Of a stretch of 56,197 nucleotides of DNA, positions 1 through 56,197 are shown piece after piece. How positions within the stretch are numbered: position 1 is the first letter of the stretch; each line of letters begins with the position of its first letter. Source of the DNA: Roseofilum capinflatum BLCC-M114 (lineage in GTDB: Bacteria > Cyanobacteriota > Cyanobacteriia > Cyanobacteriales > Desertifilaceae). The stretch covers positions 1 to 56,197 of the forward strand of contig NZ_JAQOSO010000019.1 of assembly GCF_030068505.1 (NCBI RefSeq), given 5' to 3'. The notes beneath the pieces were generated by a model that worked only from the letters and a program-made list of their open reading frames with translations, had not been told where the DNA came from and did not search any database. Made by a program: the position numbers and the translations under genes.

Positions 1-288
1 ACTTTTCTTTTAAAGATTGCCCCGGACTTTGAAAACCCCCTGCTTAAAAAGGGGGACTTTCTTGTTCCCCCCTTATTAAGGGGGGTTAGGGGGGATCTTT
101 CTAATGTACTTCATTACAGGCATGAATTCCGTTGTGCTGGGGAGGCAATACCTAGGATGGTAGTGCCAAAGAGAAGGATGGATAGGGTTTTGATGATGTT
201 CATGGGATGAGTCCTGAAGGTTGATTGAGGAAGAGGGGGCGATCGCCAAAGGATAACCAGAGGGCGATCGCATCTTTATTACCTTGAG
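1..288. repeat. GC-rich hairpin repeats downstream of the giant gene
   Basis: This stretch carries no convincing gene. It holds two short inverted repeats, C5/G5 arms at about 36-55 and C6/G6 arms at about 67-85, both belonging to the poly-G/poly-C palindromes scattered in cyanobacterial genomes. They lie just past the stop codon of the minus-strand giant gene and could help end its transcript, but no clear T-run follows them. The rest (about 110-288) contains HIP1-like GCGATCGC sites and nothing else I can name. Confidence 0.5.
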
Positions 289-3200
289 TTATTTTGTCTG
301 CCTCGATTTGATTTGAGATTCTAAAGCATTTGGACTCACATTAATTTTCTGATTATTGACCTCAATCCATACCTGTAAATCAACATGAGTTCCGAAAGAA
401 TTTCCTGTATTACCTTGTGTTCCAATGTCTTGTCCTGCTATTACTCTATCTCCTGGTTTTACTTGGCTACCATTTGGATATTTACTATCTGCCATGTGTG
501 CGTAAGCTGTATAAACTGGGTAGTCTGTTCCTTTGTAGTTATAATTGACATCAGTTTTGATACGGATACGAGTTCCGTAACCACCTTCTTTTCCAGATGA
601 AACCACCTCTCCTCCATACCATGTACGAACTCGCTTATCCTTCACGTCATAGTCAATGCCAATATTGTAATTACCAGGGCCAATCGTTCTAATTTTGCCA
701 TCTGCAAATATGGCTTGAGATTGATAAGTTTTGTAATTGTGGCCACGAGATTCCATATAACCACCAGTAACTTTGATTTCACCCAGTCGCCCATTTTTGA
801 TCCAGGGTGATTGAGTAGAATCTACATATTTTTCAGAAATATTTGTTATTCTCACAGCCGTACTAGGACGCTGAGGTTCACTCCAGGTGTAAATCTGCCT
901 CATATTACCAGTTGGCCCAAAACCAGTGTTTTCATACAGCCACGGAACTTCACTACGTTCAAACAGAGGCGGTGGATCAACTAAATCTTTTAGCCCTGGT
1001 ATGTACTCTACATAACGTAAGAAAGACTGCAAGCTTGTTGTATTTTCAACGATAAATTGAACAGTTCCATCTGAATTGGGAGAAACCTTGACATTATAGC
1101 TCCCTACAAATTGCTCTGTTGGATCGAGACCTGCATCCAAAAACTCTTTTGGCCCAAAATTATAATGCTTTGCTTCTCCAGGGGACAGTTTACCTTGATA
1201 AAACAGTTCCCTTGCCTGATTGACCCCTGGTGAATCCATCATGCTTTCTACCTGAACACTGCCCGGACCGAAAACGCGATCGCGCTCTTTTCCAATAGCC
1301 CAGTCTCCAGTCATACTGGCAGCATCTAATACTGCTTTGATATATCTTTCCAGAACCTTGCTTTCAGCAGAAGCTACACCAGAATTATCAGCCTTGAATA
1401 AAGAAGAAGGATCGCCAAAAGCATTTCCGTAAGGAAAATCGTTGCCATTTCGATCAACAAATCTGTACTGACCATTTAACTCATATATGTATCCGATCGG
1501 TACTCCACTATCTCTGACATCAACATATCTAGTTGCCTTTTCGGGAACCTGTTCGGGATATTTTCCCTCTAATATCACTTCTGGCTGTGGGTATGCTTCT
1601 TTAAACTGAATAGTTCGTATTGGATTTCCATTAGCATCAAGTTCAGTTAGCGATATTCCTTGTGCAGATCCTTCTAATTTTTCCTGATTTTGTTGTTCAT
1701 TTTCTTCTTGATTACCATTTTCTGGATTTGTAGTGCTGTACTTTGTTCCTGTTGGGTCGATGTAGATATTGCCATCCTTATCCTGCCAAACATTTTCTAA
1801 TGGCACTCCATAATATTCTGCTACTTCCTGAAGTTCGCGATCATCAGAGTTTGATTCCTGTTTGCTATCGATCTCAGGTGGACAAATGCACTCCTCTTTC
1901 CCAGAAATTTTATCAACCAAACCAACTAGGTCGTCTTTCCAGATATTCAAGATACCATTGATTCCAGAAAGCAACCCTTCAATGCCACCATCCTTAATCA
2001 CGCCAGCTAATGCCAGACCCGTATTACCCGCTTTACCGGTAACTTCCAAAACTTTAGACAGAGTGCTATTGAAATTACCGGCAAAACTTTGACCGACGGA
2101 AAGAACAGCATTGAAAATATTGCTTATCGCGTTTAACCAGTCACCATCCTGAATCGCCTTAATCCCTCCATAAATCATCTGTGGGGCTTTTTCCAGACTT
2201 TGCACCACGGAAAGCATCACTTTTTGCGTGGTTGCGCTCAAGTTTTTAACCAAGCCACCTACACCCGCAGAGGCGACACTGGCGATACTGCCGAGGATTT
2301 GTAAGAAGCCCAGAATGCTCTCGCCAGACATAATCGAACGTGCGCCACTAAAAGCACCCGCAGCCACAGATTGTAGGGATTGCAAAGCTAATTTAGCTCC
2401 GGCAGTCAGGGTATTACTCATACCCATGGTAACCGCATTTAAACCTGCCATTACCACACTGAAAATACCGCCTAACCAATCTCCATTCATTACCGCTTGA
2501 ATGGCAGTAATTCCCGCAGTCGCCAGGCTTAAACCAATGGCAAAAGGAATTAACACAGGGAAGGAAACACTGAGAATAGAAACAATAGTGCTAAGAACAG
2601 TCATGACTTGCGAAATCAGTCCCAATGTACTGTTCCAGAAATATTTTTTCCGCGCCTTCCGTTCGGCAACCCGTTGTTCGATAATTTGCTCCAACATTTC
2701 CTTCGATTGTTGGGCGAGTTCGTTGGAAATATCAACCGCTTGCTCGGCTAAAGCAACTTTATTTAAAGTCTCCAAATAGAGTGGGTCGAGAGTTTGTTTT
2801 TCACCGTCCAACTGCTCCATTCGCTCCAACTCTTTCAGAAAATCTTTAGACGCTTTCTGGATATCTTGCTCGGCAGTTTGTAACAGGGCAATATCCCACT
2901 GTTCCTCTAACTCGATGCGATTAATATCGGCTTTATAGTGTTGAACTTGGCCAATTAAACCAGCCATCACCTTAAACAGATTGCCCTGAATGTTAGCCGC
3001 TTCTTCGCCTTGCAAAGCCTGATGAATATCACTCTCAACCTCTGTTAACAGCGCTTTCAAATCTTGCGGTAATTCCGGTTGTTGCTGTTCCAAATTTTGC
3101 AACTGGGTTAACAGTGTCGCCATTTGCGACTGCACCTGTACCGGGTTAAAGTCCCCATCAACGCCGTCTAAACCGACTTGAGAGCGCACCGCATTCACCC

Positions 3201-6200
3201 CTTGTAGCAGGGCATCCTCGGCTTGCAACTGCTCCAGTTGCTCCAACTTCGCCCGCGCTTCTAACCGTTGACGCTCTAGCTCGATCGCCTCTCGCTCCAA
3301 GCGCTCCTCTACCGCTTTCTCGATGTCCTCTTGCCGTTGGGTAGCGATGGTTTGCTCTAACTGCGCTTGGGCGAGATTCAGTTGTTCTAAATTTATCAGG
3401 GTGATAAACGTTTGCTCCGTTTGTTCCCGGATGCGGGTAATGCCCTCTAGACGGGCTTGAGCCACCGCTAACTCCTGTTGTTTCTGCTCTCGCTCCTCCT
3501 GAGTTTCGGCAATGCGGTCATTAATATCTTTCAGCATTTTCGCTGCCGTATCTTGTTGCGCTTGCAACGCATTCTTCTGAGCTTGGGCCGTGCGTTTCAG
3601 GTGGCCGAAGTGGTTGGCTTGCGCTTGGGCACGGTGCTGTAGCTGGCGGTGCGTGAGCATTTCGTGATAGTAGCGGTTCGCTAGGGCGCGGTCTTCCGGG
3701 CGGGCAATCCCTCCAGCGCAACTGCCCCCGGTATCGCTGGCAATATCGCTATAATCTCGATAGTAGATTTCCGCAGCCGTCGCCATATCATTGTGCATGG
3801 CTACATCCAGCAGGTGTTTCGCCTCCTGATTGCCATTTCTTATCATCTCCTGCAACCGTTGCTGAATCTGGAATTCCAGGTCATTGACTTCCCGTTGTTT
3901 CTGGGCTGCTTGCAAGGTATAGTTGGCGTTTAATTCCGTCGCTTCCAACAAGTCGCGCAGAATCTGCTGATGTTCTTTGGCGGCTCGTAAATGCTCGTCA
4001 TTTTGCGCCAATAAATCGGCTTGCACCTCTTGCAATGGAGCCGTGAGCGCCTGACTGCTGGCTTCCGCTTGCTCTGCCAACCGTTGGGCTTCGGCGAGTG
4101 CAGCGCGTGCATCAGCTAACTGTTGTTGCAACTGCTCTAAGTCGCCGGGAGAGGTGAGATAGGCATCGAGCAGCCGTTGCTCGGCGAGAATGACCTCATG
4201 TTCGGCAGTCAAGAGGGTGCGTTTTTGGCTAAATGCCCGTTGCTGTTGCTGCAAGACGGTGGCTTTATTGTCGAGCAACCCTAGGGCGTTTTGCAGTTGC
4301 GCCTGTTTGGTTTGTAGGTCAACATTACCGGAAGATTGGGCAATTTGTTCGGACAGGATTTCCCGTTGGGCAATTAAGTCTTCCCGCAGGCGGTTGACTT
4401 CCTCGGTTTCCGTCGTCAGGGCAACGGTTTGCCGCTCTACCCATTGCTCGACATCGGCAAGTTGATGCTGCAATTCCTGGGATTTGCGGTTGAGTGCGCC
4501 CCGTTTTTTGAGAATATCTTCCACCATGGGCAGATATTGGCTGTCGTTGGCTTCGAGTTCTTTCCATTCGGCGAGAACTTTGGCGTTATAGGCATCGGCT
4601 TCTTTTTGCGCTTGAGCTAACTGTTGCTCGACTTCCGGTAAGATATCTTCGAGCTGCTGCAACGCTTCCTTGGCGGCGGGAATTTGTTCGCGACTGGCTT
4701 CTAGCTGTTCGACTAAATTGCGACTGGCAGTAATAGAAGGCTCGGCTGCATTGACGGCGTTGACGGTGCTTGCCCATTGTTCGGCTAGGGGTTTTAAGCG
4801 CTCCTGTTGCTGGGACTGGTTATCGGTGGCAACGAGTTGACGAACGGCTTGTTCGCGCAGTTGCTTGGCATACTTGGTATAAGTATCCCAGAGAATCCAG
4901 TCATGATCGATGTGGGTGAGGGTAACCCAATGGTCTTCTCTCCTACCAGACCTACCGCGCTTCCAGGTTTTCCGGCGCTCTGTCCAAGTGGGGCCATTTT
5001 TGCGACTGCGATGCCAATGGTGGGCTGCTCGTTTTTCGTACCAGTCGGCTTGGGCTAGGGCTGCTGAGGCTTGGGCATTGGTTTGCGCGAGTTGGCCGGT
5101 GACTTGGGCGAGTTGGTTATTATATTTTTGGCTCTTATATTCTGCTTCTGCTTGCAGAATGTCAATCGCTGTACCATTCTCTGGAGCGTTATTTAGAAAC
5201 TCCGCACGGTAAGCTTTAGCGGTGGGCAGTTGTAAGGCTGCATTCCGTTTTTGAGCGGCAACATTAGCGGCATGTTGAGAGGCATTCCGTTGAGCTTCAG
5301 CATGGTGGTTGTGAACCCATCCATAGACGGGTAATTTTTTAAGCAGTTGCAGCCAGGAACTTCTTGAGTGCCAACCCGTAATACCCCAAGTGCGAACCTT
5401 GCTATTCCAATAATTCGCATTCATTTGATACTGATGCCGTTGAGCTTCGTATTGCTGCGCTCGTGCTTCATCCTGTTGCTTGTAGATTTCATACTGCTGC
5501 TGGTACTCTGCCAACTCCTCGGACTCTGCACCATAGCGCTCGGCAATGGGGGCAATTTCTTCCCAGAGCTGGGCATCTTGTTCAATCCACTGTTTGAGCT
5601 TGTCGATTTCTTGGGTTAAGGTGGTTTGCCCTTGTTCGAGTTCGTCATAGCGGGGAGCAGCGACTTCCAGGGTAGTAATAGCATCGCGCAAATTGGCTAA
5701 CGTGCGATCGCGCTCTCCATCAACATCCCCCAGTTTCTCCTCAATATACGCCACCAAATCATCGACAGATTGGGATAATTCCTGCTGACTTGCGCCAATT
5801 TCCTTGGTTTGTGCGTGTCCCTCCAGCAGTTGCTCCGTCCAAACTTTGGCTGCATCGCCCAGGTCTTGCCGGAGGCGATCGCCCAATTGCGCGTAAGCTA
5901 AGATGGTATCCTCGCTCAATGCTGTCTCTGTGGCTTCTTCCGTCTCCAATTGACGCTCAAGCGCTGCTAACCGCTCATCATTGGTTTCCAGTTGCTGGCG
6001 AATTTCCAGTTCTTGCTGCTGACGCAGGGGTTGAATGGCGTTGGTGGCTTCTTCGAGACGGGTAGTGAGAGCGGTGATGATATCTTTATTATCCTGCTGG
6101 CGGGTTAAGAGGCGATCGCGCTGAATGGTCGTCTCATCAATCAAGGCCTGTAGGTGCGAACGGCCGTTCGCCCCTACAATGGGGGTTCGACGTAATTCGT

Positions 6201-9200
6201 CTTCCCAATCAGCAATCAGATTATTCAAATTATCCAATTCTGCGGTTAATTCGGTGCTGCGAGTTTCCAACTGCTCGATAAACTCATTAACTTTGGGTTC
6301 TACTTCCGTGGCAAAGAAATCCACATCCGACTCTGTTCCCAAAACCCCAAAGCTAATCATCCGTTGCAGCGCTTCCGCTTGTTCGGAAGTCGTTTCCGCC
6401 AACTCATCCGCCGCATCAGTCGCCTCATTCACCGCATTTTGGAACGCCGCTAATTTAGCCTTTTCCGCCTCTTGCAGGGGTTTAAGCCGCGCAATAATCG
6501 GGGCCATATCCCCTTCAATTCGAGCCACTTCTGCCGTCAACTGGGTCACTTTCGGAGTCACTTCAGCCAGGGCCGCTTGCTTCTCATTCACAACAGCCAT
6601 TTTCGGTGGAATTTCTCCTTTCAGTTCCGCAATTTTCGCCTCAGTTTCCTGAATTTTCGGCCAAAGATTATTGCGCTGTTCTGCCAACCGAGACGCTTTT
6701 TGCAAATTATGGCGATAAGCCGCAGCATGGCCACCATGATAAGCATAGGTGTGCCCATTCCAATACCACATATGTTGACGATGGTATTGCGCTTGTCCGT
6801 AATAATAACCTTCCGCACTGCGTAGGGGAGCATCCTGCGCTCTCAAGCTGTGCAACTGCAACTCTTGCGTCCGTAATTGATGTTGAGTAAACGCTAAATC
6901 TTTCTGAGCATCAGCCACTTCAGCTTGCAATTCTTCCTGCTGTGCCGTCACTTCTGCCAGATTCGTTTGAGTCTCAGCCAAATCCGATTGTAACCCTAAC
7001 AGAGCTTGCCGGTCTTGTTCCCCTTGCTGGCGAATTTCCACCAACTCTTCTGTCGCAGTAACCTGATTTTCCAGCGCCTCTTGCCAAGCATCCGCCGCAT
7101 TTTGATAATCCGATTCCAACGCATCCGCCTCATTCAGAACCGTCAACCGATTTTCGAGCCGCTCGACTTCCGTATTCATCTGTCGCAAGTAGTTATCGGT
7201 TAACTCAATTTCCCGATATTTGTCGGCAATTTCCACTTCTTTATCGGCAATGCGTTCATTAATTTCATCCAGAGTTGCTTGGAAATAATCCCGCTCCTCT
7301 TCGTTAATTTCCCGTTGCGCCTGCAAGTCCTCAATCTTGACTTCATTGGCAGCAATATCATACTCAAGTTCAGTGATTTTATCCTCAATCTCGGATAACT
7401 CAGTTTTCAACAGTTCCAAGGCTTGCTGCTGATTCGCCAATTGAGTTTCTTGGGCCACTTTCTGAGCCTCTAGTCCTTGTTTCTCTGTTTCTAAATCAGC
7501 AATCTTGGTTTCAGTTGCTGTAATTTCCGGTTGTAACTGATTCGCCAGGTTTTGTGCGTCTTGAGCCGCTATATCGCGTTGTTGAGCTGCATTTTGCGCC
7601 GCAGCCAGAGAAGCATCACGATTAACTACAGCTTGAGGATTGTGAATCCAACCATAAACCGGAACTTGTCGCCATCCAGTACGCCAATTTTTTCCTGATT
7701 TATATCGGTAAGATTCCCAGCGATGACCGGTTACTCCCCAAGTGTTAATTCTACTATTCCAATGATTGGCATTGTTTTCATGTTGCTGACGCTGGCTTTC
7801 CCAATTCTGAGTTACCGCATTCGCATCTTGAATCTGCTGATGATAGCCTTGTAAAACAGACTGTTGTTCGCCAATTTCCGCATCTTTATCAGCAATCTTG
7901 CCCTCAGTCTCCGCAATTTCAGATTCAATGTCATCAATCTGAGCTTCTTTATCGGAAATCAAGTCCTCTTGCCCAACTTTATCTTGTTCAGACTGCGCCA
8001 GATGATGCTCAAGGATTTTAATCTCTTCTTGGGTTGTCCGGATAGCTGTATTCGTATCAGCAATCTGCTGTTCTTTGAGGGCAATGGCATCCTCTAAATC
8101 AGCCTCAGCATTAATCGCTTGAATCGCGGTAAACTGCGCTTGCGTCTCTTTCAGGTTAGCCAGCTTTTGCTCTGACTCTTGAATCGAGGGTTGTAAAGTT
8201 GACTCCAGTTCTTTTGCTTTTTGAGTGGCTAAATTCCGTTGGTGAGCCGCATTATTCGCCGCCGCTTGAGCCGCATTGCGATTATGTTCTGCTTGGTGAT
8301 TATGAATCCAACCATATACCGGTCGTCGATTTTTACCCTCATAGCGAACAACACCCCAAGTGCGAATTCGACCATTCCAATAATTCGCACTATTTTGATG
8401 GTGATGCCGTTGATTTTCCCAGTGTGCAGCAACCCCATGAGCATCCCGGATTTGAGTTCGATAACCGTTGAGAACCTCCTGTTCTTCGTCAATCTTCTCT
8501 TGCCATAGCTCTACTTGCTTCCCGATTAACTTCTCTTCCTCAATCGCCGCTTTTTCCAGTCCCAACTCGCGATATTCTCCCTGCAACCGCTCCAGGGTTT
8601 CATTGGCATCCGTTTGTTGTTCTTGCGCCGCATCTAACCGGTCTTGCAAGTCATCAAAGCCATTCAAGAAACTCGTACTGCGGTTCTCCATTTCCCGCAA
8701 GAAATCGATATACTCTTGCAACGGCAAAGAATTGGTTTCCGGTAAATTATCGCGCCGGTTTTCCAACTCTTCAATCAACTTCGCCAGCGCCAACCGTTGC
8801 GGAGATTGGGGAGCAGACCAATTAATCTGGTCTTCCTGTAATTTCGCCCAATCCAGTTGTTCGTCGATATCGGAGATATAGGCTTGCACCGCTTCAAATT
8901 GCTCCACTAAATCGGGATTCGTCGTTACCGCATTGCCCAACTGTATCAACAATTCTTGAGCGCGAATTTTCTCGTCTTCCAGTTGCTGGATTTGCTTTTT
9001 AATCGCTTGCAAGCGCTCTGGATAGGGCAAGAGATGGCCATAGGTTTCCAGGAACGTTTGTAAATCCTTTTGGGTGGTTTTCCGTTCCTCACGATTGGCT
9101 GTAGATTGCTCTTGCAAATCCGTTAACCGAGCTTCCGTTGCCTTGGCTTTATCTTCCTGAGTGGGTAACTGCTCGCCTTCGAGTTTCGCCAATTCTTCCT

Positions 9201-12200
9201 CAGCTTGTTGAATTTGTAAATCCAGGGTTTCCAGTTGCTGCCGTTGCACCGGAGTTTGCAAGGCGAGTAAATCTTCTTCTGCTTGCAATTTTTGCTCGTT
9301 GGCATTGATTTCATATTGAATTCCCTGTTTCAATTCCGGCCAATCTGCCACCCGTTCTGCCAACGCTCGCGCCTGTTGATTAAGGTTATCGGCCTCGGTT
9401 TGAGCTTGTCGCGCCCATTGTTCAAAAACCCGGCGTTCGCGTTCAGCAACATTGGCTTGATGTTGGGCTTGATTTCGAGGTGCAATATGTTCGGGATGTC
9501 GTCCACAACTAAAACGACCAACATTAGGCTGATACAGACGATTATGATGGTTAGCCGTATCTTGATTTTGCTTACGCCGTTGTTCAGCTAACGCAGCTTT
9601 GTGCCAATATTTTTCTGCCAGTTGAGTCTTTTTGGCTGCTTGTTCTTGCAGCACTTTTAAGATTTGATTGGCATGTTGAGATTCACCGGTAAGTTGAGAG
9701 AGGCGTTGATTATTATTCTCCAGGAGTTGCTGGTAACCGCTCAAAACATCAGTTTGATGATTCATCTGAGTCGCAAGCTGGTCAATTTTCGCGGCATTCG
9801 TTGACAAGATATGACCTTGGGTTTCAGCACTGTAGGCATTTTTGCCAGCTTGGTTGGCTAGAGCCATGTGGTGATTGTATAGAGGATGTTTTTGCCTGGG
9901 AGAGCGTCCGCAAGTTAGCCAAGAACGACGAGGTTGAGTTATCCAAGAATACTGATGGGCAAGATGAGTATGATGGTGCTGTATTTGCCGGTGCTGCGCT
10001 CCTTGCTGATAAAAACTCGAAGCAGTCGCTCTCAAAGCCGCAGATTTTTGTTGATACTGGGCAATTTTCGCCTTTAACTTGTCAATCTCAGCTTGCACAG
10101 CATCGGGGTCAGCGAGTAAAGTATCGGGGTCAACTAACTGGTATTGCAGTTTCGCCAGCGCGTCTTTCACTGCTTCCTTGCTCTGAGCAATGGCTTCTTC
10201 TAGTAGCTCTATCTGCTCGGTATTCCCTTCAACTGCTTGCTCGCGCTCGGCTTTCAATGCTGCTAATTGTTCGTTTAACTCCTGTTGGCGAGTTTGCAAG
10301 GTTTGCAAGCGCCCTAATTCCAGTTGATGATGGCGGGTTGCCAAGGCTAAAGCGTCGGCTAACTGTTCTGACTCGGCAAGGGAAATGGCGGCATCGGTGT
10401 CGGTTTGCTGATAGCGCTCTAATGCCTGTTCTTTCTGCTCTTCCAGGGCTTTTTGCAAGTCCTCTAAGCTTAAATCGGGATTACCTAAATCCGATAGGGT
10501 TTGCCACTGCTGCAATAACTGATTCTGGGTATCGGTGAGAGCCTCTATCGCCTGCTCGGTGGCTTCTCCAGCCGCACGAGTTTGAGTAGTAACCCGCCCT
10601 TCGCCGGTAAAACGCCTCACGTCGATATCTTCACTCTTAACGACCTCTTCTGGAGCAATTAACCCCGCCATCAGCACGGCTTCGGTGACATTCAGCAAGC
10701 CTGCACCGCTCTCGGTATCCCAACCTTCTTCGCCTAAGTCTTTTGCCGTTTGTACGAGAATCTCTTTGACTTGCTGATAGCTTAATTCTGGATTCGCTTG
10801 CCAAACTAAAGACGCGGCTCCGGTAACATAGGAGGTTGCCCGCGATGTACCGACAAAGGCATCGGGGTCATTTTTATGTTCTCCTCCAGGAGCAACGAGG
10901 GTGAGGGTTTCGCCGCGACTGGAATAGTCGGCGACTTCTTCGGTGGGGTTGACTGCACCGACGGTGATGATGTTGTCGAATTCATCGGCAGCTTGTCCCA
11001 AGGCAGACATATCATCCCCAGTATTTCCAGAGGCGACAACGAGGAGAACGTTGTTATCGCGAGCGTATTGCAGGGCGAGTTGTTCTTCTGGAGTGAGTTG
11101 ATAGCGGGTGGTGATTTGCCCTTGGTCGTCGATTTGAGTTAAATCGAAGCTGAGGTTAACGATACCGCGCACATTATTCGCGTCACCCGTAGGGGCAGGT
11201 TCACCCAAATTTTGGCCGTTAGACGCATCAATTGGTAAACCTGCCCCCATACCCGTGGCATTTTCACCAGTAATGTTATTCACATTGATGGTGGGGGAAA
11301 GGGCGGGTTCAGGTAAATCTGGGTTGGTGTTGGGGAGGGTTGCAGAACCCGCCCCTACGGGGTTATTGGTGGTGGGTAATCCGGCATCGTCGCGGAGAGT
11401 ATCGACATAGGCGATAAGTTGTTGTGCCCAATTGTTTCCTTCTATGCCTAATGTTTCGTATTCATTGCTGGGATTAACGGACTCGAAAACTTCGGTAACG
11501 TCTTCTCCATGGTCTCCAGCAAAGTCGATGAAGGCAACGGGAACATCAGGCGAGTCGGGTAAAATTAGGGAGGCTGCGCCTTGGGCGTTAATGAGATAGT
11601 TGTCCCATTGGCTAAAGTCTTCGCTGGTGAAGGCTTCTTGCAGAGAACCGGGTAAGCCGAAGAGTTCGCCGATTTCGGGGTTGTCGATAATGGCGTTAAA
11701 GGTTTCTGCGGCTTCGGGGGCAATGCCGACTTTTTCGAGGATATCGGGACGCTCTAGAACGTTGTAAATTGTGCCAAAGTTGTCTTCGAGTTCAGTAAAG
11801 ACTTCTTCGACGACGGGCAGAAGTTCAGGATTTTCTAAGACTTCGATGAGGTTATCGGGATTTTCTTCAAGGGCTTCCTGAACTTTTTCTAAGCCGGTAT
11901 TGAGTGCTTCTACGGATTCTTCGGAGACGGTGTTGTTGACGACTTCGATGGTGTGGATGGCGCTTTCTCCGGTTTCGGATACTGCGCGGACGGCAATTTC
12001 GGTGATTTCGGTAATGTCGGTTTCGGGTTGGGGGTTGATTTGGAGGCGATCGCCCTCTAAACTAGCAGAAGCTTCTGTTTCTGTAGGCTCGGTGTCCTCA
12101 ATCCCCGGAATTACAGGCACATCATCAGGTAATTCTTCGGTTACATCGCCCCCTTCAACTAACTCATAGGTAACTGTTTCATCTTCTGCAACTGCGAAAA

Positions 12201-13704
12201 TATCGGATAATTCAATCACTGGCTCAGACTCTTCTGGGTCTAAAACCACCGATTCAATCTCGCTAATGACCTCTATGGGTTCGGGTTTAATATAATCGAG
12301 AATCTCTTGCCCTAATTCGGTTTCGCGCCAGTCGTTCTCAATGTCAATCACGTCATCGAGGTGTACTGCTTTACCTGTCGCGCCTTTGATGCGGAAGATG
12401 ATGTCGTTGTAGTCATAGTCGCTGTTGCCATCAACCCGGATATCTTCCATGACAAAGGTATGGCCATCTCCGGTAACATCGGCAATTTGGCCCACATGCA
12501 ACCCATCATCAGGATTTGCTGTAGAAAGGGAGAACAGAGGACGACCGGAACCGCCGATACTGGGGTTATCGAATACTTGTTGTACGCTCTTGTTGGGAAC
12601 GAGCATTACGCCAAAGGTGTCTCCAGGGCGCATCTGCACGGTTTTCACACCGGCGAATTCCCCTCTATTCCAGTTCTTTTCGCCCATAGCGCCCTCGAAT
12701 TTCGCGCCTTCTGTTTTGTCAGAAATGACGATATGACCCAATTTAGGGGCATTTTCGGCGGGGAAATCGGTGTCGGTGGGGGCGGGTTCACCTAAATCTG
12801 GGTCAATCGACGAATCGGTTGATGAACCCGCCCCTACATCGGATGGGGTTTCGGTGGATTCGATACCCAAGGCGCGAGCGGCAGCTTCTTGGATGAAGGC
12901 TTCTGAACCAGGTTCTAGGTTGTCCATGCCTTCTAAGCTAAAGAAGGCGACTTCTCCCTGATATTTCCCACCATCAAAGAGATACTCAATTTCTACTTCT
13001 CCAGTTTCGCCAACGGTGAAGACTCCGGAATCAAATTCAAAATTAGGTTCGGGTTGGGCGAGTTGCTCAATGACTTGCTCTTGCTGATTCTTGTCGGTAG
13101 CCTCTTCTGGTTCATCTGAGTTTTCCAGGGTTTCATCCCCTGCTGTCTCATCTGTTGTGGGAAGAATTTCCTCTTCACTGGTGGCTTCCGAGGTGAAGGC
13201 TTGTGCTACAACCGGCTCTTGGGAATCCTCAGTTTCGGATTGAGCATCGATAACTTTGCTCGGTTCTGTACCCTCTTCTGTTTCACCCGTTCCATCTAGA
13301 GTTAAGGTTGGCGCTACTACTTGCTCTGGAGAACCGTCAACTTCGGATTCAGCATTGATGACTTCGTTGGGTTCTGTATCCTGTTCTGTTGGCAAGTCGG
13401 TAATAAATTCAATCTCTTCGATGTCTTCGTCTGGAATGAGATTAGTGACTTCAGCCGTGTCGATTTCTTCGCGGGTATTGGCATCGGGTTCTACTTCTTG
13501 GGTTTCTGGTGTATCGGTCTCTTCAACGAGGTCAGTATCAAGTTCGGGAATGTCAATACTGTCTGTATCGAGGTTATCTGGGGTTTCTTCAAATCCATCG
13601 ACGATGCCGCTAGGGGTGAGGATGGGTTCGAGAATAAAGGTTTGAGAGTCTTGGGGGTTGGAGGTTTTGGATGATTTTTTTCTAAACCAGTTTAAGAACG
13701 ACAT
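289..13704 (-). CDS. Giant coiled-coil protein with DUF4114-like, subtilisin-like and M23-like domains
   Basis: About 4,471 residues. I chose the ATG at 13704 over the GTG eight codons upstream because AAGGA lies about nine bases before it; the protein then begins MSFLNWFRKK, with no classical signal peptide. Domains in order: an acidic Glu/Asp/Thr-rich region (about 1-250); a DUF4114-like domain rich in Asp/Asn (about 330-460); a subtilisin-like domain (about 710-1030) with plausible Asp727, His732 and Ser954 (GTSRAT) and an SGN oxyanion segment; a very long coiled coil (about 1060-3690) broken by at least eight Trp/His/Asn-rich beads; a Gly/Ala/Ser-rich hydrophobic stretch (about 3690-3940); a CICPPE motif; then an unassigned region and a C-terminal M23-like domain (about 4340-4450) with YAHM, GNTGNS and GTHVD motifs. 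The M23 metal ligands look altered (Asn4347, Asp4351, Asp4442). It stands alone on its strand. Surface assembly, giant toxin-like delivery or a cytoskeletal role are all possible; none is shown. Confidence 0.85.
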   Translation of the reverse strand: MSFLNWFRKKSSKTSNPQDSQTFILEPILTPSGIVDGFEETPDNLDTDSIDIPELDTDLVEETDTPETQEVEPDANTREEIDTAEVTNLIPDEDIEEIEFITDLPTEQDTEPNEVINAESEVDGSPEQVVAPTLTLDGTGETEEGTEPSKVIDAQSETEDSQEPVVAQAFTSEATSEEEILPTTDETAGDETLENSDEPEEATDKNQQEQVIEQLAQPEPNFEFDSGVFTVGETGEVEIEYLFDGGKYQGEVAFFSLEGMDNLEPGSEAFIQEAAARALGIESTETPSDVGAGSSTDSSIDPDLGEPAPTDTDFPAENAPKLGHIVISDKTEGAKFEGAMGEKNWNRGEFAGVKTVQMRPGDTFGVMLVPNKSVQQVFDNPSIGGSGRPLFSLSTANPDDGLHVGQIADVTGDGHTFVMEDIRVDGNSDYDYNDIIFRIKGATGKAVHLDDVIDIENDWRETELGQEILDYIKPEPIEVISEIESVVLDPEESEPVIELSDIFAVAEDETVTYELVEGGDVTEELPDDVPVIPGIEDTEPTETEASASLEGDRLQINPQPETDITEITEIAVRAVSETGESAIHTIEVVNNTVSEESVEALNTGLEKVQEALEENPDNLIEVLENPELLPVVEEVFTELEDNFGTIYNVLERPDILEKVGIAPEAAETFNAIIDNPEIGELFGLPGSLQEAFTSEDFSQWDNYLINAQGAASLILPDSPDVPVAFIDFAGDHGEDVTEVFESVNPSNEYETLGIEGNNWAQQLIAYVDTLRDDAGLPTTNNPVGAGSATLPNTNPDLPEPALSPTINVNNITGENATGMGAGLPIDASNGQNLGEPAPTGDANNVRGIVNLSFDLTQIDDQGQITTRYQLTPEEQLALQYARDNNVLLVVASGNTGDDMSALGQAADEFDNIITVGAVNPTEEVADYSSRGETLTLVAPGGEHKNDPDAFVGTSRATSYVTGAASLVWQANPELSYQQVKEILVQTAKDLGEEGWDTESGAGLLNVTEAVLMAGLIAPEEVVKSEDIDVRRFTGEGRVTTQTRAAGEATEQAIEALTDTQNQLLQQWQTLSDLGNPDLSLEDLQKALEEQKEQALERYQQTDTDAAISLAESEQLADALALATRHHQLELGRLQTLQTRQQELNEQLAALKAEREQAVEGNTEQIELLEEAIAQSKEAVKDALAKLQYQLVDPDTLLADPDAVQAEIDKLKAKIAQYQQKSAALRATASSFYQQGAQHRQIQHHHTHLAHQYSWITQPRRSWLTCGRSPRQKHPLYNHHMALANQAGKNAYSAETQGHILSTNAAKIDQLATQMNHQTDVLSGYQQLLENNNQRLSQLTGESQHANQILKVLQEQAAKKTQLAEKYWHKAALAEQRRKQNQDTANHHNRLYQPNVGRFSCGRHPEHIAPRNQAQHQANVAERERRVFEQWARQAQTEADNLNQQARALAERVADWPELKQGIQYEINANEQKLQAEEDLLALQTPVQRQQLETLDLQIQQAEEELAKLEGEQLPTQEDKAKATEARLTDLQEQSTANREERKTTQKDLQTFLETYGHLLPYPERLQAIKKQIQQLEDEKIRAQELLIQLGNAVTTNPDLVEQFEAVQAYISDIDEQLDWAKLQEDQINWSAPQSPQRLALAKLIEELENRRDNLPETNSLPLQEYIDFLREMENRSTSFLNGFDDLQDRLDAAQEQQTDANETLERLQGEYRELGLEKAAIEEEKLIGKQVELWQEKIDEEQEVLNGYRTQIRDAHGVAAHWENQRHHHQNSANYWNGRIRTWGVVRYEGKNRRPVYGWIHNHQAEHNRNAAQAAANNAAHQRNLATQKAKELESTLQPSIQESEQKLANLKETQAQFTAIQAINAEADLEDAIALKEQQIADTNTAIRTTQEEIKILEHHLAQSEQDKVGQEDLISDKEAQIDDIESEIAETEGKIADKDAEIGEQQSVLQGYHQQIQDANAVTQNWESQRQQHENNANHWNSRINTWGVTGHRWESYRYKSGKNWRTGWRQVPVYGWIHNPQAVVNRDASLAAAQNAAQQRDIAAQDAQNLANQLQPEITATETKIADLETEKQGLEAQKVAQETQLANQQQALELLKTELSEIEDKITELEYDIAANEVKIEDLQAQREINEEERDYFQATLDEINERIADKEVEIADKYREIELTDNYLRQMNTEVERLENRLTVLNEADALESDYQNAADAWQEALENQVTATEELVEIRQQGEQDRQALLGLQSDLAETQTNLAEVTAQQEELQAEVADAQKDLAFTQHQLRTQELQLHSLRAQDAPLRSAEGYYYGQAQYHRQHMWYWNGHTYAYHGGHAAAYRHNLQKASRLAEQRNNLWPKIQETEAKIAELKGEIPPKMAVVNEKQAALAEVTPKVTQLTAEVARIEGDMAPIIARLKPLQEAEKAKLAAFQNAVNEATDAADELAETTSEQAEALQRMISFGVLGTESDVDFFATEVEPKVNEFIEQLETRSTELTAELDNLNNLIADWEDELRRTPIVGANGRSHLQALIDETTIQRDRLLTRQQDNKDIITALTTRLEEATNAIQPLRQQQELEIRQQLETNDERLAALERQLETEEATETALSEDTILAYAQLGDRLRQDLGDAAKVWTEQLLEGHAQTKEIGASQQELSQSVDDLVAYIEEKLGDVDGERDRTLANLRDAITTLEVAAPRYDELEQGQTTLTQEIDKLKQWIEQDAQLWEEIAPIAERYGAESEELAEYQQQYEIYKQQDEARAQQYEAQRHQYQMNANYWNSKVRTWGITGWHSRSSWLQLLKKLPVYGWVHNHHAEAQRNASQHAANVAAQKRNAALQLPTAKAYRAEFLNNAPENGTAIDILQAEAEYKSQKYNNQLAQVTGQLAQTNAQASAALAQADWYEKRAAHHWHRSRKNGPTWTERRKTWKRGRSGRREDHWVTLTHIDHDWILWDTYTKYAKQLREQAVRQLVATDNQSQQQERLKPLAEQWASTVNAVNAAEPSITASRNLVEQLEASREQIPAAKEALQQLEDILPEVEQQLAQAQKEADAYNAKVLAEWKELEANDSQYLPMVEDILKKRGALNRKSQELQHQLADVEQWVERQTVALTTETEEVNRLREDLIAQREILSEQIAQSSGNVDLQTKQAQLQNALGLLDNKATVLQQQQRAFSQKRTLLTAEHEVILAEQRLLDAYLTSPGDLEQLQQQLADARAALAEAQRLAEQAEASSQALTAPLQEVQADLLAQNDEHLRAAKEHQQILRDLLEATELNANYTLQAAQKQREVNDLEFQIQQRLQEMIRNGNQEAKHLLDVAMHNDMATAAEIYYRDYSDIASDTGGSCAGGIARPEDRALANRYYHEMLTHRQLQHRAQAQANHFGHLKRTAQAQKNALQAQQDTAAKMLKDINDRIAETQEEREQKQQELAVAQARLEGITRIREQTEQTFITLINLEQLNLAQAQLEQTIATQRQEDIEKAVEERLEREAIELERQRLEARAKLEQLEQLQAEDALLQGVNAVRSQVGLDGVDGDFNPVQVQSQMATLLTQLQNLEQQQPELPQDLKALLTEVESDIHQALQGEEAANIQGNLFKVMAGLIGQVQHYKADINRIELEEQWDIALLQTAEQDIQKASKDFLKELERMEQLDGEKQTLDPLYLETLNKVALAEQAVDISNELAQQSKEMLEQIIEQRVAERKARKKYFWNSTLGLISQVMTVLSTIVSILSVSFPVLIPFAIGLSLATAGITAIQAVMNGDWLGGIFSVVMAGLNAVTMGMSNTLTAGAKLALQSLQSVAAGAFSGARSIMSGESILGFLQILGSIASVASAGVGGLVKNLSATTQKVMLSVVQSLEKAPQMIYGGIKAIQDGDWLNAISNIFNAVLSVGQSFAGNFNSTLSKVLEVTGKAGNTGLALAGVIKDGGIEGLLSGINGILNIWKDDLVGLVDKISGKEECICPPEIDSKQESNSDDRELQEVAEYYGVPLENVWQDKDGNIYIDPTGTKYSTTNPENGNQEENEQQNQEKLEGSAQGISLTELDANGNPIRTIQFKEAYPQPEVILEGKYPEQVPEKATRYVDVRDSGVPIGYIYELNGQYRFVDRNGNDFPYGNAFGDPSSLFKADNSGVASAESKVLERYIKAVLDAASMTGDWAIGKERDRVFGPGSVQVESMMDSPGVNQARELFYQGKLSPGEAKHYNFGPKEFLDAGLDPTEQFVGSYNVKVSPNSDGTVQFIVENTTSLQSFLRYVEYIPGLKDLVDPPPLFERSEVPWLYENTGFGPTGNMRQIYTWSEPQRPSTAVRITNISEKYVDSTQSPWIKNGRLGEIKVTGGYMESRGHNYKTYQSQAIFADGKIRTIGPGNYNIGIDYDVKDKRVRTWYGGEVVSSGKEGGYGTRIRIKTDVNYNYKGTDYPVYTAYAHMADSKYPNGSQVKPGDRVIAGQDIGTQGNTGNSFGTHVDLQVWIEVNNQKINVSPNALESQIKSRQTK
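6150..6176. repeat. Palindromic repeat inside the giant gene, translated in frame
   Basis: A near-perfect palindrome, GTAGG(T/G)GCGAAC and its complement around a central GGCC. The same element occurs between genes at 18726-18753 and, in a longer form, at 21809-21854. Here it is translated within the coiled coil (peptide IVGANGRSH), so a dispersed repeat has been absorbed without breaking the frame. Confidence 0.85.
11189..11250. repeat. In-frame palindromic repeat in the subtilisin-like domain (copy 1)
   Basis: Inverted arms of roughly 20 bases (GTAGGGGCAGGTTCACCC... and its near complement) flank a short spacer. The minus-strand translation is MGAGLPIDASNGQNLGEPAPT. It lies in the subtilisin-like domain between the His region and the SGN segment, where a surface loop would be tolerated. 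Confidence 0.85.
11290..11358. repeat. In-frame palindromic repeat in the subtilisin-like domain (copy 2)
   Basis: Second member of the same family, with arms around GGGCGGGTTC and GAACCCGCCC. The minus-strand translation contains VGAGS...PDLPEPA. It is separated from copy 1 by only about 38 bases, so the subtilisin-like domain carries a double insertion of roughly 60 residues. Confidence 0.85.
12776..12837. repeat. In-frame palindromic repeat before the DUF4114-like domain (copy 3)
   Basis: Third member, with arms GGGGCGGGTTCA and TGAACCCGCCCC. The minus-strand peptide has VGAGS...DPDLGEPAPT, closely matching copies 1 and 2. All three lie in the same orientation and reading phase. Confidence 0.85.
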
Positions 13705-14383
13705 GGGGGTAATCCTTGGTATATGCACAACATGATGATTGAGCAGAAGCGATGAAGGCTTCTATAAGGTACTCAGGTTTTGGGGGGGTAGTTTTATGCA
13801 AAATCGAGAAATCTGTAATAAAACTTCATATTTTGTTTAAGAGACGATTTGAGTTATGTTCTCTCAATCCCTTGTCCAAAGAGAGTTTTATCGGATTAAT
13901 GGCTTGTAACGAAATGTGAAGTGTGGTTCAGGTACAGATGTTAAGGTGGGCAGGGTCTACTTGTAGAATTTGAATGATACTGCGGTTTTCTCCTGCCCAC
14001 CCTACTGGCGTGACATAGCTCATTTGGTGTTTTAGGAATGGGTGGTGTAGCGTGTCCGCAGGACAAGCATCTTGCTTGTTAGAGGTGACAGGGCAAGATG
14101 CTTGTTATATCAAATCCTTAAATGGTTGCTACTTTCTGTGTACTGTAGAGACATGGTGGGTTCGTGCGGGTTTCCGCAAGCGGACATGAATACAAAAATA
14201 GTTGTCAGTCTACAAGATTTGGGTATAACCCGCCCCTACAGAGATCTGTAGCGCAAATAAATAGATTTTATATTAGAGGTGACAGCGAGCAAGATGCTCG
14301 CACTCCTTCCTCTATTGCTCATTTTAGCTGCGTCACGCCACTACGATTGATACGGTAGAGCGATCGCCTAGTAGGGACTATCG
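13705..14383. repeat. Repeat-filled intergenic region upstream of the giant gene
   Basis: No gene is supported here. The first ~150 bases should hold the minus-strand promoter of the giant gene, but I see no clear consensus. The rest is a series of dispersed palindromes: 13945-14005 (GGTGGGCAGGG...CCTGCCCACC, same family as 48310-48366), about 14050-14105 (arms around CAAGCATCTTGC), about 14157-14239 (a diverged GGGTT...AACCCGCCCCTAC element, same family as the in-frame repeats of the giant gene), and about 14276-14305 (GCGAGCAAGATGCTCGC). A 64-codon plus-strand frame here runs through these repeats and is not a credible gene. Confidence 0.7.
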
Positions 14384-16693
14384 CTAATTGTTGCTTTCAC
14401 TGACTTGCCAGATCTTAATGTTGCCATCGGCTCCCCCACTGACTAAGAGATCGCCTTGGGGACTAAAGGCGAGGGATAACACTTCGTCATCATGATCTCG
14501 GAGGAAGCCGATCGCTTCTTGGGTGTCTAGATTCCAGATTTGAATGGTGCGATCGCCGCCACCACTGGCTAAAAGTTTACCATCGGGACTCACGGCTAAG
14601 GCTCTCACTTCCCCCGGATGCAGCAGTGTCAGTTGTATCGCTCCTGAAGTCAGATCGCGGATGAAAATTTGGCTACCTTGACCAACGATAAACCGTTGAT
14701 TATCGGGCATGACAATCAGAGCTTCTATGGCGGAATTCGTGACTTTGGGTAGCACTTTGTCTTGTAAGTTGATTAAGTTAACTTGATATAAATTTCCCGT
14801 ATCTGTACCCGCAATTAAGGTTTTTTGATCGGGAGTGAGGGCCAAACGATTTACCCATCCGGTTTCCCAGGAAAAGGTTAAGCGGCGAAAGCCATTATAT
14901 AAGTCCCATAGCTTGACAGTGCGATCGCGGCTGCCCGTTGCTAAAATTTTATACTCACTACTAATCGCTAAGGTCACCACTCCCTGTAATCCCTCCTGGG
15001 GTTCAATCTGCCGTTGTTGGTTATTACCGAGATCCCAAATCTTTAAGCGATTATCGCTACGACTGGCACTGGCCAAGAGTTTGCCATCGGGACTGAGGGC
15101 GATCGCACTCACGGCATAGGAACCGCGCTGATCCTGATGAGCATTGAGGGTGCGGCTCAGGCTTCCACCGGGTAATTCCCACAGCTTCACAGTGCCTTCT
15201 GTACCATTGCTGGCCAAAAGTTGACCATTGGGACTCATGGCGATCGCGTTAATGGGTTCTTTCTGGGAATCAATCGTATGAGCCAGCCGAATCTGCACAT
15301 TCCCTTGGCTCAGTTCTATTTTTTGGGGGGCACGAAACCGAATTTCTCTGAAATTGCTTTGATTCCCATACCAAACTCCTGCAACTGCTAAACTTAATAC
15401 AAATACCCCCGCTAATAGGGGATGTAGAGAAGGATGCTTTTGATCGCGCCAAGAGGCTTGCATCACTGGAATGGGCCCTCCTTGTGTATTCTGGGGATAG
15501 CCAGAATTCGAGGGCGGCAAAGGCGTAAAATTAGACCAGCCTGGAGCTGTTGAGGGGGCATTAGACACCCGATGACCTCCCCAATGATGGGTCGGAGCGG
15601 GTTGAATGGGAATCTTCTTGCGGTTCACCGGTTTCAGGTGCAGTCCCCGTTTTACGGCGCTTTGAGAGGGAAAGGGATCGCGCCCATTTAACCGTTGCGT
15701 GCGATCGCACCACGGACAGCGATCCAAATGACTCCCATAGCGATGCTGATCGTTTTTGCTACAGGTAATTAATTCCTTCTCTGCCTCCTGGAGCGCCAAC
15801 TGCCACATCTTGGCATCTGGGCGCACATGGGGATTTTCAAACCCTTCCTCAAAACAGCGCCGAAACAACACTTGCAGTTTTGGATGCAACATTGTGAATG
15901 GGGGAGATACGGGCATAGGCGTGAGGGGAACCGATCGCGTCCCATGGGGAAAATACCCCTCAGCAATCCGTTGGGCGATCGCCGGAGGATCTCCCGGTAA
16001 TTTATACACTCCTGCAAATGGATGGGTTCCCTCCATTAATAACTGAAAAATCAACACCGCTAACCCAAAACAATCCTGTTCCGGAGTACGATTCAAATTA
16101 CCAAAGGACTGACCTTGTAGCTCTGGAGGCGTAAATTCTGGCTTACCCACCGGACAGCGATAAACTTCTTTCGTTTGCGGATGTTTCACCTGAATCGAAT
16201 CCATATCCACCAGGGTAATTAAAGTCGTTTCTGTCACCAAAATATTCGACTCATTCACATCCCCAATCACATATCCCCGCTCATGCAAACTCTTCAGAGC
16301 GCCTGCCAAATTTCGCGCCGTTCGATGCAACCGAGAATATTCAAACCAAGGCCATTGAGTGCGGCGAGTTTTCGGATTATACAAATCAATAATCGGTCGC
16401 ATTCCACTAATGCGCGGCATCAAAAACCCCACCACCTCTTGCTTCTGATTTAAAAGCAAATCCTCCGGCCAAGCAAACGAAAGATGATTTTGACTCGCAG
16501 TAGGATTATTAGGCGGATTTTCCACCATTGCCGCCAATTTAGGGCCATATTCCGGTTTCAGCTTATGATAAACCTTAGCCACCAGAGTCTGATCTTCGCT
16601 GAGTCCATAGACTTTCGCTTCACCACCCACCCCTAATTCCGTGGCGGATTGTAAATCTATCCAGTGTTGATTTGAGTGGCGTTGAAGCTTCAT
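14384..16693 (-). CDS. Ser/Thr protein kinase with zinc ribbon, TM segment and WD40 repeats
   Basis: 769 residues. N-terminal kinase domain (about 15-300): VAKVYHK carries the ATP-binding Lys, GDVNESNILV is the catalytic loop with its Asp, and DMDS stands where DFG is usual, as in the TerY-P-type kinase subfamily. A Cys/His cluster follows (about 310-335; C-x(n)-H-x(n)-CPWC), a likely zinc ribbon. A Pro-rich linker leads to one membrane segment (about 425-445) and seven WD40 blades (about 470-769; signatures such as VKLWEL, LKIWDL, IQIWNL). It probably phosphorylates protein substrates from the membrane and docks partners on the propeller. The PP2C gene upstream on the same strand is its natural opponent. 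The start ATG overlaps the stop of a 15-codon mini-ORF (ATGA), suggesting translational coupling to the antitoxin upstream. Confidence 0.92.
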   Translation of the reverse strand: MKLQRHSNQHWIDLQSATELGVGGEAKVYGLSEDQTLVAKVYHKLKPEYGPKLAAMVENPPNNPTASQNHLSFAWPEDLLLNQKQEVVGFLMPRISGMRPIIDLYNPKTRRTQWPWFEYSRLHRTARNLAGALKSLHERGYVIGDVNESNILVTETTLITLVDMDSIQVKHPQTKEVYRCPVGKPEFTPPELQGQSFGNLNRTPEQDCFGLAVLIFQLLMEGTHPFAGVYKLPGDPPAIAQRIAEGYFPHGTRSVPLTPMPVSPPFTMLHPKLQVLFRRCFEEGFENPHVRPDAKMWQLALQEAEKELITCSKNDQHRYGSHLDRCPWCDRTQRLNGRDPFPSQSAVKRGLHLKPVNRKKIPIQPAPTHHWGGHRVSNAPSTAPGWSNFTPLPPSNSGYPQNTQGGPIPVMQASWRDQKHPSLHPLLAGVFVLSLAVAGVWYGNQSNFREIRFRAPQKIELSQGNVQIRLAHTIDSQKEPINAIAMSPNGQLLASNGTEGTVKLWELPGGSLSRTLNAHQDQRGSYAVSAIALSPDGKLLASASRSDNRLKIWDLGNNQQRQIEPQEGLQGVVTLAISSEYKILATGSRDRTVKLWDLYNGFRRLTFSWETGWVNRLALTPDQKTLIAGTDTGNLYQVNLINLQDKVLPKVTNSAIEALIVMPDNQRFIVGQGSQIFIRDLTSGAIQLTLLHPGEVRALAVSPDGKLLASGGGDRTIQIWNLDTQEAIGFLRDHDDEVLSLAFSPQGDLLVSGGADGNIKIWQVSESNN

Positions 16694-16737
16694 GATTCGT
16701 TGAATTTAAAAATGACATATCTTAGTTCAGAAGTCAT
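16690..16737 (-). pseudogene. 15-codon mini-ORF, possible VapC-like toxin relic
   Basis: The ATG at 16737 overlaps the antitoxin stop codon (ATGA) and the ORF's own TGA overlaps the kinase ATG. It encodes MTSELRYVIFKFNES. Start-stop overlap with an upstream FitA/VapB-type antitoxin is how VapC toxins normally begin, and 'YVI' could be the start of a PIN first strand, but the catalytic Asp and everything after it is missing. A deletion that removed the toxin and joined its start to the kinase would explain it. It could also be chance. Confidence 0.3.
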
Positions 16738-17003
16738 CGATCGCGATCCTCTCGAATTAACACCGTGCTATCTCTAAAACCAAAATCTTGCGGATTAGCT
16801 CTAGGACGAGAGCGAATTCTGTGCAAAATATCGGACATCGACTCCATCTCTGGTACGGATTCAGTTATGGTTTGATTCGCGTCCAAGGATTGTGCTAAGA
16901 CATGAATGACCGCCTCATTAACTGTCCATTGCTGTTCAGACGCTAGACTTTGAAGACGACGATACACTTCATCGGGTAAGTTTTCAATTTGCAGTGTAGC
17001 CAT
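16734..17003 (-). CDS. Ribbon-helix-helix antitoxin, FitA/VapB-like, orphan
   Basis: 89 residues. The N-terminus (MATLQIENLPDEVYRRL) matches the FitA/Arc-type ribbon-helix-helix fold: a short strand followed by two helices (about 8-45), which dimerise to bind operator DNA. The C-terminal tail (about 60-89, ending IREDRDR) is of the type that wraps a PIN toxin. No intact toxin follows; the next gene is the kinase. It is therefore an orphan antitoxin, either a decaying module or recruited as a regulator of the kinase operon. Confidence 0.75.
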   Translation of the reverse strand: MATLQIENLPDEVYRRLQSLASEQQWTVNEAVIHVLAQSLDANQTITESVPEMESMSDILHRIRSRPRANPQDFGFRDSTVLIREDRDR

Positions 17004-17035
17004 ACGGTAACCTAATCGAGAAACAAACGAGACAG

Positions 17036-17107
17036 CTATATGAAGACAGCCCTATTGTCTTCATCCCAAACTTGGCGAGGCGAGAGATTTTGGTCAAATA
17101 ACAACAT
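17036..17107 (-). pseudogene. 5' relic of a DUF5615-type PIN-like toxin
   Basis: The ATG at 17107 begins two bases after the DUF433 stop codon. The frame reads MLLFDQNLSPRQVW... for 23 codons and then stops. 'LLFDQNLSP' is the characteristic N-terminus of the PIN-like toxins that partner DUF433 antitoxins. The remaining ~85-100 residues of a normal toxin are gone, so this is a truncated relic. It lies between two antitoxin genes. Confidence 0.7.
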
Positions 17108-17109
17108 GA

Positions 17110-17340
17110 TTACTCAACGACTACTATCAATCGCTCCCGTTGAGCAGCAAAACTTAAACAAGCTAAAATATCCTCTTGGGTGAGATAGGGAAAATCTTCT
17201 AGAATTTCTTCATAGGTCATTCCAGAGGCTAAGTATTCCAGGACATCATAAACTGTAATTCTCATGCCTCGAATACAGGGTTTTCCTCCCCGTTTGCCGG
17301 GTTCGAGGGTAATGCGGTTGGCAAGGTTGGCGGGTAACAT
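17110..17340 (-). CDS. DUF433 family antitoxin
   Basis: 76 residues, normal length for the family. The motif KRGGKPCIRGMRITVYDVLEYL (about 15-37) and the following ASGMT-EEIL-DFPYLTQEDILACL segment are the hallmark of DUF433, a helix-turn-helix-like antitoxin usually cotranscribed with a DUF5615 PIN-like RNase toxin. That toxin is reduced here to a 23-codon relic directly downstream. The gene lies between the PP2C and kinase genes on the same strand. Confidence 0.85.
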   Translation of the reverse strand: MLPANLANRITLEPGKRGGKPCIRGMRITVYDVLEYLASGMTYEEILEDFPYLTQEDILACLSFAAQRERLIVVVE

Positions 17341-17419
17341 AGGGCGCTTCGCACGGTAATGGGTAATCGTCTTCTGAGAGATCTTAGCCTAGACCGGAGC
17401 GATCGCGATCCTCTGGCAT

Positions 17420-18265
17420 TTATGAATGTTTCATTGACTTCAAGCTGGCTAATACCATAGTTAAATCATCATCTGTCCGTTCCGTAATCCGGGGATGAGC
17501 CAGAAATTCCTCCAATTGACTTTGAGCCGCTTCAGCATCTTCCATTTGATCCACAAACCGGAACAGGGGGGTAAAGAAGGGAGCATGGGGATCACCTTCG
17601 GGTAATTTTAGGGCCAATCGTTGCAGTCCATCGGAGAAGAGGGCAAAATGGGCAATTTCTCCTTCCCAAACCTTAATTTGGGCGCTCTCTAAGGCGTTGG
17701 GAGAAATCAAAAAGGTAGTTTCATTGGCATATTCTCCGTTTTCTGGCTGGGTGAGTGCGGTAAGATGACCTTGGCGATCGCCAATTACCACGGCTCCATC
17801 TCCTACCTGCGCGACTGCTACCTTCTGGGAATTAGCCACCAAAATTAACAATGTACTCGCTAACTGACGCACTTCTATATCTCGACTCAAGCTTTCTGCG
17901 GCGATCGCATTTTGAGCCTGTTCTAACACTTCCCCTAATAGCTCTTCCCAGCAGACCTCGGCATGTTCTGCCTCTAATTTATCCCATTGGCGCTTAATCT
18001 GCTCCACTGCCGTTTGCGTTGCCACTTGCGCTCCCACATCCGACAACGACGCAGAACCCGCTCCATCTGCCACTGCTGCCACTATCCATCCCGGCCCCAG
18101 GATATCCCAAGCATGGGCATCTTGGCAGGGTTGCCCCCGCTTCTGATGACTCGTTCCTAACACCGAACTGGCGATCGCCTGCCACCCATTCAAAGGCGAT
18201 AAAATATGGTCAGGATCGTGGGGGATGGGGGTTTGCAGATCTCCAGACAGGGTACTCATGGTCAT
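17420..18265 (-). CDS. PP2C-type protein phosphatase (PPM family)
   Basis: 281 residues. Metal-dependent Ser/Thr phosphatase; motifs in order: KRGQPCQDAHAW (first metal Asp), VAAVADGAGS (DG metal motif), LASTLLILV, VAQVGDGAVV, FALFSDGL, and C-terminal TDDDLTMVLA. This is the PP2C branch often encoded with a zinc-ribbon kinase and a vWA protein in TerY-P-type signalling triads. The kinase is downstream on the same strand but no vWA gene is seen on either side, so this is a reduced pair. Likely to remove phosphates placed by the kinase. Two start Met codons lie close together (residues 1 and 3). Confidence 0.9.
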   Translation of the reverse strand: MTMSTLSGDLQTPIPHDPDHILSPLNGWQAIASSVLGTSHQKRGQPCQDAHAWDILGPGWIVAAVADGAGSASLSDVGAQVATQTAVEQIKRQWDKLEAEHAEVCWEELLGEVLEQAQNAIAAESLSRDIEVRQLASTLLILVANSQKVAVAQVGDGAVVIGDRQGHLTALTQPENGEYANETTFLISPNALESAQIKVWEGEIAHFALFSDGLQRLALKLPEGDPHAPFFTPLFRFVDQMEDAEAAQSQLEEFLAHPRITERTDDDLTMVLASLKSMKHS

Positions 18266-18820
18266 CAGTTGCTTCAGTTGTGGATACTCACCCCAATTCT
18301 GTCATTCCCAGGGCAGGGAAGCAATAAGTGAGTAATGAGTAATGAGTAATGATTAATGAGTGTAGTGCGAGCATCTTGCTCGCTGCCGTTCTCTAGCGAG
18401 CAAGATGTTTGTCCTTCGGACACGCTACGCTAACGCACTCCTTGCGTTGCCTCATTTGAGCTGAGACAGTCCCAAAATCCTTTAAATCAGCCATAATAGC
18501 CTATTAACCTTAACCCATTAATTTCTTAGGTACGGGAGCGATCGCCATCCTCTCCCATTCACAGAGTGAGATCCATGCGATCGCAGGATGGACAGAATAG
18601 TGCAGTGGACTTTCAATTCTATCATGGTCTTCTCCTGCCGACCCGCCATCCCTACAAATGGAGTAAACTTGATTAACAGTGAGACACATCAATCTCTCTA
18701 CAATCTATCTAGAACATCGGTATATGTAGGGGCGAGCGGCCGCTCGCCCCTACAGCCATGTCTCATTACTATTCCAATTGGCTATATGAAAAAATTCTTG
18801 ACATTGGAGGAAGCGATCTA
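18266..18820. repeat. Repeat-rich intergenic region between PP2C and PIN genes
   Basis: No protein gene is supported. In order it holds an STRR tract of GAGTAAT heptamers (18328-18360), a hyphenated palindrome around GCGAGCATCTTGCTCGC (about 18366-18440), repeat copy A (18534-18668, listed separately), and a GTAGGGGCGAGCGGCCGCTCGCCCCTAC-type palindrome (18726-18753). At 18786-18821 an 11-codon frame (MKKFLTLEEAI) ends in TAG overlapping the GTG start of the PIN gene; it may be a shrunken antitoxin or leader peptide. Confidence 0.6.
18534..18668. repeat. Direct repeat copy A
   Basis: First of three near-identical ~130 bp copies, from GGAGCGATCGCCATCCTC to about AAATGGAGTA. The others are at 19562 and 20572. 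It ends before the TATAAATAGAG segment that the other two share. It lies upstream of the PIN toxin gene and shows no coding sense. Confidence 0.85.
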
Positions 18821-19270
18821 GTGAACTATCGCATCTATATGGATGTTTGCTGTCTGCATCGCCCTTTTGACGATCAATCACAACAGAGAATTAAACTTGA
18901 GACCGAGGCAATTGATCAAATTACTTTACGATGTTTATCGGGGGACTTTATCTTAATCAGTAGCACAGCTATAGAGTCTGAAATTTCTCAAAATCCTAAT
19001 CCTAATCAGGCGGAACAAGTTATGCAGTCTTTATCAATTGCCCAAGATAATATATTAGTTACAGATAATGTGGTTGGTCGTGCAAGGGAGTTAGTTGGAC
19101 TAGGGTTGAAATCTTATGATGCCCTACATATCGCTTGCGCTGAAGAGGGGAATGTTGATATTTTCTTAACGACTGACGATCGCCTGATGAAAAAAGCGAT
19201 AGAATATGAAGATATTCTCAGGGTCAAAGTTGCCAATCCTGTGATTTGGTTAATGGATGTTGAAACCTAA
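18821..19270 (+). CDS. PIN-domain ribonuclease toxin
   Basis: 149 residues from the GTG at 18821. This start is preferred because GGAGG lies ten bases upstream and the family begins (R)IYMDVCCLNRPFDD-like; a longer frame from 18758 would run through repeat DNA. Acidic residues of a PIN active site can be seen: Asp in YMDVCCL, Glu in SSTAIESEI, Asp in SYDALHIA, and Asp in TTDDRLMKKA. PIN toxins cleave RNA with bound Mg2+ or Mn2+. The gene for a 71-residue acidic protein follows after 15 bases and is the likely antitoxin. Repeats A and B flank the pair. Confidence 0.8.
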   Translation: MNYRIYMDVCCLHRPFDDQSQQRIKLETEAIDQITLRCLSGDFILISSTAIESEISQNPNPNQAEQVMQSLSIAQDNILVTDNVVGRARELVGLGLKSYDALHIACAEEGNVDIFLTTDDRLMKKAIEYEDILRVKVANPVIWLMDVET

Positions 19271-19285
19271 AGAGGCGAAAATAGT

Positions 19286-19501
19286 ATGACTCCAGTTGAA
19301 CTGGCTAGAAAAGGCTTTAAGGTGTTAGTGGATAACCTGGGTTATGTGGATTCGGTAAAATTTTTGAGATTGTTTGACCCAGGCAATGGAGATTACACCG
19401 CAGAGCGTCATCAATGGCTAGATGAAATGAGTATGGATGATATCCTGGCTGATATTCACCAGCGTCAAAAACAGTCTTTTTCTGATACTCAATCAGATTA
19501 A
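19286..19501 (+). CDS. Small acidic protein, likely antitoxin for the PIN gene
   Basis: 71 residues, predicted mostly helical (MTPVELARKGFKVLVDNLGYVDSVKFL...). Members of this cyanobacterial family are, as I recall, found beside toxin genes, but I cannot name a Pfam family. The spacing of 15 bases after the PIN gene, same strand and small size support an antitoxin role. The toxin-first order is less usual. It ends about 60 bases before repeat copy B. Confidence 0.55.
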   Translation: MTPVELARKGFKVLVDNLGYVDSVKFLRLFDPGNGDYTAERHQWLDEMSMDDILADIHQRQKQSFSDTQSD

Positions 19502-19561
19502 ACTAGAGCGCTTCGCAGGAGAGAATAGGGTCTGATACATCTTAGCCGAGATTAGCCGAGA

Positions 19562-19738
19562 CGGGAGCGATCGCCATCCTCTCCCATTCACAGAGTCAGA
19601 TCCATGCGATCGCAGGATGGGCACGATAGTGCAGTGGACTTTCAATTCTATCATGGTCTTCTCCTGCCGACCGACCCGCCATCCCTAAAAATGGAGTATA
19701 AATAGAGATATAAGACGTTTGTTAAGAGCCTTCCCATC
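19562..19738. repeat. Direct repeat copy B
   Basis: Second copy. It matches copy C throughout, including the leader TATAAATAGAGATATAAGAC and on into the first codons of the pentapeptide gene. Compared with A it has an extra CGAC (CCGACCGACCCGCC). It separates the PIN pair from the HepT/MntA pair. Confidence 0.9.
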
Positions 19739-19801
19739 ATGGCTACTTCCGATTCTCAGCAACCCCCTTCTGCTCATCCCACACACAGCGTTCCAACCTA
19801 A
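19739..19801 (+). pseudogene. Truncated duplicate of the pentapeptide gene 5' end
   Basis: The frame MATSDSQQPPSAHPTHSVPT then stop matches the start of the intact gene at 20745 (MATSDSQQSPSTHPQDSVPK), together with its leader. After about 19 codons the similarity ends exactly where the minus-strand hepT gene ends (stop at 19803). This is a broken-off gene start left when the toxin module was inserted or when this DNA was duplicated. Confidence 0.85.
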
Positions 19802-19802
19802 A

Positions 19803-20150
19803 TTATTCTGGGTTATCATCATTGGAAACTAACGGTTCGATATAGCTCAGAAGTTGAGGCAAATTCTCCGAAACTACTTTCCAAACTTCATCAATATCGA
19901 CTTCATCATAATCATGAGTAATCACATCGCGCATACCTGCTATTTCTTTCCAGGGTATGCTGCTATGCAGTTGTCTAAACTCTTTTGATAATCTTTTGGT
20001 GGCCTCACCAATAATTGTAATCCGGCGCAAGATCGCATCTTGTTTTTCTAGATTACTGCTCAAGCTTTGAGAATCAATACCTTGAGTATATTGAAAAATA
20101 AGTTGTATAGCCGTCATAATATCGACTAAAGATTCTCTATCTCGCGACAT
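19803..20150 (-). CDS. hepT: HepT-like HEPN ribonuclease toxin
   Basis: 115 residues, DUF86/HepT family. The catalytic motif R-x4-H-x-Y is visible as RDVITHDY (about 87-94). HEPN toxins of this group cut RNA or tRNA as dimers and are silenced when the partner nucleotidyltransferase adds AMP to the motif Tyr. The gene overlaps the 3' end of mntA by 14 bases, the usual coupled arrangement. Its stop codon lies directly against the truncated pentapeptide duplicate. Confidence 0.88.
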   Translation of the reverse strand: MSRDRESLVDIMTAIQLIFQYTQGIDSQSLSSNLEKQDAILRRITIIGEATKRLSKEFRQLHSSIPWKEIAGMRDVITHDYDEVDIDEVWKVVSENLPQLLSYIEPLVSNDDNPE

Positions 20151-20505
20151 AAATTACCTCAGCCGAATCGAGAATATTCTTGCGTCGAATCCAGTTCTGG
20201 CTGCGTTCTATCGCTTTCTTGCTAATCAAATCAACATCGCGCGAGCATAAGAGTTCTAGCTCTTCCTGCATGTGCATCTTTTCAAACAGTCCCCGTTGAG
20301 CCGTCGGTTGATAGGATACCAGAATATCAATATCGCTGCCAGCATGGAAGTCAGACCGCAGAATGGAGCCAAACACAGCCAACTCAGCCACATGCCAACG
20401 CTGACAAAAGTCAACCAGTTGTTCGGGAGTTATCCCCAGGCGATCGTAAATTTGACCCTCAGCAATTGTGGTACTCATAGCTGCTTGGTTGAAGTCATCT
20501 GTCAT
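20137..20505 (-). CDS. mntA: MntA-like minimal nucleotidyltransferase antitoxin
   Basis: 122 residues. The nucleotidyltransferase signature GS-x10-D-x-D is present as GSILRSDFHAGSDID (about residues 46-60), so the AMP-transfer site looks intact. It is expected to modify the HepT Tyr and neutralise it. A second start (MSTTIAEG, at 20478) is also plausible; the upstream nine residues are poorly constrained. The order antitoxin then toxin and the short overlap are typical. Confidence 0.85.
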   Translation of the reverse strand: MTDDFNQAAMSTTIAEGQIYDRLGITPEQLVDFCQRWHVAELAVFGSILRSDFHAGSDIDILVSYQPTAQRGLFEKMHMQEELELLCSRDVDLISKKAIERSQNWIRRKNILDSAEVIYVAR

Positions 20506-20515
20506 CAGTGTATGA

Positions 20516-20571
20516 GATGACTGATTTAATTGAACAAGGTCGTCAATTTATGAACAATAGGAGTATGAAGA
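20516..20571 (+). pseudogene. Fragment of a TPR-CHAT-type gene
   Basis: This sequence reads TDLIEQGRQF then NRSMKRR across a frame change and is clearly related at DNA level to about 22966-23025 inside the intact TPR-CHAT gene (TDLIDQGRQW...EYEQAIA). Similarity runs up to the shared GGCGATCGCC, where direct repeat copy C begins, which marks a recombination joint. It is too short and frame-shifted to work. Confidence 0.65.
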
Positions 20572-20744
20572 GGCGATCGCCATCCTCTCCCATTCACAGA
20601 GTCAGACCTATGCGATCGCAGGATAGGCACGATAGTGCAGTGGACTTTCAGTCTTATCATGGTCTTCTCCTGGCGACCTACCCGCCATCCCTAAAAATGG
20701 AGTATAAATAGAGATATAAGACATTTTTTAAGAGCCTTCCCATC
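20572..20744. repeat. Direct repeat copy C, leader of the pentapeptide gene
   Basis: Third copy, the one that leads into an intact gene. The repeat therefore appears to be the original 5' leader of the pentapeptide gene. TATAAATAGAGATATAAG at about 20704-20721 could include a -10 element. Copy A lacks this part and copy B keeps it. Confidence 0.85.
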
Positions 20745-21812
20745 ATGGCTACTTCCGATTCTCAGCAATCCCCTTCTACCCATCCCCAAGACAGCGTTCC
20801 CAAGAGGCGGCCAAGTCCCCAGAAGTGGAAGCTTTGGCTCATGGCGATCGCTGTTGTCTTTGCGCTTAACGAGGCAATCACATACTTCAGAATTGGCGCT
20901 GCTTACAAGACTTTAGCATCAGAACATATAGGAGGATCTATTGACAAACGGACAGAAGCAGCTCGGTATTTGGCTAAAGGTTGTACTTGGTATCAGTTAA
21001 CTTCTTTGCGTTGTTGGAGTCTCAGAGGAGCCAACCTCAGTAGAGTAAACCTCTTTGAAGCCAACCTCAGTCACGCCAACCTCAGTCAAGCCAACCTCTT
21101 TAGATCCCTCCTCCCTGATGCCGACCTCCGTGAAGCCAACCTCAGTCACGCCAACCTCAGTCACGCCAACCTCTTTAGAGCCGACCTCCTTCTCTCCGAC
21201 CTCCGTGGAGCCTACCTCAGTGATGCCGACCTCCATTATGCCGACCTCCGTGGAGCCGACCTCAGTGGAGCCGACCTCAGTGGAGCCGACCTCAGTCACG
21301 CCAAGCTCCGTAAAGCCGACCTCCGTGGAGCCTACCTCGGTAAAGCCGACCTCCGTGAAGCCGACCTCAGTGGAGCCGACCTTAGTGATGCCTACCTTAG
21401 TGATGCCAAGCTCCGTGATGCCGACCTCTATGAAGCCGACCTTAGTGATGCCAAGCTCAGTGAAGCCAACCTCCGTAATGCCAAGCTCAGAGGAGCCGAC
21501 CTTAGTGATGCCGACCTCAGTGGAGCCTACCTCCATTATGCCAACCTCCGTGAAGCCAACCTCAGTGGAGCCGACCTCGGTAAAGCCGACCTCGGTAAAG
21601 CCAACCTCCGTGAAGCCTACCTCAGTGGAGCCAACCTCCGTGAAGCTAACCTCAGTGGAGCCGACCTCCGTGAAGCCGACCTCACTCTTGAGCAAGTGAA
21701 ATCGGCTTGTGATTGGCAAGGCGCAAAATTTGATATAGGATTCTTACGAAAATTGTACGCATCTGCTGACCCTCAAGAGCCACCTGATTGTAGTCGTTGG
21801 GAGCTTCTGTAG
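20745..21812 (+). CDS. Membrane-anchored pentapeptide repeat protein
   Basis: 355 residues. Order: a polar N-terminus (1-32), one membrane segment (about 33-52), a Cys-containing region (KGCTWYQL...RCW), about 40 pentapeptides of the A(D/N)LSx/A(D/N)LRx type (about 85-315) that should fold as a right-handed quadrilateral beta-helix, and a C-terminal cap (LTLEQVKSACDW ... PPDCSRWELL). The membrane segment, the 'ARYL..GC' region and the cap are shared with the STAND protein at 25486. Function is unknown. The last codons and the stop TAG come from a palindromic repeat at 21809, whereas the paralogue ends at SRWE. Confidence 0.92.
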   Translation: MATSDSQQSPSTHPQDSVPKRRPSPQKWKLWLMAIAVVFALNEAITYFRIGAAYKTLASEHIGGSIDKRTEAARYLAKGCTWYQLTSLRCWSLRGANLSRVNLFEANLSHANLSQANLFRSLLPDADLREANLSHANLSHANLFRADLLLSDLRGAYLSDADLHYADLRGADLSGADLSGADLSHAKLRKADLRGAYLGKADLREADLSGADLSDAYLSDAKLRDADLYEADLSDAKLSEANLRNAKLRGADLSDADLSGAYLHYANLREANLSGADLGKADLGKANLREAYLSGANLREANLSGADLREADLTLEQVKSACDWQGAKFDIGFLRKLYASADPQEPPDCSRWELL

Positions 21813-21854
21813 GGGCGAACGGCCGTTTCGCTTTGCGACATGAAACGCCCCTAC
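21809..21854. repeat. Palindromic repeat supplying a stop codon
   Basis: GTAGGGGCGAACGGCC... with its complement ending CGCCCCTAC, plus a short internal insertion (TTTCGCTTTGCGACATGAAA). Its TAG serves as the stop codon of the pentapeptide gene. Same family as 6150 and 18726. Confidence 0.8.
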
Positions 21855-22203
21855 AGATTGGTCAACACACCAGCAAACGTTGCCATATTGGATGATTTTT
21901 AGCCAAATTGACAGGTTATCTTAAAACCCCTACAAGATTAGCACGGGAGAGGGACTTTTCCCCTTCTCCCTTCGACTTCGCTCCCTTCGGCTACGCTCAG
22001 GGCAAGCAGGACAGCGCCCTTCGACTTCGCTCCCTTCGGCTACGCTCAGGGCAAGCAGGACAGCGCCCTTCGACTTCGCTCAGGACAGCGCCTGCGGGAG
22101 AAGGGGGTAGGGGGATGAGGGGCAGTTATTACATAACTCATTTAGGTTTGCTATATAGCGCAAAAAACGGTTTTCCTAATTACCCATTACCCATTACCTC
22201 GCA
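21813..22203. repeat. Intergenic region with a partial MITE-like element and 49-bp tandem repeat
   Basis: No gene is supported. From about 21944 to 22157 lies a MITE-like element with the right terminal repeat ATTACATAACTCATTTAGG...GCTATA but no clear left terminus. Inside it a 49-base unit starting TTCGACTTCG is repeated at 21971, 22020 and (partly) 22069. An STRR tract of ATTACCC units (about 22179-22198) ends a few bases before the next start codon. Confidence 0.75.
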
Positions 22204-22710
22204 ATGTTTTCTGTCCACCCTATCCCCCTCTATGGCTTCACTGTCCTGGGACTGCTCATCTATGGGAGTCCCACCCTCGGTCAAATGCGTTCTACCACTC
22301 CCCTCCATCTTCCGCAAACGCTCCAGTTGACCATTGATGGAGTCAGTTCGTTTAGGAATATCCATCTCTACGATCGCATCCTTACCCTTGAGTCCCCGCA
22401 AATATTCACCGATCCCAGTCAATTGATTACCGTGGGGTGTTCGGAAGATGAAGGTAATGTTTTTGTCGTCAAAGGACGGGGAGGTTTACCGGAAGACCCT
22501 ACCCAAACCTTAAGCACGGCTACCATTTGGTCAGATTTACGACCGAATTTAGAGATAGAAGATCGAGGCGATCGCTCTTTTGAGCCACAACCAACGATTG
22601 TAGAAGCACAAAGATGGATCGTGAATCAGCGCGGCAATATAGAATTAGTGGCCGATGAACCTTCTCCCCCAGCTCAATTCGGTATACTGTCTCAGCCTTG
22701 TCTACATTAA
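22204..22710 (+). pseudogene. Remnant of a filamentous-hemagglutinin-like exoprotein
   Basis: 168 residues: a hydrophobic N-terminal segment (about 8-26, ending near LGQ) suitable as a signal peptide, a short unassigned part, then motifs typical of the C-terminal end of cyanobacterial filamentous-hemagglutinin/two-partner-secretion proteins: VVKGRGGLPEDPTQTL, WSDLR, and IVEAQRWIVNQRGNIELVA. Whole proteins of this family run to many hundreds of residues with a secretion domain and beta-helix repeats, both missing here. So this is probably a deletion derivative joining a signal peptide to the tail. It might still be expressed. TPR-CHAT genes often neighbour such exoproteins, as here. Confidence 0.6.
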
Positions 22711-22720
22711 TGGGTAATTC

Positions 22721-22806
22721 ATGCCCTCTCCCTCAATCCCTCTCCCACGGGATTCTTGACTTTCCCCCTTCTCCTGCGGGAGAAGGGGGTAGGGGGATGA
22801 GGGGTA
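22721..22806. repeat. Core of the dispersed CTCTCCC/GGGAGAG palindrome
   Basis: The sequence pairs CCCTCTCCC...CCCTTCTCCTGCGGGAGAAGGGGGTAGGGGG arms and matches the interior of the MITE-like elements at 50904 and 52669, without their terminal repeats. It is followed by GGTAATC tandem units directly before the TPR-CHAT start. Confidence 0.7.
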
Positions 22807-22822
22807 ATCGGTAATCGGGAAA

Positions 22823-25399
22823 ATGCTATATCTGGGATACAAACACCGTTGGGTAAAGTTCTTATGGATCGCTTTAATTGCTCTGGTTGTTGCTCTGCTC
22901 GTTGGTATGGGAGTGCCAGCAGTGGGAAAGGAGCAACCGAGAACAGTTTTGGCGACGACTAAGACGACTGATTTAATTGACCAGGGTCGTCAATGGTATC
23001 AAAAACAGGAGTATGAACAGGCGATCGCCCTTTGGCAACCTGCCCTCACCCAATTTGAACGTAGCGGTGAAACAGCCCAACAAGCGCTCACTCTCAGTTA
23101 TCTCGCCCTCGCTTATCAAGGTTTGGGCAACTGGGAGAGCGCTAAACAGAGCATGGAGAGCGCCCTGAACCTCTTAAAGCCTTTACCCTCAGAAGTGGGC
23201 ATTCTTGCCCAAGTTCTCAATACCCAAGGACAACTGTATTACAGTCAGGGACAACTGGAAGCGGCTCTATCCGCTTGGGAACAGACAGAACAAGCCTATC
23301 AGCAAGCCGGAGATGGGGAAGGGGTAACCGGTAGTCAACTGAATCAAGCCTCGGTTCTGCAACGGTTAGGGTTAAATGAGCGATCGCAAGACCTCCTCAA
23401 TGCTCTGATCGAACGCTTAGAACCTCAACCCCCTAGCCTGCTCAAAGTACAAGCCTTGAGAACCTTGGGGGTTAGCTTCCATCTCGCGGCTCAGTTTGCA
23501 AAAGCCCAACAATTACTCGATGAAAGCTTAAATCTGAGCCAGAGTTTGAACGCTCCTTCAGAAATTGCCCAAAATTTCTTGAGTTTGGGCAATTTGGCCA
23601 AAGATTGCAACCATCCAGAAGCAGCCCTAGACTATTATCAACAGGCGATCGCCACAACTCCCGATCATCTCCTGCTCAAAGTCCAAGCAAACGCCAACCT
23701 TCTCCGACTCCACCTCGAACAACAAGCCTTTACTGAAGCCCTAGAATTAATCCCCCCATTAAAAGCTGACCTCGCCCAACTGCCCCTAAGCCACAGCAGT
23801 ATTTACGCCCATCTCAACGTCGCCGAAAGTCTCTTGAGACTCTTTCGCCTGCAACCCGAACTTGACCCCACGCTGCTAGAAACCGCCGCCCAACTCACCG
23901 AACTTGCCAGACAACAGAGCCTTACCCTCAAAGACTCCAGAGCGCAAGGCTGGGCAACCTTGCAACTGGGTAAACTTTATGCCCAAAACGAAGAACTGGA
24001 AACCGCCCTACAACTCACCCAAGAAGCTCTGTTTATGGCCCAAAAAATCGGCGCGGCTGACTTGCAAGCCAGAGCCAGTTGGCAACAAGGGCAACTACTG
24101 GTGCAACAAGAGGATGAACGTTCTGCCCTGGTTGCCTATCGCTCGGCAGTCGATACCCTAGAGTCAATTCGGGGGGATGTGGTAGCAACCAACCCAGATA
24201 TGCAATTTTCTTTTAGGGAAGATATCGATCCAGTTTATCGGGGATTAATTGGTCTTTTGCTACAACCGGATGAGGAGAATCCACAAGATCCAAACCGGGT
24301 GCAAGAAGCCCGTGACATTCTCGAAGCTCTGCAACTGGCAGAATTAGATCACTTTTTCCGTGAAGCCTGTCGAGCCAACCGCCCGACACCCATTGATAAA
24401 ATTGACCCGAAAGCTGCGGTTATTTATCCAATTATTTTACCCGATCGCCTAGAAGTCATTCTCACGCTTCCCGGCGACATCCAACAACACTACTCTACCC
24501 CCATTCCCCAACCGGAATTAGAAGAGCATTTACGACAAATGCGCCAATCTTTACACCCTGCCTATTCCAATCAAGAACGGCTGAAGCTCTACCAACAAGC
24601 CTATAATTGGCTGATTCAACCCGCAGAGAGTGCCTTAAGAGCATCGAAAATTGAAACCTTAGTCTTTGTTCTCGATAGTCAGTTGCAAAATGTGCCCATG
24701 GCTGCGCTTTATGATGGAGAACACTATTTAGTTGAAGAGTATGCGATCGCCCTCACCAAAAGCTTAAAACTGATCCAATCTCCCCCTTTAGAGCCAGAAA
24801 AATTACAAGCGCTCACCGCCGGACTCAGTGAAGCTCGCCAAGGATTTCGCCCCCTTCCCGGTGTTGCTTCCGAAGTGGAACAAATTGGCGATCGCATTCA
24901 AACTCGCGTGTTGCTCGATCGGGAATTTACGGCAGAGGAACTGAAACAGGCAATTCAGGAAACGCCTTTTCCCATTGTCCATTTAGCCACCCACGGTCAA
25001 TTTAGCAGCGATGCAGAAGAGACATTTATCTTAACCTGGGATAGTCAAATTAATGTGCGCGAACTGGATACGTTGGTCAGCTCGCGATCGCAACCCTTGC
25101 AAAACCCCATCGAATTACTCGTACTCAGTGCCTGCAAAACCGCACAAGGAGATGAGCGAGCCATATTAGGATTAGCCGGGGTTGCCCTGCGATCGGGCGC
25201 TAGAAGCACTCTGGCTACATTATGGGCTGTTCGAGACCAATCTACCGCCCAATTTATGGTTGACTTTTACCAACACTTGAATCAACCCGGAATGAGCAAA
25301 GCCAAAGCCTTGCAACAAGCGCAAATTAACCTCTTGCACAGTAAATACCATCATCCCATTTACTGGGCCCCCTTCGTCATGGTCGGCAATTGGCTTTAG
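22823..25399 (+). CDS. TPR-CHAT domain protein (caspase-like peptidase)
   Basis: 858 residues. An N-terminal hydrophobic segment (about 13-34) is a signal peptide or membrane anchor. TPR units follow (about 50-430; e.g. GRQWYQKQEYEQAIALW). The C-terminal CHAT domain (about 540-858) has the His motif HLATHGQF and the Cys motif LVLSACKTAQG, the catalytic pair of caspase-like CHAT peptidases, followed by GLAGVALRSGARSTLATLW. Members cut target proteins when an upstream sensor is triggered; here the substrate is unknown. The STAND NTPase gene starts 86 bases downstream on the same strand, so the two are probably coexpressed. Directly upstream is the hemagglutinin remnant. Confidence 0.92.
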   Translation: MLYLGYKHRWVKFLWIALIALVVALLVGMGVPAVGKEQPRTVLATTKTTDLIDQGRQWYQKQEYEQAIALWQPALTQFERSGETAQQALTLSYLALAYQGLGNWESAKQSMESALNLLKPLPSEVGILAQVLNTQGQLYYSQGQLEAALSAWEQTEQAYQQAGDGEGVTGSQLNQASVLQRLGLNERSQDLLNALIERLEPQPPSLLKVQALRTLGVSFHLAAQFAKAQQLLDESLNLSQSLNAPSEIAQNFLSLGNLAKDCNHPEAALDYYQQAIATTPDHLLLKVQANANLLRLHLEQQAFTEALELIPPLKADLAQLPLSHSSIYAHLNVAESLLRLFRLQPELDPTLLETAAQLTELARQQSLTLKDSRAQGWATLQLGKLYAQNEELETALQLTQEALFMAQKIGAADLQARASWQQGQLLVQQEDERSALVAYRSAVDTLESIRGDVVATNPDMQFSFREDIDPVYRGLIGLLLQPDEENPQDPNRVQEARDILEALQLAELDHFFREACRANRPTPIDKIDPKAAVIYPIILPDRLEVILTLPGDIQQHYSTPIPQPELEEHLRQMRQSLHPAYSNQERLKLYQQAYNWLIQPAESALRASKIETLVFVLDSQLQNVPMAALYDGEHYLVEEYAIALTKSLKLIQSPPLEPEKLQALTAGLSEARQGFRPLPGVASEVEQIGDRIQTRVLLDREFTAEELKQAIQETPFPIVHLATHGQFSSDAEETFILTWDSQINVRELDTLVSSRSQPLQNPIELLVLSACKTAQGDERAILGLAGVALRSGARSTLATLWAVRDQSTAQFMVDFYQHLNQPGMSKAKALQQAQINLLHSKYHHPIYWAPFVMVGNWL

Positions 25400-25485
25400 A
25401 GACAACTTCATTTTAATGAATGTTGAAATACTAAGAGGTGAATAATAGGATGAATAGCAACTCACGTTAATCCATACTGGGGACA

Positions 25486-27948
25486 ATGAGTCAGGACACA
25501 GAACCAAACCAACCTCTACACCAACAGGCAATGGGCGATACCAGCACATCCGGTGAAGAGCATCGCACAACGGATCGGCATCTTCAGATTGACCAGCACC
25601 AGTTTATCTACAATTACTACTATCCATCCCAGACTCAGAGCGCCTCTAGCGAATCGAGAGAGGAACCGGATCGCTTACCCTGTCCCTATCGCGGGTTATT
25701 TCACTTTGGGCCCAAAGATGCCCAATTCTTCTTTGGACGGGAGCATTTTATAGACCAGCTCTATGAAGCCACGCAAACCCGGAACTTTATTCCGATTTTG
25801 GGCACTTCTGGCAGTGGCAAATCTTCCGTGGTTTTGGCTGGGTTAGTGCCAAAATTAAAGCAGGAAGGAGGGTGGCAGTTTACTTATTTTCGTCCAGGAG
25901 CAATTCGCAATAAAGATCGACAGAAGAGTTCTGATCCCTGGTTTGCGCTGGCTCAAGCCTTGGTTCCTCTGTATACTCCCAATTGGAATCAAACGCAACA
26001 GATTAAACAAAGCCATCAATTAGCAGATTTGCTCCGCAGTGGCGAGGTTTTGTTGTCCGATGTCATGGGCCAGATTAGCCATCATTATCCCCAATCTCGG
26101 TTACTCTTGATCGCCGATCAATTTGAAGAACTCTACACCGTTTGTGAGGATGAAGCCACTCCTGGCCAGTTTCTGGATTTGCTCATTGATACACTATGTG
26201 ATGGAGGGTCTGACTTGCCCTTGGTCTTGGTGCTGACGATGGGGATAGATGTTCTCGGTGATGCACTCTCCTATCCGCGTTTTGCCCAGGTGCTGCACTC
26301 GGATATGAAGTTGGGAGCGATGAGCCAGAGCCAACTGCGGGAGGTGATTGAGAAGCCCGCCCAACAATTGGGGGTGGAGTTTGAGCCAGATTTGGTCGCT
26401 AGGATTCTTGATGATATAGAGGAACCCGGAAACTTATCCTTACTGGAGTTTGCTCTGACGCAACTGTGGAAACAACGGCAGGGAAAACAGATTAATCTTG
26501 TGGCCTATCAAAAGATGGGTGGAGTCAAAGGGGCGTTAACTCGTCATGCAGATGGAGTGTTGAATCATTGGACTCTGGAGGAACAACAGCAAGTGCGGTC
26601 AATTTTGATGCGCTTGGTGAATCCGGGAGAAGAGACGAGGGGAAACACGGGCCGACCGGTGATGCAAAGGGAGTTAAGCGGATATCATCGGAAATTTGTG
26701 ACGACGTTAGCGGCTGAGGGGTTAGTGGTCACTTATAAGGATGGGAGGGGAGAAGAAACGGTTGAGGTCGTTCATGAAACCCTGATTCGCTACTGGGGAC
26801 AATTCAGAACTTGGGTGAATGAGAATCGAGAGATGATGAGCATGGCTGGCCAACTGGAAAGGGCAGCGAAAGAGTGGGATAACCGAGGTAGAAGTCAAGA
26901 TGGTTTGTTGCAGGGAAGGCGGTTGCAAGAGGGGAAAAAATTTGAAGCCGAATATGGAGACGATTATCCCCTGTCGGCACGGGTAACTGAATGGATACAG
27001 GCGAGTGTTCGACAGAGATGGCGAAATCGCTTCAAGTTAGGGTGGCTGGTGGTGATTCCTATGGCTATTATATGGGCGATCGCTGAACCAAGAATTAGAG
27101 CATCCAGAATTGAACAGGCTTATAACATTCTAGAATCTGGTTCTTGGGCAGAAAAGCCCAAGGTAGCTCGTTATCTGACTAGCGGTTGTCGTTGGCCAGA
27201 TCGATTCGTTGATTTCATGCCTCTGGTCTTCGGTAATTGTGAGAGTCTCAGAGAGGCTAACCTCAGTGGAGCTAACCTCAGTGAAGTCAACCTCAGAGAC
27301 GCTAACCTCAGTGGAGCTAATCTCAGTGGGGCCAACCTCAGTGGCGCGACCCTGATTAACTCCACCCTCAGTGGAGTGAACCTCAGTGGAACTAACCTCA
27401 GTCAAGTTGACCTCAGTCAAGCTGACCTGAGTGGAGCTACCCTGAGTGGAGCTACCCTCACTCAAGCTGACCTGAGTGGAGCCACCCTCAGTCAAGCGAA
27501 CCTGAGTGAGGCCAACCTAATTGAAGTTAACCTAATTGATACTAACTTGATTGATACCAACCTCCATAGAGCCAACCTCAGTGGAGCCAACCTGATTGAA
27601 GTTAACCTTTGGGGAGCGAACCTGAGTAGAGCGAACCTGAATCGAGCGAACCTCAGTCAAGCTACCCTGTGGCAAGCGAACCTCAGTGGAGCCAGCCTCT
27701 GGGGAGCTGATCTGAGTGAAACTGACTTCAGTGGAGCTGACCTTGGTGGAGCCGACCTCAGTGATGCCTACCTTGGTGGAGCCGACTTTCGGGCAGAGGA
27801 AAAGTGGGGACAAGTGAAACACTTAACCCCTGAGCAAGTTAAATTGGCTTGTAGTTGGCAAGATGTACAATTTGATCCAGAATTCTTACAAGCCTTGAAT
27901 GAATCTGGTGACCCCCAAGAGTCACCGGACTGTAGTCGTTGGGAGTAG
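25486..27948 (+). CDS. STAND NTPase (nSTAND1-like) with pentapeptide repeats
   Basis: 820 residues. A short N-terminal part with IDQHQFIYNYYY resembles small effector-linked adaptor segments. The NTPase begins with PCPYRGLFHFGPKDAQFFFGRE, then Walker A GTSGSGKSS (about 104-112) and Walker B LLLIADQFEELY; a winged-helix-like region follows to about 470. One membrane segment lies at about 510-530 and about 40 pentapeptides fill 585-775, closed by the cap LTPEQVKLACSW...DCSRWE. STAND ATPases act as inducible switches; the beta-helix, placed where WD40 or TPR sensors usually sit, may be the sensor. Downstream of the CHAT gene it may gate the peptidase. The membrane-pentapeptide module is shared with the protein at 20745. 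Confidence 0.9.
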   Translation: MSQDTEPNQPLHQQAMGDTSTSGEEHRTTDRHLQIDQHQFIYNYYYPSQTQSASSESREEPDRLPCPYRGLFHFGPKDAQFFFGREHFIDQLYEATQTRNFIPILGTSGSGKSSVVLAGLVPKLKQEGGWQFTYFRPGAIRNKDRQKSSDPWFALAQALVPLYTPNWNQTQQIKQSHQLADLLRSGEVLLSDVMGQISHHYPQSRLLLIADQFEELYTVCEDEATPGQFLDLLIDTLCDGGSDLPLVLVLTMGIDVLGDALSYPRFAQVLHSDMKLGAMSQSQLREVIEKPAQQLGVEFEPDLVARILDDIEEPGNLSLLEFALTQLWKQRQGKQINLVAYQKMGGVKGALTRHADGVLNHWTLEEQQQVRSILMRLVNPGEETRGNTGRPVMQRELSGYHRKFVTTLAAEGLVVTYKDGRGEETVEVVHETLIRYWGQFRTWVNENREMMSMAGQLERAAKEWDNRGRSQDGLLQGRRLQEGKKFEAEYGDDYPLSARVTEWIQASVRQRWRNRFKLGWLVVIPMAIIWAIAEPRIRASRIEQAYNILESGSWAEKPKVARYLTSGCRWPDRFVDFMPLVFGNCESLREANLSGANLSEVNLRDANLSGANLSGANLSGATLINSTLSGVNLSGTNLSQVDLSQADLSGATLSGATLTQADLSGATLSQANLSEANLIEVNLIDTNLIDTNLHRANLSGANLIEVNLWGANLSRANLNRANLSQATLWQANLSGASLWGADLSETDFSGADLGGADLSDAYLGGADFRAEEKWGQVKHLTPEQVKLACSWQDVQFDPEFLQALNESGDPQESPDCSRWE

Positions 27949-27966
27949 AACGATTCACCCTAGGGA

Positions 27967-28029
27967 ATTGTGGAAATCCTTGCTCCTTTGATTCCAGAAA
28001 TCAGATATGGCTCTAGGGTGGCGATCGCT
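27967..28029 (+). pseudogene. 3' fragment of the gene found intact at 31756
   Basis: The 21 codons read IVEILAPLIPEIRYGSRVAIA, against IIEILAPLIPEIRYGSRVEIE in the intact protein (nt 32122-32184). No start or upstream part is present. The DUF928 and CHASE2 kinase genes therefore lie between a relic and a full copy of the same 3' end. Confidence 0.8.
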
Positions 28030-28145
28030 TCATCAACTCTTCAAGCAACAGTTGCCATTCTTTACCGAAACTTGTTGGATTTTTATCAAAAAAGCCAGCA
28101 CAATAGAATAAAGACCTCTGTCAACGCTCATCTAAGCCTATCCCT

Positions 28146-28859
28146 ATGAGACAACCCTTTTCAGTTTCTCGATTCGGACTGCTGGGTTTAATCACAGCAG
28201 TTACCCTAACTGTAATGGCAACTTCCGCACCCGCCGTGATTTTTGAACCGCCAGAAGATCAAGCGCCCGACTCCACATTAGGGGGAGGCTCGCGAGATCT
28301 ACAGCAGTGCGTCTCTGCTCCTCAAGACGGTATACCCTCAGTGACTCCCTTACTTCCAGAGACCGAGATCGGTTTTACCGTTGCCCAAAAGCCAACGATT
28401 TATGTCTACGTTCCCCAAACTTTAGCTAAAAAGATGTTTTTTAGTTTGCAAACGGAGACCGGAGAACACCATTATCAGCAGGAAATGGAGCTACCAGAAA
28501 CTCCTGGAATTATAGGATTTCAAGTCCCAGAAGATGCACCACCCTTAAAAGAAAATACGAATTATAAATGGACGATCGCCTTCATTTGCGGGGAAAGCTT
28601 GGAACCAGATAGCCCAGAATATACGGGCTGGATTCGTCGCTTACCCCAAGAAGAGTATTCGATTGCCACCGATCTTTCCTTAAAACAAGTGGAAGATCTC
28701 GCTGAAGCTAAACTTTGGTATGACACGGTTTTTTCTTTAGTGCAATTAAAAAACCAAGAACCAGATAATCCAGTGTTGAGCCAAAATTGGACAGAGTTAT
28801 TAACATCCGTTGGACTTGAGGCGATCGCCAATCAACCCATCCTCACCGGGCAACCTTAA
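28146..28859 (+). CDS. DUF928 family secreted protein
   Basis: 237 residues with a signal peptide (hydrophobic about 11-30, cleavage near APA). The DUF928 hallmarks are visible: GGGSRD near the start of the mature part, PTIYVYVPQT, a beta-rich middle (GIIGFQVPED, YKWTIAFICG), and the C-terminal helical part with AKLWYDTVF. DUF928 is of unknown function, probably periplasmic, and recurs beside CHASE2 kinases or CHAT proteins. Here the CHASE2 kinase gene begins only 30 bases downstream, so the pair is likely one operon and this protein may be a ligand-side partner of the CHASE2 domain. Confidence 0.9.
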   Translation: MRQPFSVSRFGLLGLITAVTLTVMATSAPAVIFEPPEDQAPDSTLGGGSRDLQQCVSAPQDGIPSVTPLLPETEIGFTVAQKPTIYVYVPQTLAKKMFFSLQTETGEHHYQQEMELPETPGIIGFQVPEDAPPLKENTNYKWTIAFICGESLEPDSPEYTGWIRRLPQEEYSIATDLSLKQVEDLAEAKLWYDTVFSLVQLKNQEPDNPVLSQNWTELLTSVGLEAIANQPILTGQP

Positions 28860-28889
28860 GCTGTGCGTACTCAGATCTAGTAACTTTCT

Positions 28890-31682
28890 ATGTGGCATCA
28901 TCTCAAGGTAATCTTTCAGCAATGGCAACCCTTGTTTACCATTGCTCCAAGCGTCACCGCTACGGTGATGGTTGCGGGAATGGCTGGAGGATTTCAACTG
29001 CTCGAATGGGCAACCCTAGACCAGTTTTTTCGCTATCGTCCCTTAGAAGATCCAGAACAACGAATTACTGCCATCACCATCGACGATCGCGATATTCATG
29101 AAATGGGAACTTGGCCCCTCAGTGATGGCACATTAGCCCAAATGATTTCTATCCTCAATCAACACAATCCGAGGGTGATTGGTTTAGATTTATATCGGGA
29201 TCTACCGGTGGCTCCAGGGACTGAAGACTGGATGCAGGTCATGGCTCAAACGCCCCATCTAATCGGGATTAAAAAAGCGGTAGGACAACGGGTTGCGCCC
29301 CCTTCTGCCCTAGAGGAAAATCAGCAAGTTGCTCTAGCAGATTTGGTAGTCGATGCAGATTCTAAAATCCGACGGGCGCTGATTGTCTCTTTGGATGAAA
29401 ATGGCCAATTGTTTCCCACGTTGGGAGTACGCACGAGTTTAGATTATTTGCGTGAGGAAGGAATTGAGTTAACAACCCTTGATTCAGAGCGCAAGTTTTA
29501 TGAGTTAGGAAAAGCCATATTTCGTCCCTTAACCTCAAAAAATGGCAGTTATCGCCAAGCAGATTTAGGAGGTTATCAAATTCTGCTCAATTATCGGGGA
29601 ACTGAAGATCGATTTGACTCCCTAACGATTACGGAATTGCTTAAAGGAGAGTTCGATCCAGAGTTGATTCGCGATCGCCTGATTCTCATCGGCTCCGTAG
29701 CTCACAGCACCAATGATTTTTTTCATACCCCCTACAGTAATCGTAATCAAGAGACCTCCGAGCCGATGCCGGGGGTTTTTATTCACGCCAATATTGCCAG
29801 CCTGATGTTAAGCGCTGCCCTAGATGGCCGCCCGTTATTATCCGTATTATCTTTACCCTTAAAAGGTCTTTGGGTCTTCTTTTGGTCTGAGGTAGGAGTG
29901 CTGTTAAGTTGGATACTCCCGACTATTAAACTCTCACCAACTCGCAGTTTTCCCGGTCTCACTATTTTAGCCGTTAGTGCCAGTGGCATCATCCTTTTTG
30001 GGGCTGGCTATGGTGCGTTTTTAATCGGATGGTGGATTCCGGTGATTGCCCCCCTCTCTGCGTTAACGGTTGCCGCCATTCTGGGCACGAATAGCCGCTA
30101 TCAACGGCAATTACAACAGGCCAATGAGCAATTACAGGACTATTCTCATACCTTAGAGGAAAAAGTGCGCGATCGCACCCAAGAGCTGGAACAGGCTAAA
30201 ATCGCCGCCGATAGTGCCAATCAAGCCAAAAGTGAATTTTTAGCCAACATGAGTCATGAACTGCGGACTCCCCTGAATGGGATTTTAGGCTATACGCAGA
30301 TTCTCCAGCGAGCTGATAATCTCCTTAAAGTTCAACAAGATGGGATTCAGATTATTCATCAATGTGGATCTCATTTGCTGACGTTAATTAATGATATCTT
30401 AGACCTATCCAAAATTGAAGCTAGAAAGCTAGAACTACAAAACTCTTATTTTCATTTTCCCTCATTTTTGATGGGCATTGTCGAAATGTTTCGCCTGCGA
30501 GCGCAACAAAAAAATATTGAATTTATCTATCAGCCAGATACCCGTCTTCCCGTTGGCGTTTATGCTGACGAAAAACGTCTGCGACAAGTATTAATCAATC
30601 TCCTCGGAAATGCCATTAAATTTACAGATCAGGGACAAGTTATTTTTAAGGTCACTCAACAGAATATAGAATCAGTAAAACCTTTAGATCACACTTCAAA
30701 TGCCTATCAACAGGTCTGCATTCATATTGAAATCGAAGACACCGGCATCGGCATGACTGGCGATCAAATGACACAAATATTCAAACCCTTTGAACAGGTT
30801 GGAGAAGGGAAAAGACAGTTAGAAGGCACTGGCTTAGGGCTAACCATCAGCCAAAAAATTGTAGCCTTAATGGGGAGTCAGATCCAGGTAGACAGTAGTC
30901 TAGGAGAAGGAAGTCGCTTTTGGGTTGATTTACCGTTGAATGTAGCCGCCGAATGGGAACATCCATCCTCTAACGATCGAGATAAAATTGTCGGTTTCCA
31001 AGGAGAGGCTAAAACAATTCTTATCGTGGATGATAAGTGGGAAAATCGCTCCATTATAATTAGCTTGTTAGAATCTGTAGGGTTTAGGTGTCTTCAAGCT
31101 AATCACGGTGAGGAAGCATTGGCGCAAATGGAGAACTATAAACCCGATTTGATCATTACGAATATCATGATGCCGGTGATGGATGGATTGAATTTGATTA
31201 AAACCGTGCGCCACTCCTCAAATTGGAAAGATATCCCGATTATTGTTTCATCAGCTAAGGTTTTTGCTACGGATCAAGAACAGAGTTTACAAGTGGGTGG
31301 GGATGCTTTTTTACCAAAACCCGTACAAGTCGATCTTTTGTTTTCTTATTTACAAAAATGCTTGCATTTAGAATGGATTTATGAAAATCAAGAATCGGTT
31401 GATTTTGGGGTTAAAGCAGAGAGGGAGACAACGGATTTATCGGGGAATACTCTTCTTGAAGAACCTATGGTTTTCCCGAAACAGGAGGTTTTAGAGGAAT
31501 TACTGAATTTAGCTCTAAGAGGCAACATTCAGAAGTTGGGTAAAGAGGCGATTGCTCTGCAAAAGGATCGCTCGATCTATGTCTCTTTTGCGCTCAAGCT
31601 GCAAGAGTTGGCTGATAACTTTCAACTCAAAGAAATTCGCCTTTTGATCCAATCTGGTTTAAATACAAAAATTAAACGTTAA
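28890..31682 (+). CDS. CHASE2 hybrid sensor histidine kinase with degenerate receiver
   Basis: 930 residues. TM1 (about 20-42), an extracytoplasmic CHASE2 domain (about 45-310), two to three membrane segments (about 320-395), a short coiled coil, HisKA with [12 protein letters not shown] (phospho-His about 456), HATPase with N box [24 protein letters not shown] and GTGLGLTI, then a receiver-like domain (about 709-825) and a helical tail of about 100 residues. In the receiver the acidic pair (VDD) and the Lys (LPKPV) are kept but the phospho-acceptor position reads ITNIMMP, Asn758 instead of Asp. The receiver probably cannot be phosphorylated in the usual way and may serve as a regulator or docking site. 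Cotranscription with DUF928 is likely. Confidence 0.92.
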
Positions 31683-31755
31683 TTAAAGTGACAGTTTTTT
31701 TTATAAACAAGTGAAAAAAAGCTATAATAGAATAAGTAATAATGGCATAATCTAG

Positions 31756-32223
31756 ATGATCGATCGCTCTTGGCAAAAGGTAGATGGGATTATACAACCG
31801 GGACATCAGATTGCTTCTGGATCTGCGTTAGAGAGTCCCTATCCTAGGGGAAGTATAGAAATGCAGACTCCATTTTTCAAAGCCTTGGGTCTAGATATAA
31901 CCCCCTTTTTTCAGGGAACCTTGAATGTTTCCATTGAACCCAAAACATTTGAGATTGTGGAACCTGAATTTACGTTTCAGCAAGTGAAGTGGATTGAGAA
32001 TAATCCCCCTGAAGATTTTTCGTTTTCACGGTGTAGAGTATTATTTGAAGGGGCAAAATATGATGGTTTAATCTATTACCCTCATCCTGAAACGAAGATC
32101 CGTCACTTTCACAATCCATCAATTATTGAAATCTTGGCCCCATTGATCCCTGAAATCAGATATGGATCGAGAGTCGAGATCGAATACAATCCGTTAGAAA
32201 TCAGAATCAATTTAAACGATTAA
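31756..32223 (+). CDS. Hypothetical protein, weakly DUF120/riboflavin-kinase-like
   Basis: 155 residues, soluble. I cannot name a family with confidence. The stretch FFKALGLDITPFFQGTLNVSI resembles the G-T-L-N segment of CTP-dependent riboflavin kinases (DUF120 fold), followed by a beta-rich C-terminus (DGLIYYPHPETK, IIEILAPLIPEIRYGSRVEI). No nucleotide-binding motif is obvious. It follows the CHASE2 kinase by 73 bases. A copy of its 3' end lies at 27967. Confidence 0.6.
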   Translation: MIDRSWQKVDGIIQPGHQIASGSALESPYPRGSIEMQTPFFKALGLDITPFFQGTLNVSIEPKTFEIVEPEFTFQQVKWIENNPPEDFSFSRCRVLFEGAKYDGLIYYPHPETKIRHFHNPSIIEILAPLIPEIRYGSRVEIEYNPLEIRINLND

Positions 32224-32631
32224 ATTGTCATTGCGACCGGAGGGAAGCATTCGCGCTTCGCGCATACTTCGTATTCATGTCCGCGAAGCGGAAACGCCAA
32301 GATTGGGGGATTTTGCGATTGCTTCATTCCACTTTCGGCTGTCGCCGACATAAACGTTCCATTCGCAATGACTTATCTGAATAAGACTGTACTCCGTTAC
32401 AGCGCAAAGCGCTGTATTCTGTTTTGGAGAGAATTTGTAACAAATATTGACATTTGAAAGCTTGTATAGCAATTCTCTCTTTGATGGAGTACATCTTGAA
32501 GACCTAAACCCTAAGCCATACAAGCTCTTGCCTATTGCCTATTGCCTCTTGCCTAGCGCGAAGCGCTATAGACTGACCGAAAATTGGCGGTAAACTCAAG
32601 AAGGAAGCGTTTATGGAAAGAGGCAGCGTTT
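32224..32631. repeat. Intergenic region with TCATTGCGA-type palindrome and STRR
   Basis: No gene is supported. At 32226-32373 lies a long hyphenated palindrome with ends TCATTGCGACC... and ...TTCGCAATGAC enclosing GCAATCGC-like inner arms; a shorter copy is at 52848-52924. This element type is widespread in bacterial genomes. A heptamer tract (TTGCCTA)n occupies about 32527-32555. The promoter of the downstream mutase must lie within this repeat-rich leader. Confidence 0.7.
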
Positions 32632-34107
32632 ATGGTAGTAACGTCTTTTAAGAACCCAATTAAATTTGGTACAGATGGCTGGCGAGGGGTGATTGCGGCA
32701 GATTTTACCATGGAACGGGTGGCTCAAGTTGCGCCGATCGCCGCCCAGATTCTAGCAGAAGTCTATGGCGATCGCGACAGCGAAACGGAGTTTTATCACA
32801 GCGATCGTACCGTAATTGTGGGCCACGATCGCCGATTTCTAGCGGAAGAATTTGCCCAAGTCGCTGCTGAAGCCATTCAAAATGCCGGTTTTAATGTCCT
32901 CCTCACGAATACCTACGCCCCTACTCCCGCCTTTAGTTGGGCTGCCAAAGAAAAAGGGGCCCTCGGTGCAATTGTGATGACCGCTTCCCATAACCCCGGT
33001 AAATATCTGGGCTTAAAAGTCAAAGGAGCCTTTGGCGGTTCCGTGTCCCCAAACGTGACCCAAAAAATAGAAGCTCGACTCAGCCAAGATCTGCCCCCTG
33101 CTCCACAACCGGGAACCCTAGAGTCCTTCGATCCTTGGCCCTCCTATTGTGAAATTCTGCGCTCTAAAGTGGATATTGGAGCCATTCAAGCAGCCATTGT
33201 TCAAGGTAAATTAACCGTCTTTGCCGATGTCATGCATGGCGCAGCCGGTGGAGGACTGGCGAAAATTTTAGGGGTGGATATTCGAGAATTAAATAGCGAT
33301 CGCGACCCCCTGTTTGATGGCGGTGCGCCCGAACCCCTACCCAAATACTTACCCCAATTATTAGAGGATATGAAGAACTTTTCTACCTCCGCAGAAAGTT
33401 CCGATTTAGTCACCGGTTTAGTTTTTGATGGCGATAGCGATCGCATTGCGGCCATTGACAAAGATGGCACATACATGAGTACCCAAATTCTCATCCCTGT
33501 CCTCATCGAACATTTAGCCACCCGACGGGGGTTTACCGGGGAAGTGGTAAAAACCATCAGTGGCTCCGATCTGATGCCCAAAGTCGCCCAACTTTATAAC
33601 CTATCTGTCCATGAAACGGCGATCGGGTATAAATATATCGCCGATCGCATGTTAGAACATTCCGTCCTCATCGGCGGTGAAGAATCCGGGGGTGTGGGTT
33701 ATAACACCCATATTCCCGAACGGGATGCCCTGCTATCCGCCCTCTATGTCCTCGAAGCCGTTGTTCAGTCTGGGCAAAACCTCGGTTATCTGTATCATCA
33801 ACTGCAAGAAACAACCGGATTTTCCTCCATGTACGATCGCATCGATCTCCCCTTAGCCAGCATGGACGTGCGATCGCGTCTTTTACAAGAATTAGAAACC
33901 AATCCCCTCATCGAAATTGCCGGAAAAGCTGTTACCGACTGCAATACCATTGACGGTTATAAATTCCGATTATCCGATGGCAGTTGGCTCCTCGTTCGCT
34001 TTAGTGGAACCGAACCCGTTTTACGTCTTTACTGTGAAGCCGCAACCCTAGAAAACGTCCATGAAACCTTAAATTGGATTAAGGATTGGGCAAATAAATT
34101 CACTTAA
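32632..34107 (+). CDS. Phosphoglucomutase/phosphomannomutase family protein
   Basis: 491 residues from the ATG at 32632; a longer frame from a TTG at 32584 has no support. Alpha-D-phosphohexomutase: it interconverts hexose 1- and 6-phosphates. Seen: KFGTDGWRG, the phospho-Ser loop TASHNPG, the metal loop DGDSDRIA, the sugar-binding loop GGEESGGVG, and the phosphate-binding loop RFSGTEPVLRLY. All four active-site loops are intact. It feeds glycogen, nucleotide-sugar and cell-envelope synthesis. A hairpin with a short T-rich tail follows at 34137. Confidence 0.95.
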   Translation: MVVTSFKNPIKFGTDGWRGVIAADFTMERVAQVAPIAAQILAEVYGDRDSETEFYHSDRTVIVGHDRRFLAEEFAQVAAEAIQNAGFNVLLTNTYAPTPAFSWAAKEKGALGAIVMTASHNPGKYLGLKVKGAFGGSVSPNVTQKIEARLSQDLPPAPQPGTLESFDPWPSYCEILRSKVDIGAIQAAIVQGKLTVFADVMHGAAGGGLAKILGVDIRELNSDRDPLFDGGAPEPLPKYLPQLLEDMKNFSTSAESSDLVTGLVFDGDSDRIAAIDKDGTYMSTQILIPVLIEHLATRRGFTGEVVKTISGSDLMPKVAQLYNLSVHETAIGYKYIADRMLEHSVLIGGEESGGVGYNTHIPERDALLSALYVLEAVVQSGQNLGYLYHQLQETTGFSSMYDRIDLPLASMDVRSRLLQELETNPLIEIAGKAVTDCNTIDGYKFRLSDGSWLLVRFSGTEPVLRLYCEAATLENVHETLNWIKDWANKFT

Positions 34108-34136
34108 AACTCCCATTCTTGATAACAAGATACAAA

Positions 34137-34165
34137 ACAAGGGGCTTAGAGTCCCTTGTCTTATT
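34137..34165 (+). terminator. Probable rho-independent terminator of the hexomutase gene
   Basis: Stem ACAAGGG(G)/(T)CCCTTGT with a short loop, followed by CTTATTT. It lies 30 bases after the stop codon at 34107 and before the devC gene. Confidence 0.65.
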
Positions 34166-34273
34166 TGAGAACAGGGTGCAGTGCATTTTGGCTAAAATTT
34201 ACGGATAACGCAAGATTGAGGTCTCACCTGATGACTTAAGATCTTACCAATTCACCCATCAATTAAAATAAAC

Positions 34274-35452
34274 ATGCTTCGTTTCCTCAAAAACTTAACC
34301 CGCCGAACTCCCCTTGGATTTCTCCAACTCAGTCACGATAAAACCCGGCTGTTAATCGCCATTTCCGGCATTGCCTTTGCCGATCTTTTAATCTTCATGC
34401 AACTCGGATTTCAGACCGCCCTTTATAACAGTAATACCCGGCTACATAATGCCTTAGATGCCGATATTATTCTTCTGAGTCCCCAAGCGCGAAATTTAAT
34501 CGATTTAAGTACCATTACCCGTCGCCGATTATATCAAGCCATGGACGTGCCAGGAGTCGCGGATGCTCAACCGCTTTATGTGAATATTGCGGACTGGAAA
34601 ATCCCCGGCAGTGGACGAGCGACTAAGATTTTAGTGTTAGGCTTTAATCCCGATCGCCCCCCCTTCAAAATCGCGGGTTTAGATCAACACAACTCTCTCA
34701 TTAAATTACCGGATACCGTCGTCTTTGACCGAGCGGCGCGAGGCAACTATAGTTATGCCATAGACCAAATTTTAGCGGGTGAAACGGCTACAACAGAGGT
34801 AGAAAATCATCAGATTGAAATCGCGGGACTGTATGAAATTGGCGCATCCTTTGCAGCCGATGGTACGATTATGACCAGCGATCGCAATTTTATCCGCATC
34901 TTTTCCCCTCGTCGGGATGCGGGAGGAGTCAATGCAGGGTTAGTCTATTTGGAACCCGGAGCCGATCCGCAAGTCGTAGCCGATCTGCTCAAAAGCCGCT
35001 TACCGGAAGATGTACAGGTGTTAACCCATGAGGAATTTATCGCCTTTGAAAAAGAATATTGGTCAACCAATACCGCGATCGGGTTTGTGTTTCGCGTCGG
35101 CGCAGTCATGGGTTTTTTAGTCGGCTTAATTATTGTCTATCAAGTGTTATCCACAGATGTGGCCGATCACTTGGGAGAATATGCCACATTTAAGGCCATG
35201 GGTTACCAACAAACCTATTTATTAGGGATTGTTTTTGAAGAGGCTATAATTCTAGCAGTAATCGGCTTTTTCCCCGGTTTAGTCGTTTCCATGGGATTAT
35301 ACCGTCTCACCCGTCAGGCGACCAATTTACCCATGTATATGACCCTTTCGCGAGCGGTGTTTGTCCTAATTTTAACGATTGTCATGTGCAATTTGTCCGG
35401 AGCGATCGCCACCCGCAGACTACAAGCAGCCGATCCGGCCGATTTGTTTTAA
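34274..35452 (+). CDS. devC: DevC-like ABC exporter permease
   Basis: 392 residues with four membrane segments (about 24-45, 270-292, 315-342, 360-378) and a large extracytoplasmic domain between the first two, the layout of DevC/MacB-FtsX permeases. The start TPLGFLQLSHDKTRLLIAISGIAFADLLIFMQLG is highly typical of DevC. In heterocystous cyanobacteria DevBCA exports glycolipid; related sets in other cyanobacteria export other substrates. The ATPase gene follows, but a membrane-fusion DevB gene is not present on either side. Confidence 0.92.
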   Translation: MLRFLKNLTRRTPLGFLQLSHDKTRLLIAISGIAFADLLIFMQLGFQTALYNSNTRLHNALDADIILLSPQARNLIDLSTITRRRLYQAMDVPGVADAQPLYVNIADWKIPGSGRATKILVLGFNPDRPPFKIAGLDQHNSLIKLPDTVVFDRAARGNYSYAIDQILAGETATTEVENHQIEIAGLYEIGASFAADGTIMTSDRNFIRIFSPRRDAGGVNAGLVYLEPGADPQVVADLLKSRLPEDVQVLTHEEFIAFEKEYWSTNTAIGFVFRVGAVMGFLVGLIIVYQVLSTDVADHLGEYATFKAMGYQQTYLLGIVFEEAIILAVIGFFPGLVVSMGLYRLTRQATNLPMYMTLSRAVFVLILTIVMCNLSGAIATRRLQAADPADLF

Positions 35453-35460
35453 CCGCTTGC

Positions 35461-35566
35461 CCTCATCCCCTAGCCCCTTCTCCCACAGGAGAAGGGGGAA
35501 AGTCCCTCTCCCATGGGAGAGGGATTTTCCGCAAAGCGGACATGAAAGGGAGAGGGCAAGATCAAG
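35461..35566. repeat. Dispersed palindrome between devC and devA
   Basis: CCTCATCCCC...CTTCTCCCACAGGAGAAGGGGG and CCCTCTCCCATGGGAGAGGGATTTTCCGCAAAGCGGACATGAAAGGGAGAGGGC arms form a hyphenated palindrome matching the interior of the elements at 50904 and 52669. A frame that extends devA upstream through it is not genuine. The insertion separates two genes that should be cotranscribed and may form an mRNA hairpin between them. Confidence 0.8.
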
Positions 35567-35586
35567 TTGAAAAAGGAATAACTATT

Positions 35587-36300
35587 ATGTCTAAACCTTC
35601 TGTAATTACCATTAACCATCTTGACCATTATTTTGGTAAAGGTCATCTTCGCAAACAAATCTTATTTGATATTCAGCTCGAAATTAAGGCTGGTGAAATT
35701 ATCATTATGACCGGGCCTTCCGGATCGGGAAAAACCACCTTATTAACCTTAGTAGGAGGACTGCGATCGGTGCAGTCGGGAAGCGTCGAGGTTTTGGGGG
35801 AAGAATTTTGTGGCGCATCTGCGCGTAAACTGACAAGAGCCAGACGCAAACACGGTTATATTTTCCAAGCTCATAACCTGCATCAAAGCTTAACGGCGCT
35901 GCAAAACGTGCAAATGGGATTAGAAGTGCATGGAAAATGGTCATCACAGGAGATGAAAGAGCGATCGGCAGCCATGTTAGAACGGGTAGGATTAGCAGAA
36001 CATTTACACTATTACCCTGATAATTTATCCGGGGGACAAAAGCAACGGGTGGCGATCGCCCGCGCTCTGGTTAGCCATCCTCCCCTGGTGCTTGCCGATG
36101 AACCCACTGCTGCTCTAGATAGCCAGTCTGGACGTTCTGTCGTCGAGTTAATGCAAAGTTTAGCCCAGGAACAACACTGTACCATTTTGATGGTCACCCA
36201 CGATAACCGCATTTTAGATGTCGCCGATCGCATCATCCACATGGAAGATGGACAACTCTCAGAACGAGATCAAAGCAGCCAATTCAATCTTCAAAGCTAG
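35587..36300 (+). CDS. devA: DevA-like ABC transporter ATPase
   Basis: 237 residues from the ATG at 35587 (MSKPSVITINHLDHYFGKG). A full set of ABC motifs: Walker A GPSGSGKTT, Q-loop FQAHNL, signature LSGGQKQR, Walker B LVLADEPT, D-loop ALDSQSG, and switch His MVTHDNR. It powers the DevC permease. The natural start is fixed by the family N-terminus and by the repeat element that occupies the 5' extension. It converges with the minus-strand Amt fusion gene with only 26 bases between. Confidence 0.93.
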   Translation: MSKPSVITINHLDHYFGKGHLRKQILFDIQLEIKAGEIIIMTGPSGSGKTTLLTLVGGLRSVQSGSVEVLGEEFCGASARKLTRARRKHGYIFQAHNLHQSLTALQNVQMGLEVHGKWSSQEMKERSAAMLERVGLAEHLHYYPDNLSGGQKQRVAIARALVSHPPLVLADEPTAALDSQSGRSVVELMQSLAQEQHCTILMVTHDNRILDVADRIIHMEDGQLSERDQSSQFNLQS

Positions 36301-36326
36301 AGTTCAAACTGGTTTTGGCTTGATAG

Positions 36327-38837
36327 CTAGGCGATCGGTTTGCGCTTAAACACCACTAATGTAATATCATCATACATCGTGCGGGAGCCGATATAAGAAA
36401 GTACATCTTCAATCAGGCGATCGCGAACCTCTTCGGCTGACCCATGCCACACCTGAGTGATGCGATCGCAAAATCGCTCCAAACCATAATGCTTGCCCTC
36501 TGCATTTTCCGCTTCCGTAATCCCATCCGTATATAAAATTCCGCCATCTCCCGGATGTAATTGCACCAAAATTGAATCGAAAAAAGCAGACACATCCTCT
36601 TGTAACCCTAAAGGAATCCCCAAATCAATTGTATCAATACGCTCTATGGTTCCATCCACACGCACAATCAAAAACTCCTCATGTTGACCACTCAACCTGA
36701 GCTTGCCATCCGCATAATCTAAAATACTTAACGTTAAATTTTTTTCCGACTTCATCCGTTGTACATTATGATAAATCGTGCGATTTAAAATATCTAAAAA
36801 GCGCTCAGGATCGGTTTCTTGAGTTTCTAATAATGTCCGGACTGCCGTTTGCACCATAATTGACAACACCCCACTTTCCAATCCATGACCCGTCACATCG
36901 CCAATGGCAATTTTCACCCCCATATCGTGCAGTAAAACATCATAATAATCTCCACCTACTTCCGTTGCCGGTTCCATAAATCCGGCAATTTCCAAGTCTG
37001 GAATAGCCGCCAACTCTTCAACCTTGGGCAACAAAATTTGCTGCAATTTACGAGTCACATTCAACTCTGCACTCATGCGTAAATTTTCTTCTTGCAGTTG
37101 CTGATTTAGAGCCAAAATTTCTGCATTAGCTTGCGCTAAATCGGCTTCCGTTTTCTTCCGTTGCGTAATATCTCGAAACGTGCCCACATAAAACGTGCGA
37201 TGCTCTCCTAAATTCGCCTTAGTGACCGTTGCCTCTACCGGAAACTCTTCTCCATTAGAGCGTAACCCTAAAACCTCGTGCCTACCCGGTTTAACCAGCT
37301 CTCGAATTACCGTTAATCGGTCAGCTAGAGGATAATCTGGAATAGCAATTAATTGATGGATTGATAATCCCATTAACTCCGAGAGGGGATAACCAAAAAT
37401 TTTTTCTGCACTGGGATTAGCTTTAGTAATTTCTAAATTATCTAGAGTAAATGTTAAAATTCCATCACTGGCGGTATTAAACACCGCTTGAGTTTTGCTC
37501 ACGGCTTCCTCTAGAGCCGCCATCACCTGATTATAACGATGGGCAATTTGCCCCACTTCTGTAAAGGGTTCTACCGGTACGCGCAGAGCTAGATCCTGAT
37601 TATTCGCCTGCTCTTGCATGACTTGAAATAGATCGTGAATTTCTGTTTTCGCCTGATGCTCAGAAATATTTAAACCCACTTTTTCGTCAGCTAAAGAAAC
37701 TCGTAAGGAAATCAACTGATTGATGCTCCACACAATTCCATAAGTCAGACAAAACGCCCAAACTCCAGCAATAATAATTCCTAACAGTTGTACGCCAAAT
37801 TGTTCTCGAATTGTTAACCCCGTACCCAAAATTTTGGGGTCGCCAAACCAGGCAACGGCCAAGGTTCCCCAAATACCAGCTCCTCCATGAACGGCGATGG
37901 CATCAACGGCATCATCAATTTTTAAATCTTCCAGCATTTGAGCGACAATCATCATGATTCCTGCTCCGACCATGCCAATCATGACTGCTTCTAAGGTGGT
38001 GACCGCATGACAAGAGGCCGTTACAGCAACTAACCCAGCCAAAGACCCATTCATTAAGGCTTCTACCTGGGGAATTTTGCGCCGATACCAACCAATTGCT
38101 GCACCAGTCAGCATTCCCGATGAACCGGCCATTAGGGTATTGACCATAATTCCAGGTACTTGGTCATTGAGGCTTAAGGTGCTGCCTCCATTAAATCCTA
38201 GCCAGCCGAACCAGAGCAGTAGAGTCCCCAGGACAGCCAGTTGCATATTAGACCCATGAATTTTGCGGGGGTGTCCGGAATATCGAAATCGTCCGGCACG
38301 GGGGCCGACGACTAACAGAGTGGCTAAAGATACCCAGGCCCCAATGCTATGAACCACGGTCGAGCCAGCAAAATCGACAAATCCTAGATTCCCTAACCAA
38401 CCGTGGCTTTCTCCTAGGTAGAGACCATTCCAGGCCCAACAGCCAAAAATGGGATAAATTAAGCCAGAAACGAGACCCGCCACTACCAAATAGGAGACAA
38501 ATTTCATCCGTTCTGCAACTGCACCGGAAACGATGGTGGTGGAGGTGCTGCAAAACATGGTTTGAAAGAGAAAGAAAGTGGCGACGGAGGGGGTGCTAAT
38601 ATTAATAAAAAAGTTACTGGTTCCCAACCATCCGCTAGGGTTTTCTCCAAACATTAGGGCATATCCGATCGCCCAAAACAGGCTCACCGAAATCCCAAAG
38701 TCAGCTATATTTTTAACTGCAACGTTGATGCTATTTTTGGAACGGGTGAGACCAGATTCTAGACACATGAATCCGGGTTGCATCAGAAAGACAAGCCCGG
38801 AACAGACCAAAACCCAAAGAATATCAGTCAAATTCAT
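36327..38837 (-). CDS. Ammonium transporter/PAS/PP2C-SpoIIE phosphatase fusion
   Basis: 836 residues. The N-terminal Amt domain (about 1-395) has 11 membrane segments and keeps both pore histidines: VVHSIGAW (first) and DAIAVHGGAGIWG (second). A HAMP-like linker (about 410-460, VPVEPFTEVGQIAHRYNQVMAAL), a PAS domain (about 460-575), a coiled coil, and a C-terminal SpoIIE/RsbU-type PP2C (about 600-836; EVGGDYYD, IAIGDVTGHGLESG, LYTDGITEAEN, DDITLVVF) follow. The fusion looks like a receptor in which ammonium binding or conduction controls a Ser/Thr phosphatase, probably acting on an anti-sigma-antagonist (STAS) protein. No such partner gene is nearby. Confidence 0.93.
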   Translation of the reverse strand: MNLTDILWVLVCSGLVFLMQPGFMCLESGLTRSKNSINVAVKNIADFGISVSLFWAIGYALMFGENPSGWLGTSNFFINISTPSVATFFLFQTMFCSTSTTIVSGAVAERMKFVSYLVVAGLVSGLIYPIFGCWAWNGLYLGESHGWLGNLGFVDFAGSTVVHSIGAWVSLATLLVVGPRAGRFRYSGHPRKIHGSNMQLAVLGTLLLWFGWLGFNGGSTLSLNDQVPGIMVNTLMAGSSGMLTGAAIGWYRRKIPQVEALMNGSLAGLVAVTASCHAVTTLEAVMIGMVGAGIMMIVAQMLEDLKIDDAVDAIAVHGGAGIWGTLAVAWFGDPKILGTGLTIREQFGVQLLGIIIAGVWAFCLTYGIVWSINQLISLRVSLADEKVGLNISEHQAKTEIHDLFQVMQEQANNQDLALRVPVEPFTEVGQIAHRYNQVMAALEEAVSKTQAVFNTASDGILTFTLDNLEITKANPSAEKIFGYPLSELMGLSIHQLIAIPDYPLADRLTVIRELVKPGRHEVLGLRSNGEEFPVEATVTKANLGEHRTFYVGTFRDITQRKKTEADLAQANAEILALNQQLQEENLRMSAELNVTRKLQQILLPKVEELAAIPDLEIAGFMEPATEVGGDYYDVLLHDMGVKIAIGDVTGHGLESGVLSIMVQTAVRTLLETQETDPERFLDILNRTIYHNVQRMKSEKNLTLSILDYADGKLRLSGQHEEFLIVRVDGTIERIDTIDLGIPLGLQEDVSAFFDSILVQLHPGDGGILYTDGITEAENAEGKHYGLERFCDRITQVWHGSAEEVRDRLIEDVLSYIGSRTMYDDITLVVFKRKPIA

Positions 38838-39030
38838 AAAGCAGGGGGATCAGCGATCGCCCCAGGGTCAGCAGATCAGTCAATACTCAGAAAAAAGAGG
38901 GAGTGTTATTAATAGTATATTATTTTACACTATAAAAGCAATTGATTCTGCATCTACCATAAGGCTTAACCTTTAACATTTTAACATTATACAATGGAGA
39001 TCCCCCTTGTCAGATCTGTCAGGTATCACC

Positions 39031-39666
39031 ATGTCCATGTTTTTTCATGAAGAATTACATCGTACAGCAGCCGTTATGCAACGGCTGAAGGACTTTCCGA
39101 TCGCCATTTGTGGGGCGGGTGCTTTGGGGGGCAATCTGACGGAAAATCTGGCCCGAACAGGACTAACTCAAATTAAGGTGATTGATGGCGATCGCATTGA
39201 AGAGCGTAATCTCTCCACCCAACCCTATTATCAATCAGATGTGGGCGCTTATAAAGTTAAAATCCTTACTAATACTCTCTATCGCGCTCTCGGCATCAGT
39301 TTACAGAGTATCAATCAACGGTTAACCGATGACACCGTTCATAAATGCCTGAAAGGTTCCTCATTAGTCATTGATACCTTTGACAACAGTCCCAGTCGCC
39401 AAAGCGTCAAAGACTATTGCAGCAGTCATTCAATTCCCTGTCTACATATTGGATTAGCCTCAGACTATGGGGAAATTATTTGGAACGATCATTATCGCGT
39501 CCCTTCACCCGTCAATGATGATATCTGTGATTATCCCCTCGCCCGCAATTTGGTCTTACTCACGGTTGCGGTAGCCTCGGAAGCGATTTTGAGGTTTATT
39601 ACCGAGCAAAAACAGGATAGCTATACGATTACGTTTGCTGATTTTTCCATCAAACTTATGGAGTAA
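39031..39666 (+). CDS. ThiF/E1-like family protein, stand-alone
   Basis: 211 residues from the ATG at 39031 (MSMFFHEELHR); an upstream TTG is less likely. Rossmann-type ATP site GAGALGGN (about 28-35), VIDGDRIEERNLSTQ (the Asp and Arg of E1-like adenylyl sites), and VIDTFDN are kept. The CxxC zinc pairs of MoeB/ThiF are absent and the C-terminus is shortened. The family activates ubiquitin-like or other carboxylates by adenylation. No ubiquitin-like, JAB or ThiS gene is adjacent, so its partner is unknown. Confidence 0.8.
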   Translation: MSMFFHEELHRTAAVMQRLKDFPIAICGAGALGGNLTENLARTGLTQIKVIDGDRIEERNLSTQPYYQSDVGAYKVKILTNTLYRALGISLQSINQRLTDDTVHKCLKGSSLVIDTFDNSPSRQSVKDYCSSHSIPCLHIGLASDYGEIIWNDHYRVPSPVNDDICDYPLARNLVLLTVAVASEAILRFITEQKQDSYTITFADFSIKLME

Positions 39667-39904
39667 GTTTTGGAATTTTGGGGAGTGCGAGCGTCTCGCT
39701 CGCTAGAGTTAAAAACCAGTCTCGCTAGAGTTAAAAACCAGTCAGGTGGGCATTGCCCACCCTACTGGCTTGGCAAGCTTAAAACTGTAGGTTGGGTTGA
39801 ACGAAGTGAAACCCAACTTTCGTCAGACGGGTGTTGGGTTTCGTTCCTCAACCCAACCTACACTCTTACCCCCAATTTTAAGCTTGCCGGTCCACTACTT
39901 AGAT
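39667..39904. repeat. Nested inverted repeats
   Basis: In order: a GCGAGCG...CGCTCGC palindrome, a direct repeat of 22 bases (CTCGCTAGAGTTAAAAACCAGTC) at about 39697-39741, a GGTGGGC...GCCCACC palindrome (about 39743-39762), and a two-layer inverted repeat at about 39771-39893: outer arms GGCAAGCTTAAAA/TTTTAAGCTTGCC, inner arms GTAGGTTGGGTTGA.../...TCAACCCAACCTAC. No gene is supported. Confidence 0.8.
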
Positions 39905-40123
39905 TTATAGAACTTCAAAGGAATGGACTTCCAAAACCGGGCCAATCATAGCCAAGGTCATCACATCCTCGCGAATGGTTCCTTCAACCTTGACCTGAAG
40001 CCCAGATTGCTTGATCTCATCCGGAGCATCCTTGAGTTCATAGGTTGTCCCATCGGCTACTAGGGCCCAAGTGCCCGGGCCCATGGGTTTATGTTCAATC
40101 ACCCCATTAACAGTTAAACTCAT
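39905..40123 (-). CDS. Small beta-rich protein coupled to the subtilisin gene
   Basis: 72 residues from the ATG at 40123, which overlaps the stop of the upstream protease gene (ATGA). A longer frame overlapping the protease in another phase is not credible. The protein is almost all beta strand with an OB-like pattern (SLTVNGVIEHKPMG, WALVADGTTYEL, LQVKVEGTIRED, VLEVHSFEVL), perhaps DUF5818-like. No signal peptide, so it should stay in the cytoplasm. Function is unknown; the coupling suggests it serves the protease or shares its regulation. Confidence 0.75.
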   Translation of the reverse strand: MSLTVNGVIEHKPMGPGTWALVADGTTYELKDAPDEIKQSGLQVKVEGTIREDVMTLAMIGPVLEVHSFEVL

Positions 40124-41886
40124 GCGGTTTTTCCTTCTCCAGTGACGGCTAAACGAGCAAGGGCGAAGCAGAGGAGGGCGTTTACCCCTAGGAACAGTTG
40201 AGCGGGCCAACCCGATCCTAACCAGAGCATTGCCGGGTCAGTGACGGCGCTAATGCCTAGGAAACTGGCAAATCCTAAGCTTGTGCCAATGGCTAACCAT
40301 TTCCCGGAAGGATTCCCCAAGAGGGCAATCACTAGGATGAGGGGAATCAAAACACTGGCGAAAATGGGGTTGAGTAAGGGACTGCCGCTAATGACGTTAC
40401 CCCATTCGGCGATCGAGCTGCCCATCATCCGGAAGGGCCATTGGGGAACATCAAAGAAATATAATCCTCGGAGGAAGAATAGTCCGGTACTTCCGGCCAC
40501 TAAACCGGTGCTTAACGATCCGCTCCAGGCAAAGGGGAAATAGTTCCGCAGCAGCCAAGCGAGGAGATAGGAACCGAGTACCATGGCAATTTTGGGCATT
40601 AAGGCGATCGCCCCACCATCGATCCAGAAGCGAGGATTCAGATAGCCATTATCCCGCAACCACCGGAAGAAGTCTTTGAACGTAATCTGACCTTTCAGAG
40701 CCAGTTTAACGGCGGCTCCGGCATCTAATTGACCCGCGCCAAAATGATTCAGGGGGTCTTCTTCCACTGCACGAGATGATTCTTTGAGGATTTTGAGGAC
40801 ATCTTCCGGGTCTTCTACGCCCACTGATTTAATTAAAGCAGCAACTCCGGCCACATGGGGCGCGGCCATGCTGGTTCCCTGATAGCCTTCAAAGACGGCT
40901 TTTCCGGTTTGGGGATCGATGGTGTTTTGCAGAATTTTACCGGCTTCTGAACCGCCGGGAGCCGAGAGGTCTACCCCCGCGCCATAGTTGGAATAGGGAG
41001 CTTTTGCGCCAGAGGGATCGAGGGCAGAAATCCCGATCGCATGGGGATAGCGAGCGGGATAGCTGGCAGCATTCTGATTGGAGTTCCCGGCTGCTGCCAC
41101 GACGACTAAGCCTTTGTTATAGGCATAATCGATCGCTTCTTTGAGCAGAGCGCTTTCCCCTGCTCCCCCCAAACTCAGGTTAATCACATCGGCTTCATGG
41201 TCGGCAGCAAATTTAATCGCCTCGGCAATATCAGCCACCGTGCCGCCCCCGCTTGCTCCCAAGACTTTCAGGGGCATTAATTTGGCTTCATAGGCGATCC
41301 CAGCTACCCCGTAGTCATTATTGGTCGATTGGGCAATGGTTCCGGCTACATGGGTTCCATGACCGGCATCATCTTTGGCTTCGATGCGATCGTTTACAAA
41401 GTCATAGCCCTGAGCAAACTTCGTATCCTTAAGATCGGGAACTTGAGTAATTCCCGTATCAATCACCGCCACGGTTACCCCCTGGCCTTTGGTGTCATCC
41501 CAAGCGGACTCCATATTGATACTGCGGAGGTTCCACTGTTTGGCATAATCGGGATCGTTGGGGATCTCTGTGGCCTGATAAATATAGTTCGGCTCAATAC
41601 TTTCGGTATAATTTTTCAGGTCTGTAGCTTGCAATTGCTCTAACAAGAGGCGATCGCCCTCGACAATATAAACATGATCGTCAAGAGAAAATTCACTATT
41701 GAGTCGCGGAGTTGTGCCATACTCTTGATGAAGAGTTTGCACCCATTCAGGAATTTGGTTGGCCCGCTCTTCGCGAAAATCCAGGATAATCGATTGATAG
41801 GTTCCTTGGGTTGCTAATCCTTCCGAGTTGAATAGGGCAAACCCTAATGTAAAAATAAATAAGCACAGGAGTAGAAATTTTTTCAT
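40120..41886 (-). CDS. Subtilisin-like serine protease with C-terminal membrane segments
   Basis: 588 residues from the ATG at 41886 (MKKFLLL...), preferred to a GTG three codons upstream. Signal peptide (about 1-22), an inhibitor-like propeptide (about 30-100), and an S8 catalytic domain (about 115-400) with Asp in VAVIDTGI, His in GHGTHVAG, AAGNSNQ for the oxyanion hole, and Ser in GTSMAAPHVAG. After it come a linker and four to five membrane segments (about 420-585), which fix the protease at the outer face of a membrane. The triad is complete, unlike many cyanobacterial subtilase-like domains. A 72-residue gene is coupled to its 3' end. Confidence 0.95.
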   Translation of the reverse strand: MKKFLLLCLFIFTLGFALFNSEGLATQGTYQSIILDFREERANQIPEWVQTLHQEYGTTPRLNSEFSLDDHVYIVEGDRLLLEQLQATDLKNYTESIEPNYIYQATEIPNDPDYAKQWNLRSINMESAWDDTKGQGVTVAVIDTGITQVPDLKDTKFAQGYDFVNDRIEAKDDAGHGTHVAGTIAQSTNNDYGVAGIAYEAKLMPLKVLGASGGGTVADIAEAIKFAADHEADVINLSLGGAGESALLKEAIDYAYNKGLVVVAAAGNSNQNAASYPARYPHAIGISALDPSGAKAPYSNYGAGVDLSAPGGSEAGKILQNTIDPQTGKAVFEGYQGTSMAAPHVAGVAALIKSVGVEDPEDVLKILKESSRAVEEDPLNHFGAGQLDAGAAVKLALKGQITFKDFFRWLRDNGYLNPRFWIDGGAIALMPKIAMVLGSYLLAWLLRNYFPFAWSGSLSTGLVAGSTGLFFLRGLYFFDVPQWPFRMMGSSIAEWGNVISGSPLLNPIFASVLIPLILVIALLGNPSGKWLAIGTSLGFASFLGISAVTDPAMLWLGSGWPAQLFLGVNALLCFALARLAVTGEGKTA

Positions 41887-42074
41887 TGCTGACACAATCG
41901 GGATTCGGTGGTCACAGATACTTAGGAGTAGAAGTTAACTGAGAAGCTCTTATAACCATAACTCATCCCCAAGGGGATTTGGGGGGCCTGTAGCCGGATT
42001 GTTAACGATTCTTTTCAGATTGGCGATAGCGGAAAAATGGTTTCCATCTCCAGAAATCACGAACGAGAAAGATT

Positions 42075-42494
42075 ATGGAACGAGGTTTACTCTGGTTACC
42101 CTTACTGGCCGTATTTATTGGATTAACCTGGGCCGGGTGGAGGGAATACCGGAAATTACAAGTCTATGAAGATTGGGCTAAAGACTTTGAGCGCTATAAA
42201 TATGATATTTATGCGGCGTTGGGACAAAAAGGCGATCGCCTAACTTGGGGTCAACCCACGGTTTCCGGGGTGATTAACCCTCAAACTTTAGCTCTAAGTG
42301 ACCTGGAAAGCCTGCAACTGTGGGTCGATGGGGAAATAGTCAGGGATGAACCCCCCCAAGGAAAAACGGTAACCTTAGCCTTACAGTTGAAAGGACAAAA
42401 GGAACCTGTGAAAATTCCCTTCACAGATGCACAATTGGCCAGGGAATGGGGGAACTATTTAAATCAGGAGTGGTTGCAGCACAACGAGGGTTAA
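42075..42494 (+). CDS. Small membrane-anchored protein upstream of ftsQ
   Basis: 139 residues: one N-terminal membrane segment (about 5-22), then a soluble domain with a basic/aromatic start (REYRKLQVYEDWAKDFERYKYDIYAALGQKG) and a beta-rich end. I do not recognise a family; it looks like a conserved cyanobacterial type. It lies 89 bases before ftsQ on the same strand, separated by an STRR tract, and may be cotranscribed with the division genes. Confidence 0.7.
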   Translation: MERGLLWLPLLAVFIGLTWAGWREYRKLQVYEDWAKDFERYKYDIYAALGQKGDRLTWGQPTVSGVINPQTLALSDLESLQLWVDGEIVRDEPPQGKTVTLALQLKGQKEPVKIPFTDAQLAREWGNYLNQEWLQHNEG

Positions 42495-42546
42495 GAGTCC
42501 TGTGGGTAGAGGGGTAAAACCCCTTATCCCCCATTCCCCATTCCCT

Positions 42547-42578
42547 CTTGCCTTTTGCCTTTTGCCTTTTTCCTATTC
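42547..42578. repeat. STRR heptamer tract in front of ftsQ
   Basis: Tandem heptamers CTTGCCTTTTGCCTTTTGCC..., ending five bases before the ftsQ ATG. It replaces the normal ribosome-binding site position, and no Shine-Dalgarno sequence is seen. A frame that extends ftsQ through this tract (MPFAFCLFPIP) is not genuine. Confidence 0.75.
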
Positions 42579-42583
42579 CAACA

Positions 42584-43399
42584 ATGACCCTTATTCAACC
42601 GATTTCTAAACAGGAATTACTCGAACGACGCAAACAACTCCGCCAAAGGCAACGGTTGAAGGTACTACAAACCCTGTGGCAAACCGTGGCTGTTGGGGCG
42701 ATCGCCTATGGGGGAGGATGGCTGCTCACCCAACCTAACTGGGCGATCCGCGATCCCGAACAAGTAGTGATTACGGGCAATCAATTGGTGACCGCCGAAG
42801 CCTTGCGGGAGATTTTACCGATCGAGTATCCTCAATCGGTCTTTCGACTCGAACCCCATGAAATTGCCCAAACCTTAGAAGTGAATGGCCCCGTAGCGCA
42901 AGCGCGAGTCACTCGTCAGTTGTTTCCCCTGCGATTACACATTGAAGTGAAGGAGCGGTTTCCGGTGGCGATCGCCATGACCTCTCGACACAATAAAACG
43001 GTGGGTTTAATTGATGAACAAGGAATCTGGATGCCCTTGGAAAACTACACCCAATTGACCGATTTTCCTCTTCCTCCCCTGAAAGTTATGGGCCAACTTA
43101 GCCATTATCAATCCCATTGGCCCCAAGTCTATAGAGTTCTCAAGGAGTCTCCCGTTCACATTACCAAACTCAACTGGGAAGACCCTAAAAACCTAATCCT
43201 CACCACAGAATTAGGCCAAGTGCATCTAGGAACCTATACCCCCAACTTTGCTAAACAAGTACAACTGCTCGATCAGATGCGAGAGCTACATAAGCAGGTC
43301 GCTCCTGGGCAAATGAACTATATTGATCTGAGAAATCCAGACGCTCCTTCGATTGAGATCAAGTCCTCCTCAACCCCATTCAACCCTTCTCAAAATTGA
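42584..43399 (+). CDS. ftsQ: Cell division protein FtsQ
   Basis: 271 residues from the ATG at 42584 (MTLIQPISKQELLERRKQLR). A basic cytoplasmic N-terminus, one membrane segment (about 31-50), a POTRA domain (VVITGNQLVTAEALREIL, about 60-130), and a beta domain follow. FtsQ links early and late divisome proteins in the periplasm. It sits directly upstream of ftsZ, the usual cyanobacterial order. Confidence 0.92.
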   Translation: MTLIQPISKQELLERRKQLRQRQRLKVLQTLWQTVAVGAIAYGGGWLLTQPNWAIRDPEQVVITGNQLVTAEALREILPIEYPQSVFRLEPHEIAQTLEVNGPVAQARVTRQLFPLRLHIEVKERFPVAIAMTSRHNKTVGLIDEQGIWMPLENYTQLTDFPLPPLKVMGQLSHYQSHWPQVYRVLKESPVHITKLNWEDPKNLILTTELGQVHLGTYTPNFAKQVQLLDQMRELHKQVAPGQMNYIDLRNPDAPSIEIKSSSTPFNPSQN

Positions 43400-43723
43400 G
43401 AGAACTCTGACCGATGAGAGGATGAATCGGTAAATTTAGGGAAGAGTTAACGTTTTTTCTAGGGAAGTCTGATAAACTTCTGGTAACGATTCCCCCTTGA
43501 CTCGATGAGAGAACCTGAAGCTGAATATATAAACTCATGAGTAAAAGCTATGATAAGCTTCATCGGTGGTATGGTGAATCCGCCAAGTCCCTGGCTTGGC
43601 CAAGTTTGCGGGTATAAGGAGTGAGCGCTAGGGCCCATTTGTGCCAACCTGACTAGTGGTGTCAATCCTTAACCATCTTGATACTATACATTCATTGATA
43701 TTTACTGTGTAAAGCAACTGCCC
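43400..43723 (+). promoter_or_regulatory. ftsQ-ftsZ intergenic leader
   Basis: 324 bases without a gene. It contains a hairpin CCAAG(TCCCTGG)CTTGG at about 43590-43606 and an AT-rich stretch before ftsZ with TATACA at about 43685-43690 that could be a -10 element. A long leader with its own promoters is expected for a tightly regulated division gene, but I cannot mark start sites with certainty. Confidence 0.45.
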
Positions 43724-45010
43724 ATGACACCTCCCAATCAGAAGCTGGGGAATGTCCCCCTCAACTCGAATCGCGATAGTCAATCCAATGCTTCGACGGC
43801 CGTGGATTCAGGAAATCCATTTAAAAGTGCTGGAGTCTCTTCTTCTTATTCTAAAGGGCATCAACAGATGGTAAGCGATGAAGATCAATTACAAAATATT
43901 ACACCGAGTAGTGTGGCCAAAATTAAGGTGATTGGTGTCGGGGGGGGCGGCGGTAATGCGGTCAACCGGATGGTGATTAATGAGGTCTCTGGGGTAGAGT
44001 TTTGGTCAATTAATACGGATGCCCAAGCCTTGGTGAGTTCAGCCGCCCTGAATCGATTGCAAATTGGGCAGAAGTTAACTCGTGGACTGGGTGCAGGGGG
44101 CAATCCGGCGATCGGACAAAAGGCGGCAGAAGAGTCCCGTGATGAACTGGCTACGGCTCTGGAAGGTTCGGATCTGGTGTTTATTACCTCTGGTATGGGG
44201 GGTGGCACGGGAACGGGAGCCTCGGCAGTGGTAGCAGAAGTGGCGAAAGAAGTCGGGGCCCTGACGGTGGGGGTGGTGACTCGCCCGTTTACGTTTGAAG
44301 GTCGGCGGCGGATGAGTCAAGCCGAACAGGGGATTGAAGCCCTGAAAAGTCGGGTGGATACGCTGATTGTGATCCCCAATGATAAGTTGTTGTCGGTGAT
44401 TTCTGAGCAAACACCGGTACAGGAAGCGTTTAGGGTCGCTGATGATATTCTGCGTCAAGGGGTGCAGGGGATTGCGGATATTATTACGGTTCCCGGCTTG
44501 GTGAATGTGGATTTTGCCGATGTGCGAGCGGTAATGGCGGATGCGGGATCGGCCTTGATGGGTATTGGGGGTGGTTCGGGTAAGTCGAGGGCGAGGGAGG
44601 CGGCGATCGCCGCTATTTCGTCGCCCTTGCTGGAGTCTTCTATTGATGGCGCGAAAGGGGTAGTGCTGAATATTACGGGTGGGAGTGACCTCACTCTATT
44701 CGAGGTGAATGCGGCGGCTGAGGTGATTTACGAGGCGGTCGATCCCAATGCCAATATTATCTTTGGTGCGGTGATTGATGAAAAACTACAAGGGGAAATC
44801 CGGATTACGGTGATTGCTACCGGGTTTACGGGGGAAGTTTCCTCATCGGCAACAGTACAACAGCAGCGATCGAATCCCACTACCTATCAAGCGCCCTTTA
44901 CCCCTTCTCCGGCTCCAGCTCCTTCTCCGAGTCCTTCTCCTATGAGTCCTCAACCTAAAGGGTTGGATATTCCTGATTTCCTCCAACGTCGTCGTCCCCC
45001 TAGAAACTAG
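43724..45010 (+). CDS. ftsZ: Cell division GTPase FtsZ
   Basis: 428 residues. The tubulin-like GTPase forms the division ring. Visible: [15 protein letters not shown], the GTP-binding tubulin signature GGGTGTGA ([13 protein letters not shown]), the T7-loop region [12 protein letters not shown], a Pro/Ser-rich variable linker (about 385-415), and the C-terminal peptide [11 protein letters not shown] that binds partner proteins. The N-terminal extension of about 60 residues before the GTPase core is common in cyanobacterial FtsZ. Confidence 0.97.
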
Positions 45011-45022
45011 GAGGAGGAGTTG

Positions 45023-45832
45023 ATGCAGTCTAAAATTCCCGTTGTACTAACGATCGCCGGATCGGATAGTGGGGGAGGCGCAGGCATTCAGGCAGATTTA
45101 CGCACGTTTGCGTTTCATTGTGTCCATGGTGCGTCCGCTCTCACTTGCGTCACGGCCCAAAATACTGTGGCCGTTAACCGAGTCGATGCCTTGCCTCCAA
45201 AAGCTGTGGTGGCTCAACTCGATGCAGTGGTTGACGATCTGGGGGTTCAGGCCTTGAAAACAGGGATGTTACTGAATGCGGAGATTATTGAGGCTGTGAG
45301 CGATCGCCTGCAAACTCTGCAACTGCGTCCCCTGGTTGTCGATCCGGTGATGGTCTCTCGCAGTGGGGCCCAACTGATCGATCGGCAAGCAGTAGAGACC
45401 CTGCAACAGGCGTTAATCCCCCAAGCCACTATAGTGACTCCAAACCGCTATGAAGCTCAGTTGCTCACGGGTGTAGAAATCAACTCTTTACAGGCAATGA
45501 AGGAAGCGGCTGAAACCCTAAAATGGCAATCTGGAGTGCAGGGAGTTTTGATTAAAGGCGGAGGAATGACCGGAGAATTACGGGGAATTGATGTTCTGCT
45601 TGATAACCAAGAAATGGTAGTGCTGGAAACGGAATGTATCGACACCCGTAATACCCATGGAACCGGATGTACTCTTTCAGCAGCGATCGCCGCCAATCTA
45701 GCCACCGGCCATTCTATAGGAGACTCTGTGCGTCAAGCGAAACACTATGTCACTGAAGCCCTGAAATGGAGTTTAGAAATTGGTCAAGGAACTGGCCCGG
45801 TGGGACATTTCTTTCCCCTTTGCCTGAATTAA
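45023..45832 (+). CDS. thiD: Hydroxymethylpyrimidine/phosphomethylpyrimidine kinase
   Basis: 269 residues from the ATG at 45023, with AGGAGGAG just upstream. A ribokinase-fold enzyme of thiamine synthesis that phosphorylates HMP and then HMP-phosphate. Seen: TIAGSDSGGGAGIQADLRTF (substrate site), KTGML, VDPVMVSRSG, TPNRYEAQLL, and the anion-hole/catalytic loop NTHGTGCTLSAAIA with its Asp replaced by the sequence RNTHGTGC typical of ThiD. Twelve bases after ftsZ, so probably cotranscribed. Confidence 0.95.
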   Translation: MQSKIPVVLTIAGSDSGGGAGIQADLRTFAFHCVHGASALTCVTAQNTVAVNRVDALPPKAVVAQLDAVVDDLGVQALKTGMLLNAEIIEAVSDRLQTLQLRPLVVDPVMVSRSGAQLIDRQAVETLQQALIPQATIVTPNRYEAQLLTGVEINSLQAMKEAAETLKWQSGVQGVLIKGGGMTGELRGIDVLLDNQEMVVLETECIDTRNTHGTGCTLSAAIAANLATGHSIGDSVRQAKHYVTEALKWSLEIGQGTGPVGHFFPLCLN

Positions 45833-45905
45833 TGGGTCTTCAGTAATTTCTTCAGTAATCAGTACCTCGATCGAGAGCCAATTCAGTAAGCGCAAGCAAT
45901 TAGAG

Positions 45906-45947
45906 TATAATCAACCCTATAGATTCTGATTACAGAGTATAGGAGGT
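45906..45947 (+). promoter_or_regulatory. pdxJ promoter (-10) and ribosome-binding site
   Basis: TATAAT at 45906-45911 is a perfect -10 hexamer in a gap between thiD and pdxJ. AGGAGGT at 45941-45947 lies six bases before the TTG at 45954 and decides that unusual start; an ATG three bases upstream is in another frame and stops within ten codons. Confidence 0.7.
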
Positions 45948-45953
45948 AGATGA

Positions 45954-46679
45954 TTGCCCACATTAGGTGTAAATATTGACCATATTGCCACGATTCGTCA
46001 GGCTCGGAAGACGGTAGAACCCGATCCAGTGGCGGCCGCAGTGTTAGCTGAACTCGGTGGCGCAGATGGGATTACGGTGCATCTGCGGGAAGACCGTCGC
46101 CATATTCAAGACCGAGATGTGAGAGTCTTGCGCCAGACGGTGCGGACTCATCTGAACTTAGAAATGGCTGCTACGGAGGAAATGGTGGCGATCGCCTTAG
46201 AGATCCAACCCGACTATATCACGCTAGTTCCCGAACGTCGAGAGGAAGTGACCACAGAAGGCGGTTTAGACATTATTGCCGGAGGAGAACGACTCGCCAA
46301 TGTCGTCCAAACCCTGCAAAATGCCGGTATTCCCGTCAGCCTGTTTATTGACCCCAACCCCGACCAGATTAAAGCCTCAGCAGATATCAAAGCCAAATTT
46401 ATCGAACTGCATACCGGAACCTACGCCGAAGCTCATCAAGAAAACGAACAACGCGACCAACTACACCTGCTCACCCAAGCCTGCGAACAAGCCCGTACCC
46501 TAGGCTTACGAGTCAACGCTGGCCATGGTCTCACCTACTGGAATGTCTATCCCGTTGCCTGCATTCCCGGCATGGAAGAACTCAACATCGGCCATACCAT
46601 TATTAGTCGGGCTGCCCTCGTCGGCCTAGAACGAGCCGTGCGGGAGATGAAACACGCCATCCTGGGCACAACCCCTTAA
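45954..46679 (+). CDS. pdxJ: Pyridoxine 5'-phosphate synthase PdxJ
   Basis: 241 residues, starting with TTG ([20 protein letters not shown]). PdxJ condenses 1-deoxyxylulose 5-phosphate with 3-amino-2-oxopropyl phosphate to form vitamin B6. Seen: NIDHIATIR with catalytic His, [42 protein letters not shown], and [11 protein letters not shown]. Length and motifs are normal. It has its own promoter. Confidence 0.95.
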
Positions 46680-46766
46680 TAATGGGAAAGATCGCCCCTT
46701 ACCAATTCCCCCATCGTGACCATTTACCGGTAAAATAACTCTCTGTGTTCACGTAAACCAAACCCT

Positions 46767-47096
46767 ATGACCACTTATCACTACGTCCTCGCCAGCAAAA
46801 AATTCCTCATGGAAGAGGAACCCCTAGAAGAAGTCTTGCGCGAAAGAACCCGGAATTACCAAGAAAAAGAAAAAGAAATTGACTTTTGGTTAGTTCCTGA
46901 ACCCGCTTTTCTAGACGCGCCCGAACTATCTGCGGCTAAAGCCAAATGTCCCCAACCGGCAGCCGCCATTATCTCAACAGACCCTCAATTTATAACCTGG
47001 CTCAAACTTCGCTTAGAATATGTGCTGACGGGTGAATTTGAAGCCCCATCAGACCCGATCCCCGATCCCTTAGCTTCCCTTGTTGCTTCGTCTTAA
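46767..47096 (+). CDS. ycf54: Ycf54-like Mg-protoporphyrin ester cyclase factor
   Basis: 109 residues. The N-terminus TTYHYVLASKKFLMEEEPLEEVLRER and the motif EIDFWLVPEPAFLDAPEL identify the Ycf54 family, a small factor needed for assembly or activity of the oxidative ring cyclase of chlorophyll synthesis. It confirms an oxygenic phototroph. It stands alone in its orientation, with TAAAAT about 35 bases upstream as a possible -10. Confidence 0.92.
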   Translation: MTTYHYVLASKKFLMEEEPLEEVLRERTRNYQEKEKEIDFWLVPEPAFLDAPELSAAKAKCPQPAAAIISTDPQFITWLKLRLEYVLTGEFEAPSDPIPDPLASLVASS

Positions 47097-47191
47097 AGTC
47101 TATTGAGGCCCAGTTATGGGTCAGACTAAATCGGTGTAGGCAAGGAGAGAAACAGGGAAAACTAATCACTCAAACAACCGATTCTACTCCT

Positions 47192-47833
47192 ATGCCTTTT
47201 TACCCGCACAACTCTAGTCTGGCTCAAGTTTTCCGGGCGATCGCCGGATTGTCCACTGTTTTCCTATTGTCTCCCCCTGCCTGGGGTCAAACCCGCCCAT
47301 TCCCCTGTCCTCCACCCAACCCAGGGGAATATATGGTTTTGGTGCAAACGCCTGACTCCTCTAGTCAGCAACTGGTGCTTGAATATCTTTTACCCACGAA
47401 TCAAACAGCCCAAGTCTGTCAATACAATCAGGAAATGGTTATCCAAATTCGTCATCTCGCTAATGCCCAAGTGAGTCAGCGTTGGAGCCAATATATTACT
47501 GAAAATACGGGCTTACAAGCGCTGATGATTGACCCCGACTCAGGTCAAAGGGTAGTTCAACCGAATCCAAACCCAGGTTTACCCTCCCTCAGTTCAGGAT
47601 TTGCCGTGTTAGTTAATTCCAATAATCAACCAGATACGGCTCGGCAACTACAAATCCTTCTGAGAACTGCTATTTATTGGGTAAATTTCCAGGGAAATTC
47701 TTATTTACTGGCGCTCCAGAGTGAAAACCAAGAAGAAGCCGCCGCTACCTTAATGTCTTTGAGCGATCGCGGCTTTTCAGCTATCCTGGTAGACGCTCGC
47801 CAAGTCCAACACCTTACCCCCAACCGGCGTTAA
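47192..47833 (+). CDS. Secreted hypothetical protein
   Basis: 213 residues with a signal peptide (hydrophobic about 14-32, cleavage near AWG). The mature part starts PFPCPPPNPGEYMVLV and has two alpha/beta halves with a pseudo-symmetry: YMVLVQTPDSSSQQLVLEYL near the start, and FAVLVNSNNQPDTARQLQILL plus SLSDRGFSAILVDARQV near the end. The pattern is SPOR-like, but I cannot assign a family. It overlaps the convergent Nudix gene by 20 bases. Confidence 0.7.
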   Translation: MPFYPHNSSLAQVFRAIAGLSTVFLLSPPAWGQTRPFPCPPPNPGEYMVLVQTPDSSSQQLVLEYLLPTNQTAQVCQYNQEMVIQIRHLANAQVSQRWSQYITENTGLQALMIDPDSGQRVVQPNPNPGLPSLSSGFAVLVNSNNQPDTARQLQILLRTAIYWVNFQGNSYLLALQSENQEEAAATLMSLSDRGFSAILVDARQVQHLTPNRR

Positions 47834-48251
47834 TCACACTCAATACAATGCGTTGATGGGGGGTTCCCAAAGGTCGAACTTCATTGGCTTTGACTGAAAA
47901 CGCCTGCCCTTCCTGCACCTGCTCTGGGGTAATTAACTCCATATCCCACCCTTCACCGAGAATTAGCCTCTCCAGTGGCACGGTTAACGGGCCATGATAA
48001 ATATGGCGCACAATTCCTGGATCGGTATCACAGCCGAATTTATGCAATTCTGGGGGACAATAGCCAATTTCTTCGAGCAATTCCCGTCGTATACCTTCAT
48101 CTGGGGACTCATCCGGCTCTAAATGACCGCCAAACAAGCCCCAAAACCCTGGATAGAGTATATTGGGAATGCGATCGCGCAGTTGCATCAGATAGCGATT
48201 TTCACGGTAAAGAACAGCTAAAGCAACCTCGGTGGGTTGTGCTTCCATCAT
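47814..48251 (-). CDS. Nudix hydrolase
   Basis: 145 residues. The Nudix box G-x5-E-x7-REUxEExGU is complete: GGHLEPDESPDEGIRRELLEEIGY (motif positions about 47-70, key residues Glu52, Arg-Glu-Leu, Glu-Glu, Gly). These enzymes cleave nucleoside diphosphates linked to other groups; the substrate cannot be told. It is divergent from recG and converges with the secreted protein gene, overlapping it by 20 bases. Confidence 0.92.
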   Translation of the reverse strand: MMEAQPTEVALAVLYRENRYLMQLRDRIPNILYPGFWGLFGGHLEPDESPDEGIRRELLEEIGYCPPELHKFGCDTDPGIVRHIYHGPLTVPLERLILGEGWDMELITPEQVQEGQAFSVKANEVRPLGTPHQRIVLSVINAGWG

Positions 48252-48309
48252 AAACGACCCATTCTCATGTTCTCTTTAAGTTTAAGAGATCGGGTCTCTG
48301 GTGTTCCTT

Positions 48310-48366
48310 GGGCAGGGTATGCTGGCAGGGTTTGAATCATATTGCTGCCTACTCCTGCCCACCCTA
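48310..48366. repeat. Palindromic repeat between nudix and recG
   Basis: GGGCAGGGTATGCTGGCAGGG...TGCTGCCTACTCCTGCCCACCCTAC, same family as 13945-14005. A 5' extension of the recG frame would translate it, which argues for the downstream recG start. Confidence 0.75.
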
Positions 48367-48451
48367 CGATATCTGCTACTCCGCCCTAGAGCCTAATGAT
48401 CTATCATCAAGGGGAACAGCCCCACCCTCGCCTATCTGCCTTCTCAGCACC

Positions 48452-50896
48452 ATGACTCAAGAACCCGACTGGCAAAGACTCCAAAAAGCCTTGACAGTAG
48501 AACAGGAGCGCGGATTTAATGACCTGCAAGGCAAACAATATCGGTTTAGTCAGTTCCTCAGCCTCAGTTTTGCTAACCCTCCCGCGTCCCTTTCGCCACG
48601 GGAAAAGCGCCAATGGACGCAACTCTCGGATCAATTCCAAACCTATCCCCAGTTTACATTTGCCCAGCGCCAACAGCTTGTTGCTCAGGCGCGGAAGTTT
48701 CTCTCAGACTCCCAAAAGCGCTTTCAGAACCCCCCAGCGATTCCTTCCCCAAAACCTGCTCCTGCGGCAACGGTGCGCGAAAAACTGCCAGAGACGACGG
48801 AGCATGATCGCCTTTTAAAGGAGCTTCCTGAATTTTCGGTGTATCATGCGCGACAGTTAGCCAAACTGAACTTAAATACCGTTCGCGATCTCCTATTTTA
48901 TTATCCGCGCAACCATGCCGATTATGCCTCACAAGTTTCTATCGCCGATTTAGAACCAGGGGAAACCGTCACCGTAATTGGCGAAGTCAAGCGCATTAAC
49001 TGTTTTTCTTCTCCGCGCAATAAGAAACTCACCATCTTAGAACTTGTCCTCAAAGATGCCACAGGACAATTAAAAATCTCCCGCTTTTTTGCCGGAGGCT
49101 ATTTTACTCAGAGGGGATGGCAAGAAAGCCAGAAACGCAATTATCCGGTTGGCTCGATTGTGGCGGCTTCGGGTTTGGTGAAGAAGAATAAATATGGACT
49201 GACGTTAGATAAACCCGAATTAGAGGTTTTAGAATCTTCCGGAGAATTGGATTCTCTGATTGTGGGTCAAATTGTGCCCATTTATCCCTTAACGGAAGGG
49301 GTGACAGCCGATACGGTTCGTAAAGCGATTTGGCGAGTTTTACCGACTGCCAAGCAATTAATCGATCCAGTCCCTGAACCCATTTTAGCGCCCTATAATT
49401 TAGTGGGACTCTCTCAAGCAATTACTCAAATTCATTTTCCTGACGATCAAGATAATCTAGAGCAAGCCAGACGGCGACTGATTTTTGATGAATTTTTCTA
49501 TTTGCAAGTAGGCTTTCTTCAGCGCAGACATAAACAGAAGAAAAATCAGAAAGCGATTCCCTTAATGCCGACGGGCAAATTAATGGATCAGTTCTATCAG
49601 GAGTTGCCGTTTGCCCTAACGGGGGCACAGGAACGGGTGGTGAATGAAATTTTAAGCGATCTGCGATCGCCCACTGCCATGAATCGTTTAGTGCAGGGGG
49701 ATGTGGGTTCCGGCAAAACCATCGTCGCGGTAATGGCGATTCTAGCGGCAATTCAGTCCGGATATCAAGCCGCGCTCATGGCTCCTACGGAAGTGTTAGC
49801 CGAGCAACATTACCGCAAATTAGTCACCTGGTTTAACCGTCTCCATTTACCGGTGGAACTGCTCACCGGTTCCACGAAAGTGAAGAAGCGCCGCGAAATT
49901 CACGCCCATTTAGAAACGGGAGAATTGCCTTTACTGGTGGGAACCCATGCCCTGATTCAAGACGGGGTAAACTTCCATCGTTTAGGCTTAGTGGTGATTG
50001 ATGAACAGCACCGCTTTGGGGTAGAACAACGGGCACTCTTGCAGCAAAAAGGAGAATCTCCCCATGTTTTAAGTTTAACGGCAACCCCCATTCCGAGAAC
50101 CTTAACGTTAACCATGCATGGAGATTTAGATGTCAGTCAAATTGATGAACTTCCCCCCGGACGACAAGCCATAGAAACCCTGGCTTCAACCCATAAAGAA
50201 CGCAAAAAAGTTTATGAACTGATGCGCCGAGAAATTGCCCAAGGGCGACAGGCGTATGTGGTGTTTCCGTTAATTGAGGAGTCTGATAAACTGAATGCTA
50301 AAGCCGCGATCGCCGAACATAAAAACCTCTCGGAAACCATTTTTCCTGAATTTCAAGTGGGTTTACTCCATGGTCGCATGAGTGCGGCGGATAAGGATGA
50401 AGTGTTGACCGCGTTTCGAGACAATGAGGTGCAAATTATGGTCTCGACAACGGTGATTGAAGTGGGGGTTGATGTCCCCAATGCTACGGTGATGCTAATC
50501 GAAAATGCGGAACGATTTGGCCTTTCCCAACTGCATCAACTGCGGGGACGAGTGGGGCGAGGTTCCCATAAATCCTATTGTATATTGTTAACGAATTCTA
50601 ATAATCCTGATGCTCGCCAACGGTTAAATGTTTTAGAACAGTCTCAGGATGGCTTTTTTATTGCGGAGATGGACTTACAATTTCGCGGCCCTGGGGAGGT
50701 TTTAGGTACTCGTCAATCGGGTTTACCGGATTTTGCTCTAGCCAGTTTAGTCCAAGATCAGGATATTCTGATGTTGGCACGGGAAGCGGCGGAAACTTTG
50801 ATTGCTGAAGATCCAGAGTTGGGAAATTATCCCTTCATTAATCAAGAATTGCAACGGCGCTATGAACAGTTAATGGGGGGAGCTATTATGACCTAA
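48452..50896 (+). CDS. recG: ATP-dependent DNA helicase RecG
   Basis: 814 residues from the ATG at 48452 (MTQEPDWQRLQKAL); upstream frame is repeat DNA. A cyanobacterial N-terminal extension (about 1-125) precedes the wedge/OB domain (about 130-330). Helicase motifs: I QGDVGSGKT, Ia MAPTEVLAEQH, II DEQH in VVIDEQHRFG, III LTATPIPRTL, then the second RecA domain with VSTTVIEVGVDVPNA and QLRGRVGRG. It remodels stalled replication forks and branched DNA. Confidence 0.96.
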   Translation: MTQEPDWQRLQKALTVEQERGFNDLQGKQYRFSQFLSLSFANPPASLSPREKRQWTQLSDQFQTYPQFTFAQRQQLVAQARKFLSDSQKRFQNPPAIPSPKPAPAATVREKLPETTEHDRLLKELPEFSVYHARQLAKLNLNTVRDLLFYYPRNHADYASQVSIADLEPGETVTVIGEVKRINCFSSPRNKKLTILELVLKDATGQLKISRFFAGGYFTQRGWQESQKRNYPVGSIVAASGLVKKNKYGLTLDKPELEVLESSGELDSLIVGQIVPIYPLTEGVTADTVRKAIWRVLPTAKQLIDPVPEPILAPYNLVGLSQAITQIHFPDDQDNLEQARRRLIFDEFFYLQVGFLQRRHKQKKNQKAIPLMPTGKLMDQFYQELPFALTGAQERVVNEILSDLRSPTAMNRLVQGDVGSGKTIVAVMAILAAIQSGYQAALMAPTEVLAEQHYRKLVTWFNRLHLPVELLTGSTKVKKRREIHAHLETGELPLLVGTHALIQDGVNFHRLGLVVIDEQHRFGVEQRALLQQKGESPHVLSLTATPIPRTLTLTMHGDLDVSQIDELPPGRQAIETLASTHKERKKVYELMRREIAQGRQAYVVFPLIEESDKLNAKAAIAEHKNLSETIFPEFQVGLLHGRMSAADKDEVLTAFRDNEVQIMVSTTVIEVGVDVPNATVMLIENAERFGLSQLHQLRGRVGRGSHKSYCILLTNSNNPDARQRLNVLEQSQDGFFIAEMDLQFRGPGEVLGTRQSGLPDFALASLVQDQDILMLAREAAETLIAEDPELGNYPFINQELQRRYEQLMGGAIMT

Positions 50897-50903
50897 ACTT
50901 AAC

Positions 50904-51097
50904 CTATAGCAAGTCCATTTGAGTTGTGAAATAGAAAAAGCCCTCTCCCTTTCATGTCCGCTTTGCGGAAAATCCCTCTCCCACGGGAGAGGGACTTTTC
51001 CCCTTCTCCCTTCGACTTCGCTCAGGACAGCGCCTGTGGGAGAAGGGGGTAGGGGGATGAGGGGCAATGATTTATAACTCATTTAGAATTGCTATAG
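50904..51097. mobile_element. MITE-like element, complete copy 1
   Basis: Terminal inverted repeats CTATAGCAAGTCCATTTGAG (left) and, as complement on the right, CTATAGCAATTCTAAATGAG. The interior is a hyphenated palindrome of CCCTCTCCC/GGGAGAGGG and CTTCTCCC/GGGAGAAGG arms containing a TTCGACTTCGCTCAGGACAGCG segment. No coding capacity. It lies seven bases after the recG stop codon. Confidence 0.75.
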
Positions 51098-51140
51098 ATC
51101 TGCAAACCAAACTGTTCTAACCTGAAAAGAGAATTGTTCT

Positions 51141-52625
51141 ATGATAGAAACTCCTCTGCAAACGACCGAGTTGCTCAAACAGTTTAAGCTACGAAATTCA
51201 ATTTTGCTGGGCTATTCTATTCCGGTGGTTTTATCAGTGTTGACGGCAATTTTGGTTTATGTTCAGGGGGTGAGAGTGGTGCAGGAACGATCCAAAAGAG
51301 TTACGGTTTTGCACAAAAATATTGATGAGGTGCAAGATCTGGCCTTTAGTATTGCGGAACTGGAAAAAGCCGGCCGGGGTTATTTGCTCGGACAAAGAGC
51401 TGATGAGTTAGAGCGCTATGAATATTGGGATACCCAATTCTACAACCAATCTGAGATTATTCGCGCCTTGATTCAAGACCCGCAACAGCAACAGACGCTG
51501 AATGAAATTATTGAAGTGGGCGATCGCATGAATGAGTTGTATCGGCGCTTGATTTCCTATCTACAATTGGGCAAACCCCAGAAAGTTGAGCAAATTTGGC
51601 TAGAGGGTGAGGTGCAAGCCATTACCCAAAATCTAGAGGACTTGGTGGTTCGGTTTGAAGCCAACGATCAAAGGATGCTCGATGAGGAACAAGGGAAACA
51701 GCAACAGGCGCTGCAAGGGTTAACCTTGTTGGTGTTCGGCATTGCTGGAATTTCTGCTGTGATTGCTTTCGGGCTGGGTATAGGCATTGCTACTGCCATT
51801 AGCCAGCAGATGATTCAAGAGACTAGCGCGATCGCCGCTACATCCGAAACGATCGCCAATACCCTGGAAGAACAAGAACGCAATAGCACCCAACAAGCCA
51901 GCGCAGTGCGGGAAACCTCCACCACCCTCGATCAACTCGGCTCCTCCCTTCGTAATGCCGAAGAACAAACCAATTACTCGGCGATCGGAGCTAACCAAGC
52001 CTTAATCCTCTCAGAACAGGGTCAAGCTGCGGTACAACGCACGTTAACCGGTCTCGGCAATTTACAAGCTAAAGTGGGAGAAATTCGCCAGCATAGCGAT
52101 CAACTGACGGTTAAATCCGTGGAGATCGAAAAGATTACCCAAGTGGTGAGACAATTAGCTACCCAAACCAATATGCTTGCCCTCAATGCTAGTATTGAAG
52201 CGGTACGAGCGGGAGAAAAGGGCCAAGGGTTTGCAGTGGTTGCGGCAGAAATTCGTACCCTGGCAGATACGACCAAAAAATCAGCCGTGCAGATCGATGA
52301 CCTAATTACAGAAATTCGTATGGAAATTGACACCTCTGCCCAAGCAACGGAAGTGGGGACTCAAACGGTGGCCGAAGGGGTGGAAATCGGTCAAGAAATG
52401 GCTGAAGCCTTTAGGGGGGTGATCGATGCTGTGCAGCATGTGGTGAGCAATAACCAAGAATTGGCTCTGAATGCTAAACAACAAGCCCAGGCCATGGAGC
52501 AAATTTTGACGGCGATGAATGATATTAATCAAGCAGCCGAAAATAATGCTTTGGGAGTTAGTCAACTCCGCACGGGGATGCATCAACTCAATCGTGCCTT
52601 ACATAATCTCAGAGCTTTGGTTTGA
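51141..52625 (+). CDS. Methyl-accepting chemotaxis protein with CHASE3-like sensor, no HAMP
   Basis: 494 residues: TM1 (about 20-42), a helical extracytoplasmic domain of CHASE3 type (about 45-190; [14 protein letters not shown]), TM2 (about 193-215), and a cytoplasmic coiled coil with the MCP hairpin tip [22 protein letters not shown]...[13 protein letters not shown] (about 330-385). No HAMP domain can be made out between TM2 and the signalling helices. It should couple to CheA/CheW and affect gliding or phototactic motility. No che genes are adjacent. Confidence 0.9.
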
Positions 52626-52972
52626 ATGAGTTGAGTTGAGTAATGATATCAAGTTCGTTGGATTAGTTATATAGCAAACCTAAATGAGTTATGTAATGGT
52701 TGCCCCTCATCCCCCTGCCCCCTTCTCCCGCAGGAGACGGGGAAAAGTCCCTCTCCCGTGGGAGAGGGATTTTCCTTCGGACATGAAAGGGAGAGGGCAT
52801 TTCCCGTTGCACAACTCATTTAGACTAGCTATTAGTATGTCATTGCGAATGGAGCGGAGCGGAATGAAGCAATCTCGCCTATCCTAGTAAACTCGGCGAT
52901 TGCTTCCCTGCGGTCGCAATGACCACTGTTTAACCGGACTTGATATGAGTTATGAGTTATGAGTAATCAGTC
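52626..52972. repeat. Intergenic region packed with three repeat types
   Basis: No gene is supported. It contains the second complete MITE-like element (52669-52833), a TCATTGCGAA...TCGCAATGAC palindrome (52848-52924; same type as 32226), and an STRR tract of GAGTTAT heptamers (about 52945-52972) running into the start codon of the next gene. Confidence 0.8.
52669..52833. mobile_element. MITE-like element, complete copy 2
   Basis: Left end TATAGCAAACCTAAATGAGT, right end CAACTCATTTAGACTAGCTAT. Same palindromic interior as copy 1 but without the TTCGACTTCGCTC insert. AT-rich flanks (TTAGTTA...TTAG) would fit TA-type target duplication, though I cannot prove it. Confidence 0.75.
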
Positions 52973-54421
52973 ATGAATAAGATGCTGAACTTGTCCACCC
53001 ACAGTCATATCGGGGGGATCGCCTGTCCCTATTGCCAGGACTTAGAACTTCAGTCTAGGTTAGAGGGGATACTTGCCCAGTCCCGATCGCCTGCATCCCT
53101 TAAGGTTTGGCAAGACCTGCTCAACCGTGCCGGGGGAATGAGGAGTGTGATCGGGGCAGCTTTTGGCGATCGCCTGCTCGCCGAGGGTGGGCTTCCCCCT
53201 GCCCCCTCCGCTCATTTTGACCGGCGTAAGTTTTTACAACATCTGCTCCTGGGGGCCATGGTCACCACCCTCACCAACTGTACCGGCTTAGGCAACTCTC
53301 CAGACCCCTTTGCCGAAGAGGTTCCCACCACCCGCCTAGAGAAAACTCACCTGAAAATCGCCTTTCTCCCCATTACCTGTGCCACCCCGATCATCATGGC
53401 CCAACCCCTAGGGTTTTATGCAAAATATGGCTTAACCGTGGAACTGATCAAAATGAACAGTTGGACTCAGGTACAAGAGGCGGCGATCGCCGGTGAACTC
53501 GATGCCTACCATATGCTCTCCCCCATGCCCCTCGCCATGTCTTTAGGTCTTGGCTCGGTTCCCACTCCCATCAAGTTAGCCAGCATTGAAAACATTAATG
53601 GTAATGCGATCACCGTAGCCTCCCGTCATCGGCAAAGTGTGAAAGGCCCCAGTGACTTCAAGGGTTTTCGCATTGCCATTCCCTTCGTCTATTCCATGCA
53701 CAACCTGCTGTTGCGCTACTACCTAGCCGTGGGGGGACTCCATCCCGATCGCGACGTACAATTAGTCACTTTACCGCCGCCCCAAATGCTCAGGGGTCTT
53801 CAGGATGGCACGATTGATGCCATGATTGTAGCCGAACCCTTTAATCAACAGGCCGTCGAGCAAGGCATTGGGTTTATCCATTTGCTCACTCAAGAACTAT
53901 GGCCCGGTCATCCCTGCTGTTCCTTCACGGCATCGTCTGCTTGGATTAAAGAGCATCCCAGTACCTTCCGCGCTCTCAACAAAGCCATTATTGACAGTGC
54001 AAATTATGCCCGGCAAGGCCAACATCGACAGGAAGTGGCTCAGGCGATCGCCTCCCCAGAGTACATTAATGCTAATCTTGCCACCGTTAGCGCCGTATTA
54101 ACCGGCAACTTTGAGGATGGCTTGGGAGTGCGCCGCAACATTCCCGATCGCATTGACTTTGACCCCTATCCATGGAAAAGTTTTTCCTATTGGATGACCA
54201 CCCAATGCCAGCGCTGGGGACTGCTGACTCAGAATAATTTTGAGCATGAGGCGATCGCCGATCAAGTCTTTATGACTGGACTTGCCCGACAATTGAGTAA
54301 ACAATTGGGTCAAACCCCCCCTACCCTCATTTTGCGCTACGAAGACCTCAAGTTTGGTCGCTTTGATCCCACCGAACCCAACCAATATCTGCAACAGCAA
54401 ATCGCCCAATATAAGTTCTAA
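52973..54421 (+). CDS. NrtA/SsuA-like substrate-binding lipoprotein with N-terminal extension
   Basis: 482 residues. Residues 1-80 form an unusual cytoplasmic-type extension with a CPYC motif (18-21) and helical DLELQSRLEGIL. Then a twin-arginine-like lipoprotein signal: RRKF at 84-87, hydrophobic stretch, and Cys103 (TNC). The binding domain (about 120-440) is of the NMT1/THI5, NrtA/CmpA, SsuA class (LKIAFLPITCATPIIMAQPLGFYAKYGLTVELIK, LPPPQMLRGLQDGTIDAMIVAEPF). Likely ligands are nitrate, bicarbonate, sulfonates or similar. No permease or ATPase gene is adjacent, so it may act with a remote transporter or as a sensor. Confidence 0.85.
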   Translation: MNKMLNLSTHSHIGGIACPYCQDLELQSRLEGILAQSRSPASLKVWQDLLNRAGGMRSVIGAAFGDRLLAEGGLPPAPSAHFDRRKFLQHLLLGAMVTTLTNCTGLGNSPDPFAEEVPTTRLEKTHLKIAFLPITCATPIIMAQPLGFYAKYGLTVELIKMNSWTQVQEAAIAGELDAYHMLSPMPLAMSLGLGSVPTPIKLASIENINGNAITVASRHRQSVKGPSDFKGFRIAIPFVYSMHNLLLRYYLAVGGLHPDRDVQLVTLPPPQMLRGLQDGTIDAMIVAEPFNQQAVEQGIGFIHLLTQELWPGHPCCSFTASSAWIKEHPSTFRALNKAIIDSANYARQGQHRQEVAQAIASPEYINANLATVSAVLTGNFEDGLGVRRNIPDRIDFDPYPWKSFSYWMTTQCQRWGLLTQNNFEHEAIADQVFMTGLARQLSKQLGQTPPTLILRYEDLKFGRFDPTEPNQYLQQQIAQYKF

Positions 54422-54471
54422 TCTTCTCCTCTAACTCGCCTGTCATCGGGCGATCGCCTTTACTACGTGGG

Positions 54472-55737
54472 TTACTGTACTCTATAATAACGGGCGGCCG
54501 TGGTGCTATCCCATTCTAATAAATCGGTGTGATACTCCTGTGGAGTCGCTTCGCGATCGAGTTGAATCGTTTTACGGGGACGCACGGGAGCATAGCCTAA
54601 CGCTTTGCCAATTTCAGCAGCGACGGCTTTGGCTAAAAATGGGGGAACTGAATTTCCCACTTGGCGAAACCCGTGCCATTTTGTGCGATGAAACCGAAAC
54701 CAGTCGGGATAAGAATGGAGCCTGGCAGCTTCGCGAACGGTGATACATCTCGGTTCAAAGGGATGGATGGGACGGGGAGAAGTGTACGCACCGCGATCGC
54801 CGGGTGTCCCTGCTCTTAAAGTATTGCAGAGTCCCTTGGGATCGAGCCTCAAAAATCGACTAATCGGTTCCACTTTTCCCGGTTTTGTTGCCTTAAATCT
54901 CTCGATGGATTCAGGGGTATGACGAGTTTTTAAGCTGGAAGTCAACAGGGTTTTATCATACTTTCGAGGATAAGAATAATCATCCACTAATTTCAATACT
55001 CCATGTAAAATTTTACCATAATGACTATGATTTCTAAATGGAGCTATGACCCAATCTTGGCTGTCGAGTTCTGGATATCGATAAATTTTAGGTAGTCCTT
55101 CAATGGCATCTTTAACGGTGGGATGGGGATCGAAGTAGGGTTCAGGGTTACTGATCTGAGTTGAAGTGAAGTGGGTTAAGGGTTGGGGATACTGGGGAAG
55201 GCACAACTCTTGATGACATCCCAGTAAAAAGAGTCGTTCTCGGTTTTGAGGTACGCCATAGTCACGAGCGTTGAGGATTTTGTAGTTGCGATCCACTTTA
55301 TAACCATGGTAGGCAAACTTTTCAATAATTTCTTGGATAAATAAACGATGCTCTCCCATGGCCATGCCTTTAACATTTTCAATCACAAAAAACTTGGGTT
55401 GCAGTTGCTGAACAAGGCGGATAAAATGATAAACTAGGGTATTGCGCGGATCGTCTAAAGCGCGTTTACCAATTACCGAGAATCCTTGACAGGGAGGGCC
55501 ACCAAAAACTACATCAATGGGTTTCTTGCCAATGGCTGATTGTTCTCGGATTTCTGCGGCGGTAATTTGGGAGATATCAGCACAAAGAGTCGTCCAATGG
55601 GGGAAATTATAGTGATGAACGCCGCAGTGAATGGGGTCTATTTCTACGGATGCCAAAACATCAAACCCCGCTTGCTCAAAACCTAGGGTCATCCCTCCTG
55701 CACCGGCAAATAAGTCTACAGCGATCGGTCTAGACAC
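54472..55737 (-). CDS. DNA (cytosine-5) methyltransferase
   Basis: 421 residues from the GTG at 55737 (SRPIAVDLFAGAGGM). A frame extends 30 codons further upstream, but a good promoter lies inside that extension, so the GTG is preferred. C5-methylase motifs: I DLFAGAGGMTLGFE, IV GGPPCQGFS with the catalytic Cys, VI IENVKGM, VIII RNRERLFLLG-like QNRERLF, and IX-X RCITVREAARLHSYPDWF / QVGNSVPPFLAKA. The target-recognition part lies at about 230-310. No restriction enzyme gene is adjacent, so it is probably a solitary methylase; the HIP1 core CGATCG is a possible target. Confidence 0.93.
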   Translation of the reverse strand: MSRPIAVDLFAGAGGMTLGFEQAGFDVLASVEIDPIHCGVHHYNFPHWTTLCADISQITAAEIREQSAIGKKPIDVVFGGPPCQGFSVIGKRALDDPRNTLVYHFIRLVQQLQPKFFVIENVKGMAMGEHRLFIQEIIEKFAYHGYKVDRNYKILNARDYGVPQNRERLFLLGCHQELCLPQYPQPLTHFTSTQISNPEPYFDPHPTVKDAIEGLPKIYRYPELDSQDWVIAPFRNHSHYGKILHGVLKLVDDYSYPRKYDKTLLTSSLKTRHTPESIERFKATKPGKVEPISRFLRLDPKGLCNTLRAGTPGDRGAYTSPRPIHPFEPRCITVREAARLHSYPDWFRFHRTKWHGFRQVGNSVPPFLAKAVAAEIGKALGYAPVRPRKTIQLDREATPQEYHTDLLEWDSTTAARYYRVQ

Positions 55738-55767
55738 GGTTTTGAAACACTGATTGGATAGCAGTAT

Positions 55768-55776
55768 ATTATAGCA
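55768..55776 (-). promoter_or_regulatory. Extended -10 promoter of the methyltransferase gene
   Basis: On the minus strand the sequence reads TGCTATAAT, an extended -10 (TGnTATAAT). It lies about 30 bases upstream of the GTG at 55737 and inside the longer reading frame. The divergent secreted-protein gene starts about 13-30 bases on the other side, so the two 5' ends share a very small control region. Confidence 0.6.
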
Positions 55777-55788
55777 TAATTGGGTGAA

Positions 55789-56151
55789 ATGAAAAGAGGT
55801 CAAATCATGCGGCGATCGCTCCCACAAATAGCGCTTTTCAGTCTGAGTCTTTTTCTGGCTATCATTTTAGCAGCTCTGCCGGGAAAAACAGAGGATGGAA
55901 TTAATTCCGAAAATTGCAGTTTTAACGGCATTCAGCTCTATGGAAATGTGCAAGTGGTGGAGCATTTTCCCGATATTCAGGTGCAGGTGGTTGAGTCATT
56001 CCCGGATCTAAACGTTAAATGGGTTGACCATTTTCCCGATGCTTGTGGAAAATGGAAGCAGGTCGAGCATTTTCCGGATTTTAAGATTAAATATGTAACG
56101 AGTTTCCCGGATGTGAAAATCAAGACCGTTGAATCTTTTCCTGGTATATAG
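55789..56151 (+). CDS. Secreted protein of six FPD repeats, C-terminus cut by a mobile element
   Basis: 120 residues from the ATG at 55789 (MKRGQIMRRSL; an ATG at 55807 is also possible). Signal peptide (hydrophobic about 12-33). The mature part has one Cys early (ENCSF) and one in the middle (DACGKW), and six repeats of about 11 residues: EHFPDIQVQVV, ESFPDLNVKWV, DHFPDACGKWKQV, EHFPDFKIKYV, TSFPDVKIKTV, ESFPGI. This strand-turn pattern resembles the repeat family predicted to form deep seven-crossing knots (septoil knot/DUF6150 type), which is my inference only. The stop TAG is provided by the left edge of a MITE-like element, so the natural end may be lost. Confidence 0.75.
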   Translation: MKRGQIMRRSLPQIALFSLSLFLAIILAALPGKTEDGINSENCSFNGIQLYGNVQVVEHFPDIQVQVVESFPDLNVKWVDHFPDACGKWKQVEHFPDFKIKYVTSFPDVKIKTVESFPGI

Positions 56152-56197
56152 CAAACCTAAATGAGTTGTGTAATGGCTGCCCCTCATCCCCCTGCCC
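56147..56197. mobile_element. MITE-like element, left end only (cut by window edge)
   Basis: Begins TATAGCAAACCTAAATGAGT and goes on TGTGTAATGGCTGCCCCTCATCC, nearly identical to the left end at 52669. The window ends inside it. Its first bases form the stop codon of the FPD-repeat gene. Confidence 0.8.

What the first reader, a model, noticed from the sequence alone, without database searches (positions are those of the whole stretch)
289..13704. Giant protein joining a subtilisin-like domain, 2,600 residues of coiled coil and an M23-like domain
One gene encodes about 4,471 residues with a protease-like domain near the front, a cell-wall-peptidase-like domain at the very end and a filament-like body between. 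I know of no described system with this order. It could be a self-processing surface filament, a giant delivery machine, or an intracellular scaffold. The lack of a signal peptide leaves export open.
Basis: partly seen in the sequence, partly recalled or inferred. Interest (0 to 1): 0.85.

Follow-up and report, generated by a model that had tools for sequence, protein, structure and literature searches.

The report
Giant swappable-tip toxin of cyanobacteria
This very large cyanobacterial protein looks like a weapon of about 4,470 residues whose delivery body is shared between species while its business end is exchanged for different toxins, and it starts with a short tag that may mark an undescribed export route.

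Summary
The gene is on the minus strand (289-13704): one open frame of 4,471 residues with DUF4114, a subtilase, about 2,660 residues of helical coil, a hydrophobic helical region and an M23-like end. Two of five other Roseofilum genomes searched carry it at about 86-90% identity, so it is no assembly artefact. In both, identity stops near residue 3940 and a different C-terminus follows; against one, flanking DNA resumes (97%, 219 bp) just after the gene. Elsewhere in cyanobacteria the same body ends in CdiA-type RNase A (with a CdiI immunity gene), colicin-E3-type nuclease, pesticin lysozyme, Ntox24 or lipase, or is followed by an RHS gene. So this is a polymorphic-toxin carrier; the M23 domain is its present cargo, though its zinc-ligand positions are changed. 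New here: an N-terminal motif, [QE][TS]FILEPxxTPxG, shared with other large proteins. Of 386 genomes, 16 have the motif and 15 of these encode a particular M50 metalloprotease, beside a HlyD gene in about half of the copies read. I infer an export route. Export, target and self-cleavage are untested, and no immunity gene was found beside this copy (contig end).

The parts
289..13704 (-). Giant carrier-toxin gene, 4,471 aa (P0001)
   Evidence: counterparts in L021, L022
13597..13644 (-). N-terminal motif QTFILEPILTPSGIVD (residues 21-36), inferred export/sorting tag, behind a basic stretch
12382..12633 (-). DUF4114 domain (residues 358-441)
   Evidence: E 1.7e-23
10699..11550 (-). Subtilase (S8) domain, residues about 719-1002; D727, H732, N894, S954, with the Asp and His 5 residues apart in place of about 38
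2635..10617 (-). Coiled-coil body, residues about 1030-3690, with several Trp/His/Tyr-rich tip segments
   Evidence: composition; homology
7195..8127 (-). Modelled hairpin 1860-2170: helix (123 res), beta-hairpin tip, helix (147 res)
   Evidence: pLDDT 93.8
1873..3087 (-). Conserved pre-cargo domain, residues 3540-3944, hydrophobic at 3692-3819; the part by which the family was found
   Evidence: model poor
289..1872 (-). Variable C-terminal cassette, residues about 3945-4471, absent from both closest relatives
   Evidence: similar sequence (E <= 1e-8) in 2 of 386 phylum genomes, the window's included
343..663 (-). M23-like domain (Pfam 4348-4454); usual zinc-ligand positions read N4347, D4351, D4442; H4403 and H4440 kept
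114..203 (-). In the conserved 3' flank: truncated ORF MNIIKTLSILLFGTTILGIASPAQ..., apparent remnant of a small secreted protein; flank sequence lies beside all five giant loci known in three Roseofilum genomes (at one only a 29-bp match)

Best explanation
A polymorphic-toxin-type weapon. The conserved residues 1-3940 form a carrier that is probably exported: FILEP tag, DUF4114, a subtilase with a shortened Asp-His loop, a long helical body and a hydrophobic domain. The last about 530 residues are an exchangeable effector, here an M23-like domain probably aimed at the cell wall of neighbouring cells. Shown by sequence: architecture, exchange of the C-terminus between close relatives, toxin domains and one immunity gene in relatives, co-occurrence of the motif with an M50 gene and of the family with a GNAT gene. 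Inferred: the FILEP tag is read by the M50 protein, with a HlyD adaptor, for export; the coil presents the cargo at a distance; the hydrophobic domain helps it cross the target envelope; the subtilase trims or releases the protein.
For: The C-terminal exchange is abrupt at residues about 3939-3941 against both close relatives (94% and 91% DNA identity before it), and against R. acuticapitatum 219 bp at 97% resume after the gene. The 3' flank lies beside all five giant loci of three genomes, at one as a 29-bp match only. Of 27 relatives' tails scanned, 9 hit a toxin or lipase family above the Pfam cut-off: RNAse_A_bac, Cytotoxic, Pesticin, Ntox24, five Lipase. CdiI_2 follows the RNase tail directly. 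RHS/teneurin-shell genes follow two giants that end after the hydrophobic domain. A GNAT-like gene is in 7 of 7 strong giant-bearing genomes and 1 of the other 52 (p 2e-8). The FILEP motif is in 16 of 386 genomes, 15 of which have the M50 gene, itself in 24 of 386 (p 6e-20). The window's genome has the M50 gene with a HlyD gene after it on contig C26.
Against: No immunity gene is seen 3' of this copy; only 288 bp are left before the contig end, and the shared flank starts about 40 bp after the stop. Two of three usual M23 zinc ligands are changed. The other 18 of 27 tails have no toxin-family match above cut-off. An immunity gene was recognised at one relative's locus only. The hydrophobic domain model is poor (pLDDT 48). 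M50 occurs without the motif in 9 of 24 genomes; the giant of G016 lacks a recognisable motif; of nine strong giant genomes among the 386, two lack M50 and three lack the motif. HlyD is not beside every M50 copy. An S8 head was found in 22 of 36 distinct giant loci only, some of the rest being cut short. Three of five other Roseofilum genomes lack the giant, and one of them, G001, has GNAT and M50 without it. Related genomes make the p-values overstate independence.
Confidence: 0.75

Rival explanations
1. Self-processing surface filament or adhesin: the coil forms a fibre, the C-terminal domains are adhesive or matrix-remodelling tips, and M23 serves the cell's own wall or sheath.
For: The N-terminal module (FILEP, DUF4114, S8) is shared with other large proteins, including a 5,404-aa FILEP protein in the same genome; an M23-tailed FILEP protein without a long coil exists in L119.
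Against: RNase A with CdiI, colicin-type nuclease and pesticin-type ends make no sense as adhesive tips; exchange between conserved flanks.
Confidence: 0.12
2. Tape-measure or injection-particle part: a long coil ending in M23, as in phage tail proteins, or cargo of a contractile injection system.
For: Coil plus M23 resembles tape measures (recalled). ORFs that look by eye like contractile sheath, tube and AAA genes lie about 12 kb from the second giant gene of the window's genome (L088), and sheath-like and AAA-like ORFs lie right beside the M50 gene in G045 (L125).
Against: None of the ten neighbouring window ORFs scanned is a tail gene; S8/DUF4114 head; C-terminal exchange; I saw no such ORFs, by eye from their first residues, at the other giant loci listed.
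Confidence: 0.06
3. Type I secretion substrate (RTX-like giant), with the M50/HlyD link incidental.
For: Distant relatives end in RTX repeats (L055-L057, L061) and HlyD is a type I adaptor family.
Against: The window protein has no RTX match; the motif tracks M50; no ABC transporter gene beside the M50/HlyD genes was noticed by eye in the loci read (most of those ORFs were not scanned).
Confidence: 0.2

Closest known systems
Polymorphic toxins (CdiA, RHS/WapA, MafB types; Zhang et al. 2012, PMC3482391)
   Same: Conserved long carrier, exchangeable C-terminal toxin, shared toxin families in relatives (RNAse_A_bac with CdiI_2, Ntox24, colicin-type nuclease, lipase), RHS genes at some loci
   Different: Carrier is a coil-rich protein of about 4,000 residues with a FILEP/DUF4114/S8 head; no TPS, PAAR or WXG domain in the Pfam/NCBIfam scans and no N-terminal hydrophobic stretch; the words M23, HlyD and coiled are absent from the held 300,000 of 357,715 characters of that paper
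RTX/type I giant toxins and adhesins
   Same: Giant size; HlyD-type adaptor in several loci; some distant relatives carry RTX C-termini
   Different: No RTX repeats found in the window protein; candidate tag is N-terminal; M50 protease in place of an evident ABC exporter
M23 endopeptidases (MepM/LytM type)
   Same: Pfam match; a similar M23 variant sits with amidase, glucosaminidase and LysM domains in L112
   Different: Zinc-ligand positions Asn/Asp/Asp in place of His/Asp/His, in all three members of this variant compared (window, L009, L112)
Intramembrane M50 proteases of RiPP pathways (daptide HExxH, YydH/LiaK)
   Same: NCBIfam matches of the partner M50 protein, 6e-41 and 3.5e-12
   Different: Below both curated cut-offs; tracks huge proteins, not small peptides

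Membership tests
Polymorphic toxin | Conserved N-terminal carrier with C-terminus replaced between close relatives | tested here: met
Polymorphic toxin | C-terminal domains belong to toxin families | tested here: met
   9 of 27 relatives' tails above Pfam cut-off; window tail = M23, not itself a classical toxin family
Polymorphic toxin | Immunity gene directly downstream | tested here: inconclusive
   Recognised in L045 only; contig ends 288 bp after the window gene
Polymorphic toxin | Known trafficking domain (TPS, PAAR, WXG/LXG, PVC, signal peptide) | tested here: not met
   none in Pfam or NCBIfam; no hydrophobic stretch in the first 60 aa
Active subtilase (S8) | Asp/His/Ser triad | tested here: met
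   21 of 22 distinct giant loci with S8 sequence: 19 by pattern, 2 by eye; L050 is split and was not judged. Activity itself untested
Canonical M23 peptidase | HxxxD ... HxH zinc ligands (recalled; seen in L011 and L017) | tested here: not met
   N4347xxxD4351 and H4440xD4442
RTX / type I secreted toxin | C-terminal RTX repeats | tested here: not met
   no match in P0001; present in L055-L057, L061
FILEP/M50/HlyD export (proposed here) | Substrate secreted only when M50/HlyD are present | not testable with these tools
   co-occurrence and adjacency only

The most novel reading that the evidence does not exclude
[QE][TS]FILEPxxTPxG at residues about 15-40 is an N-terminal sorting signal of a protein export pathway not found in my searches, built on an intramembrane-type M50 protease, with a HlyD adaptor. 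It would carry proteins of 1,000-5,400 residues out of filamentous cyanobacteria, among them this family of giant exchangeable toxins.
Probability: 0.4. Interest if true: 0.9.

Novelty: new variant of a known kind. Interest (0 to 1): 0.75.

Why it matters
It identifies a giant polymorphic-toxin family in cyanobacteria, many of them filamentous mat formers, and gives a testable candidate for how huge proteins without a signal peptide leave a cyanobacterial cell. The motif marks nine places in this genome, including a 5,404-aa protein, so one deletion of the M50 gene would test the export of many giants at once.

Tried and rejected
Intracellular scaffold: not supported; the shared N-terminal module belongs to proteins with LysM, LGFP, cadherin-like or M23 domains. 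LEPR-XLL-type N-terminus (recalled): no NCBIfam hit at E <= 1. PqqD-like start of the M50 protein: seen by eye only; Pfam gave no such hit for five N-terminal pieces, so I do not claim it. HlyC-like role for the GNAT protein: only weak PDB matches, to an acetyltransferase and a polyamine acetyltransferase; role left open. Structure of the hydrophobic domain: pLDDT 48, unusable, so no fold search was run on it. Foldseek on the hairpin gave mostly coiled coils and helical proteins (Rad50 at 9e-4, SMC; colicin Ia and Tc subunits at E 2e-3 or worse), read as generic. PDB search with the window tail and with the hydrophobic-domain profile: no match. Kinase-WD40 and PP2C upstream: a close kinase match only in R. 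halophilum (L022), WD40-only matches elsewhere, the phosphatase in no other locus held; not counted as parts. XisH/XisI genes near several giants: common in cyanobacteria (recalled), not pursued. The 147-aa ORFs after L037 and L039 follow unlike toxins, so they are poor specific immunity candidates.

Recount of the M50 copies whose downstream side is in hand: 6 of 14 by tblastn (L035, L086, L122, L123 first copy, L124, L126), plus L120 by a Pfam match below cut-off and L121 by eye; not in L119, L125, L037, L048, L052 or the second copy in L123. The novel case went from 0.45 to 0.40 for that reason; the injection-particle rival from 0.05 to 0.06 for L125.

Loci dropped before counts: L032, L033, L036, L049 and L056 repeat L021, L022, L023, L027 and L028. 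L053 is frame-broken and was only described. L054 and L058 are contig fragments (the tail in L058 was scanned). Tails of L036, L038, L048, L051, L052, L053 and L054 were not scanned.

Full report
What is there. The frame is on the minus strand, 289-13704, 4,471 aa, uninterrupted. Pfam finds DUF4114 (358-441), the C-terminal half of a subtilase (867-1002) and M23 (4348-4454) above cut-off. NCBIfam's best subtilase match is mycosin, far below its cut-off. Coil-like composition runs from about 1030 to 3690; hydrophobic segments lie at 3692-3819; the first 60 residues have none. The contig begins at window base 1, 288 bp after the stop codon.

Relatives. With residues 3540-4471 as query, 17 of 59 related genomes matched at E <= 0.001; 7 matched strongly (E <= 1e-40; G000, G003, G005, G012, G016, G026, G040), and there the shared part was about residues 3540-3980. 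Of the five other genomes of the same genus, G003 and G005 carry it and G001, G002 and G004 do not. A profile of the shared part (A1) found 31 loci in named genomes, all cyanobacteria by their titles (Roseofilum, Microcoleus, Planktothrix, Okeania, Symploca, Oscillatoria, Crocosphaera and others), and 10 of 386 genomes sampled across the phylum, one of them weak. The window's closest relatives are Roseofilum acuticapitatum (L021 = L032) and R. halophilum (L022 = L033).

The C-terminus is exchanged. L021 and L022 match the window protein at about 86-90% up to residue about 3940, then lose all likeness. At DNA level L021 is 94% identical up to window 1889, shows no match for about 1.64 kb, and is 97% identical again over 219 bp (window 33-249). 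L022 is 91% identical up to window 1882. A 188-bp probe of the 3' flank (window 101-288) found six places in three genomes: the window itself, G005 C67, G003 C49, G000 C102 and a 29-bp match at G003 C111, all beside giant loci, and one 36-bp match elsewhere; the tool scored 40 of about 160 first-look candidates per genome. In C102 and C49 the flank starts a small secreted-looking protein; in the window and L021 that ORF is cut short.

What the other C-termini are. I scanned 27 tails. Above Pfam cut-off: Lipase in L032, L037, L056, L057 and L029; RNAse_A_bac in L045; Cytotoxic (colicin-E3 type) in L058; Pesticin in L060; Ntox24 in L025. Below cut-off: a reprolysin-like match in L039 and Pesticin in L061. 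The other tails had no toxin-family hit. The gene overlapping the end of L045's RNase tail is a CdiI_2 immunity gene. In L023 and L026 the giant stops just after the hydrophobic domain and a separate RHS/teneurin-shell gene follows; L038 looks the same by its first residues. RTX repeats end L055, L056, L057 and L061. This is the polymorphic-toxin pattern as described by Zhang et al. 2012 (PMC3482391; I read section 37 and found passages).

The M23 cargo. Canonical members (L011, L017) keep HxxxD and HLH; the window has N4347xxxD4351, H4403 and H4440xD4442. L009 and L112 show the same changes, so it is a shared variant, not a sequencing slip. L112 joins this variant to Amidase_2, Glucosaminidase and LysM, which points to the cell wall; whether it is catalytic is open. 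Sequence similar to the window tail (E <= 1e-8) was in 2 of 386 genomes, the window's included.

The subtilase. In seven other large cyanobacterial proteins (L098-L101, L103-L105) the Asp and His are about 38 residues apart. In the giants they are four to six apart, yet Asp, His and Ser are kept in 21 of 22 distinct giant loci with S8 sequence; the 22nd, L050, is split and was not judged. S8 was not found in the held DNA of 14 of 36 distinct loci, several of them cut by contig or flank ends. The triad suggests a working but specialised protease; self-processing is inference.

The body. Residues 1860-2170 with 15 relatives fold with pLDDT 93.8 as two helices of 123 and 147 residues joined by a beta-hairpin tip. 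In L034, L036, L039, L042 and L043 the tip is replaced by another small module. Foldseek found only generic long helical hairpins. The hydrophobic domain could not be modelled.

Conserved company. A GNAT-like gene of about 340 aa lies in the held DNA of 16 of 31 named loci (many loci are cut by contig ends). In the same 59 genomes, all 7 strong giant bearers have it and 1 of the other 52 does, namely G001. The window's genome has two copies elsewhere, one near the second giant. An M50 metalloprotease gene lies near 5 of 31 named giants. HlyD follows it in 6 of 14 copies with the downstream side in hand by tblastn, with two weaker cases (L120; L121, by eye), the window's own genome at C26 being one of the six.

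A candidate export tag. Large proteins encoded near M50 genes (L119, L122, L123) share with the giants an N-terminal motif, [QE][TS]FILEPxxTPxG, at residues about 15-40 of their frames, behind a basic stretch. A profile of it hit 16 of 386 genomes. M50 (E <= 1e-30) is in 24 of 386, and 15 of the 16 motif genomes have it. The exception, G080, is a weak match in a 68-residue ORF. In G010, G232, G239 and G387 the motif (there a variant such as FILERIITPSA) and the M50 gene lie within about 0.6 kb. The window's genome has nine motif hits, including the 4,471-, 3,413- and 5,404-aa proteins. Against this: 9 of 24 M50 genomes lack the motif; of the nine strong giant genomes among the 386, seven have M50 and six the motif. 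The p-values ignore shared ancestry.

Mechanism I consider most likely. The protein is exported by way of the M50 protein, with HlyD (probability about 0.4), stays at or near the surface through its N-terminal module, reaches a neighbour by the coil, and its hydrophobic domain helps the last 530 residues into the target envelope, where the M23-like domain attacks the wall. Export, attachment, translocation and target are inferred.

Novelty. My searches for polymorphic toxins in cyanobacteria with subtilisin, M23, type I secretion or contact dependence, for DUF4114, Roseofilum toxins and M50/HlyD/PqqD export showed no description of this family or route in their titles and abstract starts; I opened passages only in PMC3482391 (plus its section 37), PMC11319675 and PMC8277102. 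The library lacks most subscription papers and all preprints.

Noticed in passing
L088 349-6578 (genome contig C102): ORFs that look by eye like a contractile injection system (tube, sheath, a DUF4255-like protein, AAA ATPase) about 12 kb from the second giant gene of the same genome.
   Followed up: no
L125 1520-8722 (G045): Sheath-like and AAA-like ORFs (by eye) directly beside the M50 gene, a second meeting of injection-system-like genes with this neighbourhood.
   Followed up: no
L157 1490-17704 (genome contig C72): A 5,404-aa frame with the FILEP motif and a cadherin-like C-terminal sequence (by eye).
   Followed up: partly
L087 2227-7467 (genome contig C96): A 1,746-aa protein joining a TPS secretion domain to a CHAT protease domain, next to one of the GNAT-like genes.
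   Followed up: partly
window 22823-27948: TPR-CHAT protease gene followed by an nSTAND1-pentapeptide gene, a pair that resembles a defence or cell-death module.
   Followed up: no
L024 14143-18032: Near-identical XisI copies and a GNAT fragment beside an intact GNAT gene downstream of the giant, as after a local duplication or cassette insertion.
   Followed up: no
L119 11274-16316: A FILEP-DUF4114-S8-LGFP-M23 protein of 1,680 aa with canonical-looking M23 residues, a parallel to the window protein without the long coil.
   Followed up: partly
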